Shown here: in pieces, positions 1 to 64,000 of the stretch | Layout of the letters: each line of letters begins with the position of its first letter | Position numbering within the stretch: position 1 is the first letter of the stretch | DNA from: an uncultured Amylibacter sp. | GTDB lineage: Bacteria > Pseudomonadota > Alphaproteobacteria > Rhodobacterales > Rhodobacteraceae | Reading direction: 5' to 3' | DNA: 64,000 nucleotides | NCBI GenBank assembly: GCA_943846615.1 | Contig: OX044354.1 | Location: 2,187,001 to 2,251,000 of the forward strand | Made by a program: the position numbers and the translations under genes | The notes under the pieces: generated by a model | The model's database searches: none | Seen by the model: only the letters and a program-made list of their open reading frames with translations | What the model was told of the DNA's origin: nothing

Positions 1-1388
1 CGTGGTTTGAAGTTGAACAGGTCAGGCGTGTTGTCAATGAATGTGGTTGTGTATGTGTTGTCCAAGAATGTTTCGTGTTTCAACAGGTTGATCACGAATG
101 CGATGTTGGTTGAAACGCCGCGAATTCGGAATTCACGCAATGCACGATCCATACGTGCAATGGCGTTTTCAGGGCTGGATGCCTTGGCGGTGATTTTCAC
201 AAGCAAACTGTCGTAGTAGCGTGTGATCACCGCGCCTGAATACGCAGTACCACCATCCAAACGAATGCCCAAACCCGTCGCCGAGCGGTAGGCAGAGATG
301 CGACCGTAATCGGGGATGAAATTGTTTTGCGGATCTTCTGTGGTGATGCGCGTTTGAAGGGCGTGACCGTTTAATTTCACATCCGCCTGTGATGCGGCAC
401 CTGTGGCCTTGGCCAATGTTTTGCCTTCGGCGATTTTGATCTGGGCACGCACGATGTCGATGCCTGTGACCTCTTCTGTTACCGTGTGTTCCACTTGAAC
501 GCGTGGGTTCACTTCGATGAAGAAGAACTCTTCTGTGTCCATGTCCATCAGGAATTCAACAGTACCTGCACATTCATATCCAACGTGGGCACAGATTTTG
601 CGGCCCAGTTCACATAATGTGGCGCGTTGCTCTTCGGATAGGTATGGGGCAGGGGCGCGTTCAACGACCTTTTGGTTGCGGCGTTGGACGGAACAGTCGC
701 GTTCATACAGGTGGTAGATGTCGCCGTGGCTGTCGCCCAAGATTTGGACTTCGACGTGCCGCGCGCGTTGAACGAGACGTTCAAGATAACCTTCGCCGTT
801 ACCAAATGCCGCTTCTGCTTCGCGACGACCTTCGAGGACTTTCTCTTCCAGCTCGTCTTCGTTCATGATTGGGCGCATACCGCGACCGCCGCCGCCCCAT
901 GATGCCTTTAGCATAAATGGATAGCCGACTTCGGCGGCCATTTTGCGCACTTCGTTCATGTCGTCTGGCAATACTTCGGTGGCTGGAACGACAGGAACGT
1001 TGGCCTCCATTGCCACACGGCGCGCCGATGCTTTGTCGCCCAATTGGCGCATTGTTTCCGCCTTGGGGCCGATGAATTTGATGCCCGCTTCGGTACAGGC
1101 GTCAACGAAATCTGGGTTTTCGGATAATAGGCCATAGCCGGGGTGAATGGCGTCTGCGCCAGACATTTTTGCCACGCGGATGATTTCAGGGATGGACAGG
1201 TAGGCCGCAACGGGCCCCATGCCTTCTCCGATGCGATATGCTTCGTCTGCTTTAAAACGGTGCAGGCCCAGCTTGTCTTCCTCGGCATAAATCGCGACCG
1301 TCTTTTTGCCCATTTCGTTGGCTGCGCGCATAATGCGGATGGCGATTTCACCACGGTTGGCGATGAGGATTTTCTTAAAGCTGGTCAT
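1..1388 (-). CDS. pyc: Pyruvate carboxylase, N-terminal part (truncated by window edge)
   Basis: The reverse strand reads from an ATG at 1388 to the window edge without a stop, giving 462 residues. These form a biotin carboxylase unit: N-terminal Rossmann part (ILIANRGEIAIRI), ATP-grasp glycine loop (GGGGRGM) and the EVNPRVQVEHTVTEE active-site segment. Residues that separate pyruvate carboxylase from AccC/PccA/MccA are the EEDKLGLHRFKADEAY stretch near residue 35 and a continuation past residue 445 into DNTPDLFNFKPR, as in the linker to the carboxyltransferase part. The enzyme carboxylates pyruvate to oxaloacetate in the cytoplasm, using ATP and bicarbonate. The carboxyltransferase and biotinyl domains would lie left of base 1. 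An AccC-type subunit is less likely. Confidence 0.85.
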   Translation of the reverse strand, partial: MTSFKKILIANRGEIAIRIMRAANEMGKKTVAIYAEEDKLGLHRFKADEAYRIGEGMGPVAAYLSIPEIIRVAKMSGADAIHPGYGLLSENPDFVDACTEAGIKFIGPKAETMRQLGDKASARRVAMEANVPVVPATEVLPDDMNEVRKMAAEVGYPFMLKASWGGGGRGMRPIMNEDELEEKVLEGRREAEAAFGNGEGYLERLVQRARHVEVQILGDSHGDIYHLYERDCSVQRRNQKVVERAPAPYLSEEQRATLCELGRKICAHVGYECAGTVEFLMDMDTEEFFFIEVNPRVQVEHTVTEEVTGIDIVRAQIKIAEGKTLAKATGAASQADVKLNGHALQTRITTEDPQNNFIPDYGRISAYRSATGLGIRLDGGTAYSGAVITRYYDSLLVKITAKASSPENAIARMDRALREFRIRGVSTNIAFVINLLKHETFLDNTYTTTFIDNTPDLFNFKP

Positions 1389-1603
1389 TTGGAGTCCCTG
1401 TAGGCTGAATCTGATAAGTCGTGAAGGAAGCGTTCATACTGTCCGTTGCCACGCGGTGGGCGGGTGATAGGTGATCGATGGAATCATCTTGTAGCCAGTA
1501 AAAGGATTTGGACAGGCCTAAATCAGTATAATCACCTAGAAAGTACGACATTATTGGCTCTTATGCCCTGTTAGCGCTAACGGCGCAACTCGAAAATTTT
1601 ACC

Positions 1604-1625
1604 AAGTGTGATCTTCGTCACACTT
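1604..1625. promoter_or_regulatory. CRP/FNR-family type palindrome upstream of the lipase gene
   Basis: AAGTGTGA (1604-1611) and TCACACTT (1618-1625) form perfect 8-base arms around a 6-base spacer. This fits the TGTGA-N6-TCACA operator of the CRP family. A TATACT -10-like hexamer lies at 1643-1648, so the palindrome is centred about 40 bases before the likely transcription start, the usual place of a class II activator site. Which regulator binds is inference. Confidence 0.5.
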
Positions 1626-1672
1626 TGGTTTCGCAAATGTGTTATACTGCACTTATTTGAACGGAGAGAGTT

Positions 1673-2293
1673 ATGGCAAAGCGATTTAATGTATCAAAAG
1701 CGGGCGATTTAATTGAACTTTCATACGAAGAGCGTTTGGGCCCACGTATTAAGAAAAGTTTGGATCGCAATGGCGTTCAAGCGTATTTTTTATTTGATGG
1801 TACGCTAGTCATTCCTGGATCAAACGAAGTATCCGATTACACCGATTTCAATCTGCGCCTACGTAAGGTGAAATACACGGACGGGCGAAAATATCACAAC
1901 GGATTTTTATCGCACGCAAAGCAGGTTTTGAAATGGTTGGACGAAAAATCCCTGAAACCCAGCCGTATTACGGGGCATTCACTGGGCGCCGCCAGCGCAC
2001 AGATTGTAGGTGCGAAATTGGCAAAGCCAACGGTCGCCTTTGCCGCGCCTAAGGTATTGCATGGCGATCCGCGTGTTAGCGGCGAAGGCTGGGTTGCGAA
2101 TTTTCAACGCGTTGACGATCCTGTGTGTAACCTGCCAATTGGCGACGAGAATTTCCGCCATATTGGCAGTAAGTTTTGGATGTCTAGCCCTGTCCAAGAA
2201 GGCGGCGGATTAAAGCACAAAGTGAAGCATTATCTGGCGTTGATCGACGACAAAAATTCCAACACTAAAATTCCAAGAGTTTGGCCGCGCTGA
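1673..2293 (+). CDS. Class 3 lipase-like alpha/beta hydrolase
   Basis: A 206-residue protein with the nucleophile elbow GHSLG at 101-105 (Ser103). Other class 3 lipase hallmarks are an oxyanion-type segment PGSNEVSDYTDFN at 48-60, the DDPVCNLP stretch near 148-155 in the place of the acidic residue, and a late KHYL histidine near residue 190. It is shorter than secreted fungal or plant class 3 lipases and has no signal peptide, so it is probably cytoplasmic. It would hydrolyse an ester or acyl bond; the substrate cannot be read from sequence. The ATG follows a GGAGAGAG ribosome site, and the gene stands alone behind its own CRP-like site. Confidence 0.7.
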   Translation: MAKRFNVSKAGDLIELSYEERLGPRIKKSLDRNGVQAYFLFDGTLVIPGSNEVSDYTDFNLRLRKVKYTDGRKYHNGFLSHAKQVLKWLDEKSLKPSRITGHSLGAASAQIVGAKLAKPTVAFAAPKVLHGDPRVSGEGWVANFQRVDDPVCNLPIGDENFRHIGSKFWMSSPVQEGGGLKHKVKHYLALIDDKNSNTKIPRVWPR

Positions 2294-2366
2294 ATTTGAA
2301 CTAAATTCGCTTGGATGATGTAGGTTTTTTGGGGTAAGAGACGGTCACCTAAAACACGGGCCTGTT

Positions 2367-2726
2367 ATGATAGGGACGCCAGAAATTCATTCACGTATGC
2401 GAACCTATTTGCAAGGTATTGCGGCGCAAGGCGTGCCCATCACGTATCAGGCCTTGGCGGTTGCGTTGAAATTAACCCCACCCAAAACAATCCATCAAGT
2501 GACAGAAGCATTAGAAATGTTGATGGCAGAGGATGTGGCGGCAAGTCGCCCGATGATTGCGGCCTTGGTGATTAGTAAATCGGGAAGTGGATTGCCTGCG
2601 GTTGGTTTCTTTGAAATGGCGGCACAGTTGGGGCGTTTCCCAAGTGATGTGAATGGGCCAGAGGCCGTGATATTTCATAAAAAAGAAATTGCGGCAGTTT
2701 TAAAATATTGGGTATCCTCAAGTTAA
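2367..2726 (+). CDS. Hypothetical protein, possible winged-helix fold
   Basis: A 119-residue protein of no family I recognise. Its first 70 residues have the helical rhythm of a small winged helix (ITYQALAVALKLTPPKTIHQVTEALEMLMAED), followed by a short beta-rich part (AALVISKSGSGLPAVGFFEMAAQLG). No signal peptide or membrane segment is visible. It lies 73 bases after the lipase-like gene on the same strand. The reading frame is open throughout with codon use like its neighbours, so it is probably a real gene; I cannot assign a function. Confidence 0.55.
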   Translation: MIGTPEIHSRMRTYLQGIAAQGVPITYQALAVALKLTPPKTIHQVTEALEMLMAEDVAASRPMIAALVISKSGSGLPAVGFFEMAAQLGRFPSDVNGPEAVIFHKKEIAAVLKYWVSSS

Positions 2727-2851
2727 ATTTTTAAAAAGTTTCACAGTTCGAAAAAGTGAACGATCTGCATGTGTATGCGATCGCGCGGGCATATATTTGT
2801 TCGCAGTTGGCGCGTTATCAAGTTCCCATCATTTATTTATAGGAGCTTGAA

Positions 2852-3376
2852 ATGAAAAACCTTACAACTGCAATCGCCGTATCTGCTGCCTTGTTTACCT
2901 CACAGGCATCTGCCCAGAATGTGGCAAGTTTAAGCGACGTTGAAATGGCGCATGTTGCATATACTGCTGATAACATCGATATTCGCTATGCCCATTTGGC
3001 GCTGGCATTATCATCTAATCCTGACATCCACGCATTCGCAAATACCATGATCCGCGACCACACAGCCGTGAACAAGGCGGCCTTGGATTTGCTGGAGAAA
3101 CTGGGAGCAACAGCGCAAGATAACTTTTTCAGCCAAGCGTTGAATGAGGGTGCAGAGAAGATCATAAATGACGTCTCTGTTTTACGTGGTGCGGAATTTG
3201 ACAGGGCCTATGCGGCGAATGAATTGACATATCACCAGACGGTGAATGATCTGGTTGAAAACACCATGATCCCGAACATCGATAATGCTGAAGTAAAGGC
3301 GTTGTTTGAACAGGGTTTGAGTATTTTCAAAGCCCACGAAGGCCATGCTGAAATGATGGTAAAGGCGCTGAAATAA
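2852..3376 (+). CDS. DUF4142 family periplasmic ferritin-like protein
   Basis: A 174-residue protein with a clear signal peptide of about 21 residues ending SQASAQ. The mature part is all helical, with histidines and acidic residues placed as in DUF4142 proteins (MAHVAYTADNIDIRYAHLAL, MIRDHTAVNKAALDLLEKLG, FKAHEGHAEMMVKAL). Members have a ferritin-like four-helix fold and are periplasmic or outer-membrane associated; their biochemical role is not settled. A ribosome site TAGGAG lies 7 bases before the ATG. The stop codon overlaps the start of the cupredoxin gene by one base (TAATG), suggesting translational coupling and a joint metal or redox role. Confidence 0.75.
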   Translation: MKNLTTAIAVSAALFTSQASAQNVASLSDVEMAHVAYTADNIDIRYAHLALALSSNPDIHAFANTMIRDHTAVNKAALDLLEKLGATAQDNFFSQALNEGAEKIINDVSVLRGAEFDRAYAANELTYHQTVNDLVENTMIPNIDNAEVKALFEQGLSIFKAHEGHAEMMVKALK

Positions 3377-3720
3377 TGGCGACGTTGATCGATAGACGCA
3401 ATGTTTTGGTGGGGGCGGTAGCATTCGTTGCGGCCCCTTCCATCGGATCATCGGCATTGGCAATGGGAGGTACCGTTCATCAAATAAAAATCACAAGATT
3501 TAAGTTTGATCCAGAGATTATTCAGGTCAAAGTCGGTGACGTGATCCGTTGGACAAATACAGATGTTGCACCCCACACGGCGACCGCAGATAAATTCGGT
3601 TGGGATACCCTAGGGATCGCCAAGGGTGAGAGTGGTGAGATCACCGTGACCGCGGATATGGAAACCAGCTACTTCTGTGTTTATCATCCACACATGAAGG
3701 GTGAAATTGAGATCGTTTGA
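3376..3720 (+). CDS. Type 1 copper protein (cupredoxin, pseudoazurin/amicyanin-like)
   Basis: A 114-residue blue-copper protein. Residues 1-30 look like a Tat-type export signal (DRRNVLVGAVAFVAAP, cut near ALA). The mature part is a single cupredoxin fold with type 1 copper ligands His67 (VAPHTAT), Cys101, His104 and Met107 (C-x2-H-x2-M). It probably carries single electrons in the periplasm. It is coupled by a one-base overlap to the DUF4142 gene. Partners are unknown; a dissimilatory copper enzyme is not in the window. Confidence 0.8.
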   Translation: MATLIDRRNVLVGAVAFVAAPSIGSSALAMGGTVHQIKITRFKFDPEIIQVKVGDVIRWTNTDVAPHTATADKFGWDTLGIAKGESGEITVTADMETSYFCVYHPHMKGEIEIV

Positions 3721-3735
3721 CCCTCTTTTCGTAAA

Positions 3736-3763
3736 AAAGCGTCTCCTTTATGGGAGACGCTTT
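3736..3763. terminator. Bidirectional terminator between cupredoxin gene and carB
   Basis: Perfect 11-bp stem AAAGCGTCTCC (3736-3746) with GGAGACGCTTT (3753-3763) and a 6-base loop. Read on the minus strand the stem runs into six T, so it is a good terminator for carB and a weaker one for the plus-strand pair. Confidence 0.75.
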
Positions 3764-3810
3764 CGGTTATAGGATCAGTTCTTTTGATTACCTTTAATAA
3801 TCAAAAGTTT

Positions 3811-6800
3811 CTAATAATTCTGCAACGCGTTCACTTCGATTTCGCCTTCGGTCATGTTGCGGATCGCCTTTGCAGCGGCATTGGAAGCGGCGGCTGTTGT
3901 GTAATATGCGATTTTTTGAGCCAGTGCGGCGGCGCGGATGTCACGACTGTCTGTCAGGCTTTGCGTGCCTTCGGTGGTGTTGAAGATCAGATCGATTTCA
4001 CCGTTTTTCAACGCGTCCACGATGTTTGGTTGGCCCTCATAGACCTTCTTAACAAGGGTATTTGCTATGCCCGTGTCCGTCAGCCATTTTGATGTGCCTG
4101 ATGTGGCCATGATTTCAAATCCAAGGGATACCAAGATTTCAGCCGCTTCGGAAATCAACGTTGTCTTGTCGCCCTCTTTGACGGAAATGAACACCTTACC
4201 AGAGGCTGGCAAAGGTGTTGATGCGCCGAGTTGAGATTTTAGGAATGCACGCTCGAACGTTTTGTCCAAGCCCATAACTTCGCCAGTTGAACGCATTTCT
4301 GGGCCCAACAGTGGATCAACGCCAGGGAAACGATTGAATGGTAGAACCGCCTCTTTCACTGCGAAATGATCGGGGAATGGTGATTTTAAATCGAAATTAG
4401 TCAATGGTTCGCCAGCCATTACACGTGCGGCGATAGAAGCGATTGGTGAATTGATTGCCTTTGCCACGAATGGAACCGTACGGCTTGCGCGTGGGTTCAC
4501 TTCGAGGATGAAAATCTCTTCGCCGCGGATGGCGAATTGGATGTTCATCAGGCCGACGACGTTCAAACCCAAAGCCAAAGCTTTGGTTTGTTCGATCATA
4601 TCGTCGATTTGGTGTTGTGGCAGTGAATATGGTGGCAATGAACAGGCACTGTCGCCAGAGTGCACGCCGGCCTCTTCGATGTGTTGCATGATACCAGCGA
4701 CATGCACGTTTGTGCCGTCTGACAATGCGTCAACGTCGACCTCAATCGCACCAACAAGGTAGCTGTCCAGCAATACAGGGCTGTCGCCAGAAACGACAAC
4801 GGCCTCTTTGACGTAGCGCGCCAATTGTTCGTCGGAACGGATGATTTCCATCGCGCGGCCACCTAAAACATATGATGGGCGGATGACCAACGGGTAACCA
4901 ACGTCAGCCGCTACTTTAAATGCCTCTTCGTCGTTGTTGGCGATGCCGTTGTATGGCTGTTGTAGGTTCAGATCGTTCAACAGTTTTTGGAACCGTTCGC
5001 GATCTTCTGCCAAATCGATGGCGTCTGGTGTTGTGCCAAGGATTGAAATGCCTTCTGCCTCTAGGTCGTTCGCCAATTTCAGCGGTGTTTGACCGCCCAA
5101 TTGAACGATGACACCGTGAAGCGTACCGTTTTCCTGTTCAACGCGCAGGATTTCCATGACTGTTTCCATGGTGAGGGGTTCGAAGTACAGGCGATCCGAT
5201 GTGTCGTAATCGGTGGAAACTGTTTCTGGATTACAGTTGACCATGATTGTCTCGTAACCAGCCTCGGTCAGAGCGTAACAGGCGTGACAACAGCAGTAAT
5301 CAAATTCGATGCCTTGGCCGATACGGTTTGGGCCACCGCCCAGAATGACGACTTTCTTTTTGTCCGATGGGCGTGCTTCGCATTCCACGTCGCCCATGGC
5401 GTCGGCTTCGTACGTTGAATACATATATGGTGTTTGCGCTTCGAATTCTGCGGCGCAAGTATCGATACGTTTGAATACGGCTGTGACGCCCAACTCGTTG
5501 CGCGTGACGCGGATTTCGCGTTCGGCGGTACCGGTCAGGGTGGAAAGGCGTGCATCGGTAAAGCCCATCATTTTGACTTTGCGCATGCCGTCTGCGGATT
5601 TTGGCAGGCCGTGTGCAATGATGTCGGCTTCCATATCCACGATTTCGCGGATGCGATTTAGGAACCAAGGGTCAAACGAAGTCGCGTCGATGATTTCGTC
5701 ATTGGTCAGACCGTGGCGCATAGCTTGAGCGATCAAAACCATACGATCAGGTGTTTGTTTTGAGATCGCTTGGATCACGGCTGGTTTTTCTGGCGCGCCT
5801 GGGATTTCCATGTCGTCGAAACCAGTCATGCCCGTTTCCATGGATGCCAATGCCTTTTGCAAGCTCTCGTGGATGGTGCGGCCAATCGCCATCACTTCGC
5901 CCACGGATTTCATGGCGGTGCCAAGGATCGGTTCTGCACCTGGGAATTTTTCGAAGGCGAAACGTGGGATTTTTGTAACCACGTAATCAATGGACGGTTC
6001 AAACGATGCAGGTGTCACGCCTGTAATGTCGTTGTCCAGTTCGTCCAGCGTGTAACCCACGGCTAGTTTTGCCGCGATTTTGGCGATTGGGAAACCCGTA
6101 GCCTTTGATGCCAAAGCAGATGAGCGTGATACGCGTGGGTTCATTTCGATCACCACCATGCGACCATCCGCTGGGTTCACAGACCATTGAACGTTTGATC
6201 CACCCGTTTCCACGCCGATTTCGCGCAGAACGTTGATGGAGTGCGTACGCATCATTTGGTATTCTTTGTCTGTCAAAGTCAGCGCAGGTGCGACTGTGAT
6301 TGAATCGCCTGTGTGCACGCCCATCGGATCAACGTTTTCGATGGCACAAACGATGATGGCATTGTCCGCTTTGTCGCGCACAACTTCCATTTCGTATTCT
6401 TTCCAGCCGAGCAAACTCTCGTCGATCAAGATTTGGGTTACGGGAGATGCATCAAGGCCTGTTGTACAGAAATGCACGAACTCTTCGCGGTTATACGCGA
6501 TGCCGCCACCTGTCCCGCCCATGGTAAAGGCTGGGCGGATGATTGCAGGCAGGCCGATGTCCTCCAGGGCTGCCATAGATTCTTCGATAGATGTGGCGAT
6601 TGTGGCGCGAGGGTTTTCGATACCTAGGCGATCCATGGCTTCGCGAAAGAGTTTGCGATCCTCGGCCATTTCGATCGCTTTTCGATCTGCGCCGATCAGC
6701 TCGATCCCGTGTTTTTCAAGTGTGCCGTCTTCATCCAGCGCGAGTGCGGTGTTCAGGCCTGTTTGACCCCCCATGGTTGGCAGTAGTACCATTTTGTCGT

Positions 6801-7059
6801 CTGGGTGAAGGGAAATTTCCTTGGCGATAATCGTGGCGACCACGTCGGGGGTGATGGGTTCGATGTAGGTGGCATCCGCCATGTTGGGGTCGGTCATGAT
6901 TGTGGCAGGGTTGGAATTGACGAGGACGACGCGATAGCCCTCTTCCTTAAGTGCTTTACATGCTTGGGCACCTGAATAATCAAATTCACAGGCTTGGCCG
7001 ATAATAATAGGGCCTGCACCGATAATCATGACTGTGTTGATGTCAGTTCTTTTTGGCAT
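3811..7059 (-). CDS. carB: Carbamoyl-phosphate synthase large chain
   Basis: A full-length 1082-residue CarB, starting [20 protein letters not shown]. It has two homologous ATP-grasp halves: the first runs to about residue 400 (GGTGGGIAY loop, [17 protein letters not shown]), followed by the oligomerisation part. The second half starts at [20 protein letters not shown] and carries [21 protein letters not shown]-terminal methylglyoxal synthase-like regulatory domain ends in the last 140 residues ([12 protein letters not shown] onward). It makes carbamoyl phosphate from bicarbonate, glutamine-derived ammonia and two ATP for arginine and pyrimidine synthesis, in complex with CarA, which is not in the window. 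Confidence 0.97.
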
Positions 7060-7297
7060 AGCGGCGCCCCTTTATGTGCCGCGCGAGAGGAATCGCGCGT
7101 AAGTTCCAAATTGTCGTGGGTGTAATGTTTTGGTGGGGCTTGTGCAAGGGGGGATTGCGGAATTGAGCCGTGCAGGCACGGCATTAATAAGTGCTTGGGC
7201 GGGTCGCCCAAGCGGATTGCCTGCGGCGCAGATATTTGCGCAAAGTAAAGATGGGATTTTGGTGGAAAGGGCGGTGGGTTACGCATATGTATGGCCT

Positions 7298-8452
7298 ATG
7301 AGCGAGCAATATATTCTGTTGGAAGATGGGCCGATGGGCGGGGCGGCGGTTTTTGCCGATCCTGAGCGGTTGATCTGTGCGTGGGATATGGACGGTGTCG
7401 CGGATGCCTTTGCACAGATGGACGAAGCGCGCGCACAGGGCAAGTGGTTGGCAGGGTTTGCCAGTTATGAGCTAGGATATGCGTTAGAGCCGAAGTTAGC
7501 GCCATTGATGCCCAAGGGGCGACGTTCACCGTTGATTTGTTTTGGCGTTTTCGCTGGGCCTGATGCGGGGGCGAAGCGGGATTTGATGCATCGTGCATTG
7601 TCCGAACAGGACGACGCGGGTTTGGATGCGGTTGAGCCTGTTTGGTCGATCGCGGAATATAACCGCGCGTTCGAAGAGGTTAATGGGTATATTAATTCAG
7701 GCGATTTTTATCAAACGAACCTGACATTTCCGATGACGTCGCGCCATCAGGGATCGGCGTTGGGGTTATATTCGCGACTGCGCGCGGCACAGCCTGTCAA
7801 TTACGGTGGTGTGGTGAATTTGGGCGAGGGGCCGGTTTTGGTGTCGCGAAGCCCTGAGCTGTTTTTCAAGGTTGATGATGACGGTGTGATTTCAACGCGC
7901 CCGATGAAGGGGACTGTGCCACGGGGCAAAGATGCGGGCGAGGATGCGGAATTGGTGGCCTGGTTGGCGAGTGATCCAAAGAACCGTGCGGAGAACCTGA
8001 TGATTGTGGATTTGTTGCGCAATGATATTTCGCGGGTGTCCGAAATTGGTTCGGTGCATGTGCCTGAACTGTTTACCGTTGAGAGTTATGCAACGGTGCA
8101 TCAGATGGTGTCCGAGGTGCGGGCGCAGTTATTGGATGGGTTGAGCATTGGGGATTTGTTTACGGCTTTGTTCCCCTGTGGGTCCATCACGGGGGCGCCG
8201 AAAATTCGTGCGATGGAAGTTATTCGCGATTTAGAACCCGAACCACGCGATGTGTATTGTGGATCGATGGGATGGATTGCGCCAACGGGTGCGATGAGTT
8301 TCAATGTTTGCATTCGCACGTTAAGCCTGTTTGAGGGCGGTGATGTGCGGTTGAATGTGGGCGGGGGTGTTGTTTATGACAGCACGGCCGCGTCGGAATA
8401 TGAGGAAGCATTATGGAAAGCGCGTTACACGAAATTGCCCCCGAAGGGTTAG
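7298..8452 (+). CDS. pabB: Aminodeoxychorismate synthase component I
   Basis: A 384-residue chorismate-binding enzyme in the PabB/TrpE family. The signature segments are QTNLTFPM, ISTRPMKGTVPRG, AENLMIVDLLRNDISRV and CGSITGAPKIRAMEVI. With glutamine amidotransferase PabA (not seen here) it converts chorismate to 4-amino-4-deoxychorismate for folate. The frame stays open back to 7130, but the upstream 56 residues do not resemble PabB; the family start aligns with MSEQYILLEDGPMGG at 7298, which I chose. The end overlaps the next gene by 40 bases, so the two are surely co-translated. Confidence 0.88.
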   Translation: MSEQYILLEDGPMGGAAVFADPERLICAWDMDGVADAFAQMDEARAQGKWLAGFASYELGYALEPKLAPLMPKGRRSPLICFGVFAGPDAGAKRDLMHRALSEQDDAGLDAVEPVWSIAEYNRAFEEVNGYINSGDFYQTNLTFPMTSRHQGSALGLYSRLRAAQPVNYGGVVNLGEGPVLVSRSPELFFKVDDDGVISTRPMKGTVPRGKDAGEDAELVAWLASDPKNRAENLMIVDLLRNDISRVSEIGSVHVPELFTVESYATVHQMVSEVRAQLLDGLSIGDLFTALFPCGSITGAPKIRAMEVIRDLEPEPRDVYCGSMGWIAPTGAMSFNVCIRTLSLFEGGDVRLNVGGGVVYDSTAASEYEEALWKARYTKLPPKG

Positions 8453-9045
8453 AGGTTATAGAAACCTTGGGCTTTACCCCTGATGATGGATTTGCGCGAT
8501 TGGGTGCGCATATTGATCGGATGGAGGCGACCTGTGCGCTTTTGCAGTTTCCGTTTGAGCGCGGTGCGGTTTTGATGGCGTTGGGCGAGGCGGTGGATGA
8601 TGTTCCTGCACGGGTGAGGATGACGGTGAACGCCAGTGGCGCGGTTACAGTGCAGGTGGGGGCGATGGTTCCAGTGGAACGGTGGCGCGTTGGGGTTTCG
8701 GATGTGGCTTTGCAATCTGATGATCCTTGGCTGCCCGTGAAGACCAGCAACCGCGCGATTTATGATGATGCGCGGGCGGGGTTGGTGGATTTGGATGAGG
8801 TTTTATTTTTGAACGAACGCGGCGAGGTTTGTGAGGGAACGATTACCAATGTATTTGCGGATTTGGGGGATGGGTTGGTTACGCCGCCCGTTTCATGTGG
8901 ATGTTTGCCCGGTGTTTTGCGCGGCGAGATGTTGGCGGCGGGGCAGGCACGTGAGGGCGTTTTGAATTTGGATGATTTACGTGGGGCCAAGGCCGTGTTT
9001 GTTGGGAACTCATTGCGCGGGTTGATTGTGGTGGAAATAAGCTAA
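8413..9045 (+). CDS. pabC: Class IV aminotransferase, probable aminodeoxychorismate lyase
   Basis: A 210-residue PLP enzyme of fold type IV. The pyridoxal lysine is in PVKTSNRAIYDDAR, and the family motif EGTITNVFAD follows the LNERGEVC strand. It is shorter than branched-chain or D-amino acid aminotransferases. Its 40-base overlap with pabB, in a different frame, makes aminodeoxychorismate lyase (release of p-aminobenzoate and pyruvate) the most likely role. The first 25 residues have no family landmark, so an internal start is possible. Confidence 0.8.
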   Translation: MESALHEIAPEGLEVIETLGFTPDDGFARLGAHIDRMEATCALLQFPFERGAVLMALGEAVDDVPARVRMTVNASGAVTVQVGAMVPVERWRVGVSDVALQSDDPWLPVKTSNRAIYDDARAGLVDLDEVLFLNERGEVCEGTITNVFADLGDGLVTPPVSCGCLPGVLRGEMLAAGQAREGVLNLDDLRGAKAVFVGNSLRGLIVVEIS

Positions 9046-9137
9046 GGTCTGCAAAGAGCTCAGTTTGACGAATGGCGCAGTTTCATCCAAGGTCTGGTTC
9101 ATAGAATGAGACCCACATTCACGGGGAAGTCAGTAGA

Positions 9138-9710
9138 ATGGCATTGAACAATAAAATATTCTTTTTAATCGGATATCCCGCAGTTGGCAAATTTACTATT
9201 GGCAAAATCCTTGCCAAACGAATGCCGGCCCGATTGATCGACAACCATGCTATTAACAATCCAATATTTCAAATTATACGGGCGAATGGGGCCGTTAATA
9301 TCACCGAAAATGTCAGCAAGTATACATCGGCAGTACGTCAAACAGTGATCGAAGCGATTGAAGAACTGTCCAATCCCCAAGAAAGCTATATTTTCACCAA
9401 TGTTTTGATAGATAAGCCCAATGATGCTGTAACCTTTGAAAAGATCAAATCCTTGGCGGAAAGGCGCAGTAGCGATTTTATCCCCGTCATTATCAGCTGC
9501 GATGAGACTGAACTACTCAACCGCGTATCGTCGGCCGATCGCGAAAGAAACCTGAAACTGACAAATGTTGATGTTTTGGAATCGGTTCTCGAGAAAAAGA
9601 AAATCTTGAAAATAAATCATCCAAACTTATTGAAAATTGACAGCTCCCAACACTCAAAGGAAGAAGTGGCACTGATAATCCTTGAGCATGCGAAAACAAT
9701 CGGAACATAG
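9138..9710 (+). CDS. P-loop kinase-like protein of unknown substrate
   Basis: A 190-residue soluble protein with an N-terminal Walker A loop GYPAVGKFT (residues 12-20, Lys18), then a kinase-like arrangement: LIDNHAINNPIF, a central YIFTNVLIDKP strand, and a late SSADRERNLKL lid-like arginine stretch. This resembles small-molecule or nucleoside kinases of the AAA_33/CPT type. The gene is visibly richer in A+T than its neighbours, stands alone with its own upstream gap, and may be acquired. The reaction cannot be assigned from sequence. Confidence 0.6.
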   Translation: MALNNKIFFLIGYPAVGKFTIGKILAKRMPARLIDNHAINNPIFQIIRANGAVNITENVSKYTSAVRQTVIEAIEELSNPQESYIFTNVLIDKPNDAVTFEKIKSLAERRSSDFIPVIISCDETELLNRVSSADRERNLKLTNVDVLESVLEKKKILKINHPNLLKIDSSQHSKEEVALIILEHAKTIGT

Positions 9711-9991
9711 CACAACTGCGTAGGATGCTTGGTCCACGTGAACAGATTTTTGACCGAGATCATTTCCCTAAAAGCGGTCACTGACACAGCTCTGCGCAAC
9801 GGCGGCTTTTTGCCCCATTGTTGGCATCGAACCAATCGTAACTAGCGCCGGGGTATCTTAGCCTTCGCCTGATTTTGTTCAACGCGCTTTCCAATAAAAG
9901 TCTTTAGAACAGGTGATTTATGACCCGTGGGTATATTTCGGATGCGCTGTTTTACACAAGGTTTTGCCTTTGGCGCCGCTTGGTTGCCAAC
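9711..9991. other. Gene-free stretch before the transporter operon terminator
   Basis: About 280 bases without a credible reading frame between the kinase-like gene and the terminator of the amine transporter operon. Short frames here lack ribosome sites and family features. I see no repeat or RNA gene. Confidence 0.4.
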
Positions 9992-10020
9992 AAAAAGGGC
10001 CCCGCGATTGCGAGGCCCTT
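9992..10020 (-). terminator. Terminator of the quaternary-amine transporter operon
   Basis: On the minus strand an AAGGGCC-type stem with its complement GGCCCTT encloses a second short stem TCGC/GCGG, and the structure is followed by five T. It lies 26 bases after the stop of the binding-protein gene. Confidence 0.75.
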
Positions 10021-10045
10021 CATTCTTAGCAATAGAACTTATGGC

Positions 10046-11002
10046 TTAGCCATTAATCCAAGCGTTCACTGTGTCCATGTTTTCTTCGACCCACTGTTCT
10101 GCAACATCTTGGGCGTCTTCTTCGTCACGGCCGATACGCAAGATCCAATCGTTTACAACTGCTGGGTCTAGAACCATGTTTGACAACATTTTCGCAACAG
10201 CTGGGTTACGTTGTTCCAATGATTTAGAGTGACCGATCCAAACTTCTGCGTCGTTGTGCTTACAGCTGAATGTTGATGCTTCTAACCAGTCTTCTTGCTC
10301 TAGTTTAAGAACGCGACAGCCTTCTGTTACTGCTGGCTCGTCAAGTGGCGACAAGTCGTATGCCGCGAACAACCATTCAGGTGTCCAGTAGTAGAACAAA
10401 ATTGGTTTTTCGTTGCCATAAGCCGCTTTTAGCTGTGCTTTGAATGTTGCGTCGGAAACGATTTCTGGTTCCCATAGTTCGTCCAAACCGTATGATTTGA
10501 ATTTCACTTGCCACATTTTTGTGGATGTCCAAGATGAATCACCCGCCCAGTATTCGCCTTTGCCGTTGCCGTCTTTGTCGAACAATGCTGCGATTTCAGG
10601 GTTTGCCAAATCTTCGAATGACGTCACTTTGTCAGCCAAGTAATGTGGTACAAACATACCTTGTGTACCTGTGTACGGCTTGTTCACGCCAACAGTTTTG
10701 TTGCCATCAACATATTGATCCCAGTTTGCAACTTGGTTTGGCATCCAGATATCTGGATGTACGTCGATAGAACCGTCGCCTTTGTCCATACCAGCAAAGA
10801 TGATCGAGCCGTCTGATGCGCCTTCGATGATTTCTGCTTCGCCGCCCATTGGGCCTGTGATGATTGCTTGGATAACCGCGCCAATTGCGTCAGCGCCTGT
10901 CCATGTTAGATCGGCAATTGCTACTTTGCCGTCTTGGGCCGCTGCTGCCGTTGCGGCAACTGCGAATGCGGTTGATGCCGCAAGTGTTTTTAAAATGTTC
11001 AT
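10046..11002 (-). CDS. Quaternary-amine ABC transporter, periplasmic binding protein
   Basis: A 318-residue OpuAC-type binding protein. Residues 1-22 are a signal peptide ending AAAAQ. The mature part has the alternating Asp/Trp-rich segments of glycine betaine, choline, proline betaine and TMAO binders (DIWMPNQVANWDQYV, YYWTPEWLFAAYDL, EVWIGHSKSLEQRNP). It would bind a trimethylammonium compound through an aromatic cage. The gene order ATPase-permease-binding protein is that of ProVWX. Choline, glycine betaine and TMAO cannot be told apart here. A stem-loop precedes the gene and a terminator follows it. Confidence 0.8.
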   Translation of the reverse strand: MNILKTLAASTAFAVAATAAAAQDGKVAIADLTWTGADAIGAVIQAIITGPMGGEAEIIEGASDGSIIFAGMDKGDGSIDVHPDIWMPNQVANWDQYVDGNKTVGVNKPYTGTQGMFVPHYLADKVTSFEDLANPEIAALFDKDGNGKGEYWAGDSSWTSTKMWQVKFKSYGLDELWEPEIVSDATFKAQLKAAYGNEKPILFYYWTPEWLFAAYDLSPLDEPAVTEGCRVLKLEQEDWLEASTFSCKHNDAEVWIGHSKSLEQRNPAVAKMLSNMVLDPAVVNDWILRIGRDEEDAQDVAEQWVEENMDTVNAWING

Positions 11003-11035
11003 TTTACTCTCCTAGTTAGACTGATGTCTTTATTG

Positions 11036-11055
11036 GGCCGCCAGCAGTGGCGGCC
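11036..11055 (-). other. Intercistronic stem-loop between permease and binding-protein genes
   Basis: Perfect 8-bp stem GGCCGCCA/TGGCGGCC with a GCAG loop and no T tract on the minus strand. It lies in the gap between permease and binding-protein genes and may guard the mRNA end or tune the ratio of products. Confidence 0.5.
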
Positions 11056-11062
11056 AAATGCG

Positions 11063-12643
11063 TTATTGTATATTTGCTTTCTGGACCACACGATCAATCA
11101 TCATGGCCAATAAAGCAATACCGACGCCAGCCAAGATGCCTTTGCCGGTGTCTGTGCGCGCAAGCGCGTCGGTAACCAAGAAGCCCATACCGCCAGCGCC
11201 AATCAGCGCGGCAACAACAACCATTGATAGGGACATCATCACCACTTGGTTCACACCTGCCATGATCGATGGCATTGCCAATGGTAATTCAACCTTGGTC
11301 AGCAACTGACGCGGATTTGCGCCAAAGGCCAATGCGGCTTCTTTCGTGCTCTCGGGGACGTGTTGGATACCCAGTGATGTCAGGCGCACCATCGGCGGCA
11401 TCGCGAAAATCACGGTGGCCAAGATACCAGGCACAACACCGATGCCAAAGAAGGCAATCGCAGGCAGTAGGTAAACAAAGGATGGGATGGTTTGCATCAC
11501 ATCCAAAATTGGTGTGACAATTGCCTTACCCCACTTTGATTTCCCAACCCAGATGCCCAAAGGTAGGCCGATTAAAATCGATACACATGTCGCCGCGGCC
11601 ACAAGTGTGAGGGTTTCCATTGCCGTTTGCCAAAAGCCAAATAGTGCGAGATAGCCAAGCGATGAACCAACAAATATGGTGATCCGCGTTCCTGCCGCAT
11701 AATAGGCGATGGCCAACAGAACACCCATCATGATGGGCCACGGTGTACCCACGAAAATGGCTTCGAGTGCGTTTAGAAGGCCCGTTAAAACCTTGACGAT
11801 GCCATCAAAGAAGTAGCCGTAGAATGCGGTCAAGTAGCCAACACCGTTTTCGATAGAACCTGATACATATGTATGCAGGGTGACCGGTTTTTTGTTTGTT
11901 GGTTCGGAGATTTTAACATAGCGCGTGCCGTCTTCTGCACGGGGGTATTCAACGATGTCTGGGCGGTCGATCCATATCAACGTTGGGAAATCAGAAATGA
12001 TTTTACAGTTGAATTTCGCTTGGAAGGAAACGTCCTTGCCCTTGGCGATTGCGCGATCTTGTTTCACACATGTGCGTGCGTATGGTGCAAATTGTGTGGA
12101 GCGATAGATCATTAGTGGCGCGATCATTGCCAAAATCACCGTCATCATCACAAGGCGATTTGCCTTTAGACCAGAACGTTTTGTGTGATCCACGCGCCAT
12201 GTGTTGTATTGGCGGTAATAAACCCGATTAGCCAACCAACCAATGAACAAACGGCCAATGATAAAGATAATGATTGCTGTCATGATCGAACTGGATGTCC
12301 AATTTTCATAGCGTTCAATTAACAGCTGCTTATTGCTGGCGGCAGCAGTGTTGCCAGCGGCGGTATATTTGGCCACTTCTTCCAGAACGCCACTCAGGGC
12401 GTTGTTGAATTTATATGCGGCGCCAAAATAAACCAATGTCACCAGATCAACTGCAAATGCGATCCAAAATAGCAACCAGTTGCCACGCAAGGATGCCCAG
12501 ATAAAGCTGCCCAAAGCGGCGGAGAAATTGATGTGCCATTTTGACAGTTCGTTTTTCTGAATTTTCAGAAATGTTTTGGCATAGTAATCGCCAGATTTAT
12601 CCGCAAATTCGTGAAAGGGGCCTGTTGTGTTATCTGTTGTCAT
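11063..12643 (-). CDS. Quaternary-amine ABC transporter, permease
   Basis: A 526-residue inner-membrane protein, longer than classic ProW. The C-terminal 220 residues are a ProW/OpuAB permease domain with the ATPase-contact EAA loop (ESTKEAALAFGANPRQLLTKVELPLAMPSI, shown in part as GANPRQLLTKVELP). The N-terminal half adds several membrane segments and a periplasmic stretch with four cysteines. Such long forms occur in marine alphaproteobacterial betaine/TMAO systems. The start lies one base after the ATPase stop, so the two are coupled. Confidence 0.83.
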   Translation of the reverse strand: MTTDNTTGPFHEFADKSGDYYAKTFLKIQKNELSKWHINFSAALGSFIWASLRGNWLLFWIAFAVDLVTLVYFGAAYKFNNALSGVLEEVAKYTAAGNTAAASNKQLLIERYENWTSSSIMTAIIIFIIGRLFIGWLANRVYYRQYNTWRVDHTKRSGLKANRLVMMTVILAMIAPLMIYRSTQFAPYARTCVKQDRAIAKGKDVSFQAKFNCKIISDFPTLIWIDRPDIVEYPRAEDGTRYVKISEPTNKKPVTLHTYVSGSIENGVGYLTAFYGYFFDGIVKVLTGLLNALEAIFVGTPWPIMMGVLLAIAYYAAGTRITIFVGSSLGYLALFGFWQTAMETLTLVAAATCVSILIGLPLGIWVGKSKWGKAIVTPILDVMQTIPSFVYLLPAIAFFGIGVVPGILATVIFAMPPMVRLTSLGIQHVPESTKEAALAFGANPRQLLTKVELPLAMPSIMAGVNQVVMMSLSMVVVAALIGAGGMGFLVTDALARTDTGKGILAGVGIALLAMMIDRVVQKANIQ

Positions 12644-12644
12644 C

Positions 12645-13703
12645 TTATGTCTCCCCTCTGATTGCGTGCAATAATGCGTCTTTGGTCACAACGCCGACGG
12701 GTTTGCCATCGTCAACAATGACCAATGGTTTGTCTTGGTCCACAACCTTGGTCAGCAAGGTATCCAAGTCGTCTTCGGGCCCTGCTTGGGGGCAGTTTTT
12801 CAGGGCAGGTAGTTTTTTATTCTCTTTTTCGTATTTCGCGACGGGCACCATAACGGTGTGTGCGAAAACGAGTTTGAGTTTTGAGATGCCTTGAACAAAA
12901 TCGGCCACATATTCATCGGCGGGGTTTGTTACGATATCTTCGGGGGTGCCTGTTTGGACGATTTCGCCGTCTTTCATTATGGCGATGCGTGAACCCATGC
13001 GGATGGCCTCGTCCAGATCGTGGGTGATGAACAGGGTTGTTTTGTTCATTTCCTTGGACAGGGCCAAGAATTCATCCTGTAGGCCGCGACGGATCAATGG
13101 ATCAAGCGCGGAAAATGGTTCGTCCATCAACAGGATTTCAGGATCAGCGGCCAAAGCGCGGGCCAGACCCACACGTTGTTGCATTCCGCCTGATAATTCG
13201 GATGGGTAGCGATCGCCGTAACCTTGTAATGTTACACGTTCGATTACGGCATCGGCCGCCTGTGCACGGCGGAAGGCATCGACGTTGCGCAATTCCAGTG
13301 AAAAGGCGATGTTGTCGCGCACTGTGCGGTGGGGCAATAGGGCCATGTTTTGGAACACCATGCCGATTTGATCGGCGCGCATGGCGCGTAATTCTTCGGG
13401 GTTTAGGCCGCCCACATCGGTGCCGTTGATTTCAATTGTGCCGCTGGTGGGTTCGATCAAGCGATTGACGTGGCGCACCAGTGTGGATTTGCCGGAACCA
13501 GACAGACCCATGATACAAAACACTTCGCCTTCACGAACCGACATGGATACGTCTTTGACGCCAACCACACATTCGAAGCGTTCCAGTACTTCGGCCTTGG
13601 ATATGTTTGATTTTTGGACTTCGGCCATCGCTTCGTCTGCGCGATCCCCGAAAATTTTCCATACGTTGTTTGCCTCTACGACAACTCTTCTTTGGTCACT
13701 CAC
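12645..13703 (-). CDS. Quaternary-amine ABC transporter, ATP-binding subunit with CBS domain
   Basis: A 352-residue ProV/OpuAA-type ATPase. Walker A is GLSGSGKST, the signature is [15 protein letters not shown], and Walker B is [12 protein letters not shown], followed by the switch histidine in FITHD. The last 60 residues form a CBS-like sensor ([20 protein letters not shown]), which in OpuA-type ATPases responds to ionic strength. First gene of the operon. Confidence 0.88.
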
Positions 13704-13866
13704 AAGCAGTCTCTCCCTTGTTGCCGCGCTTTAGGCGCAAACAACTGTGCAGAGTATGTTACAGCCAGCATCGCATCGCAAGGTATCTTTCGCGACAAAT
13801 ACAGGCTTAAAACAGGCGTTTCACGTCATTTTTTGTGCGAGAATGCGGATATACTCCATAGGTTGC

Positions 13867-14565
13867 TTACGTGGCAGATGTTTTTGTCATCACGATGCGC
13901 AGATCACCTATCGCTTGAAACCCCGCACTTTGCGCAAATTTCAAATCTGGTCCTGATTCATATCCGACGATTGGGGTGTTGGGATTGATTGATGCAACAG
14001 CGGATCTAGCCTGTGCAAAGATTTCAGGACTGGGATTTGTGGCGAAAACATTCGACATGCCGATGCTATCCTGCGATTGGTTTGCGATGCATCCCGCTGT
14101 GATAACACCATCCGTAATACGCGCCAAAAAATGGATGTTTGGATTGGCTAAGATATTGGCATTAAACATGCGTTTTTCTGTGGATGATCCAGATGCCTTC
14201 CAGACTGTTTCCCACCTCAACAGATCAGCGTCCGTTTCAACGCGTTGCCAATCTGTTTGGGTTGGATCGGTGCCACCATGCCAAATCCAAGTGGCCCCAA
14301 ACAGTGTTTGAAAGCCACTGTGTTTCAAATCCAATTTAGAAAAGCTGTCTTTGATAACCATCTTGCCGCTGGTCGGGGGCGTGATCAGTTCGTCGTGATC
14401 GGGCGATAGAATGGTGTGGTTTGCATAAAAAGGAGGAGGGGGATCGATTGCGATCAACGCCAGGGGTGTGCGCTCATATTTTATGCTGTGCGATGCAAAT
14501 ACGGCCTCATACAGATCGGCGTTGTTATTGGCGGCGATCGCCACCCGCGTTTCATTTTCCATCAT
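13867..14565 (-). CDS. GNAT acetyltransferase-like protein
   Basis: A 232-residue protein whose last 90 residues fit the GNAT fold: a strand FLARITDGVITAGCIANQ, a PEIFAQARSAVASI helix, and the closing GPDLKFAQSAGFQAIGDLRIV segment that resembles the acetyltransferase end motif. The pyrophosphate-binding QxxGxG/A loop is degenerate, so activity is uncertain. It overlaps phoB by 14 bases and would be transcribed with it, which hints at a role under phosphate control but does not prove it. Confidence 0.5.
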   Translation of the reverse strand: MMENETRVAIAANNNADLYEAVFASHSIKYERTPLALIAIDPPPPFYANHTILSPDHDELITPPTSGKMVIKDSFSKLDLKHSGFQTLFGATWIWHGGTDPTQTDWQRVETDADLLRWETVWKASGSSTEKRMFNANILANPNIHFLARITDGVITAGCIANQSQDSIGMSNVFATNPSPEIFAQARSAVASINPNTPIVGYESGPDLKFAQSAGFQAIGDLRIVMTKTSAT

Positions 14566-15247
14566 CTAACGCATATCCAAACCCACGAATGGTTTTGATG
14601 AATTCTTGATCCGTTGCGGTTTTCAAAACCTTGCGTAGACGCCCCACATGTACATCAACCGTGCGGGTTTCCACATCCAGATTTTCGGGCCAGAGACGTT
14701 CCAATAATTGTTCGCGCGAAAAAACGCGTTTGGGTGCATTCAACAACAGTTGCAGTAATTTGAATTCCATGGGGCCAATGGCAACGGATTGATCATCTAC
14801 ACTGACCGTATGGCGCGACAAATCCATCGTGATCGGGCCAAAGGCAAGTGTATCGCCAATTTGATTTTGTGAACGCCCCCGCATGCCAGCACGCACGCGT
14901 GCCATCAATTCCTTCACCGAATAGGGTTTTACGATATAATCGTCCGACCCCATGTCCAAACCGCGCACTTTGTCATCTTCTTCACCGCGTGCGGTCAACA
15001 TGATGACGTGACATGATTTATCCTTGGATCGTTTGATTTGGCGACATACTTCGAGGCCAGACATTTCTGGCAACATCCAATCCAACAAGGCCAAGTCGGG
15101 CTCATTTTCTTGGAATAACAATATGCCTTCTTCGCCCGATGTGGCCCTCAGGACATCATAACCTTCTGCTTTTAGGTTGAATGACAGCAGTTCCATTTGT
15201 GACGGTTCATCTTCGACGACCAGAACCAAACCCTTTGTAGATGCCAT
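14552..15247 (-). CDS. phoB: Phosphate response regulator PhoB
   Basis: A 231-residue OmpR-class regulator. The receiver domain (1-125) has the acidic pair in VVEDEPSQ, phospho-Asp in LALLDWMLP, and the Thr/Lys switch residues (MLTARGE, YIVKPYSV). The C-terminal winged helix (from about 135) has VFSREQLLERLW and RTVDVHVGRLRKVL. PhoB activates phosphate-starvation genes. The partner kinase PhoR and pstSCAB-phoU, usual neighbours, are absent here. Instead the gene is divergent from a PiT phosphate carrier, with a PHO-box-like sequence in between. Confidence 0.88.
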   Translation of the reverse strand: MASTKGLVLVVEDEPSQMELLSFNLKAEGYDVLRATSGEEGILLFQENEPDLALLDWMLPEMSGLEVCRQIKRSKDKSCHVIMLTARGEEDDKVRGLDMGSDDYIVKPYSVKELMARVRAGMRGRSQNQIGDTLAFGPITMDLSRHTVSVDDQSVAIGPMEFKLLQLLLNAPKRVFSREQLLERLWPENLDVETRTVDVHVGRLRKVLKTATDQEFIKTIRGFGYALDDGK

Positions 15248-15302
15248 TTTACCCCCTAGTGTTACCCCTTAAGGCCAAATTTTAACCGCTTTTTCAAGCT
15301 GA

Positions 15303-15331
15303 TTGTCATATTGCTGTTACATAAATTTCAT
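15303..15331. promoter_or_regulatory. PHO-box-like site between phoB and pit
   Basis: Two 7-base units TTGTCAT (15303-15309) and CTGTTAC (15314-15320) lie 11 bases apart start to start, as in the PhoB box (CTGTCAT, 4-base spacer, repeat). A third weaker unit ATTTCAT (15325-15331) keeps the same 11-base spacing. The site lies 62 bases before the pit start and 56 bases before the phoB start, so it may control both. Confidence 0.65.
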
Positions 15332-15392
15332 ATTTCCTCACAGAATCATGACCCGCTGTGGGTCAATGGGTTGTTTTTAAAGGGGTCAACCA

Positions 15393-16877
15393 ATGGTCAA
15401 AAAAGCACGTCCAAATAAAACGCTGGATCGCGATTTGAAAAGTCGCGTTTCACTAGAGCAGGCAGCGGTTGCCACGCGTCGTCAGTATATGGCGCCATCA
15501 ATTGCGTTTGCATTCATTATGTTCGCGGGTCTGATTGCCAGTGCGATTTTAGGTTGGAACTCTGACAGCTATATCATCATCGCGGCGGCCGCGATTGGTG
15601 CATATATGGCGTTGAACATTGGTGCCAATGACGTGGCAAACAACGTTGGCCCCGCCGTGGGTGCGAATGCACTGTCCATGACAGGCGCGTTGATTATCGC
15701 CGCTATTTTCGAAAGTGCGGGTGCCCTGTTGGCGGGTGGTGATGTTGTTGGAACAATTTCCAAAGGCATTATTGATCCAGCGGCAGTTGGTGATCCAAAG
15801 GTGTTCATCTGGGCGATGTTCGCGGCGCTAATTTCAGCGGCGATGTGGGTGAATTTGGCCACTTGGGTTGGCGCACCTGTTTCAACGACACACTCTGTTG
15901 TTGGTGGTGTAATGGGCGCAGGTATCGCGGCGGCTGGTTTTGCCGCGGTGAATTGGCCGAAGATGGGCCAGATTGCGGCGTCTTGGGTGATTTCCCCAAT
16001 GCTGGGCGGTATCATTGCCGCGTTATTCTTGTGGTTCATCAAATCCCAAGTGTCAGACAAACAGGATAAAATTGCGGCGGCACGCCGTTGGGTGCCTGTA
16101 TTGATCGCGATTATGGCGTTGGCGTTTTCAACGTACCTAGCTGTTAAAGGTGTAAAGAAAATCATCAAGATTGATTTGCAAACCGCATTGATGATTGGTG
16201 CGGCGGCGGGTTTGTTGGCCTACTTTGTGACGCGTCCGATTATTCGTCGTCAATCAGAAGGCAAACCAAACACCAAGGAAACGGTACGTGGTTTGTTTAC
16301 GATCCCATTGATCTGTTCTGCGGCGATGCTGTCGTTTGCGCACGGTGCGAATGATGTGGCGAACGCGGTTGGCCCATTGGCGGCCATCGTTCATACAGCC
16401 GAAGCAGGCGAAGTTGTTGGCAAGGTTGCGATCCCAATCTGGGTTATGATCGTGGGTGCCTTTGGTATTTCGTTTGGTCTGTTGTTGTTTGGTCCAAAAC
16501 TGATCCGTATGGTTGGTGAGCAGATTACAAAACTGAACCCATTGCGCGCGTACTGTGTGGCGTTGTCTGCGGCGATTACAGTGATTATCGCATCATGGTT
16601 GGGTCTGCCCGTAAGTTCGACACACATCGCGGTTGGTTCTGTGTTTGGTGTTGGTTTCTTCCGCGAAATTCATTGGCGTGTAACAACTTCTGATAAGAAG
16701 GTTGCAGCCGTGAAAGATGCCGAAGCAGAAAAGCAAGGCAGCAAGAAGCGCAAGCACCGCAAGTTGGTGCGTCGTTCACACTTTATGACGATCATCGCAG
16801 CGTGGGTTATTACCGTGCCAGCGGCGGCGATTATTTCTGGTGTTATCTTCTTGATCCTAAATAACGTGATGGCGTAA
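15393..16877 (+). CDS. pit: PiT-family inorganic phosphate transporter
   Basis: A 494-residue integral membrane protein with about ten to twelve segments and a central hydrophilic loop. Both halves carry the PiT signature: GANDVANNVGPAVGANALSM near residue 73 and HGANDVANAVGPLAAIVH near residue 315. It imports phosphate (or a metal-phosphate complex) with protons or sodium. The N-terminal 35 residues are a hydrophilic, lysine/arginine-rich cytoplasmic extension. The PHO-box-like sequence upstream suggests phosphate-starvation control, whereas E. coli PitA is largely constitutive. Confidence 0.88.
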   Translation: MVKKARPNKTLDRDLKSRVSLEQAAVATRRQYMAPSIAFAFIMFAGLIASAILGWNSDSYIIIAAAAIGAYMALNIGANDVANNVGPAVGANALSMTGALIIAAIFESAGALLAGGDVVGTISKGIIDPAAVGDPKVFIWAMFAALISAAMWVNLATWVGAPVSTTHSVVGGVMGAGIAAAGFAAVNWPKMGQIAASWVISPMLGGIIAALFLWFIKSQVSDKQDKIAAARRWVPVLIAIMALAFSTYLAVKGVKKIIKIDLQTALMIGAAAGLLAYFVTRPIIRRQSEGKPNTKETVRGLFTIPLICSAAMLSFAHGANDVANAVGPLAAIVHTAEAGEVVGKVAIPIWVMIVGAFGISFGLLLFGPKLIRMVGEQITKLNPLRAYCVALSAAITVIIASWLGLPVSSTHIAVGSVFGVGFFREIHWRVTTSDKKVAAVKDAEAEKQGSKKRKHRKLVRRSHFMTIIAAWVITVPAAAIISGVIFLILNNVMA

Positions 16878-16898
16878 CGCCTGAATTCATATTGATTG

Positions 16899-16926
16899 AA
16901 AGGGTCGGCATTGCCGGCCCTTTTTT
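16899..16926. terminator. Terminator between convergent pit and EamA genes
   Basis: Stem GGGTCGGC (16902-16909) with GCCGGCCC (16913-16920), one G-T pair, a 3-base loop, then six T on the plus strand. It overlaps the end of the convergent EamA gene by two bases. Confidence 0.8.
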
Positions 16927-17776
16927 ATTGCCCGCCGAGGTATGCAATGCCGATAAATGTTATGGTGACGCCCATCCATTGCAGGCCCGTCATCCGTTCG
17001 CGCAAAAACGCCCATGCCAACAGGATTGTCACCATGCCAAAAAGTGACGCCGCCAATGACGCATAGCTGGCGTTTGGCATGTTTCCAGACACCAACACGA
17101 CCGTCAGCGCCAAGGCATCCAACCCGCCCATAATAGCCAGTATTTTCCACTGACCAATCGCGGCCAACAGGGGTGTTTTCAGATATATCATAATCGGGAT
17201 TAAACAGCCCACCGCGACCAATCGCGTGGCCAATATGCCCATCATTTCTGGCGTGTACTGGACCATCGAATGCCCGATGCCAAAGGTTGCGGCAAAACCG
17301 AAACTGGCCCCACATGCCCATAGGATTGCATGGGAACGCTTGCCGTTTGATGTGGCGTTATCCGATGAATTTGCCAATGACACAACGATGTACAAGCCAA
17401 TGAACACAGCAGCGACAGCCAGTATTTGTAGAATAGTCAATTGGTCGCCTTGGATCACGCCCAACAGGATGGAACCGATGGCGTATGTGGCAACGATGGG
17501 GGCCACTAATTGTACGGGGCCGATTTCGAATGCCTTGTAAATGGCGATGCCTGCGAACATAAATGCAATGCCCGATGCCAATATGGGGATCGTGGCTGGC
17601 GCAGGGATGTCGGTGAAGTCGCCACGGATTGCGACGATGCCAAATTGGAAAATAAGGCCGAATAGTAAGACCAGAAACAGGGCTGAAAATACACTGGATT
17701 TTTGGCTGACCCAGCGTATCAAAATATCGTGGATACCCCAAGCCAAGGCGGCCAACAGGCCCAGTAGAATTGTCAT
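16925..17776 (-). CDS. EamA/DMT-family transporter
   Basis: A 283-residue protein with ten predicted membrane segments in two five-helix halves, as in the drug/metabolite transporter superfamily. The second half has the typical SLAASLFGMVTILLAWAFLRERM and a closing WMGVTITFIGIAYLG. The frame stays open upstream, but MTILLGLLAALAWG at 17776 is the family start and overlaps the stop of the 54-residue gene as TAATG. The substrate is unknown. Confidence 0.8.
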   Translation of the reverse strand: MTILLGLLAALAWGIHDILIRWVSQKSSVFSALFLVLLFGLIFQFGIVAIRGDFTDIPAPATIPILASGIAFMFAGIAIYKAFEIGPVQLVAPIVATYAIGSILLGVIQGDQLTILQILAVAAVFIGLYIVVSLANSSDNATSNGKRSHAILWACGASFGFAATFGIGHSMVQYTPEMMGILATRLVAVGCLIPIMIYLKTPLLAAIGQWKILAIMGGLDALALTVVLVSGNMPNASYASLAASLFGMVTILLAWAFLRERMTGLQWMGVTITFIGIAYLGGQ

Positions 17777-17940
17777 TACGGGCCTTTGCGGAAAAACGGG
17801 ATCATGAAGATTAGACAGGCAAGCAAGAAAAAGATGCTGCCAAACATCGCCCAGAAATGGCCGATACTGGCGATGCAAAACCCAATGGCGGAAACCACGA
17901 ATAAAATCCAGCCGACGAAGTTTATTTGGTGGTTTGTCAT
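17776..17940 (-). CDS. Small two-helix membrane protein
   Basis: A 54-residue protein with two hydrophobic segments (about 9-26 and 29-48) and a basic end FFRKGP. It is wedged between two genes with a 4-base overlap upstream (ATGA) and a 1-base overlap downstream (TAATG), which supports it being translated. I recognise no family. It is probably part of the same transcript as the nitronate monooxygenase-like and EamA genes. Confidence 0.6.
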   Translation of the reverse strand: MTNHQINFVGWILFVVSAIGFCIASIGHFWAMFGSIFFLLACLIFMIPFFRKGP

Positions 17941-18995
17941 CTTGTGGTGTCCAATTCGGATTTTAGAGTTTTCATAAGGTCGGTCACCGACATCGCACGC
18001 GACAGGGGGGCACCTTGGCCCGCCCAATTGGCGCCAAAACCCGAAATTCCTGCGACCTTAGCTGCTGCGATTAACGATTTTGCCGCGTCATATGCGATTG
18101 GGTAATCGGGGATATCAGATGGATCAATCAAATCATCCCATTTAGTAAATTCATTCGCTAAACAACGCGCGGGACGACCAGAAACGACAGGTGTCATCAC
18201 CGTGTTATGCGCCGCATCTGAATGTAATGCTGAACGGTATGAAGCATCCGCGAGGCTGTGATCTGTATCGATAAACGCGGTGCCCATCTGGGCACATGTG
18301 GCACCCATATTTAACGCCGCGCGAATGCCCGCGCCGTCCATTATTCCACCAGCGGCAATCACGGGAACAAACAGGTTTTCCGCCAATACCCGCGTCAATG
18401 CAAAGGTGCCAAGGCGGGTATCTTGACTGTTTGGATCAACGATGCCGCGATGACCACCTGCCTCCCATCCTTGGGCAACAATGGCGTCGATACCAGCGTC
18501 CTGTGCAACCTTAGCATCCGCTAGTGTGATCGCGGTGGAAAATAGGATGATGCCCTTATCCTTCAATGCCGTGATCTTTTCCGCATCTGGCAGGCCGAAA
18601 TGAAAGCTGACCACGGGGGGGCATTCATCCAGCACCATTTGAAATTTCGCATCATCAGTTAAAAACGTAGAATAGATTTCGCTCAATGTATCGGGTGCGG
18701 TTACACCAAGATCATCAAACGTAGGCCGTAGACGGTTCAGCCAATTCGATTGCTTCGCGTCATCGTGTTGCGCAGGGGCATGGCAGAAAAAATTTACATT
18801 GAAAGCACAATCCGTCAACGCGCGGGTTTGTTGGATTTGCGCGCGCGCGCCATCTACATCTGTGGCGCCGACGGCGATAGAGCCAAGGCCACCCGCATTA
18901 CAAACGGCGGCGGCCAGTTTAGGCGGCGCGGTACCCGCCATTGGCGCCTGAATAATCGGGCATGAAAGGCCCAAGTTTTGAAGGAATTTGTTCAT
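17937..18995 (-). CDS. Nitronate monooxygenase-family flavoprotein
   Basis: A 352-residue FMN TIM-barrel protein. It has the N-terminal PIIQAPMAGTAPPKLAAAVC strand-loop, the central IVAQGWEAGGHRG phosphate/FMN loop with the family histidine, and the PVIAAGGIMDGAGIRAAL and GATCAQMGTAF segments. The family oxidises alkyl nitronates or propionate-3-nitronate, and some members act on other 2-keto or enoyl substrates. First gene of a three-gene overlapping set. Exact substrate unknown. Confidence 0.8.
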   Translation of the reverse strand: MNKFLQNLGLSCPIIQAPMAGTAPPKLAAAVCNAGGLGSIAVGATDVDGARAQIQQTRALTDCAFNVNFFCHAPAQHDDAKQSNWLNRLRPTFDDLGVTAPDTLSEIYSTFLTDDAKFQMVLDECPPVVSFHFGLPDAEKITALKDKGIILFSTAITLADAKVAQDAGIDAIVAQGWEAGGHRGIVDPNSQDTRLGTFALTRVLAENLFVPVIAAGGIMDGAGIRAALNMGATCAQMGTAFIDTDHSLADASYRSALHSDAAHNTVMTPVVSGRPARCLANEFTKWDDLIDPSDIPDYPIAYDAAKSLIAAAKVAGISGFGANWAGQGAPLSRAMSVTDLMKTLKSELDTTR

Positions 18996-19072
18996 GGCAG
19001 CATATTGTCGTAAAATCTTGGGTGGCGCAATTAGCTGGCCGTAAATTTGGCTCGTTTAGATGTTTGAAATCG

Positions 19073-19468
19073 CTATTTCGCTTTTAAAATAGAGCCAAGA
19101 TAGGTTTTCGCGGCCATCTCTTTGGCAACGATATTGCCGTAGCTGTTTTCATTGCCGCTGATTGCACCTTTTTGTGCCAAAACAGCTACGCCATTCTTCT
19201 TTCGATCAGACATCTTCACGCCTTTGGTGCCAGCACTTATTTCTTTCTTGGTATAACCCTTTGCGACCAAATCCTTACGCAACGACATGGCGGCGCGTCC
19301 AATAGCCGGTTCGTTTGCACGGGCGGTTTTACAATTTTTCCCAAGCAATCGTGCGGCGAAATTATCAGCAAGCATATCGGTCACAATAAGTTGCACTTCG
19401 GCAGCCTTATCAGCCGCCACTGGCGTCGCCATTATGACTAACATTACGCATGTGATTTTCTTTATCAT
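19073..19468 (-). CDS. Small secreted protein, DUF5333-like
   Basis: A 131-residue exported protein with a signal peptide of about 19 residues ending PVAA. The mature part is helical with a single cysteine in LGKNCKTARANEPAI and a basic middle. Size and the pattern of NC..., LRKDLVAKGYTKKEI recall DUF5333 proteins common in Rhodobacteraceae, but I recall that family only loosely. No function known. Confidence 0.5.
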   Translation of the reverse strand: MIKKITCVMLVIMATPVAADKAAEVQLIVTDMLADNFAARLLGKNCKTARANEPAIGRAAMSLRKDLVAKGYTKKEISAGTKGVKMSDRKKNGVAVLAQKGAISGNENSYGNIVAKEMAAKTYLGSILKAK

Positions 19469-19545
19469 TCAAGAACTCCCCCTAAATTTAAATAATATAG
19501 AGAGTTTTACTGTATGTCGTAAATTTTTTCAATTTGGAGTTTAAA

Positions 19546-19622
19546 TGGTGCCCGAGGGTAGATTTGAACTACCGACACGAGGATTTTCAATCCACTGCTC
19601 TACCCCTGAGCTACTCAGGCAC
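19546..19622 (-). tRNA. tRNA-Phe (GAA)
   Basis: On the minus strand the 77-base sequence folds as a tRNA: acceptor GTGCCTG with CGGGCAC, D stem GCTC/GAGC, anticodon loop TTGAAAA (anticodon GAA), T stem GGTAG/CTACC, and an encoded CCA end at 19548-19546. Confidence 0.95.
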
Positions 19623-19694
19623 TTGATGATCTGATCATCTTGGGTGAGGGCGTTTTAGGGGGATGTTTGGATTGGTGCAAGGGGAATTTTCGCC

Positions 19695-19877
19695 CTAATG
19701 CAAATTACTTGTGGATGGGATGGTATCGGATGAAACGGCGTCCTCTTCGTCCGTGTCGGCGGCGGGGATTGCGTATGATCCGGTCAGCCATTTACCAAGG
19801 TCCAAATCGGCACAGCGTTTGGAACAAAAGGGGCGGTATTTTGCGTCTGGCTCTTTTTCGCACATGGGGCAGGGCAT
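19695..19877 (-). CDS. yacG: DNA gyrase inhibitor YacG
   Basis: A 60-residue zinc-ribbon protein. It has CPMCEKEP and YRPFCSKRCADLDLGKWL, giving the C-x2-C...C-x3-C zinc site of YacG, followed by an acidic tail. YacG binds GyrB and blocks DNA binding. The ATG at 19877 has AGGAAG 6 bases upstream; a start 21 bases earlier is in frame but lacks this site. Neighbours tRNA-Phe, rng, maf and infA are its common company in this group. Confidence 0.85.
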   Translation of the reverse strand: MPCPMCEKEPDAKYRPFCSKRCADLDLGKWLTGSYAIPAADTDEEDAVSSDTIPSTSNLH

Positions 19878-19975
19878 GGTTTCTTCCTTGTTTGGCAAAA
19901 GAATAATTCAAAGCTGAAATTGATGAAAGTCGTTTTTGAACTTGTTTCAGATCACCACGTCGATAGCGTGGTGGA

Positions 19976-20737
19976 ATGTTAGAATATTTATCCGAAATCA
20001 CACAGCTGTCGCATAGCCAATTTATATATTGCCTGATCACCGTGTTTGTGGCGGGGATGGTGCGTGGGTTTTCGGGGTTTGCGTTGTCGGCCATTGTGGT
20101 GGCATCCATGGCGCGAACTGTGCCGACGGTGGAATTGATCCCCATGGCGTATTTATTAGAGGGCGCGGCCAGTTTGGTGATGCTGCGTGGTGGGGTGCGT
20201 GATGCGGATATGTCGATTGTTTGGGTGCTGGCGATTGGATCGGCGATTGGTGTGCCGATTGGGTTGTTGGCCACGACCAGCTTGCCCGTGGAAGCCACGC
20301 GGGTTGTGGCATTGTGTTTGATTTTGGTTCTGGCCAGTATGCAATTGTTTAAAATCACGCCGCGGTTTGTGGGCACGAAAGCGGGTCTGTATGGGACGGG
20401 GTTGTTTGCGGGGATGGCGACGGGGTTGGCATCCGTGGGTGGCATGGTTGTGGCGTTATATGTGTTGGCCAGCAAGATTGATCCGCGTTCAATGCGGGGC
20501 GCCTTGGTGATGTATTTGTTTATCGGGATGTTTACATCGTTGGTGTGGCATCTGTTGTACGGGATTATGGATATGCGGGCCGTGATGCGGGGCGTGGTGT
20601 TTATACCGCCGTTGTTGATCGGTGTGTTTATTGGGGTGCAGTTGTTTCGACCCAGCCTGCAAGGGTTTTATAAGCGGTTTTGTTTGGTTTTGTTGATGTG
20701 TTTGAGTGTGGCGGGTTTGGTGAGCGTTTTAGGGTAG
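19976..20737 (+). CDS. TauE/SafE (TSUP) family permease
   Basis: A 253-residue membrane protein with about eight segments. The TSUP signature is visible in each half (VFVAGMVRGFSGFALSAIVV and LFAGMATGLASVGGMVVALY). Members move sulfite, sulfoacetate, or other organic sulfonates and acids, usually outward. It sits on the opposite strand between yacG and rng, which are normally close partners, so it may be an insertion into that block. Substrate unknown. Confidence 0.8.
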   Translation: MLEYLSEITQLSHSQFIYCLITVFVAGMVRGFSGFALSAIVVASMARTVPTVELIPMAYLLEGAASLVMLRGGVRDADMSIVWVLAIGSAIGVPIGLLATTSLPVEATRVVALCLILVLASMQLFKITPRFVGTKAGLYGTGLFAGMATGLASVGGMVVALYVLASKIDPRSMRGALVMYLFIGMFTSLVWHLLYGIMDMRAVMRGVVFIPPLLIGVFIGVQLFRPSLQGFYKRFCLVLLMCLSVAGLVSVLG

Positions 20738-20759
20738 GCGCGGAATCAAGGCGAAGCCG

Positions 20760-20894
20760 CCGCGCATCCTTGGCCCGTCCGGCGGGCAAAGGATTTGGTT
20801 GGGTCTGGGTGGTAATTGTCGTTTAGATATTTGGCGGGTATAAAGTGGTATTAACGAATGTTATATCCTTTACCCACGGGCCAAGGATACGCGG
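20760..20894. repeat. 135-bp imperfect palindrome with 30-nt terminal arms (MITE-like)
   Basis: CCGCGCATCCTTGGCCCGT (20760-20778) is the inverted partner of ACGGGCCAAGGATACGCGG (20876-20894) with one mismatch. After a 5-base bulge, GGGCAAAGGAT (20784-20794) pairs with ATCCTTTACCC (20865-20875), also with one mismatch. The right end abuts the rng stop codon. It could be a miniature inverted-repeat element or a large transcript-end hairpin. Confidence 0.55.
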
Positions 20895-21944
20895 CTAGTC
20901 GTCCAACAATTCTGTAAGTGGGATGCGTTCGCGTTTGCGTTGCAGTTCGAAATTGCCCAAGGATGTCCAGCCGACAACAATTGTATCAATCCCACCACGG
21001 CGAAATGCGCCGTTTAATGCGTTTTCGATGACACGACGATCCTTTTTCGGGGAGGGCGCGAAATCGATGACGATTTGACCGCCCAAGCCACGCAAGGCCA
21101 GTTGTTTTGGCAGTTCTTTAGCCACGGCCAAATTTGCCTTTAGCCCCGCGCCAAGGGAGAAATCGGAACCGGTGTTCACATCCACTGCAACCAGCGCAGA
21201 TGTAGGTTCGATCATCATGGATGCGCCATCGGGCAAGGATACGCGCGGGCGTTTTAGGCGTTCGATATGATCCCAGACGCCCATGTCATCAAAACTGCCG
21301 TTGTCGTTGATCACCTCGTCAGGGTCGGGATTGACCCAATCACGCCATGCACGCATTTCGGCGCTGGGCGCGGGCATGATTAGCGCGGGATCGCCCGATG
21401 TTTGTGACATCACATCATCAGCCAGATCATACATTGCGGCAATGTCATCGGCGATGGCATCACCGTCGATATCCCATGCGGATGAGCGGATTATCAGGCC
21501 GTAATCTGCGTTACGTCCATCGATTGTTTCATGCACGATTTCCAACAGGCGTTCGCGTTCTTCGTCGTCTTTGATGCTGCGCGCCACGTTTAGGCCGGGG
21601 GCGTCGGGGGTCACGATGCAATAACGGCTTTTGAAAATCAATTTGGCAACGACGGGTGCCGCTTTGCCGATTTCTGCGTGTGTGGTGACTTGGACGGTTA
21701 GGTCGGTGCCTTGGGGGATGCCCTTGGCGTTTTTAAGGAAACCTTTTTGGCCTTTGCCCAAATCCAAGATGATGCCGTTTTGACCCTTCATCGGGCGTTG
21801 GGCACGGGCGCGATAGATTGATTCTGGCTTGGGGGCGTCGTTGTCTGCTTCGATCAGCAGGTCGTGTAGTTGACCGTTCACCAACAGGGCGGCGGCGGAT
21901 TTGTTGTTCACTTCGTCCAAGACGACAATGCGACCTTTTTTCAT
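20895..21944 (-). CDS. rng: Ribonuclease E/G family protein (short form)
   Basis: A 349-residue member of the RNase E/G family, starting MKKGRIVVLDEV at 21944. It has an S1-like region near residues 30-110 and the catalytic DNase I-like part with LVAVDVNTGSDF (metal Asp) and GQIVIDFAPSPKKDR. It is shorter than E. coli RNase G (489) and lacks the CPxCxG zinc link and the C-terminal small domain, as in related Rhodobacterales proteins of this locus. It would cleave single-stranded RNA in rRNA and mRNA processing. The ATGA overlap with maf marks an operon. Confidence 0.85.
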   Translation of the reverse strand: MKKGRIVVLDEVNNKSAAALLVNGQLHDLLIEADNDAPKPESIYRARAQRPMKGQNGIILDLGKGQKGFLKNAKGIPQGTDLTVQVTTHAEIGKAAPVVAKLIFKSRYCIVTPDAPGLNVARSIKDDEERERLLEIVHETIDGRNADYGLIIRSSAWDIDGDAIADDIAAMYDLADDVMSQTSGDPALIMPAPSAEMRAWRDWVNPDPDEVINDNGSFDDMGVWDHIERLKRPRVSLPDGASMMIEPTSALVAVDVNTGSDFSLGAGLKANLAVAKELPKQLALRGLGGQIVIDFAPSPKKDRRVIENALNGAFRRGGIDTIVVGWTSLGNFELQRKRERIPLTELLDD

Positions 21945-22519
21945 GATGCGGGGCCTTCGTAGGAAACGGGGTAGCCCGCACCGAGTAAGAGGTTTGCGGT
22001 TTCCGTCAGGGGCAAGCCAACCACGTTGGAATAGCTGCCCGAGATGAATGGGATGAAGGCGGATGCGATGCCTTGGATGGCGTAGCCACCCGCCTTGCCG
22101 TCCCATTCATTGGAACGGATATAGGCGGAGATTTCATGGTCAGACAGGTTTTTCATCCGCACGGCCGTGGTAACGGTGCGCGACCATTCCTGATCGCCCA
22201 AACGTAGTGCCACGGATGTGGTTACGCGGTGACGACGGCCAGATAGCAATGTGAGGTATTCAACCGCCTGAGCCGCGTCGCGTGGTTTGCCAAGGATGCG
22301 AATGCCTGCGGATACGATTGTATCGGCGGACAGGATCATTTCATCGGAATTGATTGCGCGTGCCTTTTGCATTGCCATGCGTTTTACATATGGCAATGGG
22401 CGTTCACCCTTGTTGGGTGTTTCGTCGATATCGGCGGGGATGATATCATCCGCCACCACACCGATCTGAGCCAGTAATTCGCGGCGACGCGGCGACGCAG
22501 AACCAAGGATCAGTTTCAT
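21941..22519 (-). CDS. maf: Maf-like nucleoside triphosphate pyrophosphatase
   Basis: A 192-residue Maf protein. Markers are the N-terminal MKLILGSASPRRRELLAQIG, the DIDETPNKGE loop, MILSADTIVSA with the metal Asp, and the GKAGGYAIQGIAS motif. Maf proteins hydrolyse dTTP/UTP or modified nucleotides to the monophosphate. It lies 4 bases before the infA stop side and overlaps rng by 4 bases. Confidence 0.9.
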   Translation of the reverse strand: MKLILGSASPRRRELLAQIGVVADDIIPADIDETPNKGERPLPYVKRMAMQKARAINSDEMILSADTIVSAGIRILGKPRDAAQAVEYLTLLSGRRHRVTTSVALRLGDQEWSRTVTTAVRMKNLSDHEISAYIRSNEWDGKAGGYAIQGIASAFIPFISGSYSNVVGLPLTETANLLLGAGYPVSYEGPAS

Positions 22520-22523
22520 GGGA

Positions 22524-22742
22524 TTATTTGTAGCGGAAATTAATGCGACCCTTGGACAAGTCGTAAGGTGTCATTTCCACCTGTACCTTGTCACCAGCCA
22601 GAACGCGAATGCGGTTTTTGCGCATTTTGCCTGCTGTGTGGGCGATAATTTCATGGCCGTTTTCCAGCTCTACCCGAAATGTGGCATTGGGCAAAAGCTC
22701 TACAACGACACCATCGAATTCGAGAAGTTCTTCTTTAGCCAT
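22524..22742 (-). CDS. infA: Translation initiation factor IF-1
   Basis: A 72-residue OB-fold protein [20 protein letters not shown] ending INFRYK, the usual length and sequence of IF-1. It binds the 30S A-site during initiation. The frame is open far upstream (to 23351) but that part opposes a secreted-protein gene and is not IF-1; the ATG at 22742 is correct. Confidence 0.95.
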
Positions 22743-22938
22743 GTGGTCTCCGTATTTGTTACTTGGGCGGTTATTTCGCCCGACAAGGGGCATATGCGCC
22801 TGATTGTGGGGAATATCAAGTAAAAACACGGTTTTTCGCGCTGTTACAGTGGCTTTATGGTGCAAAATTGGCGAACTGGCGATGATCCGCGGTGCCTTGA
22901 TTAATAAATCAGCAGGGGTCAGAGTGTTTGAAACGGAA

Positions 22939-23628
22939 ATGGGGATTGTGATGCGGGTTGGTATTTTATGTGCGATGTTATGTTTTATGCCCGCTGTTGT
23001 GTGTGCGGAAAAAAACGTGATTGCCCCACCGATAGATGAGGCGGCGCAGGATGCATCGTTTTTGAAATACCGCAATGCGTTATTACAGGCCGTCGTTGCA
23101 CGCAATACAGAGGCCGTGATTGCATTGAGTAGCCCAACGATATCGTTGAGTTTTGGCGGGCACGAAGGGCATGATGATTTTCGTGATAAGTTGAATGTGC
23201 CTGTTGAAAAATTGTCGGATGAATATAAGCCACAGGCAGCGCAAATGCGCGAGGCGTATTGGCAGGAATTGGAAACCGTTTTGAAAATGGGCGGAAAGTT
23301 CGTGGAGGGTGGTTTTTCAGCACCATATACATGGGTGTCGCCCGAACCCAATCATATGGATCCCTATGATGTGCATTATGTGATTGGCAAGAATGTGTTG
23401 ATGCGCAGTGCGGGCAATATCAACGCACCCGTCATTCGCCACCTATCGTACAACGTTGTCGAAATTTATCCCAAAGATGAGGATGCCGCATATCAGAGTG
23501 TCCGATTGCCCGATGGAACAGATGGTTTTGTTGCCAGCCGTTATTTACGTTTTATGCTGGATTACCGTGCCAATTTTTATAAGCATGATGGCAAATGGTT
23601 GATGATGGATTTTCTGGCCGGAGATTGA
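22939..23628 (+). CDS. Secreted protein with C-terminal SH3-like domain
   Basis: About 229 residues from an ATG at 22939 (alternative at 22951), with a signal peptide ending VVCAEK. The middle 90 residues are helical and unrecognised. The last 75 residues resemble a bacterial SH3b unit ([18 protein letters not shown], then [19 protein letters not shown]), a fold that often binds cell-wall peptides. An upstream start at 22804 would destroy the signal peptide and has no ribosome site. Function unknown; divergent from infA. Confidence 0.65.
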
Positions 23629-23683
23629 CCTTGGCGTCGGTCAAAAATTCGCTACGCATAGTATAAAAACAAAAGGACCCCAC

Positions 23684-24316
23684 ATGGATCAGCATTTAAC
23701 CGTCGTCGATCACCCCTTGGTGCAACATAAATTATCCCACATGCGTGACATCAAAACGCCGACCAATCATTTTCGCCAATTGATGCGCGAAACCAGCCAG
23801 TTGCTGGCATACGAAGTGACGCGCAATCTGGACATGACCACGAAAACAATCACCACCCCGATGCAGGAAATGCAGGCACCTGTGGTTGCGGGTAAGAAGC
23901 TGGCTTTGGTATCGATCCTGCGGGCGGGAAATGGATTGTTGGACGGGGTGTTGGATTTGATCCCATCGGCGCGGGTTGGCTTTGTGGGGCTGTACCGCGA
24001 CGAAGAGACTTTGTTACCTGTGAAGTATTATTTCAAGGTGCCGAATAATATGGACGAACGTCTGGTGATTGCCGTTGATCCTATGTTGGCCACGGGCAAT
24101 TCATCCGCCGCCGCGATTGATATGTTGAAGGAGGCGGGTGCGAAAAACATCCGCTTTCTGTGTCTGTTGGCATCGCCAGAGGGTGTGGCGTTAATGAAGG
24201 AGCGTCATCCAGATGTGCCGATTGTGACGGCTGCGCTGGATGAGAAGTTAAACGACAAGGGTTATATCCTGCCTGGTCTGGGTGATGCGGGTGATCGCAT
24301 GTTTGGAACGAAATAG
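23684..24316 (+). CDS. upp: Uracil phosphoribosyltransferase
   Basis: A 210-residue PRTase. It has [22 protein letters not shown] near residues 75-95, the PRPP loop [18 protein letters not shown] near 127-144, and the C-terminal uracil-binding [18 protein letters not shown]. It converts uracil and PRPP to UMP in pyrimidine salvage. A uracil permease lies 1.6 kb downstream, consistent with a salvage pair. AAAGGACCCC precedes the ATG. Confidence 0.95.
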
Positions 24317-24319
24317 ACG

Positions 24320-25255
24320 ATGCCTGACATTATTTTACACAACTACCCGCAATCGCCGGTGGCCGAAAAGGTGCGGATCGCGCTGGGCATCAAAGGGGCC
24401 ACATGGCACAGTGTGGAAATCCCCCGCCTGCCGCCAAAGCCGATGTTGGTCAAATTGACCGGCGGTTATCGCCGAACGCCCGTCATGCAGATCGGGGCAG
24501 ACATTTATTGCGATACCCAATGTATTTTACACGAACTGGAACGTTGCATCCCTTCGCCATCATTTTTTCCGACGCCTGACGCGGGCTTGATGTGGAGTTT
24601 AAGCCGCTGGACGGATGGCGGTCTGTTCGATCTGGGGGTGAAAATAATTCTTGGGGCGGGTGGTGAAAACCTACCTGCTGATTTTGCCCAGGATCGTGGA
24701 CGCTTGTATTTGGGCGCGGATTGGGCGGCAGAGCTGAAGGCGGCAAATGATGATCTGCCCCATTTGGCGGCGCAGATGCGGGTGCAGATGAAATGGTTGA
24801 ACGATCAATTATCCGATGGGCGGGCGTTTTTGACGGGCAATGATCCAGCGGCGATTGATGCACAGTTTTATTACGTAGTTTGGTTTGTGCGTGGGCGCTG
24901 GGCACAAGGGCCTGCGTTATTGGCAGAGTTCCCGCACGTTGCGCGCTGGGAAGAAAACGTAGCGGGAATTGGGCACGGGGTGATGTTGGAAATGTCCGCT
25001 GAAGATGCCCATGTTCAAGCGGCGCAAAATGAACCGTTGGATGTACCGCATGACGATGCGCATGATCCCCAAGGTTTGGCAGTGGGCATGAATGTAGCGG
25101 TATCACCCGATCTGGATGGTGGTGAAGAGCCGAGCGTCGGCACTTTGGTTGGCGCAGATGCAGAACGTATTGTGATCGCGCGCACCGATGCCGATCTGGG
25201 GCGTATCAATGTGCATTTCCCACGTTTGGGGTATCGTGTGACGATACTTGACTAA
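24320..25255 (+). CDS. Glutathione S-transferase family protein
   Basis: A 311-residue protein. The first 80 residues fit a GST thioredoxin-like domain (NYPQSPVAEKVRIALGIKG, RTPVMQIGADIYCDTQCIL). A helical C-terminal domain follows (DAGLMWSLSRWTDGGLFDL, DAQFYYVVWFVRGRW). About 90 extra residues after the GST domains form a beta-rich tail, which is unusual in length for the family. It starts 3 bases after the upp stop and is probably co-transcribed. Substrate unknown. Confidence 0.75.
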   Translation: MPDIILHNYPQSPVAEKVRIALGIKGATWHSVEIPRLPPKPMLVKLTGGYRRTPVMQIGADIYCDTQCILHELERCIPSPSFFPTPDAGLMWSLSRWTDGGLFDLGVKIILGAGGENLPADFAQDRGRLYLGADWAAELKAANDDLPHLAAQMRVQMKWLNDQLSDGRAFLTGNDPAAIDAQFYYVVWFVRGRWAQGPALLAEFPHVARWEENVAGIGHGVMLEMSAEDAHVQAAQNEPLDVPHDDAHDPQGLAVGMNVAVSPDLDGGEEPSVGTLVGADAERIVIARTDADLGRINVHFPRLGYRVTILD

Positions 25256-25726
25256 CCGCCCAATTTACCGCGCATCGCCTGATAAATCACCGCCGTGGCG
25301 GTGTTGGCCAAATTTAATGATCGCACCAAATCACTGCGCATAGGCAAGCGGACGGTGCGGTCTTTCATACCGTCCAAAATATTTTCGGGCAGGCCAGCGG
25401 ATTCACAGCCAAACACCAAATAGGCGTCGTCTTGGTAATCGGGATCATATACGGTCTGTTCGCCGAACTCTTCGAACAGATAGATGCTGTCGCGTAGCGG
25501 TTGGCGTTGATCCAGAAAATCCTGCCAGCTGTCGTATTCCGACAGACGCACATGTTTCCAATAGGTCGTCCCCGCACGTTTCACCGATTTTTCATCCAGC
25601 GAAAACCCATATGGTTTTGATCAAGATCAATTCCAAATCCAACGCCACACATGTGCGCCCAATCGCGCCTGTGTTGTACGGGATTTCTGGGGTGACCAGC
25701 ACCATTTTCAAACGGGGTTCTGACAT
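25252..25726 (-). pseudogene. trmL: trmL, tRNA 2'-O-methyltransferase, with a single-base frameshift
   Basis: Two overlapping minus-strand frames give one SPOUT methyltransferase. The first (MSEPRLKMVLVTPEIPYNTG..., start 25726) carries the N-terminal knot strands up to LDLELILIK. The second continues PYGFSLDEKSVKRAGTTYW to the conserved FGCESAGLP and SLNLANTATAVIYQA end. The join needs removal of one base in a run of four T (25615-25618). Repaired, the protein has about 157 residues, the usual TrmL length, and would methylate the wobble base of tRNA-Leu. Either a real mutation or a sequencing error in a homopolymer; the rest is well conserved. Confidence 0.8.
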
Positions 25727-25955
25727 GGGGTGTTTCCTTTGGGCTGTCATACCCTGTGGGCGGGGTGCAAACAACGCCCGTTTGATGGTTTTTTGGGCGC
25801 GTAAAAAATGTTTGGTGATTTTTAAAACCTGTGCCAAGTTCCCAACAGGCCCGCCGTAGAATGCAGGCCACAGAATATCGAGGCAGTAATCCAAATTTTG
25901 TGAAGTTGGCGTGGGGCCATTCCCCGCGCTGTTGGCATATCAAAAGGGGAATTAC

Positions 25956-27200
25956 ATGTCAGATACAAATCTCGAGTATAATTTTAATACGGGCAATGCC
26001 CTGCAAGGGGCGCAAATGTTGTTTGTCGCCTTTGGGGCATTGGTGTTGGTGCCGATATTAACAGGATTGAATCCCTCCGTCGCGCTATTCACGGCGGGTG
26101 TGGGTACCTTAATTTTTCAATTGGTCACACGTGGACAAGTACCTGTTTTCTTGGCATCGTCGTTCGCGTTTATCGCTCCAATTATTTATTCCACGCAAAC
26201 ATGGGGATTAGCTGCTACGACAGGTGGTCTGGCGTGTGCGGGCATGATGTATGTTGCAATCAGCTTCGCCATTCGCGCCTTCGGTGTTGGGTGGTTAAAC
26301 CGATTGTTGCCACCGATTGTTGTCGGGCCTGTTATTATGGTGATTGGTATGTCGTTGGCGGGGGTTGCGATCAATATGGCAACGGGTTTGGCTGGTGATA
26401 CGGCGATATTTCCCAAAGGTGCCTCGTTGATTTTGGCAACTGTGACGTTGATAGCGGTGATTGTTACGGCGGTGATGGGCAAGGGTATTATGCGTATCGT
26501 GCCGATCATTGTTGGGATTATTGTCGGGTACATAGCGGCGCTGATTTTGGGGCCGATGATGGGTGTTGATTTCGTCAATACAGCGCCAATCGCGGATGCG
26601 AAGTGGTTCGCTATTCCTGATTTTGTTGCACCAGAATTTAAATGGGCGGCGATCCTATTCTTGCTACCCGTGGCCATCGCACCAGCGATTGAACATTTCG
26701 GCGACATCATGGCGATCAGTTCCGTAACAGGGCGCGATTATATGGATAAACCAGGGATCCAGAATACCATGTTGGGCGACGGGTTGGCGACAACGGCGGC
26801 TGGTTTGGTCGGTGGCCCACCGAATACCACCTACTCTGAGGTAACAGGCGCGGTTGCGCTGACGAAATCGTTCAATCCTGCGATCATGACGTGGACGGCG
26901 ATATTTGCTATCGTTCTGGCTTTCGTGGGCAAACTAGGCGGTGCCTTGGCGACAATCCCGATGCCTGTGATGGGTGGTATAATGGTGTTGATGTTCGGCA
27001 TGGTCACCATGGTTGGCGCATCTGTTTTGGCAAAGGTTGAAGATTTGACCGAGGCGCGGAACATGGCGATTGCGTCGGTGATTTTGGTGATCGGAGTTGG
27101 CGGTTTGTCGGTGCCATTTGGTGGTGATTTCGTGCTGGGTGGCATTGGTTTGGCAGGGATTGTTGGTCTTGTGCTGAACCTCGTTTTACCGCGTAGCTAA
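25956..27200 (+). CDS. uraA: NCS2-family uracil permease
   Basis: A 414-residue protein with about 12-14 membrane segments and NCS2 markers: LLPPIVVGPVIMVIGMSLA, the glutamate-bearing AIAPAIEHFGDIMAIS, and GLVGGPPNTTYSEVTGAVAL. UraA-type carriers import uracil with protons. The start chosen (MSDTNLEYN) has AAGGGGA 6 bases upstream. The nearby upp gene points to uracil rather than xanthine as substrate. Confidence 0.85.
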   Translation: MSDTNLEYNFNTGNALQGAQMLFVAFGALVLVPILTGLNPSVALFTAGVGTLIFQLVTRGQVPVFLASSFAFIAPIIYSTQTWGLAATTGGLACAGMMYVAISFAIRAFGVGWLNRLLPPIVVGPVIMVIGMSLAGVAINMATGLAGDTAIFPKGASLILATVTLIAVIVTAVMGKGIMRIVPIIVGIIVGYIAALILGPMMGVDFVNTAPIADAKWFAIPDFVAPEFKWAAILFLLPVAIAPAIEHFGDIMAISSVTGRDYMDKPGIQNTMLGDGLATTAAGLVGGPPNTTYSEVTGAVALTKSFNPAIMTWTAIFAIVLAFVGKLGGALATIPMPVMGGIMVLMFGMVTMVGASVLAKVEDLTEARNMAIASVILVIGVGGLSVPFGGDFVLGGIGLAGIVGLVLNLVLPRS

Positions 27201-27211
27201 ATGATTTGGAG

Positions 27212-27238
27212 AGGCCCGTGATTTTTGCGGGCCTTTTT
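27212..27238 (+). terminator. Terminator of the uracil permease gene
   Basis: Stem AGGCCCG (27212-27218) with CGGGCCT (27228-27234), 9-base loop, then a run of T to 27238. Confidence 0.8.
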
Positions 27239-27270
27239 AAGGTTTATAATAAAAACAATGATTTAACCCT

Positions 27271-27288
27271 ATGTCCCCATGGGGACAT
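27271..27288. promoter_or_regulatory. Perfect 18-bp palindrome
   Basis: ATGTCCCCATGGGGACAT is its own reverse complement with no central loop, six bases beyond the stop of the phosphatase gene. There is no T run, so it fits a dimer-binding site better than a terminator. Confidence 0.4.
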
Positions 27289-27294
27289 TAAAAA

Positions 27295-27735
27295 TCAGAC
27301 CGGAAAACGAGCCTGAATGCGTGCCACAATATCATCGCGAACAGCGCGGTAAGCATCCAATTTAGCCGCTCGTGTTTCGCCGGTGGCGGTTGGATCGGCG
27401 ATGTCCCAAAATTCGACCTCAACCGCCGCATCCGCCACGTGGCCGCTCGCAACAATTTTCGATGTATGAGAGAGGGCGATGATTAGATCATAGCCTTCGA
27501 GATCTTCACCCCATTCTTCAAGTTCCTGAAATGAACGTACCGTATGTTTTGTAAGCTCGACTCCAAGTTCGTTGCAGACGCTGATTGAAAACCCGTCAAT
27601 ATCTCGATCAGAGGCGACGCCTGCGGATTGGACATAAACGCGATTGCCAATGTGTTTTTTCAACAGGCCCTCGGCCATAGGAGAGCGCACAGAATTATGA
27701 TCGCAGCAAAACAGCACGGACGACGGCAGGGACAT
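27295..27735 (-). CDS. Low molecular weight phosphotyrosine phosphatase-like protein
   Basis: A 146-residue protein starting MSLPSSVLFCCDHNSVRS. The active-site loop C-x5-R-S (CDHNSVRS) lies near residues 11-18, and the late general-acid aspartate is probably in WDIADPTATGE. The fold is shared by tyrosine phosphatases and thioredoxin-linked arsenate reductases. No ars genes are nearby, and the housekeeping neighbours favour a phosphatase. A GTG start 24 bases upstream is possible but would overlap UPF0262. Confidence 0.78.
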   Translation of the reverse strand: MSLPSSVLFCCDHNSVRSPMAEGLLKKHIGNRVYVQSAGVASDRDIDGFSISVCNELGVELTKHTVRSFQELEEWGEDLEGYDLIIALSHTSKIVASGHVADAAVEVEFWDIADPTATGETRAAKLDAYRAVRDDIVARIQARFPV

Positions 27736-27736
27736 T

Positions 27737-28207
27737 TTATCCCCCGAAATGTAACGCACAGATCAGCGTGAACAGACGCCGTGCGGTCATTTTGTCGGTT
27801 TCAATTTTGCCTTCCAGACGTTCCTGCAATTGCACCGACCCTTCGTCGTGGATGCCACGGCGCCCCATATCAATCGCTTCGATTTGGGCGGGGGGCATGG
27901 ATGTCACTGCCTTAAAATAGCTTTCGCAGATGGCGAAGTAATCTTTGATCACCTGTTTCAGCGGTGATAGCGACAACATGAATTGACCAGCGGGTTCATC
28001 GTTTTCGGTGGTGATGGTGAAAACAAGGCGCCGATCCTGCATGCCGAGCAGTAATTTATACGGGCCTTCTGGAGCGCCCTCGCGCATGACTGAAAATTCG
28101 TTTTCTTGCAACAGATCGAAAATCGCAACACGGCGTTCCTGTGCGATTTCCGCTGTGGGTTCGGGTAGGGCGCTGTCGTCCAGCGTGATGTCGACCAAGT
28201 ATGACAT
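27737..28207 (-). CDS. UPF0262 family protein
   Basis: A 156-residue soluble protein of the alphaproteobacterial UPF0262 family (EIAQERRVAIFDLLQENEF, LSLSPLKQVIKDYFAICESY, IEAIDMGRRGIHDEG). Its function is unknown. It stands immediately after hisD (no gap between stop and start) and one base before the phosphatase gene, the usual order in Rhodobacterales. Confidence 0.85.
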   Translation of the reverse strand: MSYLVDITLDDSALPEPTAEIAQERRVAIFDLLQENEFSVMREGAPEGPYKLLLGMQDRRLVFTITTENDEPAGQFMLSLSPLKQVIKDYFAICESYFKAVTSMPPAQIEAIDMGRRGIHDEGSVQLQERLEGKIETDKMTARRLFTLICALHFGG

Positions 28208-29524
28208 TTATTCAGTGTCGCCTGTGTCGTTCAATTGGTCAAGGCGTGCGCGTACAGATAGGCCGTGGGCCTGCAAGCTCTCTGATCTCGCCAATGTTTC
28301 GGCTGCGGGGCCGATGGCGTTTAGCGCGGCGGGTGTCATTTTGGACAGGGTTGTTCGTTTCATGAAATCCAAAACCGATAGGCCCGATGCAAACCGCGCG
28401 GATCGCGCAGTGGGCAGAACGTGGTTTGGGCCGCCGATATAATCGCCGATCGCTTCGGGGGTGAAGGCACCGATGAAAATTGCACCTGCGTGGCGGATTT
28501 TTTTGGAGTATTCTTCGGCGTCTGCAACGCAGAGTTCGAGGTGTTCGGGGGCCAGTTTATCGGAGAGTTTTGCGGCCTCTTCCAGATCACGTGTGACGAC
28601 AACTGCGCCGTAATCACGCCAAGAAGGGAGCGCGATATCACGGCGTTCCAGTGTTTCTAGGCGTTTTTCGACGGCGGCAACAACGGCGTTGCCGAAGTCG
28701 GCATTGTCCGTAATCAGGATGGATTGGGCGCTTTCGTCGTGTTCGGCCTGTGATAACAGATCAACGGCGATCCAATCGGGGTTGTTGTCCTTGTCTGCTA
28801 TGACCAGAATTTCGGACGGGCCCGCGATCATGTCGATACCGACACGCCCATAAACACGGCGTTTGGCTGCGGCGACGAAGGCGTTGCCGGGGCCGGTGAT
28901 TGTGTCCACCTTGGGGATTGTTTGGGTGCCGAATGCCATGGCTGCTACGGCCTGTGCGCCGCCAATGCGGTAGATTGTTTCGACGCCTGACAGGCGCGCC
29001 GCCAATAAAACCAGCGGGTTGAATTCGCCATCTGGCGTCGGCGAACAGATATACAGGTTCTCAACACCGGCGACAGATGCAGGGATGGCGTTCATCAAAA
29101 CGGATGAAGGATAGGATGCGATGCCGCCTGGCACGTAGAGGCCAGCGGCCTCAACCGGGGTCCAGCGCCAGCCCAAGCCTTCGCCGTGTTCGCCTGTCCA
29201 CCAGGCATCTTCGGGCAGTTGGCGGGTGTGGTAATCGCGGATGCGTTTTGCTGCCAGTTCCAGTGCGATGCGTTCATCGTCGGGGACGGTGGCGATGGCC
29301 GCGTCAATCTCGGCCGTAGAAAACGCCAGTGTTTCAGGCGTTAGATCGTGGCGGTCGAATTTTGAGGTCAATTCCAGAACAGCCGCGTCACCGTGTGTTT
29401 GCACATTGGCTAGAATGCCCGCGACGATATCATCGACGTCTGAGTCCGCTTCGCGTTTCATGGACATCAGTGCGTCAAATTTTTGGTCGAAATCGGGGTC
29501 GGTAATATTCAGGAATTGTGGCAT
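28208..29524 (-). CDS. hisD: Histidinol dehydrogenase
   Basis: A 438-residue HisD. It shows VPGGIASYPSSVLMNAIPA, the family signature IDMIAGPSEILVIADKDNNP, the zinc/substrate-binding DLLSQAEHDESAQS with Gln and His, and a C-terminal PNHVLPTARSARFASGLSV. It oxidises L-histidinol to L-histidine in two NAD-dependent steps, the last of histidine synthesis. Confidence 0.95.
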   Translation of the reverse strand: MPQFLNITDPDFDQKFDALMSMKREADSDVDDIVAGILANVQTHGDAAVLELTSKFDRHDLTPETLAFSTAEIDAAIATVPDDERIALELAAKRIRDYHTRQLPEDAWWTGEHGEGLGWRWTPVEAAGLYVPGGIASYPSSVLMNAIPASVAGVENLYICSPTPDGEFNPLVLLAARLSGVETIYRIGGAQAVAAMAFGTQTIPKVDTITGPGNAFVAAAKRRVYGRVGIDMIAGPSEILVIADKDNNPDWIAVDLLSQAEHDESAQSILITDNADFGNAVVAAVEKRLETLERRDIALPSWRDYGAVVVTRDLEEAAKLSDKLAPEHLELCVADAEEYSKKIRHAGAIFIGAFTPEAIGDYIGGPNHVLPTARSARFASGLSVLDFMKRTTLSKMTPAALNAIGPAAETLARSESLQAHGLSVRARLDQLNDTGDTE

Positions 29525-29533
29525 GATATGCCC

Positions 29534-29998
29534 TTAATCAAGCGCGTGGTTTGGTTGGGATTTTGAAGGTGCAATATAGGGGCGCGTCGCATCTTGCAAG
29601 ATGATGTCGATACATTCGACGTCCAATGCGATTTCGCCGTCGCCAGCCAGAACCAGAGTGAGGGTGCCTGCACCATCATCACCAGCCGTAAATGTGATAT
29701 CCAAGAGGGACAGGATTTGATCCTTATCATTTGCATTCACGCCATTAGTGCGCGCGGCAATCACGCTGTCGAAGACCAGAACGGTTTGAACGCGTTCCGC
29801 GTCTTTGGTTTTGTTTTCCCAGCGGTAGCGGTTTAGCAACAGGCCGAAACGGTTTTCCTTGGGTAGCCACGAGATTTCAGAGGCGGGTAAAATCGCGTCT
29901 TGGGTCAGTGATGCGATGACAGTCAGGTCGTCCGTGCTTTCGCCGCGCAGGCGAATGGGTTGTTCTGCGCCATCTTCAAATGTTGCGTCCATGCTCAT
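29534..29998 (-). CDS. DUF2948 family protein
   Basis: A 154-residue, mostly beta protein typical of the short conserved gene found between murA and hisD in Rhodobacterales ([40 protein letters not shown]). Its start overlaps the murA stop by 4 bases. No function known. Confidence 0.78.
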
Positions 29999-31260
29999 TC
30001 TTTGATCCGTTCGATGTTTGCGCCGATGGCGCGGAATTTTGATACCACACGTTCATAGCCGCGATCCAGATGGTAAACGCGCGCAACACGAGTTTCGCCC
30101 GTGGATGCAAGCCCTGCCAAGATAAGAGAGACCGAGGCGCGTAGGTCGGTTGCCATTACCGGTGCGCCGCGTAGTTTATCAACGCCTGTCACGGTGGCGG
30201 TGCCGCCCGATACCTCGATGTCGGCGCCCATGCGTACCAGTTCGGGCGCGTGCATGAAGCGGTTTTCGAAAATTGTTTCGTTTAGAACCGATGTGCCCTC
30301 GGCGGTACAAAGAAGTGCCATCATTTGCGCCTGAAGATCAGTTGGGAAGCCTGGGTAGGGTTCTGTTGTTACATCAACCGCCTGAATGCGTGCGCCGTTG
30401 CGAGCCACCATCAGGCCGCGTTCGGTTTCAGTGATGGATGCGCCTGCCTCTTCCAGCTTTTGGCAGAAGCTTTCCAATAGGCGGCGTTTACCGCCCAAAA
30501 GTTCGACAGAACCACCAGCAATCAGTGGGGCCATCATGTAGGTGCCGAGTTCGATGCGATCTGCGACAACGGCATGGGTTGCGCCGTGCAATTTATCGAC
30601 GCCTTCGATTGTCATGACTGTGGAACCGTCGCCTGTGATGTTTGCACCCATGGCACGCAGAAGATCAGCCAGATCAACGATTTCGGGTTCGCGGGCGACG
30701 TTTTTCAAAACGGTTGTGCCCTTGGTCAAAGTTGCGGCCATCAGTAGGTTTTCAGTGGCACCCACGGATGCGAAAGGTAATTCGTATGTTGCGCCAGTCA
30801 AGCCATTTGGGGCCTTGGCGTGAACGTATCCATCGCGCAGATCCAGTTCGACGCCCAATGCTTCGAGGCCGCGTAAGTGAATATCGACAGGGCGTGCGCC
30901 GATGGCGCAGCCACCTGGCAGGGATACGGCGGCGACACCGTCGCGTGCAACCATTGGGCCAAGCACCAAGATCGAAGCGCGCATTTTGCGCACGATGTCG
31001 TAGTGGGCCACTTGGTTCGTGATTTCAGGGGTGGTTAGGGTGATTTTTTGACCGTCATCTTCGACAACGACTTCGGTACCCAAAGAGGCCAATAGTTCGT
31101 TGGTGGTTTTAATATCGGACAGACGCGGAACATTTGTGAAGGTGACAGGTTGATCCGTCAACAAAGCCGCTGGCATCAATGTCAGGGCCGCGTTTTTTGC
31201 GCCTGAGATCGGAATTTCACCTGAAACGGCACCGCCGCCTTGTACGATAATTGAATCCAT
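29995..31260 (-). CDS. murA: UDP-N-acetylglucosamine 1-carboxyvinyltransferase
   Basis: A 421-residue MurA. The N-terminal [16 protein letters not shown] carries the substrate lysine and asparagine. The active-site cysteine lies in [18 protein letters not shown], about residue 115, where fosfomycin acts. The C-terminal [19 protein letters not shown] closes the fold. It transfers enolpyruvate from PEP to UDP-GlcNAc, the first committed step of peptidoglycan synthesis. Confidence 0.96.
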
Positions 31261-31275
31261 TGAATTTTCCCTGCT

Positions 31276-31428
31276 CTATTCACTCGGAGGCGCGTTTCGC
31301 GCGCGTTTTTGTGCCTTGCGACGGTGCATATTTTGGCGCAACTGCTCTTTGAGCCGCTTTTCGCGGGCTTCGGCCTTTACGGATGCGGTCGATTTTGGCT
31401 TTTGCTGTTCTTCTTCGGATTTGGTCAT
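31276..31428 (-). CDS. Small basic protein upstream of murA
   Basis: A 50-residue, highly charged protein starting MTKSEEEQQKPKST, with a helical basic core REKRLKEQLRQNMHRRKAQK. Similar short Lys/Arg-rich proteins sit at this place beside murA in related genomes. The frame extends upstream to 31548 but that part overlaps the MFS gene. Possibly RNA- or ribosome-associated; that is a guess from charge alone. Confidence 0.6.
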   Translation of the reverse strand: MTKSEEEQQKPKSTASVKAEAREKRLKEQLRQNMHRRKAQKRARNAPPSE

Positions 31429-31460
31429 GGTTTGCTTGTAATACAAGGGGGCGGGGGCGT

Positions 31461-32621
31461 CTAGCGTTGTGTGGCGCGGTAAAGAGCTATCGTTGCCTCG
31501 GTTGTCGCCATGATTGCGGTGAGGATTAGGACGGATAAACTGCCCCATGTGGCAATCATAAAGCCCGCCAGCAATGGGAAGCCGAAGAGGCCGATGAAGT
31601 AGGTGAGTGCGAAGAGTTGTAGGGTTTGAGGCACCAATTTGGCATCGGCGTCGGCGGCGGCCATCGCCACCAAGATCGGATAGGATGCGCCATAGCCAAG
31701 GCCAAATAGGATTGCGACGATGATGTAGAGTGAGACGCTGTTGCCCATCATGATGAACAAGATGACCGATGCGGCCATAATGTATTGGAGCTTGGCGATT
31801 GTTTTATATGGGTTTGAGCCACCTTTGAATGCAGCGAGTAGGGCGCGAAGCACAACGACCGTGAGGGTATATGCTAGGAAATAGGTGGCGAAATCCAAGC
31901 CGCGTTCAGCGGCGAAGACGGTTTGAAAATTATTCAGGCCTGCGAAAACCGCCGCACCAATAGCGACCATCGTAACGGGTAAACGGGCGGGGGACTTTAG
32001 GATGCGTATGATGTTTTCCCGTGTGAGGCGCGAGGGTGGTTCGGGCGCGTCGTTTCGTGCGTGGGTTTTAATGGAGTTGATGAGGGTCCAGAATAGGATT
32101 GCCGAAATGGTGCAAAGGGCGGCGGTGGTATAAAACGCGTCCGCCACGCCGAGGCCGAATTTAAACATGATGTATGCCATGACTGGCGAGAGACCGAAAC
32201 CAGCCATGACGAATATTGAAAGCATGGTGAAATATCGCACGCCTTGGTCGGTCGTAATCAAGCGCGTTAAAACGACGGGGCATAGCGCATAGGTTAAGCC
32301 CCAACCAAGACCTAAAAGAATGGCCGCGATGGTGAGTTGGAACATGTTTCCATCAGCCGCCCCGAATAGCCCCAGTGACAATGCAATGAGAAAACAGGCG
32401 ATTGATAGGCTGCTTAAGCGGCCAATAACATCGGCCACATGGCCCGCGTAATAGACGATTGTAACCGTGGCGATGGCTGTGATTCCAAGCATTTTACCCA
32501 CCAAGCGTTCGTCGGCGTGAAAGGTTGCGAAGAGATCGGGTAATAGGAAGGTTAGACCATAGGCACCCGCCTGTAAAAACACGGCTAGAAAGAACAGGGT
32601 AAGGGTGGCGTAGCGTGACAT
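31461..32621 (-). CDS. Major facilitator superfamily transporter
   Basis: A 386-residue protein with twelve hydrophobic segments, starting MSRYATLTLFFLAVF. The motif A-like loop between helices 2 and 3 is GHVADVIGRLSSLS, and the second half opens with LPVTMVAIGAAVFAGLNNF. The upstream extension to 32732 is hydrophilic and not MFS-like. Substrate unknown. Confidence 0.82.
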   Translation of the reverse strand: MSRYATLTLFFLAVFLQAGAYGLTFLLPDLFATFHADERLVGKMLGITAIATVTIVYYAGHVADVIGRLSSLSIACFLIALSLGLFGAADGNMFQLTIAAILLGLGWGLTYALCPVVLTRLITTDQGVRYFTMLSIFVMAGFGLSPVMAYIMFKFGLGVADAFYTTAALCTISAILFWTLINSIKTHARNDAPEPPSRLTRENIIRILKSPARLPVTMVAIGAAVFAGLNNFQTVFAAERGLDFATYFLAYTLTVVVLRALLAAFKGGSNPYKTIAKLQYIMAASVILFIMMGNSVSLYIIVAILFGLGYGASYPILVAMAAADADAKLVPQTLQLFALTYFIGLFGFPLLAGFMIATWGSLSVLILTAIMATTEATIALYRATQR

Positions 32622-32812
32622 GGGGCGGCTTTCGTTTCTTGTATATTGACAAGATGGTTGCAAATGGACGCGTTTAATTCCGACGATAAATGTCGTAAAG
32701 GTGTGGTGTTGTAGAGGGTGAATGTTTCGCAAAGGCGTTTTTGATGAAAGCGTCTTTTGTCGTCAGAATGTCCTTGCGTTTGCGCAAACTTGCGCTAAAA
32801 CGCGGGCCAGAT

Positions 32813-32887
32813 GCTGCAGTAGCTCAGTGGTAGAGCGCGTCATTGGTAATGACGAGGTCGGGAGTTCAATTCTCCCTTGCAGCACCA
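32813..32887 (+). tRNA. tRNA-Thr (GGT), island attachment target
   Basis: A 75-base cloverleaf: acceptor GCTGCAG with TTGCAGC (one G-T pair), D stem GCTC/GAGC, anticodon loop TTGGTAA (anticodon GGT), T arm GGGAG/CTCCC, encoded CCA at 32885-32887. Its 3' half is repeated at 41669-41699, so an integrase has used it as a target while leaving the gene whole. Confidence 0.95.
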
Positions 32888-32893
32888 TTTTTC
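32863..32893 (+). other. attL core (left 31-bp direct repeat)
   Basis: Begins AGTTCAATTCTCCC in the T arm of tRNA-Thr and ends in the five T and C after CCA. It is identical over 31 bases to 41669-41699. Confidence 0.9.
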
Positions 32894-33247
32894 CCATCTA
32901 ATATACTGGTATTTATTATTTTATTGTAATTTTGATGAATTTTATCCACCTATTTAACCACCTTTTGTGGTTTGCTTGGTTGTCTTTTGACGGGGGCTAT
33001 ATCGCGATAAAAAGCCTCTTGCCCGCTTTATCTGTGGCTTAGGTTTGTGTGTGTACGCACAGTTCAGGCATTTGAGGTTAGATACGATACAGGCCAAATC
33101 TACGCCATGGGCGAGGAAAGTGAAGCGGCGTGAATGGTGTATAGGTCACAAAATAGAGCAAAGCGGGGTCGTTTGCGGAAGAAGTGAAATGAAGCTCTAA
33201 GCGTTTCAAACCAGAGCAATTTTATTGCTAGCTGTCTGCTACAAATG
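32894..33247. other. Gene-free left end of the island
   Basis: About 350 bases with no supported gene. They hold the first CCACCT-N6-CCACCTTTTGT element (32946-32968), 53 bases inside attL, and otherwise A+T-rich sequence. A 76-residue minus-strand frame at 33100-33330 overlaps the next gene and lacks support. Confidence 0.45.
32946..32968 (+). repeat. Candidate integrase arm-type site, left copy
   Basis: CCACCT, six bases, then CCACCTTTTGT. The same layout occurs at 41543-41565 in the same orientation, near the other island end. Confidence 0.5.
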
Positions 33248-33793
33248 CTAGTTAATACGACTACAAGTCCCAATTTCAATTGAAGGTGTATTGTCATTGT
33301 TATCAATGCCATCAAGATAGCCCAAAACATATGTGCTCATAAAACGCCCATTTTCCAAATTCATCTTCCAATTCCAATCGCCCCCAAACCTTTGGCATGA
33401 AAGCTGACCTGTGTCAGATATGAAGTGGGTGAGTAGATTGTAGCTGCGTAGCGTTGAGTCCGTAGTGGAGCAAATATTTGACAAATAGTCACTTTCAACG
33501 ACTCCATGTTCACTAACTGTAACAGTGTACACCGTTCTAAGTTTGCCCCACCGATCCGTAGTTTCGCTGTGTCGTGCAACATTTACGACGTAACGACCGC
33601 TTGCGGTGAAACCTGTGCTGTCCCATTTGTTCAACGTATCGTTAAAGCTGACACCACCAGAAGCATTTGCTACGCAAAAATATGAACCTTCAAATAGGCC
33701 AAGTTCTTCTGCATTTGCAGGTGTTAGCGCCCCCGTAAAAACTAGAGCGGCAGTGCAGAAAAAGTTAGGTATCCGATTTATCAAGTTCATCAT
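33248..33793 (-). CDS. Secreted hypothetical protein (island cargo)
   Basis: A 181-residue protein with a signal peptide of about 28 residues ending LTPANAEE. The mature part is beta-rich (GSYFCVANASGGVSFNDT, GRYVVNVARHSETTDRWG, YTVTVSEHGVVE) and has four cysteines that could form two disulfides. No family recognised. It is A+T-richer than the flanking chromosome. A GGA ribosome site lies before the double ATG. It lies at the left end of the island, pointing to attL. Confidence 0.6.
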   Translation of the reverse strand: MMNLINRIPNFFCTAALVFTGALTPANAEELGLFEGSYFCVANASGGVSFNDTLNKWDSTGFTASGRYVVNVARHSETTDRWGKLRTVYTVTVSEHGVVESDYLSNICSTTDSTLRSYNLLTHFISDTGQLSCQRFGGDWNWKMNLENGRFMSTYVLGYLDGIDNNDNTPSIEIGTCSRIN

Positions 33794-33983
33794 TTGCAGT
33801 CCAATTCAGAAACGTTTTCTGCGATAAGCTGCCAATAATTGGAAGATTTCAAGCAAAAAAAATTATCTCACAGTAGCAGCACACCGTTCTGCACCTAAAT
33901 GTTATCAAGGGAACTAGGGTCAGGACCCATTAATGTTGCGCCGCTGGCGTCAAAACCGCTAAATATCAGTGGTTTGAGACATG

Positions 33984-34009
33984 CGGCAACTAAGTCCGCT
34001 TAGTTGCCG
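33984..34009. other. Strong stem-loop
   Basis: CGGCAACTAAG pairs perfectly with CTTAGTTGCCG around a TCCG loop (11-bp stem). Just upstream, AAACC (33953-33957) faces GGTTT (33971-33975), giving a second hairpin. No T run follows, so it is not a plain terminator. Confidence 0.55.
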
Positions 34010-34063
34010 TGGATACCAAGACATAGCACCCCCCGATAAAAAAGACGGGTCGCTCAAACAGCA

Positions 34064-34106
34064 TACCCGCGTCCCCCCTGCGTGCGCAATAACTTCAATT
34101 TTGAAA
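34064..34106 (+). repeat. 43-bp island spacer repeat A, copy 1
   Basis: Begins TACCCGCGTCCCCCCTGCGT and includes GTGCGCAATAACTTCAATTT. It matches 35876-35918 with two differences. Both copies run into a G-rich ribosome-site-like stretch followed by an ATG. Confidence 0.7.
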
Positions 34107-34348
34107 AGGGGGTGTCCCCTTATGGCAATCTTAAGAGCCTTTAAGGCCGATACCCGATTGGGTGGTGCATGTGCGATATATCTTTGCCCTACTTAGGGGG
34201 TAGGGGTACAGCGGTCACTTTGAAATATCTTGATTATTTTTCAAAACTTTCATTTGCACGTGTAAAAAAGTGACTACCCCGCGCGGTCTAGCTGTAACCC
34301 GGTTTAGGGATTAGCCCACCCCCTACCATTCGGTTTGCCACAAGGGGG

Positions 34349-34396
34349 ACGCGCCATATCCGACTTAAAGTCTGTGTGCGCCCTTACAGTGCCGCG
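34349..34396 (+). repeat. About 48-bp island spacer repeat B, copy 1
   Basis: CGCCATATCCGACTTAAAGT onward, sharing CTGTGTGCGCC in the middle. It resembles 36112-36160 over its length with roughly a quarter of positions different and a one-base indel. Confidence 0.5.
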
Positions 34397-34449
34397 AAAT
34401 TCAATTAAGTTATTGTTTTTATCGTGTACCTCCCTTCTAAGAATAGGGG

Positions 34450-34476
34450 GAGGGTTCGAAACCTTCTGGGGCACCA
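34450..34476 (+). other. tRNA or tmRNA 3'-end-like fragment
   Basis: GAGGG-TTCGAAA-CCTTC forms a T arm, followed by TGGGGC, a discriminator A and CCA. No matching 5' acceptor (GCCCC-type), D arm or anticodon arm lies upstream. Such 3' fragments are typical of attachment sites carried by integrating elements. Confidence 0.45.
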
Positions 34477-34632
34477 ATTAAACTAATAGCTTGAGTTGCC
34501 ATTTCCACTAAATGAATTCACTGGCTTTACTCATGGGGGACAAACTTACTGTGTGAAAGCTAGCTTGTCCAAGAGAGTTAGGATAAAGTACTGCTTAATA
34601 CATTGAATAATATCCACACATTGGAGCTGACT

Positions 34633-35190
34633 TTGAAATTTATTTTAATATTTTTACTATCTGCGCTATTTCCTACACATGCGATTTCTGGGCCCGATGA
34701 AACTACTAACCGGTTTATAAAGAATAGCCCGTCACTTCTTGATTTCGGAATATATAAGCTAGATACTTATCTAAAAGGAAGTCCAAAACTTCGCAAACTG
34801 GGCCCGGGGATCACGGTTTTCTTTGACTGGGAAGACAATACTATCACGGTACAAAGTTGGACACTCAGCCCTTTCAACAGCAAAAAAGCTGTTGTTGAGG
34901 CATGTACTGATTGGTTCAAAGAAGTGCGATGGCAAGCAGGAATAAATGCTGTTTCAGGTGAATTTTTGAATTCCAAACAAACCATATCAACTTTTGCAGG
35001 ATTTTTCTCGCACGAAGGGTATATACGAACGATTGCTGGTAAAAGTGATGATGATGCTCTTGTTGAACTGGATAAGAAGTTCAGACTGGCTTATCATGGA
35101 GTAATAGATGCTTCTGTGGCGCCAACTGAAAGGACCATTACTTGTAATGGGAAGCTTCTATCGAAGGGTATTTCGGTGACGGCAGAATAG
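34633..35190 (+). CDS. Secreted hypothetical protein (island cargo)
   Basis: About 185 residues if started at the TTG at 34633, which has GGAG 6 bases upstream and yields a clean signal peptide (MKFILIFLLSALFPTHA). In-frame TTG codons at 34603 and 34621 lack such a site. The mature part has GITVFFDWEDNTITVQSW and two cysteines (EACTDWF, TITCNGK) that may pair. No family recognised. Clearly A+T-rich against the chromosome. Confidence 0.6.
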   Translation: MKFILIFLLSALFPTHAISGPDETTNRFIKNSPSLLDFGIYKLDTYLKGSPKLRKLGPGITVFFDWEDNTITVQSWTLSPFNSKKAVVEACTDWFKEVRWQAGINAVSGEFLNSKQTISTFAGFFSHEGYIRTIAGKSDDDALVELDKKFRLAYHGVIDASVAPTERTITCNGKLLSKGISVTAE

Positions 35191-35379
35191 ACAAGCATAT
35201 AATGCTTACGGACTTGCCCATGGAAAATAAGTTACTTTTTGCTTTGCGTCTTTGATAGTGCTGGAAATGTAGTTGTATACTGGGCATGCCATTGAGTATT
35301 CTAGTTTTGTAATGGGTATAGTGGTCTAAGCTAATTTGAAACTGATGCTTACCAGTGAATGTGATTTCTAGGAAATATT

Positions 35380-35835
35380 ATGAAAAAGTGGATTATCAGA
35401 ATAATTAGTTTCTTAACACTTGGGGCTATTGGCGCCGGGGTTTATGATACATATAGGGGGGGATTTTTTAGCTTACCTGACATTCCCAATGGGCATTACC
35501 CGATATCATTCAAGAATGGGTTTCGAGCAATAGTAACAAACATAGAGGTTAGTGACGCAAGTCAAGCAAGCACCCCGAAATTATTTAGACGCTTGAACAT
35601 TGCAAACCCAGAAAGGCGATATATTAGCGCTCCAATGGAAGTTCCATATTGGGTCGAAGACGTTTGGTCATACTGTCAGCCACCTAGCCCAGATGAAACC
35701 AATTATCTCAAGAAAACTCTTCCAGAAAGTCACCGAAAGACATTTGGAAAGGCTCGCCTCGATGCCATCTGCACGATAAAAGTCGACGATGAGGTAGTTC
35801 TGCGTGGCTTGATATATTCAGTGCCAAAACTCTAA
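35380..35835 (+). CDS. Hypothetical protein with N-terminal membrane anchor (island cargo)
   Basis: A 151-residue protein with a single N-terminal hydrophobic segment (residues 4-22, basic before it) that may be an uncleaved anchor. The soluble part starts FFSLPDIPNGHYPISFKNG and has two cysteines near SYCQPPSP and AICTIKV. AGGAAA precedes the ATG. It lies 189 bases after the preceding cargo gene on the same strand, and both lie between copies of spacer repeats A and B. No family recognised. Confidence 0.55.
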   Translation: MKKWIIRIISFLTLGAIGAGVYDTYRGGFFSLPDIPNGHYPISFKNGFRAIVTNIEVSDASQASTPKLFRRLNIANPERRYISAPMEVPYWVEDVWSYCQPPSPDETNYLKKTLPESHRKTFGKARLDAICTIKVDDEVVLRGLIYSVPKL

Positions 35836-35875
35836 GACACCTCCCGCCTACAACTTGACCACCTTTAGTTCTAAA

Positions 35876-35918
35876 TACCCGCGTCCTCCCTGCGTGCGCA
35901 ATAAGTTCAATTTTGAAA
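35876..35918 (+). repeat. 43-bp island spacer repeat A, copy 2
   Basis: Matches 34064-34106 with two differences (T for C in the CCYCCC run, G for C in AATAASTTC). Confidence 0.7.
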
Positions 35919-35932
35919 GGGGGAGGGGGGCA

Positions 35933-36016
35933 ATGAAGTTAAGACTACCACAGTTTACAATGATTTACGCAGCTCACGATAACGCGGAAGAGCGTGCCAA
36001 GTATGCACGCATTTAA
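35933..36016 (+). CDS. Possible 27-residue peptide
   Basis: ATG preceded by a GGAGGGGGG stretch and followed by 26 codons to TAA; the peptide begins MKLRLPQFTMIYAAHDNA and is hydrophilic towards its end. The G-rich run next to repeat A could give a false ribosome site. Listed because the site is strong for so short a frame; no homologue known to me. Confidence 0.25.
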   Translation: MKLRLPQFTMIYAAHDNAEERAKYARI

Positions 36017-36111
36017 TGCCGACACTTTTTATAGATACTAGCCACGCATTCTCTCGTATTTTTTTAGCAAGTGCGATGTCGTTGGATGTCATAGCTTTTC
36101 CAAGCGCCTTA

Positions 36112-36160
36112 CGTCATATCGGTCTTAAAACCTGTGTGCGCCTTTTACGGTGTCAGAAAA
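36112..36160 (+). repeat. About 48-bp island spacer repeat B, copy 2, starting a tandem
   Basis: CGTCATATCGGTCTTAAAAC onward, the counterpart of 34349-34396. Its last part (TTTACGGTGTCAGAAAAC) is repeated once more at about 36179-36198 as TTTACGGCGTCGGAAAAC. Confidence 0.5.
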
Positions 36161-36212
36161 CCCATACGCACACGTTCCTTTACGGCGTCGGAAAACTCAT
36201 ACGCATCCACGT

Positions 36213-36364
36213 TAGGCTAATGCTTGGGACCCTAATACATTTTTCGATAAAGTCCTGCTAAAGCAGGACAATATACCCCACCTTTTTGTTTTCAGATTTC
36301 CACCACCAAAGCCTGACTAGACAGCTCGATAAGCCATTATATTACAATGATTTAACCTCGTTAA
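36213..36364 (+). repeat. 152-bp direct repeat, copy 1
   Basis: Begins TAGGCTAATGCTTGGGACCC and ends TTTAACCTCGTTAA. It aligns without gaps to 37234-37385: about 13 differences, all in the first 70 bases, while the last 82 are identical. It includes a GTCCTGC-TAAA-GCAGGAC hairpin. Confidence 0.85.
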
Positions 36365-36452
36365 GAGTATAATCACATTGGAGGCTGTAATATGCGGTAG
36401 GTTTACACTAAGGGGTGCACTGATCCCACACAGAACTTGAGACTTTGATGTA

Positions 36453-36662
36453 CCATTGGTTGCCATAAACCGCAAAAATGCTCTATTAGTCGGCCACGAT
36501 GCCGGTGTTCAAAATTGGGCAATGCTTGCTTCCATCGTTGAAACTTGAAAGCTGAACAAAATTGAACCGCATGCTTATCTGACGGGCGCGCTCACAGCCA
36601 TTGCTCAGTGTCACAAGCCGAAGGATATTGAAATGCTACTGCCTTGGAATTTTGGGAAGTGA
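36453..36662 (+). pseudogene. IS66-family transposase C-terminal remnant
   Basis: Frame reading PLVAINRKNALLVGHDAG, then WAMLASIVET, an internal TGA, KLNKIEPHAYLTGAL, and IEMLLPWNFGK with its natural stop. This is the conserved tail of IS66 TnpC proteins. The TGA stands where the family has cysteine (ETCK), a single-base change. The rest of the transposase and any terminal repeats are missing. It lies just after the first 152-bp repeat copy. Confidence 0.8.
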
Positions 36663-36763
36663 AACAACGCTTACTGTTTTCAACATTCGCCCATTGCTTT
36701 TGCTTGTATATCCTTGTGGCGGCATGCATTATCGCCGCACCTATTTAACCAAAAGGAATTGAT

Positions 36764-37102
36764 ATGCTTAGAATGATTACCGTATGCCTTGCTATTCTAT
36801 CGTTGCCATCTGCGATGCACGCCCAAGAGTTCCAGCCAGTTAAACTAACAAGCGCACAGATTGAACAGATTAAGCGAGCTACCTCGAAAGGATACATTGA
36901 TCCAGATAGCCTAAAGTTTCGCGATATCCACGCATCTGACGTGACACGTACTAACGGTAAGAAAGTGCGACGAGTATGTGGTGAGGTTAATGGAAAGAAC
37001 GCCTATGGCGGCTACGTAGGCTATACCTTCTTTGGTGGCATCATGAAGAACGGAGTGTTTAAGAAGAGGGATTTCGCTATGCCGTGCAGGTCATGGAAGT
37101 AG
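36764..37102 (+). CDS. Small secreted protein with CGEVNGKN-type motif (island cargo)
   Basis: A 112-residue protein with a signal peptide ending MHAQE. The mature part has GYIDPDSLKFRDIHAS and CGEVNGKNAYGGYVGYTFF with a second cysteine near the end (MPCRSWK). Proteins with DPDSxKFRxV and CGEVNxKNxxGGYVG are widespread in proteobacteria and their mobile elements, without known function. AAGGA precedes the ATG. The gene and the IS66 remnant lie between the two 152-bp direct repeats. Confidence 0.65.
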   Translation: MLRMITVCLAILSLPSAMHAQEFQPVKLTSAQIEQIKRATSKGYIDPDSLKFRDIHASDVTRTNGKKVRRVCGEVNGKNAYGGYVGYTFFGGIMKNGVFKKRDFAMPCRSWK

Positions 37103-37233
37103 TTCAATAAACAAATAGCGAGGGGCGATTGAATTGGCTGACGGACCCTTCGGGTCGCCGCAACGCTTACTTTTAAATGGCTGAAACAACGACAAAAATC
37201 ATTTGTGGTGTAATCGAAACGGCGGAGACACTG

Positions 37234-37385
37234 TAGGCTAATGCTAAGAACCCTAAAACATTTTGCTGCGAAGCCCTGTTAAAGCGGGACAATATACCCC
37301 ACTTTTTTGTTTTCAGATTTCCACCACCAAAGCCTGACTAGACAGCTCGATAAGCCATTATATTACAATGATTTAACCTCGTTAA
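37234..37385 (+). repeat. 152-bp direct repeat, copy 2
   Basis: Counterpart of 36213-36364, ending one base before the stop codon of the XRE/HGGxSTG gene. It is thus the natural 3' flank of that minus-strand gene, and copy 1 looks like the duplicate. Confidence 0.85.
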
Positions 37386-37386
37386 C

Positions 37387-37899
37387 CTATCGCATTGCTT
37401 TCCTGTATTTCTGCCAGCGCAACCTTTGAGCTGCAGCAACCCGCGCCTTGCCTTCGATTGTCCTTGGCCCCGTGGACATGCCGCCATGAAACTTGCATCG
37501 CTTACGCCCCGCTTCGCTCTTGTTCTTGCATGGGTGACCTTTACGGGTCTTGGCAAGGCATAGAACGCGCACAAGCATGGCTTTGCGCTGGGCCTTCGCG
37601 TCTAGGCGTTTTTGCTCATCTTTGAATGCTTTATCCAATGCCAATTGCTGGGGATCAGTAACACCCCATCCCCGCGCGCGCGTATTGGTGTCAATTAAAC
37701 CTTCAACCTGACTAATCCCCAGCACCCCCATCATCTTATTTACAGCATGCCCACGCCACAGATTGCCCTGTTTGGTTTCCCAATAAGACACAGTGCATCT
37801 AGCTATCCCTGCCAGTGATGCCAAATCTGTTTGGCTAAAGCCCATCGCCTTACGTGCAGTTTGTAGTCTTTTTCCCGTGAGGTTTAGATTTCTTGTCAC
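37387..37899 (-). CDS. XRE-type HTH protein fused to an HGGxSTG domain
   Basis: A 170-residue protein. Residues 8-65 are an XRE helix-turn-helix (LQTARKAMGFSQTDLASLAG, CTVSYWETKQGN). A charged helix follows, then a C-terminal part with CLAKTRKGHPCKNKSEAGRKRCKFHGG and STGPRTIEGKARVAAAQ, shown here in pieces: the Cys-rich TRKGHPCKN, CKFHGG, STGPRT units. HGGxSTG proteins are frequent in phage and island genomes and may bind metal through Cys/His. It overlaps the replication-like gene by 4 bases (ATGA). It could regulate the island or take part in packaging or replication; role unknown. Confidence 0.7.
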   Translation of the reverse strand: MTRNLNLTGKRLQTARKAMGFSQTDLASLAGIARCTVSYWETKQGNLWRGHAVNKMMGVLGISQVEGLIDTNTRARGWGVTDPQQLALDKAFKDEQKRLDAKAQRKAMLVRVLCLAKTRKGHPCKNKSEAGRKRCKFHGGMSTGPRTIEGKARVAAAQRLRWQKYRKAMR

Positions 37900-38738
37900 C
37901 CTATACCCCTTGCTAATGCTGAATTCTTTGCGGCTTCGCTCGCAGGTTTAAAACCAGCTTTGGAACTATTCCCATTTCTAGGCATTGATTGATCCGATAC
38001 AGGTGTCTCGATTATCGTTTGGGGAACGGTGTCAAAATCGCCCGTATACGTCTTAGTTTTATTTTCTTTTATGTTTTGTTTAAGTATCGTCTCGTCTAGT
38101 CTACGTCTTGTGTCCCCCCCACCTGAGGGACAGGGTGTCGACAGGGTGTCCTCTTCAAATTCAGCTAAACGTGGAATCAAGGAATGAATTTCGACTTGCA
38201 GAGTTTTGCCCACACGCTTGATTTCCGCCAAAAGTGGGTTTGCGAAAGCTACGCCGTGATCTTTTAAAAGCGTCAACAAGAGCGGTTGCAATTCGCGGCG
38301 AAGATTTTCAGCGTCTTTTTTCCACTTCAAACTCCGCTTCATTGTTGCAACGGTAAATTCAGAAAAAGCGCTTAGGAAAAGGCCGCTATCCGAAAAATCC
38401 AATTCGAAAAAATCAGTTGTCAGTTTAGACGCATGGCTGGCATTTGTTGCGCCGTTTGCTTGGTGAAACCATCCCACCATTCGGACAATCTCTTGATCCT
38501 GATGCAATTCAATCAAGCGATTTTCAGCCAATTGAACCAGTGCTGCATTTAGCTCATCAACGTTTATGCCGACCTCATGCGCAAGCACAACGTCCTGAAT
38601 TTGACAGACGCCAACATAATTCATCGCCGATGAAAAATGCAGATGATTGTAAACCAACTTCGCCAAAACAGGCAGGCCACGGTATTTCTTGGAATAGGGC
38701 AAGGTGGTGCTAATCATAGCGAAGTCTCTACGCGCCAT
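37896..38738 (-). CDS. Phage replication protein-like (replisome organiser type)
   Basis: About 280 residues from the ATG at 38738 (MARRDFAM, with GGGGGC 5 bases upstream). The first 110 residues look like the winged-helix start of phage replication initiators (LPVLAKLVYNHLHFSSAMNY, EVGINVDELNAALVQLAENR). The tail is charged and low-complexity. No helicase or primase motif is visible. It stands in the small-gene operon behind the excisionase, a typical place for a replication module. Assignment by general resemblance only. Confidence 0.5.
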   Translation of the reverse strand: MARRDFAMISTTLPYSKKYRGLPVLAKLVYNHLHFSSAMNYVGVCQIQDVVLAHEVGINVDELNAALVQLAENRLIELHQDQEIVRMVGWFHQANGATNASHASKLTTDFFELDFSDSGLFLSAFSEFTVATMKRSLKWKKDAENLRRELQPLLLTLLKDHGVAFANPLLAEIKRVGKTLQVEIHSLIPRLAEFEEDTLSTPCPSGGGDTRRRLDETILKQNIKENKTKTYTGDFDTVPQTIIETPVSDQSMPRNGNSSKAGFKPASEAAKNSALARGIG

Positions 38739-39036
38739 GTTTGCCCCCAATCCGTTCGGGCAATGCGCCTAGCGCAACAGCGCCGTTGTAATCGCCCGTT
38801 TTAGCGTCCCAGACACGAATTAGGGGCTTTCGCGCCTTGTGATAGTCAACGCCCCGCCAATCCCGCCCATGCCCGCTTATTTTGGCTCTTTGGGTGATCC
38901 ATTGCGTATCGCAACGGCTGGCAATAACGCGCCATTTATCATTTGCGTAAATCACGGCCTGATAGTGGTCATCGCTTTCATGCTTGGTTGATGGGGACGG
39001 CATTGCCGCCCCCGTGGTTGTTGTGGCCTCTAGCAT
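38728..39036 (-). CDS. Hypothetical island protein
   Basis: A 102-residue soluble protein with the pattern QWITQRAKISGHGRDWRGVD and ARKPLIRVWDAKTG, which recurs in small proteins of alphaproteobacterial phages and islands but has no known role. It overlaps the gene before it by one base and the gene after it by 11 bases, so all are co-translated. Confidence 0.6.
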   Translation of the reverse strand: MLEATTTTGAAMPSPSTKHESDDHYQAVIYANDKWRVIASRCDTQWITQRAKISGHGRDWRGVDYHKARKPLIRVWDAKTGDYNGAVALGALPERIGGKHGA

Positions 39037-39395
39037 TATGCGGCCTCCCCATTGGGGTTGCCAATAAAGCGCACCTCATCGCGCAGGACATAAACGCCGT
39101 ACCTTGTTTTAATCGGGCCTTTGTTGTCGCTAAACCAGATAGTTTCGATATTCACGCCGTGGTCATCGCGCAAAACGTCTACATAGTGGCTTAAACGCAC
39201 GGCAGAGGCGCAATACAACGGCCCAATGACCAAAGCCTCCAAAACCTGTCTAAGGCGCTTTGATACGGCGATTGAACGCCCAGCGCTGTCAGCTCGTTTG
39301 ATTTCAAAGTGACCAATGCCATAATTCTGTGGCAGGTTCATTTGCCCCATTATCCAGCGCGTGTTTGTTGGCGGTGTGTTAAGTGATACAGTCAT
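39036..39395 (-). CDS. Winged-helix domain protein (island)
   Basis: A 119-residue protein. The part from SKRLRQVLEALVIGPLYCAS through SHYVDVLRDDHGVNIETIWF to TRYGVYVLRDEV fits a helix-turn-helix with a C-terminal wing, resembling winged-helix proteins of phage origin. Start and stop overlap both neighbours (ATGA upstream, one base downstream). Probably DNA-binding; role unknown. Confidence 0.6.
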   Translation of the reverse strand: MTVSLNTPPTNTRWIMGQMNLPQNYGIGHFEIKRADSAGRSIAVSKRLRQVLEALVIGPLYCASAVRLSHYVDVLRDDHGVNIETIWFSDNKGPIKTRYGVYVLRDEVRFIGNPNGEAA

Positions 39396-39496
39396 AGGCG
39401 CACCTCGCCATATTGATTGCCTACCAACTCAATCGAGTTGCTGGCCTTGTTCCAAAAATAGACCCGTGAAAAGGTCGTTAGTTTACCTGTATTCAT
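39392..39496 (-). CDS. 34-residue small protein
   Basis: ATG at 39496 with AAGAGG 8 bases upstream, 34 codons (MNTGKLTTFSRVYFWNKA onward), and a TGA overlapping the next ATG as ATGA. Placement at the head of the overlapping gene row supports translation, at least as a leader for the next gene. No family known. Confidence 0.5.
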   Translation of the reverse strand: MNTGKLTTFSRVYFWNKASNSIELVGNQYGEVRL

Positions 39497-39602
39497 TTTT
39501 ATACCTCTTGAACAAAGAGGCGTGTACAGCTAGACATATCAGGCACCGCAAGCACCCAATACGCATCAAACCGCCCACGCTCTCAGAGTGTGGGTTATTT
39601 GT

Positions 39603-39791
39603 TTAAGCTGCTTGAGTTTCACCCAAGAACAATGAATCTAATTGCTGGACTGACAAGAACGTACAGCCACCCAGTTTGCGCGGTGTAATCTTCCCATCAT
39701 CTATCGCTCGATAGATTGTGGATCGCGATACATCGTATTGAGTGCAAGCGTTTTTAATACGGATCGTTTTTTTGTTTTCTTCTGCTGGCAT
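39603..39791 (-). CDS. AlpA/helix-turn-helix excisionase-like protein
   Basis: A 62-residue protein with a MerR/AlpA-type helix-turn-helix: IKNACTQYDVSRSTIYRAID, then GKITPRKLGGCTFLSVQQLD. Proteins of this type act as recombination directionality factors or activate integrase genes in P4-like elements. It lies 0.5 kb upstream of the integrase on the same strand and before the small-gene operon. Confidence 0.75.
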   Translation of the reverse strand: MPAEENKKTIRIKNACTQYDVSRSTIYRAIDDGKITPRKLGGCTFLSVQQLDSLFLGETQAA

Positions 39792-40330
39792 GCAATGCCC
39801 CTTATTTTTGAGAAGGGGGCAGAATGAGAAAATTGCTGTTCATGAAATTAATTCTGGGAATCCCAAAATAAACTGCTATGTCTCATGTTGTAGCAAGTCT
39901 TGTACGCTAGCTACAAATTCTGACCTCTTGCGGGTTATGGAAAAATATTGAGAGGGGGTTGGTTTTACTGATTGGCCCTCTTTCTTTTTGTTTTACGCTT
40001 TCCTTTCGGCTTGAAGTTTCATGATGTCCCTACTTCTTAACTGAGGATTATGAGGGTGCAAGTACAATACGTGGACGTTCACTCATTGTTCTTCGCTGTG
40101 GATTTTGATAGCCGCGTAAGTCTTTTGTATGCAACGGTTTTTCCTATCTCTCGTTTTTATTACTATGCTCTGTGTCCCCATGTTAGGGCATGGCGCACTT
40201 GAATTCTATCTTGATAACCTGTGGATAAGTGTTTTTGGGTGGTAATTTAGGCTATTTACCACAAAATATGGGCGATAAATGTAGCTTATGCACTGGATGT
40301 GGTTAAGGCCTCTTGTTGTATCAAGCTGTA
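39792..40330. other. Island control region between excisionase and integrase genes
   Basis: About 540 bases without a supported gene. Visible are a perfect DnaA-box match TGTGGATAA (40220-40228, reverse orientation), a TTGTAGC/GCTACAA inverted repeat (39888-39894, 39910-39916), and a weak plus-strand terminator-like stem AGAGGG/CCCTCT (39951-39981) with a T-rich tail. It could hold the origin of replication; I see no iterons. Confidence 0.4.
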
Positions 40331-41533
40331 TCAATTAGTTTCACGTTGTAGTGTTATTAGTTGTGCAGCGGCCGTGAATTGGCCCGAAAGATGGTTGCTC
40401 CATTGCGACATAATGACACGCCTTTTTTCTAATAAGTCAGAGCGTTGATAGGAACGTTCTACATTGCCACCAATGACATGCCCTAGTGTTGTCTCTGCCA
40501 CATTCCAAGGTTTGTCTGTTTCTTCACACCAAGTTCTGAAGCTAGACCGAAAACCATGAGGCCGCGCCTCTAATCCCATACGATCCATGAAACGGATCAT
40601 GGTGGCATCCGATAGAACGCCTTTATTTACGTTCGGGAATAGAAAGCCGCCGCGTTCAAACTTCTTAGCTTGCTCGATAACATCTAGCGCCTCTAGGCTT
40701 AATGGCACCCTAAAGGCGGTGCGTTTGGCTTTAGTGCCTTTTACAAGGTCTGGGGGTACGGTTAAAATATCTCCCTCGATATATTCTAGGCGCAGGAAGC
40801 GAATAGGTTTGGAACGCAAGGTCGTCAGGATCAACAATTTCAAAGCCAATTCCGTGACTGTGCCACCGTCTAGGCTTTGGTAAAAGCTGGGGACTTCACG
40901 CCAATTTAAGGCAGGGATGTGTTTTGTTTTATCCGTTTGCTTGCCCAATAATAGCTTTGCCTTTTCTGTGGCCTGAATATCCACATCATAACCAGCAGCG
41001 GCGGCGTGTTTCATCACGATAGAAATTCGGGACAGGGCTTTGCGTGCTGTTGCTGGCTTATCGTGCCAGATAGGTGCAAGAACGCGTTTTATTGTGTTTT
41101 GGTCTATGTCTTCAATTAGTGTTTTTCCTAGCTTGGGGATGACATGTAGGCGCAAGGGGCTGTCCCATCGCCCCGCCTTACCATCGCCAACCAGTTCGCG
41201 CTTTAACGCTTCTAGAGCATCGCCCATCATTAACGCGAATGTGGGTTTAGCTTGCTGATTTTCAGTTATGATCCGTTTCTTTTCATCTAGGGGGTTTTTG
41301 CCTGCCGCCACAACCTCGCGCCATTTTCCAGCGTCAATCCGCGCTTGCTTCAAAGTTACTTTAGGATAACCGCCCAATCCCATTTCTAGGCGTTGTCCAT
41401 GCAAGGTGTAACGAATGAACCATTGCGATCCACCGTCCTTGCGTTTTGCGATCCATAGGCCTGCACCATCGCAATACTTGCCAGCGGGTAGGCTTTGAAT
41501 TGTCTTGTTATCTAGTCGGTTGGTAGAATGCAT
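40331..41533 (-). CDS. P4-family tyrosine integrase
   Basis: A 400-residue integrase. The N-terminal 90 residues are the DUF4102 arm-binding domain (KYCDGAGLWIAKRKDGGSQW, LGGYPKVTLKQARIDAGKW). A core-binding helical domain follows. The catalytic domain carries LLILTTLRSKPIRFLRLEYI (first Arg), HGFRSSFRTW (His, Arg) and TLGHVIGGNVERSYQRSD with the late His and nucleophile Tyr. It directs recombination at the 31-bp core in tRNA-Thr. It lies 135 bases from attR. Confidence 0.93.
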   Translation of the reverse strand: MHSTNRLDNKTIQSLPAGKYCDGAGLWIAKRKDGGSQWFIRYTLHGQRLEMGLGGYPKVTLKQARIDAGKWREVVAAGKNPLDEKKRIITENQQAKPTFALMMGDALEALKRELVGDGKAGRWDSPLRLHVIPKLGKTLIEDIDQNTIKRVLAPIWHDKPATARKALSRISIVMKHAAAAGYDVDIQATEKAKLLLGKQTDKTKHIPALNWREVPSFYQSLDGGTVTELALKLLILTTLRSKPIRFLRLEYIEGDILTVPPDLVKGTKAKRTAFRVPLSLEALDVIEQAKKFERGGFLFPNVNKGVLSDATMIRFMDRMGLEARPHGFRSSFRTWCEETDKPWNVAETTLGHVIGGNVERSYQRSDLLEKRRVIMSQWSNHLSGQFTAAAQLITLQRETN

Positions 41534-41542
41534 CTTGAATAC

Positions 41543-41565
41543 CCACCTTTATATCCACCTTTTGT
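41543..41565 (+). repeat. Candidate integrase arm-type site, right copy
   Basis: CCACCT, six bases, then CCACCTTTTGT, matching 32946-32968. It lies just upstream of the integrase start, so binding there could also repress int. Confidence 0.5.
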
Positions 41566-41668
41566 TGTGGGGTAGTATAGTACGGATTGGGGCGATATGA
41601 AATAGGTTTTAGGGTGTTTTTACACATTTAAAGGGGTTTTGATATCATATGGGGTGGGGTGAAACGCT

Positions 41669-41699
41669 AGTTCAATTCTCCCTTGCAGCACCATTTTTC
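41669..41699 (+). other. attR core (right 31-bp direct repeat)
   Basis: Identical to 32863-32893: partial T arm, acceptor strand and CCA of tRNA-Thr, without the 5' part of the gene. Confidence 0.9.
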
Positions 41700-41810
41700 T
41701 TCAAAAATATCCGAGAAATTGCAATAGGCGCTTTCTATTTAGGGATGGCGTACCCTAGGTTTGCTGGTTTATAAATTGGTAAATTATATCCCCAGCGTAA
41801 GGTTTTATTC

Positions 41811-42584
41811 ATGGTTTCCGAAAACAGAGTCGCAGTCATCACAGGCGGGTTGTCTGGAATGGGTTTGCAAATCGCAAAACGTCTGCACGCCAGTGGAGCG
41901 ACTGTATGTATTGGGGCCCGACGTGGTGGAGATGTGGATGCGGTTTCCAAATTGCGCGCGACAATCGGCGCACCGATTTATGTGGGTGCATTAGATGTGC
42001 GAGACAGCGAGAGCATTGCGGGTTTTATCGGTGTTGTTGTTGCCAACCATGGCAAGGTGGACATTTTGGTGAACGCGGCTGGTGTTTACGAAGAAGCCCC
42101 TGTGATCGATCACCCCGATGATATGTGGGATGCAACGATTGATACCAACTTGACAGGGACATTCAAAATGATCCGGTCAGTTATGGGGATGATGAAGGAT
42201 CAGGCGTGGGGGCGTATTGTGAATATTGCATCGGTTGCCGCGCATAATGGGATGGCCGACAATGCCGCGTATTGCGCATCCAAGGCGGGGTTGTTGGGGC
42301 TGGGTCGGTGCGTCAGTCTGGAAGGGGCGGCGTATGGTGTTACCTGTACCAGCATCAGCCCGACGTGGGTTGAAACGGAAATGTTAAAGCAGTTTGTGGA
42401 TCAAGAGGTCGCTGAATCTGATCTGACCCTAGCAGAAGTGCGCGCGAAGTATGAGGCGTCAAATCCACAGAACAAATTGGTTCAACCTGAAGAGATTGCT
42501 GAATTGGTGGCGTTTTTGGTCAGTGATGCTGGGCGTGCGATCACGATGGAAGACATCCAAGTGAACGCAGGGTCACTGTGGTAA
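41811..42584 (+). CDS. Short-chain dehydrogenase/reductase
   Basis: A 257-residue classical SDR: cofactor loop TGGLSGMG (11-18), NAAGVY, catalytic Ser in IVNIASVAAHNG, and YCASK with Tyr and Lys. An Arg/Arg pair in CIGARRGG after the second strand suggests NADP. It is the first gene outside the island and converges on the NRPS-like gene with a 6-base gap. It could reduce the aldehyde made by that enzyme, or act on a uronate intermediate; neither is shown. Confidence 0.8.
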   Translation: MVSENRVAVITGGLSGMGLQIAKRLHASGATVCIGARRGGDVDAVSKLRATIGAPIYVGALDVRDSESIAGFIGVVVANHGKVDILVNAAGVYEEAPVIDHPDDMWDATIDTNLTGTFKMIRSVMGMMKDQAWGRIVNIASVAAHNGMADNAAYCASKAGLLGLGRCVSLEGAAYGVTCTSISPTWVETEMLKQFVDQEVAESDLTLAEVRAKYEASNPQNKLVQPEEIAELVAFLVSDAGRAITMEDIQVNAGSLW

Positions 42585-42590
42585 GGTAAT

Positions 42591-45398
42591 TCAGGACTGA
42601 CGACGCGTTATCAGTGCCGTTGGGTCGGCAGTGGTGGAAAAAGGCGTGTTGGTCATGTCTGTCCATGCCTGCGCTGCTGTCGCATTTTCCATATCGGCGT
42701 CGGCCATAAAGGTTGAATGTGCGGTGGCGATCAAAGCGCGTGTGCCCTCGACCAATGACGATTTTTCCAACCATGTTTGGGGATCCGTTTTCGGGATTTT
42801 GTCGAATTTGGGGTTGATCGCGTTCGTGATGAAATCATCTGTAATGAAGTTATAAAATGTAATCTCTGATGCCATTGGAAGACCGACCAAGAAATGCGCC
42901 ACGTCGTATACGTCTGACATGCGAAATTTCAAATCTGGACACAGGTTGGTGTCAATGCAGGCCGCGATCACTTGTTCATAAATGTCGTTGGGGTTTGGAT
43001 GATCTAAATCATACATAGATGGCAGCCGCACAATTGCCGCGGGAACATTTGCGGCAAGGATTTGATGCTCGGCGGCGATTTTGGCGGCGCCGTAGCCAGA
43101 GCATTCTGGGAAGAGTTCAGTTTTTCCTTCAGGAAAAGGGCCGCCTGTATCTGGGAAAACCGAGATGGATGACGAGAAGCGTAGGTCCGCGTTGGCATCT
43201 GTGCAGAAGTCCAAAATGTTCGCAACGCCAGCGTGTGACCATGCCTGCATGTGTTCGGGGTCAACGGCCAAGTTCACCATGGCTGCGCAGTGGATGACGG
43301 CGGTTACGCGTTGGCATAGTTTGTCGTATTCGGAATTATCGAGGTTGAATTTTGTATCCTCGAGTGCGGCGGGCAATAGGACGATACGATCCGCGGGGAT
43401 ATTCGCGGCCTGTGCAATGGCTTGCAGGCGCTCGTGAGGGTTGGTTTCCTTGCGTCGTACGAGGCAATAGATCACTTGGTGCTTGGGCAGTAATTCAACG
43501 GTCTTTTGAAGCACACGTTGGCCCAGAAAACCTGTGGCACCGGTTAGTAGAATACCGTCGCGGGTGAGATCAATTGGGGGCAGTGATGTTGCTGGGGCGT
43601 CGGACAATAAGACATGTAGGCGTTGCAATGGGACGCTTAAAGCCAGATCAAAATCGACGGGTTTACCGTAAGATTTTTCAAGGACTTCGATCAAATTCAC
43701 AGCCATCAATGAGTCGCCGCCGTGATCGTGGAAGGATAGATCGCCGTCCAACATATCATGCGCACAATTCAGGATTTGTGCAGTGTGTTGCAATGTAGGG
43801 ATCATGTTGGCTTGATCGTCACTGGGCATATCTGCGGCGATGATTTCTGGTAGTTGTTTAAATGCGCATTTTCCGGAAACGGGATCAATTGGGATCGCGT
43901 CCAGTTCAACCAGATATGATGGAATGCAATAGGCGGGTAACACCGTGCGCAATGCGTTCGCCAATGCGCGAGGCATTGCGTTTTGACCTGTGGTTACACC
44001 CCACTTTGAATTGTTAAGTGCGGCTTGGGCTGCGTTCGTTGTATAGTAGAAAACTAACTTTTGTCCCAAATCGCCAACGGTGGCGACGGTTGGGATTGCG
44101 AATGTGCAATCCAGATGTTGTTGCAGTGTTTCGATCAAATCCGGTGTTTGAATGCTGTGCCCGCGTAGTTTCAACATATGCGCGACGCGGCCCATGACGA
44201 AAATGGAACCGTTTTCGTCAACGTAGCCTTGATCGCCTGTGTCATACAGGCGGGCGTTGCGACCGTTGATAGTTAAATCACGAAATCGGCGTGCGGTTTC
44301 TTCGGGGCGGTTGATATAGCCGGGCCCAAGCATTTCCGGGCCTTCGAAATGGAGGTAGCCGGGGGTGCCGATGGGGCAGGGTTGGTCGTGGTCATCCAAT
44401 GCTATTGCGCGGATGTTTGGCATGGAAATACCCACAGACAGCGCGGCTTTGTTTTCGGTGGGGCCGTTGATACGTGTAATGGAAATGTCGTGGGTTTCAC
44501 AGATACTGTACAGGTTCCATAACACTACGTGGGGTAGTTTCTGTTGCACGGCGGTGATCAATTCATTGCTGACGACCTCACCGTTCAGTACGATGCGGGT
44601 GAGGGGAATGTGTTGAGTGTCTTCAATGGATAGGCTTTGTATTGTTTTCTCCAGAAATGACGGCGTGAATAGCATTTCATCGACGTTGTTTTGGATGAGA
44701 AAATCCTTCAATGCCTGCGGTGTCATCAATTGTTTGAAACGTGGCAGGCAGACCGTTGCGCCGTTGCGCAAAGGGCGGAACATTTCCCAGATTGCAAAGA
44801 TGTAGGCGCCAACCGTCATTTCTGGCGTATAGGGTGTGTATTCATCGCGCCAGTCATAGGACAGGTAGGCAGCGCCATGAGTGACGGGAATGCATTTGGG
44901 TTTGCCGGTGGTGCCTGATGTGGCGACGAGGTAGATGATGTCATTTGGGCAAACAGCAGCGGGGGTGATGGGATGTGTTGACGTTGGATTTGGGTTTTCC
45001 AGAACCTTAGCAACATCAATGCGTCTGATCCCATCTGGAAGGCGGCCCGCATTTGTTGTTTCACAGATTAGGACCCGATCGATTTCAAGTTCGGCGATTA
45101 TGTTGTGCAAGACCGATTGTGGCATCGAGGGGTCTAGATGCACGAAAGGATTACCTAAAACCACAGCTGCGATAGATACGGCTGCGAAATAGCCCGAGGG
45201 TGCGCCAAATATGGCAACCTTGGTTCGGTTTAATAGGTGCGGGGACATGATTTCAACACAGCTGGACAATTGCCCATAGGTGAAGGCGATGTCGTCGTCT
45301 TTGATTGCTGTACTTCTTTGGAATTGAGTGAATGCCTGTGCCAATTGGGCTGCTACATTCGAAGTCGTTGAGTGTTCGTTTTCAACTTTTTCCGACAT
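42591..45398 (-). CDS. Free-standing NRPS-like adenylation-carrier-reductase enzyme
   Basis: A 935-residue three-domain protein. The adenylation domain (about 20-520) has A3 VATSGTTGKPK (158-168), A5 NLYSICETHD, A7 LYDTGDQGYVD, and the catalytic Lys510 in DPVSGKCAF. The carrier domain has FHDHGGDSLMAVN with phosphopantetheine Ser563. The thioester reductase domain starts ILLTGATGFLGQ (616-627) and has Tyr769 and Lys773 in SGYGAAK. There is no condensation domain. At the position of the Asp that binds the alpha-amino group (FDxSVWE), the sequence has Ile200 in YIFAIWE, so the substrate is probably not an ordinary alpha-amino acid. Expected product: aldehyde (or alcohol) from a carboxylic acid. 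A phosphopantetheinyl transferase is not in the window. Confidence 0.85.
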   Translation of the reverse strand: MSEKVENEHSTTSNVAAQLAQAFTQFQRSTAIKDDDIAFTYGQLSSCVEIMSPHLLNRTKVAIFGAPSGYFAAVSIAAVVLGNPFVHLDPSMPQSVLHNIIAELEIDRVLICETTNAGRLPDGIRRIDVAKVLENPNPTSTHPITPAAVCPNDIIYLVATSGTTGKPKCIPVTHGAAYLSYDWRDEYTPYTPEMTVGAYIFAIWEMFRPLRNGATVCLPRFKQLMTPQALKDFLIQNNVDEMLFTPSFLEKTIQSLSIEDTQHIPLTRIVLNGEVVSNELITAVQQKLPHVVLWNLYSICETHDISITRINGPTENKAALSVGISMPNIRAIALDDHDQPCPIGTPGYLHFEGPEMLGPGYINRPEETARRFRDLTINGRNARLYDTGDQGYVDENGSIFVMGRVAHMLKLRGHSIQTPDLIETLQQHLDCTFAIPTVATVGDLGQKLVFYYTTNAAQAALNNSKWGVTTGQNAMPRALANALRTVLPAYCIPSYLVELDAIPIDPVSGKCAFKQLPEIIAADMPSDDQANMIPTLQHTAQILNCAHDMLDGDLSFHDHGGDSLMAVNLIEVLEKSYGKPVDFDLALSVPLQRLHVLLSDAPATSLPPIDLTRDGILLTGATGFLGQRVLQKTVELLPKHQVIYCLVRRKETNPHERLQAIAQAANIPADRIVLLPAALEDTKFNLDNSEYDKLCQRVTAVIHCAAMVNLAVDPEHMQAWSHAGVANILDFCTDANADLRFSSSISVFPDTGGPFPEGKTELFPECSGYGAAKIAAEHQILAANVPAAIVRLPSMYDLDHPNPNDIYEQVIAACIDTNLCPDLKFRMSDVYDVAHFLVGLPMASEITFYNFITDDFITNAINPKFDKIPKTDPQTWLEKSSLVEGTRALIATAHSTFMADADMENATAAQAWTDMTNTPFSTTADPTALITRRQS

Positions 45399-45500
45399 CT
45401 AAACAATTTATCCTTTGTCCCATGAGAAGGTCAAAGGATGTATCTATGTGGCGAATTTTGGTCAATGGCTAAGTCGTCGCAGGGTTGTTGCGATGATCGC

Positions 45501-46463
45501 TTAGGTTGTTAGCGTGCCATGATCGATTTCAACCAATGCACCGCGCTTGCTGATAACTTGGCCTGCCAGTTTCGCACCCAGTGCAAGAGCATCTTCCATT
45601 GTTTCGTACATTTCTAGGCCCGCGAAAAAACCAGCGTTGAAACTGTCGCCCGCGGCTGTGGTGTCGACAACATTTCTGGCCACTGGTGGTGTTACGTGGA
45701 TTGTTTCGCCATCGTGGCAACAAATCATTTCATCGGGACCATTTTTAACGACAACGGTTGTTGAACCAGCGTTCAAATAACGATTACGAGTCGCGAAAAT
45801 ATCGGCGTCACCGAAATACTCTGCTTCGTCATCATAAGATGGTAAAACGATATCGCTGACCTGTGCACCCTGCATGATGTAGTCTTTCATCTGTTGGGTG
45901 TCATCCCAAAGACGTGGGCGTAGGTTTGGATCAAAAATGACAGTTTTTCCACTGGCGCGGGCGGATTTCAAAGCAGTCAGCAGGTTTTCGCGCCCTTCAT
46001 CTTCGAGGATTGCGAGGCTGATGCCAGAGAAATAGACAACATTTGCGTCCCCAATTGATTTTTCAAGCCATTCTGGATTTCGGGCCAAGAGACGCGCCGC
46101 GGATGTGCCGCGCCAATATGAGAAGCTGCGTTCGCCGTTATCCAATGATACCAAATACAGCCCCGCAGTCCGTTGCGGGTCTCGCCCGACGCTTTGGGTT
46201 TCAATTTCTGCATCTGCCATCATTTGAAGCATTGCATAAGAAACGGTATCTGTTCCCACGCGGCTTACGAATTGCGTCGACCATGTTGGGCGTAGTTTTT
46301 TCAAATACCAAAGCGTGTTAAAGGTATCGCCCGCGAACGCCATTTGATAAGTCGCATCAGTGCCGGCAGGGGCCATTTCAACCATGCACTCGCCGATCGC
46401 CGCAAATTTTATCGGCTCTTGAATGGGTTTTTTAACTAGGGCATTGATTTTGTTTGCTTGCAT
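45501..46463 (-). CDS. kdgK: 2-keto-3-deoxygluconate kinase
   Basis: A 320-residue PfkB-family sugar kinase. It has the N-terminal FAAIGECMVEMAPAG, a GDTFNTLWYLKKL sugar-binding stretch, ERSFSYWRGTSAAR as in KDG kinases, and the catalytic DTTAAGDSFNAGFFAGL with the base Asp and anion hole. It phosphorylates KDG to KDPG. Divergent from the kdgF-like gene with a shared TGGTATAC-type operator, beside the alginate locus. Confidence 0.88.
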   Translation of the reverse strand: MQANKINALVKKPIQEPIKFAAIGECMVEMAPAGTDATYQMAFAGDTFNTLWYLKKLRPTWSTQFVSRVGTDTVSYAMLQMMADAEIETQSVGRDPQRTAGLYLVSLDNGERSFSYWRGTSAARLLARNPEWLEKSIGDANVVYFSGISLAILEDEGRENLLTALKSARASGKTVIFDPNLRPRLWDDTQQMKDYIMQGAQVSDIVLPSYDDEAEYFGDADIFATRNRYLNAGSTTVVVKNGPDEMICCHDGETIHVTPPVARNVVDTTAAGDSFNAGFFAGLEMYETMEDALALGAKLAGQVISKRGALVEIDHGTLTT

Positions 46464-46489
46464 TTCGGAACTACTTTTCTTTCGTAATC

Positions 46490-46507
46490 GGGTATACTAT
46501 CGTACCA
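46490..46507. promoter_or_regulatory. UxuR/ExuR-type operator between kdgK and kdgF
   Basis: GGGTATACTATCGTACCA: GGTA (46491-46494) faces TACC (46503-46506), and GTATAC is central to the left part. It resembles the TGGTATACCA operator of GntR hexuronate regulators and the site at 54797-54828. Confidence 0.5.
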
Positions 46508-46593
46508 GATATTAGGTGGGGTTCCAATGCATAGCGGCTGTTGCTGATGAATTTGGAACTGCTTTTTGTTGTTAAATAGAAGGGCTCGAACAG

Positions 46594-46905
46594 ATGTCAG
46601 ATTTTCCAATTGTAACGACCGGCGAAAATGTAACGCGCCAAGTTTTGTCAGATCATGCCGACCTGATGATGGTTGCGTTCACGTTTGAAAAGGCTGGGGC
46701 GGAAGGTGCCTTGCATAATCATCCTCATGTTCAATCTACGTTCGTTGAATCTGGGCGTTTCCGTTTTTCAGTGGGCGGTGTTGAAAAAGAAGTTGGGCCC
46801 GGTGATACGTTTGTTATTTCATCAGACGTGGTTCACGGTTGCGTATGTTTGGAACCTGGTCGTTTGGTCGATTGTTTCACCCCGCGTCGGGATGATTTTT
46901 TGTAA
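46594..46905 (+). CDS. kdgF: KdgF-like cupin, unsaturated uronate processing
   Basis: A 103-residue single cupin. Metal ligands are visible as HNHPHVQ (His41, His43, Gln47) and the late His81 in DVVHGCV, with CFTPRRDDFL at the end as in KdgF. KdgF speeds the opening of 4,5-unsaturated monouronates, released by pectate or alginate lyases, to the linear ketouronate. Its place between kdgK and the alginate lyase operon supports this role. Confidence 0.82.
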   Translation: MSDFPIVTTGENVTRQVLSDHADLMMVAFTFEKAGAEGALHNHPHVQSTFVESGRFRFSVGGVEKEVGPGDTFVISSDVVHGCVCLEPGRLVDCFTPRRDDFL

Positions 46906-46949
46906 GATTGATAGCGTTGTTACGACCAAGGACATTCAAAAGTATTGAT

Positions 46950-46984
46950 AAACGGGGCAAGGTAGTTTGCCCCGTTTATTTTAT
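46950..46984. terminator. Bidirectional terminator between kdgF and the DEH reductase-like gene
   Basis: Perfect 11-bp stem AAACGGGGCAA (46950-46960) with TTGCCCCGTTT (46967-46977), then a T-rich plus-strand tail. It separates two convergent genes. Confidence 0.8.
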
Positions 46985-47728
46985 TTAGCTGAACAACATA
47001 CCGCCATTGATGTCCAAGTTTGTACCCGTCATGAACGCGCTGTCGTCGCATGACAAAAACAATGCAAGGTTTGCGATGTCGATTGGTAGGCCTTGGCGTT
47101 TTAAAGGTGATGCGTTTTCAACGAATGTGCGTACCTCTGGTTTTGTGTGGATGTTGTGGAAATCTGTGTCGATCATGCCTGGGCAGATTGCGTTAACACG
47201 GATTTCTGGCCCCAATTCTTTGGCCAAACCCCGCGTCATTGTCATGACTGCGCCTTTTGATGTGCCGTATGGTACGGAACCTGGGCCACCGCCATCACGA
47301 CCAGCTTGGCTGGCAAGGTTTACGATTGCGCCGTTTGTCATGTGGTCAAGGCTGGCTTTGGTCATCATGAACAATGATGTTAGGTTCAAATCCATAACCG
47401 TGTTCCAGTGCGCCAAATCCATTTCACGGATTGTTTTACGTGCCACAAGGCCACCAGTGTTGTTGATCAAGATGTCCAAGCCACCAAAATCAGCAACAGT
47501 TTTGTTGACAAGTGCGTCTACGCCTTCTTGCGTGTTCAAGTCACCTTGAAGAGCGAATGCGTTGCCGCCAGCCGCTTTGATTTCCGCTACCGCTTCGTCA
47601 GCGCCTGTGCTGCTTGAGAAGTAGTTTAGCGCAACGTTTGCGCCTTCTGATGCCAATTTAACGGCGACTGCGCGACCAATGTCACGGCCTGCACCTGTTA
47701 CGATGGCTGTTTTGCCTGCTAGTTTCAT
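46985..47728 (-). CDS. SDR, probable DEH (4-deoxy-5-hexoseulose uronate) reductase
   Basis: A 247-residue SDR: TGAGRDIG cofactor loop, NNTGG, Ser in IVNLASQAG, YGTSK catalytic pair, ending GTNLDINGGMLF. It lies last in the operon, 32 bases after the lyase gene. In alginate users a reductase of this family turns DEH into KDG, which fits the lyase and KdgK here. KduD-type activity is the main alternative. The strand after the glycine loop (ALNYFSSSTGAD) suggests NADPH. Confidence 0.75.
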   Translation of the reverse strand: MKLAGKTAIVTGAGRDIGRAVAVKLASEGANVALNYFSSSTGADEAVAEIKAAGGNAFALQGDLNTQEGVDALVNKTVADFGGLDILINNTGGLVARKTIREMDLAHWNTVMDLNLTSLFMMTKASLDHMTNGAIVNLASQAGRDGGGPGSVPYGTSKGAVMTMTRGLAKELGPEIRVNAICPGMIDTDFHNIHTKPEVRTFVENASPLKRQGLPIDIANLALFLSCDDSAFMTGTNLDINGGMLFS

Positions 47729-47760
47729 TGTATTTTCCTTTTAGTTTTTGTGCGTATGGC

Positions 47761-50085
47761 TTAGCGGCCAACGTCGAATGTTTTGGGGACGACAACTCTG
47801 AAGTTGCGATCCTCAGAATCTGTGAAGTAAAGATCGCAATCGTATCCTTGGTCATCCAAGAAGCTGAAAATGCGACGTGGTTCGGCCGTTGGGTACGGCA
47901 CGATCAATGTTGCGATGCGATGGCGAATTGCTTTGGGGAACTTGGCATGAAGGCAGGTGCTGACTGGCAGACCTTCGATTTCGGAAGGATCAACATCTGG
48001 GAAACCAGTTTCCTGAGTAATTTCTGGGTTGCCTGATTCTGACCACAAGAATTGACCGTAGAAGCCAGCCTTTTCACCTGTGTAGCGGAATGATGTGGCG
48101 CCCAAGTCCATGGGTGCGTTGGCGTGAAGCAACCAGTCGATTTCAACAGCTTCGTCGGCGTCGATGCTGTCGATCATCACGAAGTAGCTGTTATTAACGT
48201 AGTAAACTTCGCGTTTCACAGACGTCACAGATGGTGTCAGCGTTTGATAAGCGGCTGTTGCATCACCTTGGAAGTACATGTGGTCTTCGTTTTCCTCAAC
48301 GGCCAAGATTTTACCCTTGGATGCCATCGCCTTGACCTTATCCTTGCCCGCGTATTGGCCTTTACCGTCGATAAGGATCGCGTTTTTGGAGATCGTTTGG
48401 CGACGCCAGTTTTGGTGCATCGTAGAATTAAAGGCAACATAGTGACCCGATTGGATCGCCAAATCTTCGCCAAAGCCAGCAAGACAGAACGCGTTCTGGT
48501 CGCCGTGGCTGTGAGAAATAGAACCATATGGAGACGATTTCATCACGAATTGGATGTGATTATCTGGATCCTGCATACGGTATTGGATGCCGATCCAACC
48601 AATGCCTTCGAAGTAGCGTAATTGATCATCGTCGGCGGGTGGAACAGCCTCGACGATCGGGAAATCTGTGCGATAGGCCAATTCATCAAAGTTGAAGTCC
48701 CACCATCCCCAGTTATAGAATATTTTCTCTGTACCGGGATTTTTGCGTTTGATTTCATCATAGTACCATTGGTACGCGCCGTTGCCCGTTACCCCTGCGT
48801 ATTGGCGCAGGTTGTAGCCGATTTTAACCGCAGGTAGATCGCCCATGGTACTGTCGTCACCAAAGGTGGCGCGGCGTGTGTCGGGTGCCTTGGTATATAA
48901 TGGGAAGTCGCCAGTTTTCTGGAAGAACGGACGTTGGTAGATGTCGATGCCTGTGTAACCCTTTAGAAGGTTTGCTGCGTCGATTAGATAGGCCATGCCG
49001 GTCATCCAGTAGTGTGGACCTTCGGCCCAGCCACCATCTGTGTCGCCCCAAGGCGTGTATACAGTGAACAAGAATTCAACAGAGTAGTTCAACCATTCTT
49101 CGGCTTCTTCGACTTCGTCCAACAATGCCATTGCAGCAGGGATCAAAACAGCGGAAACGGCGCGAACGGCGTGGCTGTCGAAGGGGAATAGGTGGATGGA
49201 TGCGTGTTTGATCAAGTGATCAGCTGTTTGACGTGTGCGTTCAAGAAGCGCGGTGCGCACAAGAAAGGTTTCTTCTTCGTCTAGTTGATCGTGCAACCAG
49301 TCGTAACCCCATGCAAGTGCCAAGTTTACGCGGAATGCCCATTCGTCGGTGTAACCACGAGATGTTGTGCCTGCTGGATCCCATTTTGCGGCTGAAACCA
49401 ACCAGTCTTTGGCGCGAGCGGTCATTTCGGCGTTGTCAGTAACCTTACCACCAACAGCCAAGTGACGGATTGCGTACAACAATTCCTGACAATCGATGTA
49501 AGTTTGACGCCAGATAGGGGCCACGCGGATGTGATCTGGGTAACCTGCTGGTTCGTCCATGATCGGGGTGTCCATCCACGGCAAAACGGATTCTTTGTAG
49601 AAATGAGACCACGTGCAGTGATCGTTATCTTTGGCAACGTCCTTTTTGAACTGATCAAGTCGATCAGGCGTCAGCCATAGGCGTGGGTGGCTGCGTGGGG
49701 CGTTGTTGTAACGTGTCGCGCGTGATGCCAATGGTGTTTCTGGCAGGCCTTCATTGATCGAAAATGTGCGGTCCGAGCTCCATGTGCTGGTCGGGTTGCC
49801 GTCTGCGTCACAGGTTGCATATGACCATTGGTAATCACCCGCGGGCAAGACAACATCAGGCGTGAAGAAGTTCAGTGGGATGTTTTTAAATGTGTGTGTA
49901 CCCTTGGCTGGGTAGGCTGCATCTGTGGAGGCGCGCACGATGTATTCGGCGCCGCCTTCGATTACAGGAAGCCATGTAAAGCGAGGTGGATTTTCAACCA
50001 AAGCGATCCCGTTTTCAGGGCCGTATTGGATCATCAAGCGCCCATTTTTTGGTTCATCAATTGCAGGGAGAGAAGTGCGTGACAT
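47761..50085 (-). CDS. Exo-type oligoalginate lyase, polysaccharide lyase family 15
   Basis: A 774-residue protein from the ATG at 50085. It has an N-terminal beta domain (DUF4962-like, to about 110), a helical toroid (130-480) and a C-terminal heparinase II/III-like beta sheet. Arg193 (IWRQTY), His305 (FDSHAV), Tyr359 (GPHYW) and His525 (SISHSHGD) are each 6 residues before the active-site residues I recall for Agrobacterium Atu3025 (Arg199, His311, Tyr365, His531). Atu3025 is about 776 residues long. It would release unsaturated monouronate from alginate oligomers. No signal peptide is visible, so it acts inside the cell on imported oligomers. Confidence 0.9.
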   Translation of the reverse strand: MSRTSLPAIDEPKNGRLMIQYGPENGIALVENPPRFTWLPVIEGGAEYIVRASTDAAYPAKGTHTFKNIPLNFFTPDVVLPAGDYQWSYATCDADGNPTSTWSSDRTFSINEGLPETPLASRATRYNNAPRSHPRLWLTPDRLDQFKKDVAKDNDHCTWSHFYKESVLPWMDTPIMDEPAGYPDHIRVAPIWRQTYIDCQELLYAIRHLAVGGKVTDNAEMTARAKDWLVSAAKWDPAGTTSRGYTDEWAFRVNLALAWGYDWLHDQLDEEETFLVRTALLERTRQTADHLIKHASIHLFPFDSHAVRAVSAVLIPAAMALLDEVEEAEEWLNYSVEFLFTVYTPWGDTDGGWAEGPHYWMTGMAYLIDAANLLKGYTGIDIYQRPFFQKTGDFPLYTKAPDTRRATFGDDSTMGDLPAVKIGYNLRQYAGVTGNGAYQWYYDEIKRKNPGTEKIFYNWGWWDFNFDELAYRTDFPIVEAVPPADDDQLRYFEGIGWIGIQYRMQDPDNHIQFVMKSSPYGSISHSHGDQNAFCLAGFGEDLAIQSGHYVAFNSTMHQNWRRQTISKNAILIDGKGQYAGKDKVKAMASKGKILAVEENEDHMYFQGDATAAYQTLTPSVTSVKREVYYVNNSYFVMIDSIDADEAVEIDWLLHANAPMDLGATSFRYTGEKAGFYGQFLWSESGNPEITQETGFPDVDPSEIEGLPVSTCLHAKFPKAIRHRIATLIVPYPTAEPRRIFSFLDDQGYDCDLYFTDSEDRNFRVVVPKTFDVGR

Positions 50086-50122
50086 GGGGAACTTTCTGTA
50101 TCGTGGTGTCTGATAATAAAGT

Positions 50123-50146
50123 GGTGCGGCCATATCTGGCCGCACC
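50123..50146 (-). other. Intercistronic stem-loop after the binding-protein gene
   Basis: GGTGCGGCCA pairs perfectly with TGGCCGCACC around a TATC loop, with no T run, between the binding-protein and lyase genes. Such structures often stabilise the abundant binding-protein message. Confidence 0.55.
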
Positions 50147-50175
50147 GCATTGGTTTTCGTTATATTTGTTAACGA

Positions 50176-51717
50176 TTAGCCGCCGTACTGACGATCGTAT
50201 GCAGACTGCATCGCAGTCACAACGTCTGAGAAGCCCATCTTGTTGATTGTGGCGATGTAGTCATCCCACTCTGCTTCGATGTCGCCGTTACCCAAAACCC
50301 AAGCTTGTTGACGCTCAAGCATGTAAGTCTGAATTGAAGACCACTTCTTGTCGTAAACGCCTTGCTCGGCTTCGTTAAATGCAACGCCTAGGAATTGTGG
50401 AACTAGGTAGTCGCCAGCATCGTATAGTTCGATACCTTTAACAGCTGATGGGTTTGTCCACTGGATTTCGTAACCGAAGTCCTGGAAGTAGCCACGTTGA
50501 ACCTGTGAACCAACTTGGTAAAGTTGGCTGTTCACTGGACCAGCATCTTTAAATTCTTGCTTAAAGATAGGCTTACCGTCAACCATGTCGTACTGCTCGC
50601 CTTCGATACCGAAGTTAGCCAAACGACGACCTTCTTCTGTGAAGTAGAAGTCGAAGTACTTGATCGTTGTTACTGGATCAGGGTTCGTATGCGAAATCGC
50701 CCAACCATCTGGTTTCACCGGGATACGACGGTGTTCAGCCATGCGTACGCCTGAGATAGATGCCGGTGGCTTAATCACTGCCATTGAGAAGCCTGGAATC
50801 TTGTCTTTCAGCTTCTTGTTGTAGCCTGAAGTCGATGCAAACCAATCGTGGGTCATGCCGCCCAAGTTTTCTGACAACAAGAATTCACGTGCTGATGAGC
50901 CGCGTGTGAAGACTTCTGCGTCGATCAGACCTTCAGCGTACCATTTAGCAATGTTCTTGATGCCTTCGCGGTAACCTTCACCAGCGTAGCCGTGCTGAAT
51001 TTTGCCGTCTTGAACCAAGAAATCGTGGTATGTATCTGAACCAGATGAACGACCGTCCCACAATGTTACAAGACGTAGCAATTCTGGCCACTGGCGCGCA
51101 AAGTAAGGAACTTCGTCTTTTTTGCCGTTACCGTTTGGATCATCATTACGGAACGCAGTCAAAACGTTGTACAACTCGTCAACATTTTCAGGTGCTTTTA
51201 GACCCAATTTGTCCAACCAGTCCTGACGCATCCAGTACGCGCGACCGTATTTACCGTCTGGTAGATATGGAATGTAATACATGTTGCCGTCAAACGCAGA
51301 CACAGCAGCCATTTTTTCGGGGTACTTGTCAAAGAACGCTTTCAAATTTGGAGCGTGCTCTTCGATTAGATCGTTCAATGGAACGAATGCGCCTTGTGGG
51401 CCATATTCGTTAACCATGTTCTTGATCTTATCACCACCAACGATGTGTGGGATGTCGCCAGAAGCAAGCATCAAGTTGTGCGCTTCTTTTGAAGAAGGTG
51501 TGTTTGTGCCAAATGTAGCACCCTTAAGTGAAACACCAGTCAACTTGCGCGCTGCTTGTTCAACAGGCCAGTTTGAATCGTAGTGATAGCGTTTGTTGTG
51601 CAAGTGCACTGTGAATTCCACGGGCTCATCCGTGATTTTCAAGTGACCGTCTGCAAACGCAGGCACCGTCATTGAAGACGTCAGCAAAGCTGCCGCCATT
51701 AAGGTAAATTTACGCAT
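50176..51717 (-). CDS. AlgQ-like alginate oligosaccharide-binding protein
   Basis: A 513-residue binding protein with signal peptide MRKFTLMAAALLTSSM...FADG, cut near residue 23. It is as long as Sphingomonas AlgQ1/AlgQ2 (over 490 mature) and has the calcium-binding EF-hand-like loop DPNGNGKKDEVPYF. Other family stretches are YIPYLPDGKYGRAYWMRQDW and TNPDPVTTIKYFDFYFTEEG. GGGAGG precedes the ATG at 51717; a longer reading to 51768 is not needed. It delivers oligomers to the M1/M2 permease. Confidence 0.8.
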   Translation of the reverse strand: MRKFTLMAAALLTSSMTVPAFADGHLKITDEPVEFTVHLHNKRYHYDSNWPVEQAARKLTGVSLKGATFGTNTPSSKEAHNLMLASGDIPHIVGGDKIKNMVNEYGPQGAFVPLNDLIEEHAPNLKAFFDKYPEKMAAVSAFDGNMYYIPYLPDGKYGRAYWMRQDWLDKLGLKAPENVDELYNVLTAFRNDDPNGNGKKDEVPYFARQWPELLRLVTLWDGRSSGSDTYHDFLVQDGKIQHGYAGEGYREGIKNIAKWYAEGLIDAEVFTRGSSAREFLLSENLGGMTHDWFASTSGYNKKLKDKIPGFSMAVIKPPASISGVRMAEHRRIPVKPDGWAISHTNPDPVTTIKYFDFYFTEEGRRLANFGIEGEQYDMVDGKPIFKQEFKDAGPVNSQLYQVGSQVQRGYFQDFGYEIQWTNPSAVKGIELYDAGDYLVPQFLGVAFNEAEQGVYDKKWSSIQTYMLERQQAWVLGNGDIEAEWDDYIATINKMGFSDVVTAMQSAYDRQYGG

Positions 51718-51770
51718 ATAGTTTCCTCCCATTATGCTGTTAAATTCAAGGTTTCCGTTAGACTTCATTA

Positions 51771-52652
51771 TTATTCTTTTACTCCACCCATCATAATACC
51801 TTTGTTAAAGTACTTCTGAATGAACGGGTAGAAAATCAATACTGGAATGATCGAACAAACCATAATTGAAGACGTTACGGTTTCAAAAGAATAAGTTGCA
51901 TCAATAAGTGATTGCCCAAATTCTTCGTCATCTTGTAGTTCTGCGATAACTTGGCGCAGATAAACCTGTAGTGGAATTTTACCTTCATCCTTAAGCAATA
52001 CCATTGCCCAGAAGAAGCCGTTCCAACGTGCAACCATACAGAACAGTGTGATTGTTACGATCGCAGGTTTTGATAATGGTACAAATACCTTCCAAAGAAC
52101 TTGGAATTCATTTGCACCGTCCATACGTGCGGCTTCTTCGAATGACGACGGGATCGCCTCGAAGAAGTTACGTAGTAGGATGATGTTAAAGGCGTTACAG
52201 GCAAACGCGATGATCAGGCCAAAGTAGCTGTCCATCAGGCCCAAGTCACGCATGTTCAAGAAGAACGGGATCAGGCCCGCATTGAACCACATTGTAAACG
52301 CAACCATCAGGTTCCAGAAACGACGGCCAACAAGTTGGCGACGTGAAAGTGCATATGCACCTGGAATGATGATGATCAAACTGACAATTGTGCCGCCAAT
52401 CGTATAGATGAACGTGTTTACATATGACGACCAAAACAGCGGTTCTGACAAAACGCGTTCATAAGCGCCGATGGTGAAGCCAAGAGGGCGCCAAACGACG
52501 TTACCCGCCGCTGCTTCACTACCATTACTAAACGATACGGCAGTGATATAAATAAACGGATAAAGAGTTGAAATCGTAAATAACGCGATCAACACCATAT
52601 TGATCCGAACGAAGAACTTGTCGCCACGCGAGTAAAGATTCATATTTGTCAT
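51771..52652 (-). CDS. Alginate-type ABC importer, permease M2 (CarB/LplC type)
   Basis: A 293-residue CUT1 permease with six membrane segments and the EAA loop FEEAARMDGANEFQVLWKVF, then PLSKPAIVTITLF. It resembles the AlgM2/LplC subfamily that pairs with long binding proteins lacking a lipoprotein partner. It lies between binding-protein and M1 genes. Confidence 0.82.
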   Translation of the reverse strand: MTNMNLYSRGDKFFVRINMVLIALFTISTLYPFIYITAVSFSNGSEAAAGNVVWRPLGFTIGAYERVLSEPLFWSSYVNTFIYTIGGTIVSLIIIIPGAYALSRRQLVGRRFWNLMVAFTMWFNAGLIPFFLNMRDLGLMDSYFGLIIAFACNAFNIILLRNFFEAIPSSFEEAARMDGANEFQVLWKVFVPLSKPAIVTITLFCMVARWNGFFWAMVLLKDEGKIPLQVYLRQVIAELQDDEEFGQSLIDATYSFETVTSSIMVCSIIPVLIFYPFIQKYFNKGIMMGGVKE

Positions 52653-52663
52653 TGATCAGTTCC

Positions 52664-53590
52664 TTACCACAACGATGTACGCGAGTAGCGCTTTGAAATT
52701 GTATTGGCGGTCATCACGAGTACGAAAGCAACAGTCGCGTTAAACAAACCAGCAGCAGCGGCCAGATCATATTGCGCCCCTTGCAAACCTTGGCGATAGA
52801 TCAAGGTGTTGATAACATCACCTGTAGAATAGGTAGATGGTTGATAAAGTAGGATAATCAACTCAAAGCCGACCTCCAATAAGTTACCGATCCGAATGAT
52901 CAACATGATAATGATCGTTGGTAGGATCGCAGGTAATGTAATCTTCCACATCATCTGCCAGCGCGACGCGCCGTCAACAACCGCTGATTCATACAGTGAT
53001 GGGCTGACGCCGGCGATTGCCGCAAGGAATACGATGGAGGAGAAACCAGCCTCTTGCCAGATACCAGAACCAATGAAGATCGGCCTGAACCATTCAGGTT
53101 TAATCAAGAAGTAGATGGATTCGAAACCTAACCATTCAAGGAACGTGTTTACGATACCAGCTGAAGGCGAGAACGCCGTAATCACGATACCAGCGATAAT
53201 CACGGTGGAAATAAAGTGAGGTAAGTAAACGATTGTTTGTGCGGTTTTCTTAAAGACTTGGTTCGTGATCTCGTTAAACATCAAGGCCAAGATGATCGGC
53301 ATTGGGAAGCCAAAGCAAAGGCTTAGCATACTGATCATGAATGTGTTTTTTACCGCGCGAAGGAATTGGTCGCTGCCAAATAGGGTGTGGAAGTGTTCGA
53401 AGCCAACCCAAGGGCTGTTGGCAACGCCGCGAAAGATTGAGTAGTCTTTAAAAGCGATTTGTAGACCGTACATAGGTTTGTACAAGAATACGATGAACCA
53501 AATGATTGTCGGGGCAAGCATGACATAGATCTGCCACTCATTTCTGAGGTGCTCCTTAAGCCATGACATGCGATTTTGCATATTTTCCAT
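52664..53590 (-). CDS. Alginate-type ABC importer, permease M1 (LplB type)
   Basis: A 308-residue CUT1 permease with six membrane segments; the EAA loop is SLYESAVVDGASRWQMMWKI followed by TLPAILPTIIIML. AlgM1/LplB-like start (MLAPTIIWFIVFLYKPMYGL). The gene lies 11 bases upstream of the M2 gene. Confidence 0.82.
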   Translation of the reverse strand: MENMQNRMSWLKEHLRNEWQIYVMLAPTIIWFIVFLYKPMYGLQIAFKDYSIFRGVANSPWVGFEHFHTLFGSDQFLRAVKNTFMISMLSLCFGFPMPIILALMFNEITNQVFKKTAQTIVYLPHFISTVIIAGIVITAFSPSAGIVNTFLEWLGFESIYFLIKPEWFRPIFIGSGIWQEAGFSSIVFLAAIAGVSPSLYESAVVDGASRWQMMWKITLPAILPTIIIMLIIRIGNLLEVGFELIILLYQPSTYSTGDVINTLIYRQGLQGAQYDLAAAAGLFNATVAFVLVMTANTISKRYSRTSLW

Positions 53591-53602
53591 GTGTCCCTCT
53601 CC

Positions 53603-54709
53603 TTACGAATTCGTTGAAGTCGGGTGACCCATTGCAAGACCAGTTTCCTTGTCAAAAACTTTGATAAGGTCGGTGTTGATGGAAACGGTGGAAATATCTT
53701 CTAGGTGATCAATCGAGCCGTTCGTTTCTGCCTTAACCACGAATGGTGTGTTCGCGACCATTGCGTGAAGCAATGCTTCTGAGCCAAGAGTTTCAACCAA
53801 ATCAAGTTCAACAGGTAGATTGTTAAGCCCCTTAACTTTGCCAAGTTCGAAGTGCTCTGGGCGCAGGCCAACAACAACTGTCTTACCTTCGGCGCCTTCA
53901 AGTTCTTTTAACTTAGGAAGTTTGATTTTAGCACCGTCGATTTCGACGAAGTATCCAGTAGATGATTTTTGTACTTCTGCATCGATTTGGTTCATTGGCG
54001 GAGAGCCGATAAAGCCAGCAACGAATGTGTTTACTGGATTGTTGAACAATTCCATCGGCGTACCGATCTGCTCAATGCGGCCATCTTGCATAACAACGAT
54101 ACGATCGGCCAATGTCATCGCTTCGACTTGGTCGTGTGTCACGTAAATGCTGGTTACGCCTAAACGTTTGTGCAGGCGTTTGATTTCGGCGCGCATTTGA
54201 GTGCGCAATTTGGCGTCAAGATTTGATAGTGGTTCGTCGAACAAGAATACTTTGGGGTGGCGCACAATCGCGCGACCCATGGCAACACGTTGACGTTGAC
54301 CACCTGACAAATCCGCAGGGCGGCGTTCAAGATACTCTGTAAGGCCAAGAATTTCGGCAACTTCTTCCACAGACGCTTCGATGTTCGCCTTCTTCTCTTT
54401 GCGGATGCGTAAGCCGAAAGCGATGTTTTCATAAACGTTCAAGTGTGGGTAAAGGGCGTAGTTTTGGAAAACCATCGCAACATCGCGATCTTTGGGCGCG
54501 ATAGTGTTACACACACGACCGTCGATGGTAATTTCGCCACCAGTGATCTCTTCTAGACCAGCAACCATGCGTAATGTTGTCGATTTTGCACAGCCCGAAG
54601 GGCCAACCAAAACAACGAATTCTTTTTCCTCTACGACGAGATCGATTCCATGTACGACTTGCGTATTGCCATACTTTTTCACGATTTTCTTGAGTTCTAC
54701 ACCAGCCAA
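53603..54709 (-). CDS. Alginate-type ABC importer, ATPase (AlgS/UgpC/MsmK family)
   Basis: A 368-residue ATPase. Walker A GPSGCAKSTT has Ala where most relatives have GSGKST/GCGKST; signature LSGGQRQRVAMGRAI; Walker B VFLFDEPLSNLD; switch His in YVTHDQVEAM. The C-terminal 130 residues are the OB-type regulatory part (VVGLRPEHFELG). First gene of the operon leading to the lyase. Confidence 0.88.
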   Translation of the reverse strand: MAGVELKKIVKKYGNTQVVHGIDLVVEEKEFVVLVGPSGCAKSTTLRMVAGLEEITGGEITIDGRVCNTIAPKDRDVAMVFQNYALYPHLNVYENIAFGLRIRKEKKANIEASVEEVAEILGLTEYLERRPADLSGGQRQRVAMGRAIVRHPKVFLFDEPLSNLDAKLRTQMRAEIKRLHKRLGVTSIYVTHDQVEAMTLADRIVVMQDGRIEQIGTPMELFNNPVNTFVAGFIGSPPMNQIDAEVQKSSTGYFVEIDGAKIKLPKLKELEGAEGKTVVVGLRPEHFELGKVKGLNNLPVELDLVETLGSEALLHAMVANTPFVVKAETNGSIDHLEDISTVSINTDLIKVFDKETGLAMGHPTSTNS

Positions 54710-55055
54710 ATTCCCGTTCCTTCTCTATTCGGCGGAAATCGATCTCATACTGGGATGCCAGTACCTCCCGAATCGATTTTGCCCCTCGGTTCCATCTGGT
54801 ATACTAGTAAATGAACTAGTATGCTAGTCTTGAAGTTTACGAAAAAATTGTTTTACTGTGTGTTATGGGAATGCGTGTAATGGGAATGCAATTTATACAT
54901 GTTTCCGATACCTGGTTTCCCCCAAAAGCATCAAGTATGTGTTCGGGGGAAACGCACAAAAAACGTTTTGGCACCTTCGCGTGCGATGATGTTGCCTTAT
55001 GCGCTGGTTTTCTGGGTGTCGAATGTGTAAGTAGCGGCGAGGAAGGGTTGTTTTT
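54710..55055. other. Divergent control region of the alginate locus
   Basis: About 346 bases. Besides the operator at 54797-54828 it has two copies of ATGGGAATGC (about 54865-54890) of unknown meaning. Short frames here have no support. Confidence 0.5.
54797..54828. promoter_or_regulatory. Double palindromic operator before the alginate operon
   Basis: ATACTAGT (54801-54808) and ACTAGTAT (54815-54822) are perfect inverted arms around six bases. Within it lie two 10-base sites, TGGTATACTA (54798-54807) and TAGTATGCTA (54818-54827), like the TGGTATACCA site of UxuR/ExuR regulators. It lies 92 bases before the ATPase start and 230 before the GntR gene. Confidence 0.6.
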
Positions 55056-55739
55056 ATGGTAAATGTGACACAAGCAAACGGGCGCAGCACAAGTGTTGAT
55101 GTTGTTTTTGATCACTTGTACGAAGCAATTGTTTCTTTGGAATTGTTACCTGGTGCGAAAATTTCCGAAGCGGAGATAGCCTCGCAATTCGGTGTTTCAC
55201 GCCAACCGGTTCGTGATGCATTCAGCCGCCTTGCGAATTTAAATTTATTGCTGATTCGCCCTCAACGTGCCACCGAAGTTAGACGATTTTCATCAAAAGA
55301 AATCGAAAAATCGCGTTTCGTTCGTGCCGCCGTCGAAGCAGAAGTGTTGCGACGCGCCGCCAAAGAATACACCGATGATGACGCACCTGTTTTGGAAGCA
55401 TGCCTTGAAAAACAGAGAAAAGCCTTGGGCGCGCGTGACTATGAACGTTTTGGTGAGTTGGATTACGAATTCCACAGAACATTGTGCGAAATTGCCAATG
55501 TGGATTTTGCATTCGACGTGATTGCAACTGAAAAAGCGAATGTTGACCGATTGTGTATGTTGGGCCTTTCAAAAGAGGACCGGATTGAAGAATTGGTCGG
55601 GGATCACGTTGAAATTGTAAAAATGATCCAATCGCGCGACAGTGAAGGTGCTGTTGCCGTTGGCATGAAACATCTCGGCCGTTTGGATGCAACAATCGAG
55701 GGTATTTCGGAACTTAATCCAGGTTATTTTGAAGCATAG
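55056..55739 (+). CDS. GntR-family (FCD) transcriptional regulator, probable uronate repressor
   Basis: A 227-residue regulator. The N-terminal winged helix has EAEIASQFGVSRQPVRDAF and a LLLIRPQRATEV wing. The C-terminal FCD domain has metal-type residues in ELDYEFHRTLCEIAN, DHVEIVKMIQ and KHLGRLDATI. FCD proteins of the UxuR/ExuR branch sense uronates or KDG-like acids. Divergent from the alginate operon, whose control region holds TGGTATAC-type palindromes; I infer that it represses the locus until a breakdown product binds. Confidence 0.82.
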   Translation: MVNVTQANGRSTSVDVVFDHLYEAIVSLELLPGAKISEAEIASQFGVSRQPVRDAFSRLANLNLLLIRPQRATEVRRFSSKEIEKSRFVRAAVEAEVLRRAAKEYTDDDAPVLEACLEKQRKALGARDYERFGELDYEFHRTLCEIANVDFAFDVIATEKANVDRLCMLGLSKEDRIEELVGDHVEIVKMIQSRDSEGAVAVGMKHLGRLDATIEGISELNPGYFEA

Positions 55740-55776
55740 GTGCCCGACGTTCCTCTGGTAGAAATTTTATTAAAAT

Positions 55777-55791
55777 TTAAGTATTACTTAA
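55777..55791. promoter_or_regulatory. Palindrome upstream of the cytochrome cluster
   Basis: TTAAGTA and TACTTAA flank a single T, a perfect 15-base palindrome 82 bases before the pentaheme gene. No FNR-type TTGAT-N4-ATCAA site is visible nearby. Possible operator of unknown regulator; the A+T-rich surroundings make chance possible. Confidence 0.35.
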
Positions 55792-55873
55792 GATTAATAA
55801 TACATTAACCTTCGGCTCTTACTTTTTAGCTCAAACGTTAAGCACTTTTCATGTGCGAATTTAGGTTGAGAGC

Positions 55874-56560
55874 TTGAATATGCATATTAAAATTACGCCG
55901 GATAGAATTCGCATTTTTGCATTGTTGCTGATGATCCCTTTTGCGGTTGGCGCTGTTGCGGTCTTGGCGAAGCCATCGTTTCAAGAAGTGCTGGCACATG
56001 GACCAATCCAAGCGGGGCACGAAAATGTGCAGTGTACGGACTGTCATCGACGTGATGACGCCACATTGCGCCAGCAAATTCAGGCGAATTTACATTATGC
56101 ACTGGGAAACCGCGAAAATAGCGTTGATTTTGGGTATCTTCCCGTCACCTCCAGCGATTGCTTGGATTGCCATGAACGTCCAAATGAACGTCACCCAATT
56201 TACCGCTTTCGTGAGCCGCGATTTGCGGAGGCAGTCGAGGTTGTTAACGCCACGTCTTGTATGGGGTGTCATACAGAACACACAGATCAGCGGAGCTTTT
56301 CCGATGTGCGGGTCTGTGCTGCATGTCATGGTGAGTTAAATTTGGTGAACGACCCGGTAGATGTTTCCCACGAAACATTGGTGCGTGAGAAACAATGGCA
56401 AACCTGTCTAGGGTGTCATGATTTTCATGGCAATCATACCTACAAAGCACCAAAATTGATGGTAGAGGCGGTACCCGTTCAAGATATCGAAGATTACTTG
56501 GCGGCAGGCGACAGTCCTTATGGCACCGAAAAAATATATAAAGCGGAGACAAGTCGATGA
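55874..56560 (+). CDS. Pentaheme c-type cytochrome, membrane-anchored or periplasmic
   Basis: A 228-residue protein (start 55874 or the internal ATG 6 bases on). Residues 13-32 are one hydrophobic segment, a signal or anchor. Five CxxCH heme sites follow: CTDCH (54-58), CLDCH (96-100), CMGCH (129-133), CAACH (148-152) and CLGCH (178-182), with extra histidines (HTEHTD, HDFHGNH) that can act as second ligands. The spacing fits the cytochrome c3/NapC-NrfB superfamily but no exact family. ATGA overlap with the next gene. It should carry electrons in the periplasm. Confidence 0.78.
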   Translation: MNMHIKITPDRIRIFALLLMIPFAVGAVAVLAKPSFQEVLAHGPIQAGHENVQCTDCHRRDDATLRQQIQANLHYALGNRENSVDFGYLPVTSSDCLDCHERPNERHPIYRFREPRFAEAVEVVNATSCMGCHTEHTDQRSFSDVRVCAACHGELNLVNDPVDVSHETLVREKQWQTCLGCHDFHGNHTYKAPKLMVEAVPVQDIEDYLAAGDSPYGTEKIYKAETSR

Positions 56561-57408
56561 TTTTTCGTATCGTATTAACAGGTTTTTTTGCGTGCACAGG
56601 AATTTACCTATTTGCCAGCGCGCCCGAACCTCTGCCCGATAAAGCGGCGTTGTTTAATGACAGCAGGTCAATTCATGTTGGTAATATGTTTAATGCGGTG
56701 AATGCAGTTAATCATGCCGCGCGCGCTATTTATACCGAACGTATTGTTGGCGTTGGAATGAAACGAGGTCTGAAATTTGGCGAGGACTGGGCCGAGCCAG
56801 ACGTTGAGAAAGGGCCATTACCCGCGTTATTTTTACGATTAGTTGCTGGACGTATGGAAGGGAAGCCATCGCGATTGGGACTTTACTTGGGGTCAGATGA
56901 GCCCATCAACAAATCTAACTTGTTTGATACGGCCCAGGCAGTTTCGTTTGAGGAGATGAAGGCCACCAAAAGTGCGGTGATTATGCCAGTTGAAACTGTG
57001 GGTTATGTAGGCATGTATCCGGATGTTGCATCGGCCGCGCCATGTGTGACATGCCACAATGATCATCCCGATAGTCCGAAAAAAGATTGGGAATTGAATG
57101 ATATTATGGGTGCGACGACATGGACGTATCCAACTGAAAAACTGGGTGCGGATGCGTATCTAAGTACGACCGAAGAGTTGTTCCAGTCCGTTGAAGAGGC
57201 ATATGGGATGTATATTGATAAGGTTGCGGTTTTTAATCCTGATATCGAAATTGGGAGTGTATGGCCCGATGCGCAAAAGCTGGCGTTACCGGATCGCCAA
57301 ACATTTATGGCTGCGGTGCGTCAACGGGCATCCATGACGGTTGTTGAAGAATTGGTTCTGATCAATCCTTTGGATCCTAGCGAAAAAGCCAAGGAAATAT
57401 TCAAATGA
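56557..57408 (+). CDS. Tll0287-like c-type heme protein
   Basis: A 283-residue exported protein with an N-terminal hydrophobic segment. One heme site CVTCHNDHPDSPKKDWE (Cys163, Cys166, His167) lies in the arrangement of Tll0287-like/DUF3365 heme domains, followed by NDIMGATTWTYP. Such domains often form redox sensors or short electron wires. It overlaps both neighbours by 4 bases, so the three products are probably made in fixed ratio. Confidence 0.75.
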   Translation: MIFRIVLTGFFACTGIYLFASAPEPLPDKAALFNDSRSIHVGNMFNAVNAVNHAARAIYTERIVGVGMKRGLKFGEDWAEPDVEKGPLPALFLRLVAGRMEGKPSRLGLYLGSDEPINKSNLFDTAQAVSFEEMKATKSAVIMPVETVGYVGMYPDVASAAPCVTCHNDHPDSPKKDWELNDIMGATTWTYPTEKLGADAYLSTTEELFQSVEEAYGMYIDKVAVFNPDIEIGSVWPDAQKLALPDRQTFMAAVRQRASMTVVEELVLINPLDPSEKAKEIFK

Positions 57409-57890
57409 GTGCGATCGCAGAGCGTTTCCGTAAGAACCCTTATGTCGGTTGGGGATTGCTGGCCCTGTGTCTGGCGGTTGCCGCTATCGTTTCAAATGTT
57501 CAGTTTCTAATACTGCCAGCGCCGCGCAATTTTGTTTGGTTGGTTGTGACCGGTATTTCGTTACTGTCGGCGTTGGGTTTCCAATGGTATTTATTACGCA
57601 AACGTTGGCTGAAAACGATGACGCGATTTGATTTAGTTATGCACCGTTGGACTGGCGTGCTGGCGACCTTTTTCTTCGCGCTTCATGCCGCGCGGGTTGG
57701 GCATTCGTGGATGATCGTTTTGACAATTGTGTTCGTGCTGACCGCATTGACGGGATTGATGAACAAAGAAGTTATGAAATATCCGCAGCGTTGGATGTAT
57801 CTGTTGTGGCTTGGTTTACATGTCAGCTTGTCCACGATCATGGTGCCGATGATTGCGGTGCATGTTTGGGTTGCTTTGGCGTACCAATAG
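57405..57890 (+). CDS. Four-helix membrane protein, predicted di-heme cytochrome b
   Basis: A 161-residue protein with about four membrane helices (15-35, 42-63, 75-115 with a turn, 130-158). His80 and His94 on one helix and His139 and His153 on another are each 14 residues apart, the same spacing as the heme ligands of cytochrome b in the bc1 complex. I infer two stacked b hemes across the membrane. His100 is extra. No family name comes to mind; ferric-reductase-like or cytochrome b561-like folds are the nearest. It would pass electrons between quinol and the periplasmic hemes of its neighbours. Confidence 0.6.
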   Translation: MSAIAERFRKNPYVGWGLLALCLAVAAIVSNVQFLILPAPRNFVWLVVTGISLLSALGFQWYLLRKRWLKTMTRFDLVMHRWTGVLATFFFALHAARVGHSWMIVLTIVFVLTALTGLMNKEVMKYPQRWMYLLWLGLHVSLSTIMVPMIAVHVWVALAYQ

Positions 57891-57896
57891 GTGGTT

Positions 57897-58034
57897 TTAG
57901 TCGTCCAGCAAAATACGCGCGGCGTTGCCTTGGTCATCGTCGTATTGATCAGAGCGCACTGTCCATAGAAAGGCGGCCAATCCCACGCCACCCAAAATGA
58001 GGGACACTGGGATCAAAATTACCAAAATATTCAT
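57897..58034 (-). CDS. ccoS: cbb3 oxidase assembly protein CcoS
   Basis: A 45-residue single-helix protein starting MNILVILIPVSLILGG, followed by FLWTVRSDQYDDDQGNAARI, the CcoS pattern. CcoS is needed to insert heme and copper into the cbb3 oxidase. Its start overlaps the ccoI stop by one base; the open frame upstream belongs to shadow sequence. Confidence 0.85.
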   Translation of the reverse strand: MNILVILIPVSLILGGVGLAAFLWTVRSDQYDDDQGNAARILLDD

Positions 58035-60148
58035 TACAAATACCTCATGCGTTGAGAGTTTAGTATAACTGTAATCGACGACAATGACATGGCCAATGCC
58101 GCCGCCAATGGTGTCGCAAAACCGGCAAGCGCGAAGGGTACCGCGATACAATTATACAGAGCGGCAATTGCAAAGTTCTGCTTCGAGAGTGTTCTCGCGG
58201 CTTTGGCAACATGAAGCACGGTTGGTAGATCGGCGAAGCTGTCTTTCAGTAATACAATGTCGGCCGCATTTCGCGATGCTTCTAATGCTGTTGACGGGGC
58301 GATAGAGGCGTGTGCGACAGCCAGTGCGGCCGTGTCGTTCAACCCATCACCAACCATAAGCGTGTGCTGACCTGCTTGTTTCAGAGCAGTTAGATGTTCA
58401 ATTTTGTCAGTAGATGTCGCTTTTGCGATTACTTTTAGACCTAAGGTGTCCGCAACCCTTTGTGCAGGCTCTTTGGCGTCGCCAGTCAAAATTTCACTGT
58501 GGATTTCGAAATTCCGCAGGGCATCAACAACACCTTCGCGGATGGTTTCGTTGAAATGTATCCGTTTTGCGGGGCGTCTGCCTATTCGCAACCCCAGTCC
58601 ATCGAACTGCCCGTTTAGCCAAGCACCTTGACCAAGGCGCACGGGCTGTCCGTTCCAGAAAGCTTTTACCCCTTTGCCAGGAATTTCTTCAATCTCAGAA
58701 AGAGGTGCGGCAGTTTCAGTTTGTAAACGATTGCTGACCGCGCGTGACAGAGGATGATGGGATGCTTGGGCCAGGGTGAGTGCGATTGATTTTTCGTCGG
58801 CTGAGAAACCTGAAAAACTCGGTAAAGATGCCTGTGTCAGGGTGCCCGTTTTATCGAACACGATATTGTCGATTTCGGCCATCCGTTCCAATGCCGTGGC
58901 ATGTTTTACCAAGAATCCCAGCGAAAATAGGCGGCTGATTGCGGCAGTGGTAACGGCAGGAACAGCCAAACCCAATGCGCATGGGCAGGTGATGATTAAA
59001 ACTGCGATTGCGATATTTAGGGAAAGACGAAAGTCGCCTGTCGCAAGAAACCATCCCAAGAAAGCAAACAAGGCCAGTAGGTGAACCGCAGGTGCGTAAA
59101 TTTGTGCGGCGCGATCAGCCAGAGTTGTGTATTGATTACGCCCGTTTTCTGCGAGATCTACCAATGCGGCCATTCTGCGAAGGCTGGTGTTTTCACCGAC
59201 CGAGGTTGCGCTCAATTCGAAGGGTGCACCGACGTTGATTTCGCCTGCACTTACGGTGTCATTTACGTTGATAGCGCTGGCGGAGCTCTCGCCTGTAAGG
59301 ATTGATCGATCCAAAAATGCAGATTCCGACAATAAAATACCATCGACGGGGACACCTGCACCTGTTGGCACCATGATTTGATCGCCAACTTTTACGGATG
59401 TGGCTTGAATGGTTTCAAGTTTACCGTTTTTTATGCGCTGTGTCGTGTGCACTTCTAGGGCGGTTAATTCCTTGGCGGCGGATCGTGCGGCGCTACGCGT
59501 TTGGTGGTCTAAATAGCGCCCAATCAGCAAAAAGAAAGTTAGCGAAAGGGCTGCATCGAAATATGCGTGGTCTCCACCGTTTAGAGATTCATACAATGAC
59601 ATAATTGCGGCCAGAAGGATCGCCAGCGAAATTGGCACGTCCATATTCAGGCGCCGAACACGTAATGCTGACCATGCGTTTTGAAAAAATGGTTGACCAG
59701 AATAGGTGATGACAGGCAGGCTGATACAGGCGGAAATTAGGTGGAACAAATCGCGAGTTGCATCGGTTGCACCCGACCAGACGGCGACAGATAACAGCAT
59801 TACATTCATCATGGCAAAACCCGCCACAGCCATGCGTGTTAACAATGCGCGGCCCGTTGCATCGGGTTTGTTGCCCTGATCCGATTGGTTGAGGTAGTAG
59901 GCCTCGAAACCCAAATCCTTCAACGCGGCAAGAACACGATCGGGATCAACTGTGCCTTCGACGATTAAGCGTTTCAGCGAAAGGTTTACACGGGCGAAGT
60001 TCACACCCTTTAGCGTATTTAATTCACGTTCAATTTTGCCAATACATGCGGCGCAATGAATTGTGGGTAACGAGAATTGCAAGCCTGCACCTGTAGAAAC
60101 TTGTTGGGCCATTGGCGCGACGGCGCATGCAGGGCAGGCGGCGGTCAT
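58034..60148 (-). CDS. ccoI: Copper-exporting P1B ATPase of cbb3 assembly
   Basis: A 704-residue P1B ATPase. It has an N-terminal CPAC (5-8), one HMA domain with HCAACIGKIE (31-40), membrane helix motif TCPCALGLAVP, phosphorylation site DKTGTLT, SHHPLSRA, and GDGLNDTAAL. CcoI/FixI moves copper to the periplasmic side for assembly of the cbb3 oxidase. It overlaps ccoH by 4 bases and ccoS by one. Confidence 0.92.
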   Translation of the reverse strand: MTAACPACAVAPMAQQVSTGAGLQFSLPTIHCAACIGKIERELNTLKGVNFARVNLSLKRLIVEGTVDPDRVLAALKDLGFEAYYLNQSDQGNKPDATGRALLTRMAVAGFAMMNVMLLSVAVWSGATDATRDLFHLISACISLPVITYSGQPFFQNAWSALRVRRLNMDVPISLAILLAAIMSLYESLNGGDHAYFDAALSLTFFLLIGRYLDHQTRSAARSAAKELTALEVHTTQRIKNGKLETIQATSVKVGDQIMVPTGAGVPVDGILLSESAFLDRSILTGESSASAINVNDTVSAGEINVGAPFELSATSVGENTSLRRMAALVDLAENGRNQYTTLADRAAQIYAPAVHLLALFAFLGWFLATGDFRLSLNIAIAVLIITCPCALGLAVPAVTTAAISRLFSLGFLVKHATALERMAEIDNIVFDKTGTLTQASLPSFSGFSADEKSIALTLAQASHHPLSRAVSNRLQTETAAPLSEIEEIPGKGVKAFWNGQPVRLGQGAWLNGQFDGLGLRIGRRPAKRIHFNETIREGVVDALRNFEIHSEILTGDAKEPAQRVADTLGLKVIAKATSTDKIEHLTALKQAGQHTLMVGDGLNDTAALAVAHASIAPSTALEASRNAADIVLLKDSFADLPTVLHVAKAARTLSKQNFAIAALYNCIAVPFALAGFATPLAAALAMSLSSITVILNSQRMRYL

Positions 60149-60594
60149 TGGATTGTCTCTACGATTATGCGTTGCTGGAACTTTGTTCCGTCAATTGATT
60201 GCGCCTTTAGCCGAAGGTTCCAGTTTCCTGCACCACCCGCGACCTGTGCACGCAAGGCTCGGCCATCAAATGAAAAGTCGGGGAATTGATCTTGGGAAAC
60301 ATTGGTCGCCCGACCAAAGATGGCGGCGTCAATTTTGGGGGATATTGGTTTGCCGTTTTCCAAAATCTGCAACACCAAATCATCTCCCGCGAGGGTCGCT
60401 GAAACATCCCATCCTAAGGCCAGTTGAGCCGTGCGGTCGCGATCAAACCCTTGGCTGGCAACATAAGAATTTTTCACCTCTAACCCAGGAAATGTACGCA
60501 CCGCGTTGAACGCAAGTGTTAGGTTCACGGCGATAATAATACCGAATGCCACGAAAAATGTGGCAAAGACGTGCCATCCTTTTATCTCGGTCAT
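60145..60594 (-). CDS. ccoH: cbb3 assembly protein CcoH (FixH)
   Basis: A 149-residue protein with one N-terminal membrane helix (GWHVFATFFVAFGIIIAVNL) and a periplasmic beta-rich part (NSYVASQGFDRDRTAQLALG, LRLKAQSIDGTKFQQRII). This is the FixH pattern. It overlaps ccoG and ccoI by 4 bases each. Confidence 0.88.
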   Translation of the reverse strand: MTEIKGWHVFATFFVAFGIIIAVNLTLAFNAVRTFPGLEVKNSYVASQGFDRDRTAQLALGWDVSATLAGDDLVLQILENGKPISPKIDAAIFGRATNVSQDQFPDFSFDGRALRAQVAGGAGNWNLRLKAQSIDGTKFQQRIIVETIQ

Positions 60595-62000
60595 TGTGTA
60601 ACCTTTCCGTTGAATGTTGTGGCGCGGCTGGCGCGGGCGCCTGTATTGCGATCTTCTACCCAGATACGCAGGTCTGTTGCGTCAATGCTGGCGGCGGGGT
60701 CTGTTGAACGGGCGCTGACATAGACGCGGTGCAACACGGTGGTGTCTGCGGGTACGACGATGTCTAAGGTGCGAACTTCTTCTTGAAGGTCTATGCGTAG
60801 CAATGCCTTGCTGGTCAGACTCATGTGGAATTTGCGATTATCGCCAGATTTGTTGCGAAGACGCACATCGTAGACATTGCGGATCGCACCGTCTGATTGC
60901 ACGATATATGTTGGATTACGCACTGGGCTGACGGTCAGGTCGATATCCGAGCGGATAAACAGCGCATAAAGTAATCCAATGCCAATAGCAGACCACATGG
61001 CCGTGTAAAGAATAGTGCGCGGACGCAGGATGTGTTTCCAAACTGCTTTAGGTTTTGCACCTGCGCGTTCAGCGGGCTCATCCGACAGGGCGAGGTAGTC
61101 AATCAAACCCCGCGGCTTGCCAATTTTTGCCATGATATCATCACAGGCATCGATACACAGCGCACAGGTGATACATTCCATTTGTTGTCCATCACGAATG
61201 TCGATGCCGACAGGACAAACGTTCACACAGGCCATACAGTCAATACAATCGCCCGTTCCTTCAATGCGTTGTTTGCCACGGGGTTCCCCGCGCCATTCGC
61301 GATACGCCACAGTAATCGTATCCGAGTCCATCATCGCGGCCTGAATGCGCGGCCATGGGCACATGTAAATGCAGACCTGTTCGCGCATAAAACCACCGAA
61401 AACAAATGTCGTTAAGGTCAAAACTGCGATTGTTCCGTATGCAACAGGATGAGCCGTGAAATTCACCAGATCGTGCAACAGTTGTGGCGCATCAGTGAAA
61501 TAAAACACCCATGCCCCACCCGTTGCCAACGCGATCAATAGCCAAACAAACCATTTGGTAAAACGAAGACGCCATTTACGAACATCCCATTTGCCGCGAT
61601 GCAATCGGATACGCGCGTTTCGATCACCCTCAATCCAACGTTCGACCAGAATAAATAAATCCGTCCATACGGTTTGAGGGCATGTATAGCCACACCACAC
61701 CCGACCGAGGGCAGAAGTGAATAAGAATAGGCCAAGGCCTGCCATGATCAAAAGCCCCGCAACGAAGTAAAATTCGTGTGGCCATATTTCGATCCACAAG
61801 AAGTAAAAACGGCGTTGCGCCAAATCAATCAACACGGCCTGATCAGGCAGGTTTGGTCCGCGATCCCAACGCATCCAAGGGGTTAGATAATAAATTCCAA
61901 GGGTGAACAGCATGATCCACCATTTTAGGTTTCGATAAAATCCCGAAACCCGTTTGGGAAAAATTGGCTCACGTGGAGCATAAAGAGATGGTGTGGTCAT
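60591..62000 (-). CDS. ccoG: cbb3 assembly/copper protein CcoG (RdxA/FixG)
   Basis: A 469-residue membrane protein with five or six helices. WCGYTCPQTVW is conserved in the family. Two 4Fe-4S sites lie in CIDCMACVNVCPVGIDIR and MECITCALCIDACDDIM. The C-terminal 110 residues are an Ig-like periplasmic domain. CcoG reduces Cu(II) to Cu(I) for oxidase assembly, as recalled. First gene of ccoGHIS, behind an FNR-type box. Confidence 0.93.
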   Translation of the reverse strand: MTTPSLYAPREPIFPKRVSGFYRNLKWWIMLFTLGIYYLTPWMRWDRGPNLPDQAVLIDLAQRRFYFLWIEIWPHEFYFVAGLLIMAGLGLFLFTSALGRVWCGYTCPQTVWTDLFILVERWIEGDRNARIRLHRGKWDVRKWRLRFTKWFVWLLIALATGGAWVFYFTDAPQLLHDLVNFTAHPVAYGTIAVLTLTTFVFGGFMREQVCIYMCPWPRIQAAMMDSDTITVAYREWRGEPRGKQRIEGTGDCIDCMACVNVCPVGIDIRDGQQMECITCALCIDACDDIMAKIGKPRGLIDYLALSDEPAERAGAKPKAVWKHILRPRTILYTAMWSAIGIGLLYALFIRSDIDLTVSPVRNPTYIVQSDGAIRNVYDVRLRNKSGDNRKFHMSLTSKALLRIDLQEEVRTLDIVVPADTTVLHRVYVSARSTDPAASIDATDLRIWVEDRNTGARASRATTFNGKVTQ

Positions 62001-62051
62001 GATAAATTCCTGTTCGCATAATCTGTTTAATCAGATTCGCCGTTGGGCTCT

Positions 62052-62065
62052 TTGATCTAGGTCAA
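62052..62065. promoter_or_regulatory. FNR-type box upstream of ccoG
   Basis: TTGAT (62052-62056), CTAG, GTCAA (62061-62065): the FnrL/FixK site pattern TTGAT-N4-ATCAA with one change. It lies 52 bases before the ccoG start. Low oxygen would switch on ccoGHIS. Confidence 0.75.
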
Positions 62066-62068
62066 AGA

Positions 62069-62102
62069 CCCGAAGCAGAGTTTGCGAACAGGCTGCTTCG
62101 GG
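62069..62102 (-). other. Stem-loop between ccoP and ccoG
   Basis: CCCGAAGCAG pairs perfectly with CTGCTTCGGG (10 bp, 14-base loop), directly beside the FNR box. There is no T run, so termination after ccoP may be partial, allowing read-through into ccoG. Confidence 0.5.
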
Positions 62103-62143
62103 ATGTTGTTGGGCGCGAAAGGGGGGGAATGCGCCCAAACGAA

Positions 62144-63007
62144 CTACTCGCCTCCACCCAAGGCATGAACATAGAGTGATACGGCACGGACATCTTCGTC
62201 CGATAAGCGTTGCCCCCATGCGGGCATAACGCCGTAACGCGCCTGCTTGACGGTTGTGGTCAGGGTTTCTCGATCACCACCATACAGCCAGATTGCATCC
62301 GCCAGATTTGGCGCACCTTGTTCACGATCACCTTTGGCATCGTCGCCGTGACATGACGCACAATTATCTGCGTAAACTGTTTCGCCCTGACGGGCGAGAT
62401 CCGAGTTAAATTCGGTGTTGGACAGGCTGATTACATATTCAACGACCGCGGTGATATCATCGTTTTCCAAAATGTCTTTGAAGGCAGGCATTTGTGAAAA
62501 ATGGGCGTCTTCGTCCGTTTCATTGCGAATACCGTGGGCAACTGTGGTTGAAATTTCATCGATTGAACCACCCCACAACCAGTTGTCATCCAATAGGTTT
62601 GGATACCCTTTACTGCCGGCAGCACCAGAGCCGTGACATTGGCTACACTGAGCGCGGAAGACAGAGCCGCCGCGGGCAATGCCGTAACGGTGCAAGTCGC
62701 TGGTGGCAGGTAATTCAGATAGATCAGCCGCAATCAATTGCGCGACCAAACCTTGATTTTTTTGCTCGTGTTCGACGATTTGTTCGGCAACTTCGGCGCG
62801 TGTGGAATATCCCAACAAACCTGTTGTTGCACCCGACAGCATTGGCCATGCGGGGTAGGCGATTGAATACCCAACGCCCCAAACGATACAGCCGTACAAG
62901 GTCCATAGCCACCAACGCGGTAAGGGATTGTTCAACTCTTCGATACCGTCCCAACTGTGGCCCGTTGTTTCGACGCCTGTTGGTTCATCAATTTTATCTT
63001 TTTTCAT
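62144..63007 (-). CDS. ccoP: cbb3 oxidase subunit III, diheme cytochrome c
   Basis: A 287-residue protein starting MKKDKIDEPTGVETTGHSWD at 63007. One or two N-terminal helices (WWLWTLYGCIVWGVGYSIAY) are followed by two heme domains with CSQCHGSGAAG and CASCHGDDAKG and distal methionines (FSQMPAF, VMPAWGQRL). It passes electrons to CcoO/CcoN. The start overlaps the ccoQ end by 14 bases. Confidence 0.93.
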   Translation of the reverse strand: MKKDKIDEPTGVETTGHSWDGIEELNNPLPRWWLWTLYGCIVWGVGYSIAYPAWPMLSGATTGLLGYSTRAEVAEQIVEHEQKNQGLVAQLIAADLSELPATSDLHRYGIARGGSVFRAQCSQCHGSGAAGSKGYPNLLDDNWLWGGSIDEISTTVAHGIRNETDEDAHFSQMPAFKDILENDDITAVVEYVISLSNTEFNSDLARQGETVYADNCASCHGDDAKGDREQGAPNLADAIWLYGGDRETLTTTVKQARYGVMPAWGQRLSDEDVRAVSLYVHALGGGE

Positions 63008-63221
63008 CTGAAGCGCCTTCCAGTTTGTCTGTGCATTTGCAGTCCGGACATTTGCTTGAACAGCCCACGGTTTCATTCCGAAATGGGATCATGCTGGCGT
63101 CTTTGCGTGCTTTTGCTTGGCTGGGTAGAAATGCCCAGATGCCTGCGCCTACAAAGAATGCGAACATTGCCAACAGAACCCAACTGTCTGCAAATTCACG
63201 AAGTAGAGAATAGGTTTCCAT
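62994..63221 (-). CDS. ccoQ: cbb3 oxidase subunit CcoQ with a cysteine-rich tail
   Basis: A 75-residue protein starting METYSLLREFADSWVLLAMF with one helix, then the family DASMIPFRNE. It continues into CSSKCPDCKC, giving Cys54, Cys58, Cys61 and Cys63 (C-x3-C-x2-C-x-C). I do not know this tail from other CcoQ proteins. CcoQ stabilises the oxidase. The tail overlaps the ccoP start in another frame. Confidence 0.88.
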   Translation of the reverse strand: METYSLLREFADSWVLLAMFAFFVGAGIWAFLPSQAKARKDASMIPFRNETVGCSSKCPDCKCTDKLEGASDEKR

Positions 63222-63232
63222 GTGTTTGCCTC

Positions 63233-63958
63233 CTATCGGCTGGCGTCTGGTGTGAAGGTTGAGAAATCGACCATGGTGCCCATGACCTGAAGGTATGCCA
63301 CCAAAGCATCCATTTCCGTCAGGGCCTTTTGGCCATCAAAGTTCGCAACGGCGGCACCTGGGTAGCGTTCCAACATGCCATCGTAATCCGCCTCTGGGTC
63401 CGCTTGGACATAGAAGTCATCTGATGCCATTTGAATTTGTTCATCTGTGTAGGGTACACCTACGAAACGATGCGTTTTTAATAATGCTTCGATGTGTTCT
63501 GGTTCAATTTTAGCATCCATTAGGAATGAATATTTAGGCATGATGCTCTCGGGAACGACGGATTGTGGATCGATCAAGTGATCCACATGCCACGCATCAG
63601 AGTAGCGTTGGCCGACGCGGGCCAAATCTGGCCCAGTACGTTTCGATCCCCATTGGAAGGGGTGGTCATACATACTCTCTGCTGCCAATGAATAATGACC
63701 GTAGCGTTCGACCTCGTCACGCATTGGACGGATCATTTGGCTGTGACAGGTGTAACAACCCTCACGGACATAAATATCGCGACCAGTTAGTTCCAACGGA
63801 CTGTAGGGGCGGACACCTTCGACTTCTTCGATGGTGTTTTCCAGCCAAAACAGCGGTGCGATTTCCACCAAGCCGCCAACGGATACCACCAGCAAAGAAA
63901 AGGTCAGAAGCAGTGTTGGACTTTTCTCTATGATGGCGTGTTTATCAAGTATTGCCAT
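63233..63958 (-). CDS. ccoO: cbb3 oxidase subunit II, monoheme cytochrome c
   Basis: A 241-residue protein with an N-terminal helix ([20 protein letters not shown]), heme site [12 protein letters not shown] (Cys68, Cys71, His72), and the distal methionine region [11 protein letters not shown]. It lies between the end of ccoN and ccoQ. Confidence 0.94.
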
Positions 63959-63969
63959 TGTTATATTCC

Positions 63970-64000
63970 TTATTCTGCTGGGATTGCGTTAGGCAGTGGG
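63970..64000 (-). CDS. ccoN: cbb3 oxidase subunit I, last codons only
   Basis: On the minus strand the window edge starts inside a frame reading LPNAIPAE and a TAA stop at 63972-63970, 11 bases before ccoO. The position is that of CcoN and such an end fits its C terminus. Too short to prove. Confidence 0.6.

Follow-up and report, generated by a model that had tools for sequence, protein, structure and literature searches.

The membrane cytochromes of the Ferric_reduct family (PF01794), to which MsrQ, ferric reductases and NOX enzymes belong, carry two pairs of histidines on two membrane helices and pass electrons to MsrP, oxygen or iron. Fre or FNR are the donors of the family, and Fre has been proposed as the donor for MsrQ. 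A second group, DUF4405/FezC (PF14358), consists of small membrane proteins that carry heme b and have central histidines; it is of the MsrQ/PepSY kind, has six helices and works with flavinylated partners, as far as the accessible part of its description goes (PMC11334425). On the periplasmic side, the closest described proteins are the sCache_heme (Tll0287-like, DUF3365) proteins. According to the portion of the source available to us, a member associated with signalling parts binds nitric oxide (NO), the NO-binding protein of P. azotoformans has no axial-type cysteine, and the stand-alone members tested so far resemble redox proteins more than NO binders (PMC12889525). Finally, in the narK-bjgb-flp-nasC cluster of Bradyrhizobium, NasC produces NO, a globin is co-encoded, and the flavoprotein of the operon serves both NasC and the globin (PMC4724949, accessible sections).

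Here, we analyze a three-gene module that combines parts resembling these systems and that lies in a window (the whole stretch of DNA that was analyzed, 64,000 nucleotides) from the genome of an uncultured Amylibacter sp. With close to even confidence, we propose that the module encodes an undescribed flavoprotein-fed, outward transmembrane heme relay that serves NO/nitrite stress.

A three-gene module kept together in distantly related bacteria

The three open reading frames lie on the forward strand and are linked by two 4-base ATGA overlaps. They encode a pentaheme c-type cytochrome (protein 1; 55880..56560, with the ATG at 55880 a likelier start than the first possible start, a TTG at 55874), a stand-alone Tll0287-like protein with one heme c (protein 2; 56557..57408), and a small b protein of 161 residues, a five-helix membrane protein (protein 3; 57405..57890). 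The numbers of CxxCH motifs are five, one and none, respectively. Re-reading the open reading frames bore out the first-pass annotation, which had noted the ATGA-linked trio, these motif counts and, in the third protein, the two pairs of histidines.

Scanning genomes with the pentaheme protein as query gave 232 relatives, and 80 of these were taken as loci from genome contigs; together with one plasmid record and the window, they make up 82 loci. The complete three-gene set is present in 81 of them, spanning five phyla or classes, and the one exception (L026) is a contig that ends just after the pentaheme gene and so holds neither the b nor the Cache gene. The pairwise distances for each of the three proteins are correlated with those for the other two (r = 0.96–0.97). 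The module genes thus form a set that is kept together in distantly related bacteria, and conservation in 81 of 82 homologous loci argues that the trio is not a chance arrangement. Among viral contigs there is no relative of the b protein, and among plasmids there is one (Flammeovirga).

The first-pass annotation had looked to homologs for conserved gene order, and had named loss of the four histidines, scattered genes or an already named complex as grounds for abandoning its proposal. The homologs retain both the histidines and the gene set, and the open-access literature yielded no described complex of this three-protein make-up, in agreement with its statement that none was known; PMC9230427 and PMC7726332, in their accessible parts, each name single DUF3365 proteins and no comparable module.

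The small b protein resembles ferric-reductase-type membrane domains

Protein 3 carries the pairs His80/His94 and His139/His153, both 14 residues apart, and none of the four histidines varies among the 81 b proteins. In its predicted model (mean pLDDT of 89.4), H80 and H94 lie on the helix of residues 74–94, and H139 and H153 on that of residues 129–159; the protein is predicted to bind two b hemes. Its charge pattern is of the N-in/C-out type, which would place H80 and H139 toward the cytoplasm and H94 and H153 toward the periplasm.

The spacing of the histidines had been read as the mark of bc1-type b hemes, a reading that the profile comparisons do not support. Specifically, alignment of the b-family profile (80 sequences) by hhalign with 21 alphaproteobacterial Ferric_reduct domains (21 of 22 sequences, one being empty, and one of those used being only 113 residues long) gave, in this single comparison, a probability of 75.9 (E = 2.3e-5). 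The corresponding value for 27 bc1 cytochrome b sequences, a narrow set (Neff of 2.6) of limited sensitivity, was 1.2, and reversed and shuffled controls gave 0.1–0.8. Moreover, the spacing is not specific to bc1, because a screen for NOX proteins employed His-X12/14-His (PMC5676040, in the part available). In the Ferric_reduct alignment, the columns that face H94, H139 and H153 contain His in 21, 16 and 18 of the 21 sequences. The column facing H80 is His in 10 and Arg in 11, which counts against the kinship.

Protein 3 passes no Pfam cut-off (DUF4405, 21.3 bits against a cut-off of 26.7; Ferric_reduct, 20.6 against 28; DUF420, 17.4 against 30.5), and when four other members of the b family were scanned for Ferric_reduct, one had a sub-threshold match (17.8) and three had none. 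A search of the PDB with the b-protein profile matched at E ≤ 1 only 8qq7, 8qt6 and 8qta, all FAD-binding FR-type and presumably SpNOX, at weak E values of 0.28–0.32, and the single-sequence search with protein 3 gave no match. Fold comparison does not discriminate: b6, bc1, superoxide oxidase, NOX5 and plain helical bundles all tie for protein 3, and its four-helix diheme core matches b6 (Z = 10.1) and bc1 (Z = 9.0) less well than it does talin rods (Z = 12.4). Structure alignments were made without one locus (L003). With respect to the features that define PF01794, protein 3 has two His-X12/14-His pairs, one on each of two helices that are separated by 20 residues or more, and five predicted transmembrane helices rather than six; the C-terminal FAD/NADPH dehydrogenase domain of a true NOX is absent. 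Like the DUF4405/FezC proteins (PMC11334425, accessible part), it is a small heme b membrane protein with central histidines, although it scores below their cut-off and those proteins have six helices and flavinylated partners. Overall, the profile of protein 3 resembles the membrane domains of ferric reductases, MsrQ and NOX and not bc1 cytochrome b, so far as sequence comparison can tell. The first-pass annotation also held that a b subunit of 161 residues would be among the smallest; such a size is ordinary within its own family.

A probable flavoprotein donor in part of the family

All 44 regular Bacteroidota loci have a gene for an FAD/NAD(P)H flavoprotein located between those for the b protein and the pentaheme cytochrome. 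In L041 and L046 (Anaerolineae and Sulfurovum), a flavoprotein is fused to the N-terminus of the b protein; the L046 domain was identified by Pfam, and the L041 domain is 27 per cent identical to it and scores 23 bits for NAD_binding_1 (cut-off of 22). In having, for some of its members, a probable cytosolic flavoprotein donor that is fused or encoded alongside, the module family is like MsrQ, ferric reductases and NOX, to which it is also linked by the profile kinship; the N-terminal position of the fused flavoprotein sets it apart from MsrQ/NOX. The N-in topology of the b protein fits such an N-terminal fusion. By analogy with Bradyrhizobium (PMC4724949, accessible sections), the flavoprotein of the Bacteroidota loci may supply the globin encoded there rather than the b protein, but a globin-only role is disfavored because b–flavoprotein fusions exist.

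These observations bear on the path from quinol to the periplasm that the first-pass annotation envisaged, in which electrons taken from quinol by the b protein would reach the hemes of the pentaheme and Cache proteins and either feed the cbb3 oxidase or bypass it. A conserved three-gene path from membrane to periplasm stands; quinol as its donor fares less well, given the Bacteroidota flavoprotein gene and the two fusions. Proteobacteria loci have no flavoprotein adjoining the module, even when the two fusions are included in the search profile (E ≤ 1e-3), and quinol is possibly the donor in these bacteria, including the window's genome. The similarity of the diheme core to b6 and bc1 would agree with this, though talin bundles score higher, and kinship with the (narrow) bc1 profile set is lacking. 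Likewise, cbb3 genes adjoin the module in the window by visual inspection, but cbb3 is not among the 25 commonest neighbor families (133 neighbor proteins from 31 other loci, a count of low resolution), and the proposed link to cbb3 is not upheld. As a whole, the quinol path is unlikely.

The two periplasmic heme proteins

Protein 1 has a membrane anchor or signal at its N-terminus, and it contains five CxxCH motifs and six more conserved histidines. Five CxxCH motifs are found in 81 of 82 pentaheme proteins and four in the remaining one; H49, H107, H136, H166 and H185 are kept in 82 of 82 and H188 in 81 of 82, so that the additional histidines would suffice to give each of the five hemes bis-His ligation. 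Matches above the Pfam cut-offs to Paired_CXXCH_1 (PF09699; 32.6 bits, cut-off 20.6), Cytochrome_C7 (PF14522; 30.8, cut-off 24.8), Cytochrom_CIII (PF02085; 30.5, cut-off 22.9) and Cytochrom_c3_2 (PF14537; 30.2, cut-off 25) place it in the multiheme c3/c7 class. Against the NrfB equivalog TIGR03146 of NCBIfam it scores 24.8 bits, below the cut-off of 166.6. In the PDB, the pentaheme profile has weak partial matches to nitrite reductases with eight hemes and to a cytochrome c3 (best E = 0.002), and single-sequence searches with proteins 1 and 2 gave weak matches only (E of 0.12 or worse).

Protein 2 matches PF11845 (Tll0287-like; 34.7 bits, cut-off 24.1), its CxxCH motif is present in 81 of 81 homologs, and its model aligns with Tll0287 (5b82) at Z = 10.7 (rmsd of 3.6 over 139 residues; next-best match, 6.5); the protein 2 profile has no match in the PDB. 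It therefore shares the Pfam family, the heme motif and the fold with the sCache_heme proteins as portrayed in the available part of PMC12889525. Its N-terminus is hydrophobic, with a lipobox-like cysteine column common to 43 of 81 relatives. The heme domain has no axial-type cysteine: from aligned position 28 onward, 67 of 81 relatives have no cysteine besides those of CxxCH, and the other 14 have two extra cysteines, near aligned positions 37 and 276–280, which lie at the margins of the heme domain or outside it. M153 and H170 are both invariant, and either could be the sixth heme ligand, which would speak against NO binding at this heme. In being stand-alone, protein 2 is like the Cys-ligated redox type of sCache_heme protein; in having no axial cysteine, it is unlike that subtype and like the NO-binding type. 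It also has fixed gene partners, whereas none are described for sCache_heme proteins in the accessible text of that source. The multiheme and Cache heme c proteins in turn distinguish the module from MsrQ and NOX, the partners of which are MsrP or oxygen.

Association with nitric oxide and nitrate/nitrite genes

In 6 of 37 non-Bacteroidota loci (9 of the 37 are shorter than 20 kb), representing five genus-level groups, an H-NOX gene lies directly next to the module; Amylibacter and Harenicola are among the bacteria with this arrangement. Genome-wide counts were made for NirB in 46 genomes and for H-NOX in 42 (including the window's own), out of the 82 loci, with a comparison sample of 147 Rhodobacteraceae genomes (149 minus the module-bearing G000 and G099). 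High-scoring H-NOX (E ≤ 2e-28, a line drawn after the scores were seen) occurs in 21 of 24 module-bearing Rhodobacteraceae and in 15 of 147 others. By genus, it occurs in 11 of 14 module-bearing groups (Fisher P = 6e-8), the groups being made from record titles and counted as positive if any member was. For H-NOX of any class (E ≤ 1e-6), the counts are 21 of 24 and 106 of 147 (P = 0.13), with no clear enrichment. In the window's genome, the H-NOX genes are approximately 270 and 340 kb from the module. NirB passes its cut-off in 22 of 24 module-bearing Rhodobacteraceae and in 59 of 147 others. Of the module-bearing genomes, 10 of 46 have no NirB above the cut-off, and 12 of 42, including all six gammaproteobacterial genomes outside Granulosicoccaceae and that of Sulfurovum, have no H-NOX. 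Two neighbor groups in Shimia (c20 and c50), suspected by length to be H-NOX, are probably ribosomal proteins L13 and S9, judging from family counts.

Of the regular Bacteroidota loci, 43 of 44 contain a globin gene, 39 of 44 an NrtA-like gene, and 12 of 44 the NarK-like cluster noted in L033; Pfam and NCBIfam names come from L033 and partly L057, and the other loci were counted by BLAST cluster or phmmer. NarK, an ABC nitrate transporter, a single-domain globin and an FAD/NAD(P)H flavoprotein also make these loci similar to the Bradyrhizobium cluster, in which the b cytochrome, pentaheme and Cache heme proteins have no counterpart (PMC4724949, accessible sections). Globins of the Bacteroidota kind are absent from the non-Bacteroidota loci. 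NnrS, which is NO-related, is not enriched (12 of 25 versus 24 of 42), nor is an upstream FNR/NnrR-type box (TTG-N8-CAA; 4 of 80 loci against a shuffle mean of 5.1, with the stretch before the globin gene used in Bacteroidota).

The genomic association with H-NOX, NirB, globin and NrtA-like genes points to a link of the module with NO. The NO genes might instead lie nearby through a shared low-oxygen/nitrate lifestyle, the module being a periplasmic reductase for a metal, oxygen, an oxidized protein or another acceptor. The range of acceptors of the MsrQ/NOX relatives, the alternative periplasmic acceptors proposed for bacterial NOX (PMC5676040, available part), and the lack of enrichment of either NnrS or any-class H-NOX would be consistent with such a role; we nevertheless consider it improbable in view of the direct adjacency of H-NOX in distant lineages, the globin of the Bacteroidota cluster, and the absence of metal-uptake families from the 25 commonest neighbor families (133 proteins). 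That the Cache heme and pentaheme proteins report the periplasmic NO or redox state, with the b protein keeping the sensor hemes reduced, is very unlikely: the signalling-associated sCache_heme protein does bind NO (PMC12889525, available portion), and in four loci H-NOX and then a hybrid histidine kinase adjoin the module (three by Pfam, L007 by cluster), but Pfam finds no signalling output domain in any of the three proteins, five additional hemes are excessive for a sensor, and the H-NOX/kinase pair would already be a complete one.

Proposed mechanism and implications

In the outward heme relay that we propose, the ferric-reductase/MsrQ/NOX-type cytochrome b would receive electrons at the cytoplasmic side, and its two stacked b hemes would carry them to the membrane-anchored pentaheme cytochrome c and the heme Cache protein in the periplasm. 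In Bacteroidota, Anaerolineae and Sulfurovum, the FAD/NAD(P)H flavoprotein that is encoded in the locus or fused to the b protein would act as the donor; in the window's genome, this role may fall to a flavoprotein whose gene lies elsewhere, in line with the proposal for Fre and MsrQ, or possibly to quinol. The relay would handle NO, as substrate or signal, that arises around nitrate/nitrite assimilation or is met from outside, with the Cache heme, free of an axial cysteine, as the likeliest place for NO binding and the pentaheme protein as the likeliest electron store. A bolder version, which we regard as rather unlikely, is a new class of NO-removing system, in which an NAD(P)H-driven, NOX-like mini-cytochrome b and the periplasmic pentaheme/Cache pair would reduce NO (or its product) under H-NOX control in some species.

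The module provides a NOX/MsrQ-type membrane cytochrome with constant heme c partners, a finding relevant to the question of what bacterial cytochromes of this kind reduce. It also suggests where a stand-alone subfamily of heme-Cache proteins is likely to obtain its electrons. Should the NO link prove true, marine Rhodobacteraceae and Flavobacteriia would have an undescribed NO-handling system that is tied to nitrate assimilation; if NO removal is its function, the system would be a periplasmic counterpart of flavohemoglobin, built from NOX-type and sensor-type parts.

Conservation and distribution of the three-gene module

The module comprises genes for a pentaheme cytochrome c (55880–56560), a Tll0287-like heme protein (hereafter protein 2; 56557–57408) and a 161-residue membrane protein (the b protein; 57405–57890), all on the forward strand. 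The three open reading frames, their two ATGA overlaps, the CxxCH motifs per protein (five, one and none) and the four histidines of the b protein (H80, H94, H139 and H153) are as the first-pass annotation described them from the window sequence. For the pentaheme gene, ATG 55880 is a more probable start codon than TTG 55874.

Convergent to the module are genes assigned by eye to assembly factors and subunits of a cbb3 oxidase (ccoS/I/H/G and ccoP/ccoO; 57897–63958). On its other side, 45501–55739 resembles a locus for the uptake of polysaccharides or uronates, in which a sugar kinase, a heparinase II/III-like protein, a solute-binding protein, two permeases and an ATPase were assigned by eye, and the GntR/FCD regulator alone was scanned with Pfam. 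Farther away, 42591–45398 encodes an NRPS-like protein of 935 residues with a single module, in which AMP-binding, carrier and reductase regions were recognised by eye, and 37896–41533, possibly a small integrated element, carries a tyrosine-recombinase-like integrase gene close to a replication-like ORF (by eye).

In a first sample, 2 of 198 Rhodobacteraceae genomes (the window's genome and one more) encode the b protein; at E ≤ 1e-20, the pentaheme protein turned up in 2 of 385 class-level genomes. Scanning the pentaheme alignment against a collection of genomes from 84,980 species detected 232 relatives. The 80 listed among these 232, together with the window and a plasmid record from Flammeovirga, make up the 82 loci studied here. 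Judged by record title, the matches listed come from Proteobacteria (Rhodobacteraceae, Granulosicoccaceae, Methylococcales, Ectothiorhodospiraceae and other Gammaproteobacteria), many Flavobacteriia, one Sulfurovum and one Anaerolineae. The three genes stand together in 81 of the 82 loci, the exception (L026) being cut by a contig end. The b gene is single-copy in all eight module genomes searched, and the three proteins have closely correlated pairwise distances (0.96–0.97).

In a concatenated tree, the Rhodobacteraceae/Granulosicoccaceae type stands apart from the remaining loci. One flavobacterial locus (L078, from a Candidatus Arcticimaribacter MAG) groups with this type with a support of 1.0 and has the proteobacterial gene order, which suggests horizontal transfer or mis-binning. 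Several Rhodobacteraceae modules (L004–L031) seem to lie beside genes for ribosomal proteins L13 and S9 (5 and 3 matches, respectively, among 133 neighbour proteins), a possible recurrent insertion place.

Fold and predicted heme ligation of the module proteins

Among the loci studied, all 81 b proteins share an invariant G50, Q60 and the four histidines singled out in the first-pass annotation. AlphaFold2 predicts five membrane helices for the b protein (mean pLDDT 89.4). Mean K+R counts (2.0, 0.3, 4.6, 0.3 and 2.0 for the N-terminus and successive loops) point to an orientation with N inside and C outside, by which H80/H139 would lie on the cytoplasmic side of the membrane and H94/H153 on the periplasmic side.

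The kinship to bc1 cytochrome b proposed from the histidine spacing did not find support: profile comparison gave a probability of 1.2 against bc1 cytochrome b, a limited negative given the narrow bc1 set, versus 75.9 against the ferric-reductase domain (reversed and shuffled controls, 0.1–0.8). Where H94, H139 and H153 align, 21, 16 and 18 of the 21 Ferric_reduct sequences also have His; opposite H80, 10 have His and 11 have Arg. Structure comparison does not discriminate between the candidate folds. A PDB profile search matched only three FAD-binding FR-type sequences (E about 0.3), which we take to be SpNOX. The top Pfam match, yet below threshold, is DUF4405, which has been shown to be a cytochrome with heme b, akin to MsrQ and PepSY (PMC11334425).

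In the pentaheme alignment, 11 histidines are conserved, five within the motifs and six elsewhere, and all five hemes may therefore be bis-His ligated. The model of protein 2 (pLDDT 91.4) has the Tll0287 fold, matching 5b82 at Z 10.7 with 139 residues aligned, and the next-best match scores 6.5. According to a 2026 preprint (PMC12889525), a stand-alone Cys-ligated sCache_heme protein behaves as a redox protein, and an NO-binding one lacks the axial Cys. From aligned position 28 of protein 2 onwards, CxxCH holds the only Cys in 67 of 81 sequences; in the remaining 14 there are two more, located at the domain edges or outside them. M153 and H170 are invariant, and either might ligate the heme in place of Cys.

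Electron donor

A gene for an FAD/NAD(P)H flavoprotein (FAD_binding_6, NAD_binding_1 and Fer2 in the Bacteroidota locus L033) lies between the b and pentaheme genes in all 44 regular Bacteroidota loci. In the Anaerolineae locus (L046) and in Sulfurovum (L041, truncated where its contig begins), the b protein itself carries such a domain as an N-terminal fusion, consistent with the N-in topology. No such gene was found in the fetched stretches around proteobacterial modules, including with a profile containing both fusions (E ≤ 1e-3); the window's genome has three weak matches to the L033 flavoprotein elsewhere. NAD(P)H is therefore well supported as the donor outside Proteobacteria, and for the window's genome we only infer it.

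Association with NO and nitrite genes

Within the fetched stretches, regular Bacteroidota loci carry genes for a globin (43/44), a CRP-type regulator (41/44), NrtA-like (39/44) and NrtB-like (35/44) proteins, and a NarK-like cluster is present in 12 of the 44. These names derive from L033, where NarK scores 299 bits (below the cut-off of 311.7), NtrB and NtrCD are sub-threshold best matches, and the globin best matches a flavohemoprotein model. Locus L057 adjoins a gene in which a NirB-like half is joined to a molybdopterin oxidoreductase (top matches Fdh-alpha, NasC and NirB, none reaching cut-off). Similar neighbours form a nitrate-assimilation and NO-detoxification unit in Bradyrhizobium (NarK, globin, flavoprotein and NasC), which detoxifies NO because NasC makes it (PMC4724949).

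An H-NOX gene directly adjoins the module in 6 of 37 non-Bacteroidota loci among the matches listed, namely in Amylibacter (L005, L007), L024, Harenicola (L027), Granulosicoccaceae (L022, also with an HNOBA-GGDEF-EAL gene) and Anaerolineae (L046); random placement would give roughly 0.04 (4000 genes assumed). Four were Pfam-scanned singly, L027 is among three HNOB matches of the neighbour scan, and L005 was assigned by a profile built from the other H-NOX neighbours. The H-NOX gene is followed by one for a hybrid histidine kinase in L005, L024 and L027, and by cluster in L007. The window's genome (G000) has two H-NOX genes (contig C1, 2516640–2517119 and 2582010–2582495), one of them high-class as defined below, which lie some 270 and 340 kb away from the module.

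For Rhodobacteraceae, the comparison sample was reduced from 149 to 147 by removing the module-bearing G000 and G099. Any H-NOX (E ≤ 1e-6) shows no clear difference (21/24 with the module versus 106/147 without; P = 0.13). H-NOX scores form two classes, high and low. With the line drawn at E ≤ 2e-28 after the scores were seen, the high class is present in 21/24 versus 15/147 (P = 2e-14; by genus-level group 11/14, P = 6e-8). NirB over cut-off is likewise enriched (22/24 versus 59/147, P = 3e-6; by genus-level group 13/14, P = 1e-4), and NnrS does not differ (12/25 versus 24/42). Across all module genomes tested, NirB exceeds cut-off in 36 of 46 and H-NOX is present in 30 of 42. The link is uneven outside Rhodobacteraceae: H-NOX occurs in 4/4 Granulosicoccaceae, 3/5 Bacteroidota and the one Anaerolineae genome, and genome searches found it in none of six other Gammaproteobacteria nor in Sulfurovum.

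In agreement with the first-pass annotation, searches of an open-access library turned up no described complex with this composition. We tentatively read the module, at slightly short of an even chance, as most likely an outward, flavoprotein-fed transmembrane heme relay for NO or nitrite handling, a reading slightly weakened by the non-significant comparison for any H-NOX. Candidate roles of such a relay would be NO removal, NO sensing or repair of NO damage.
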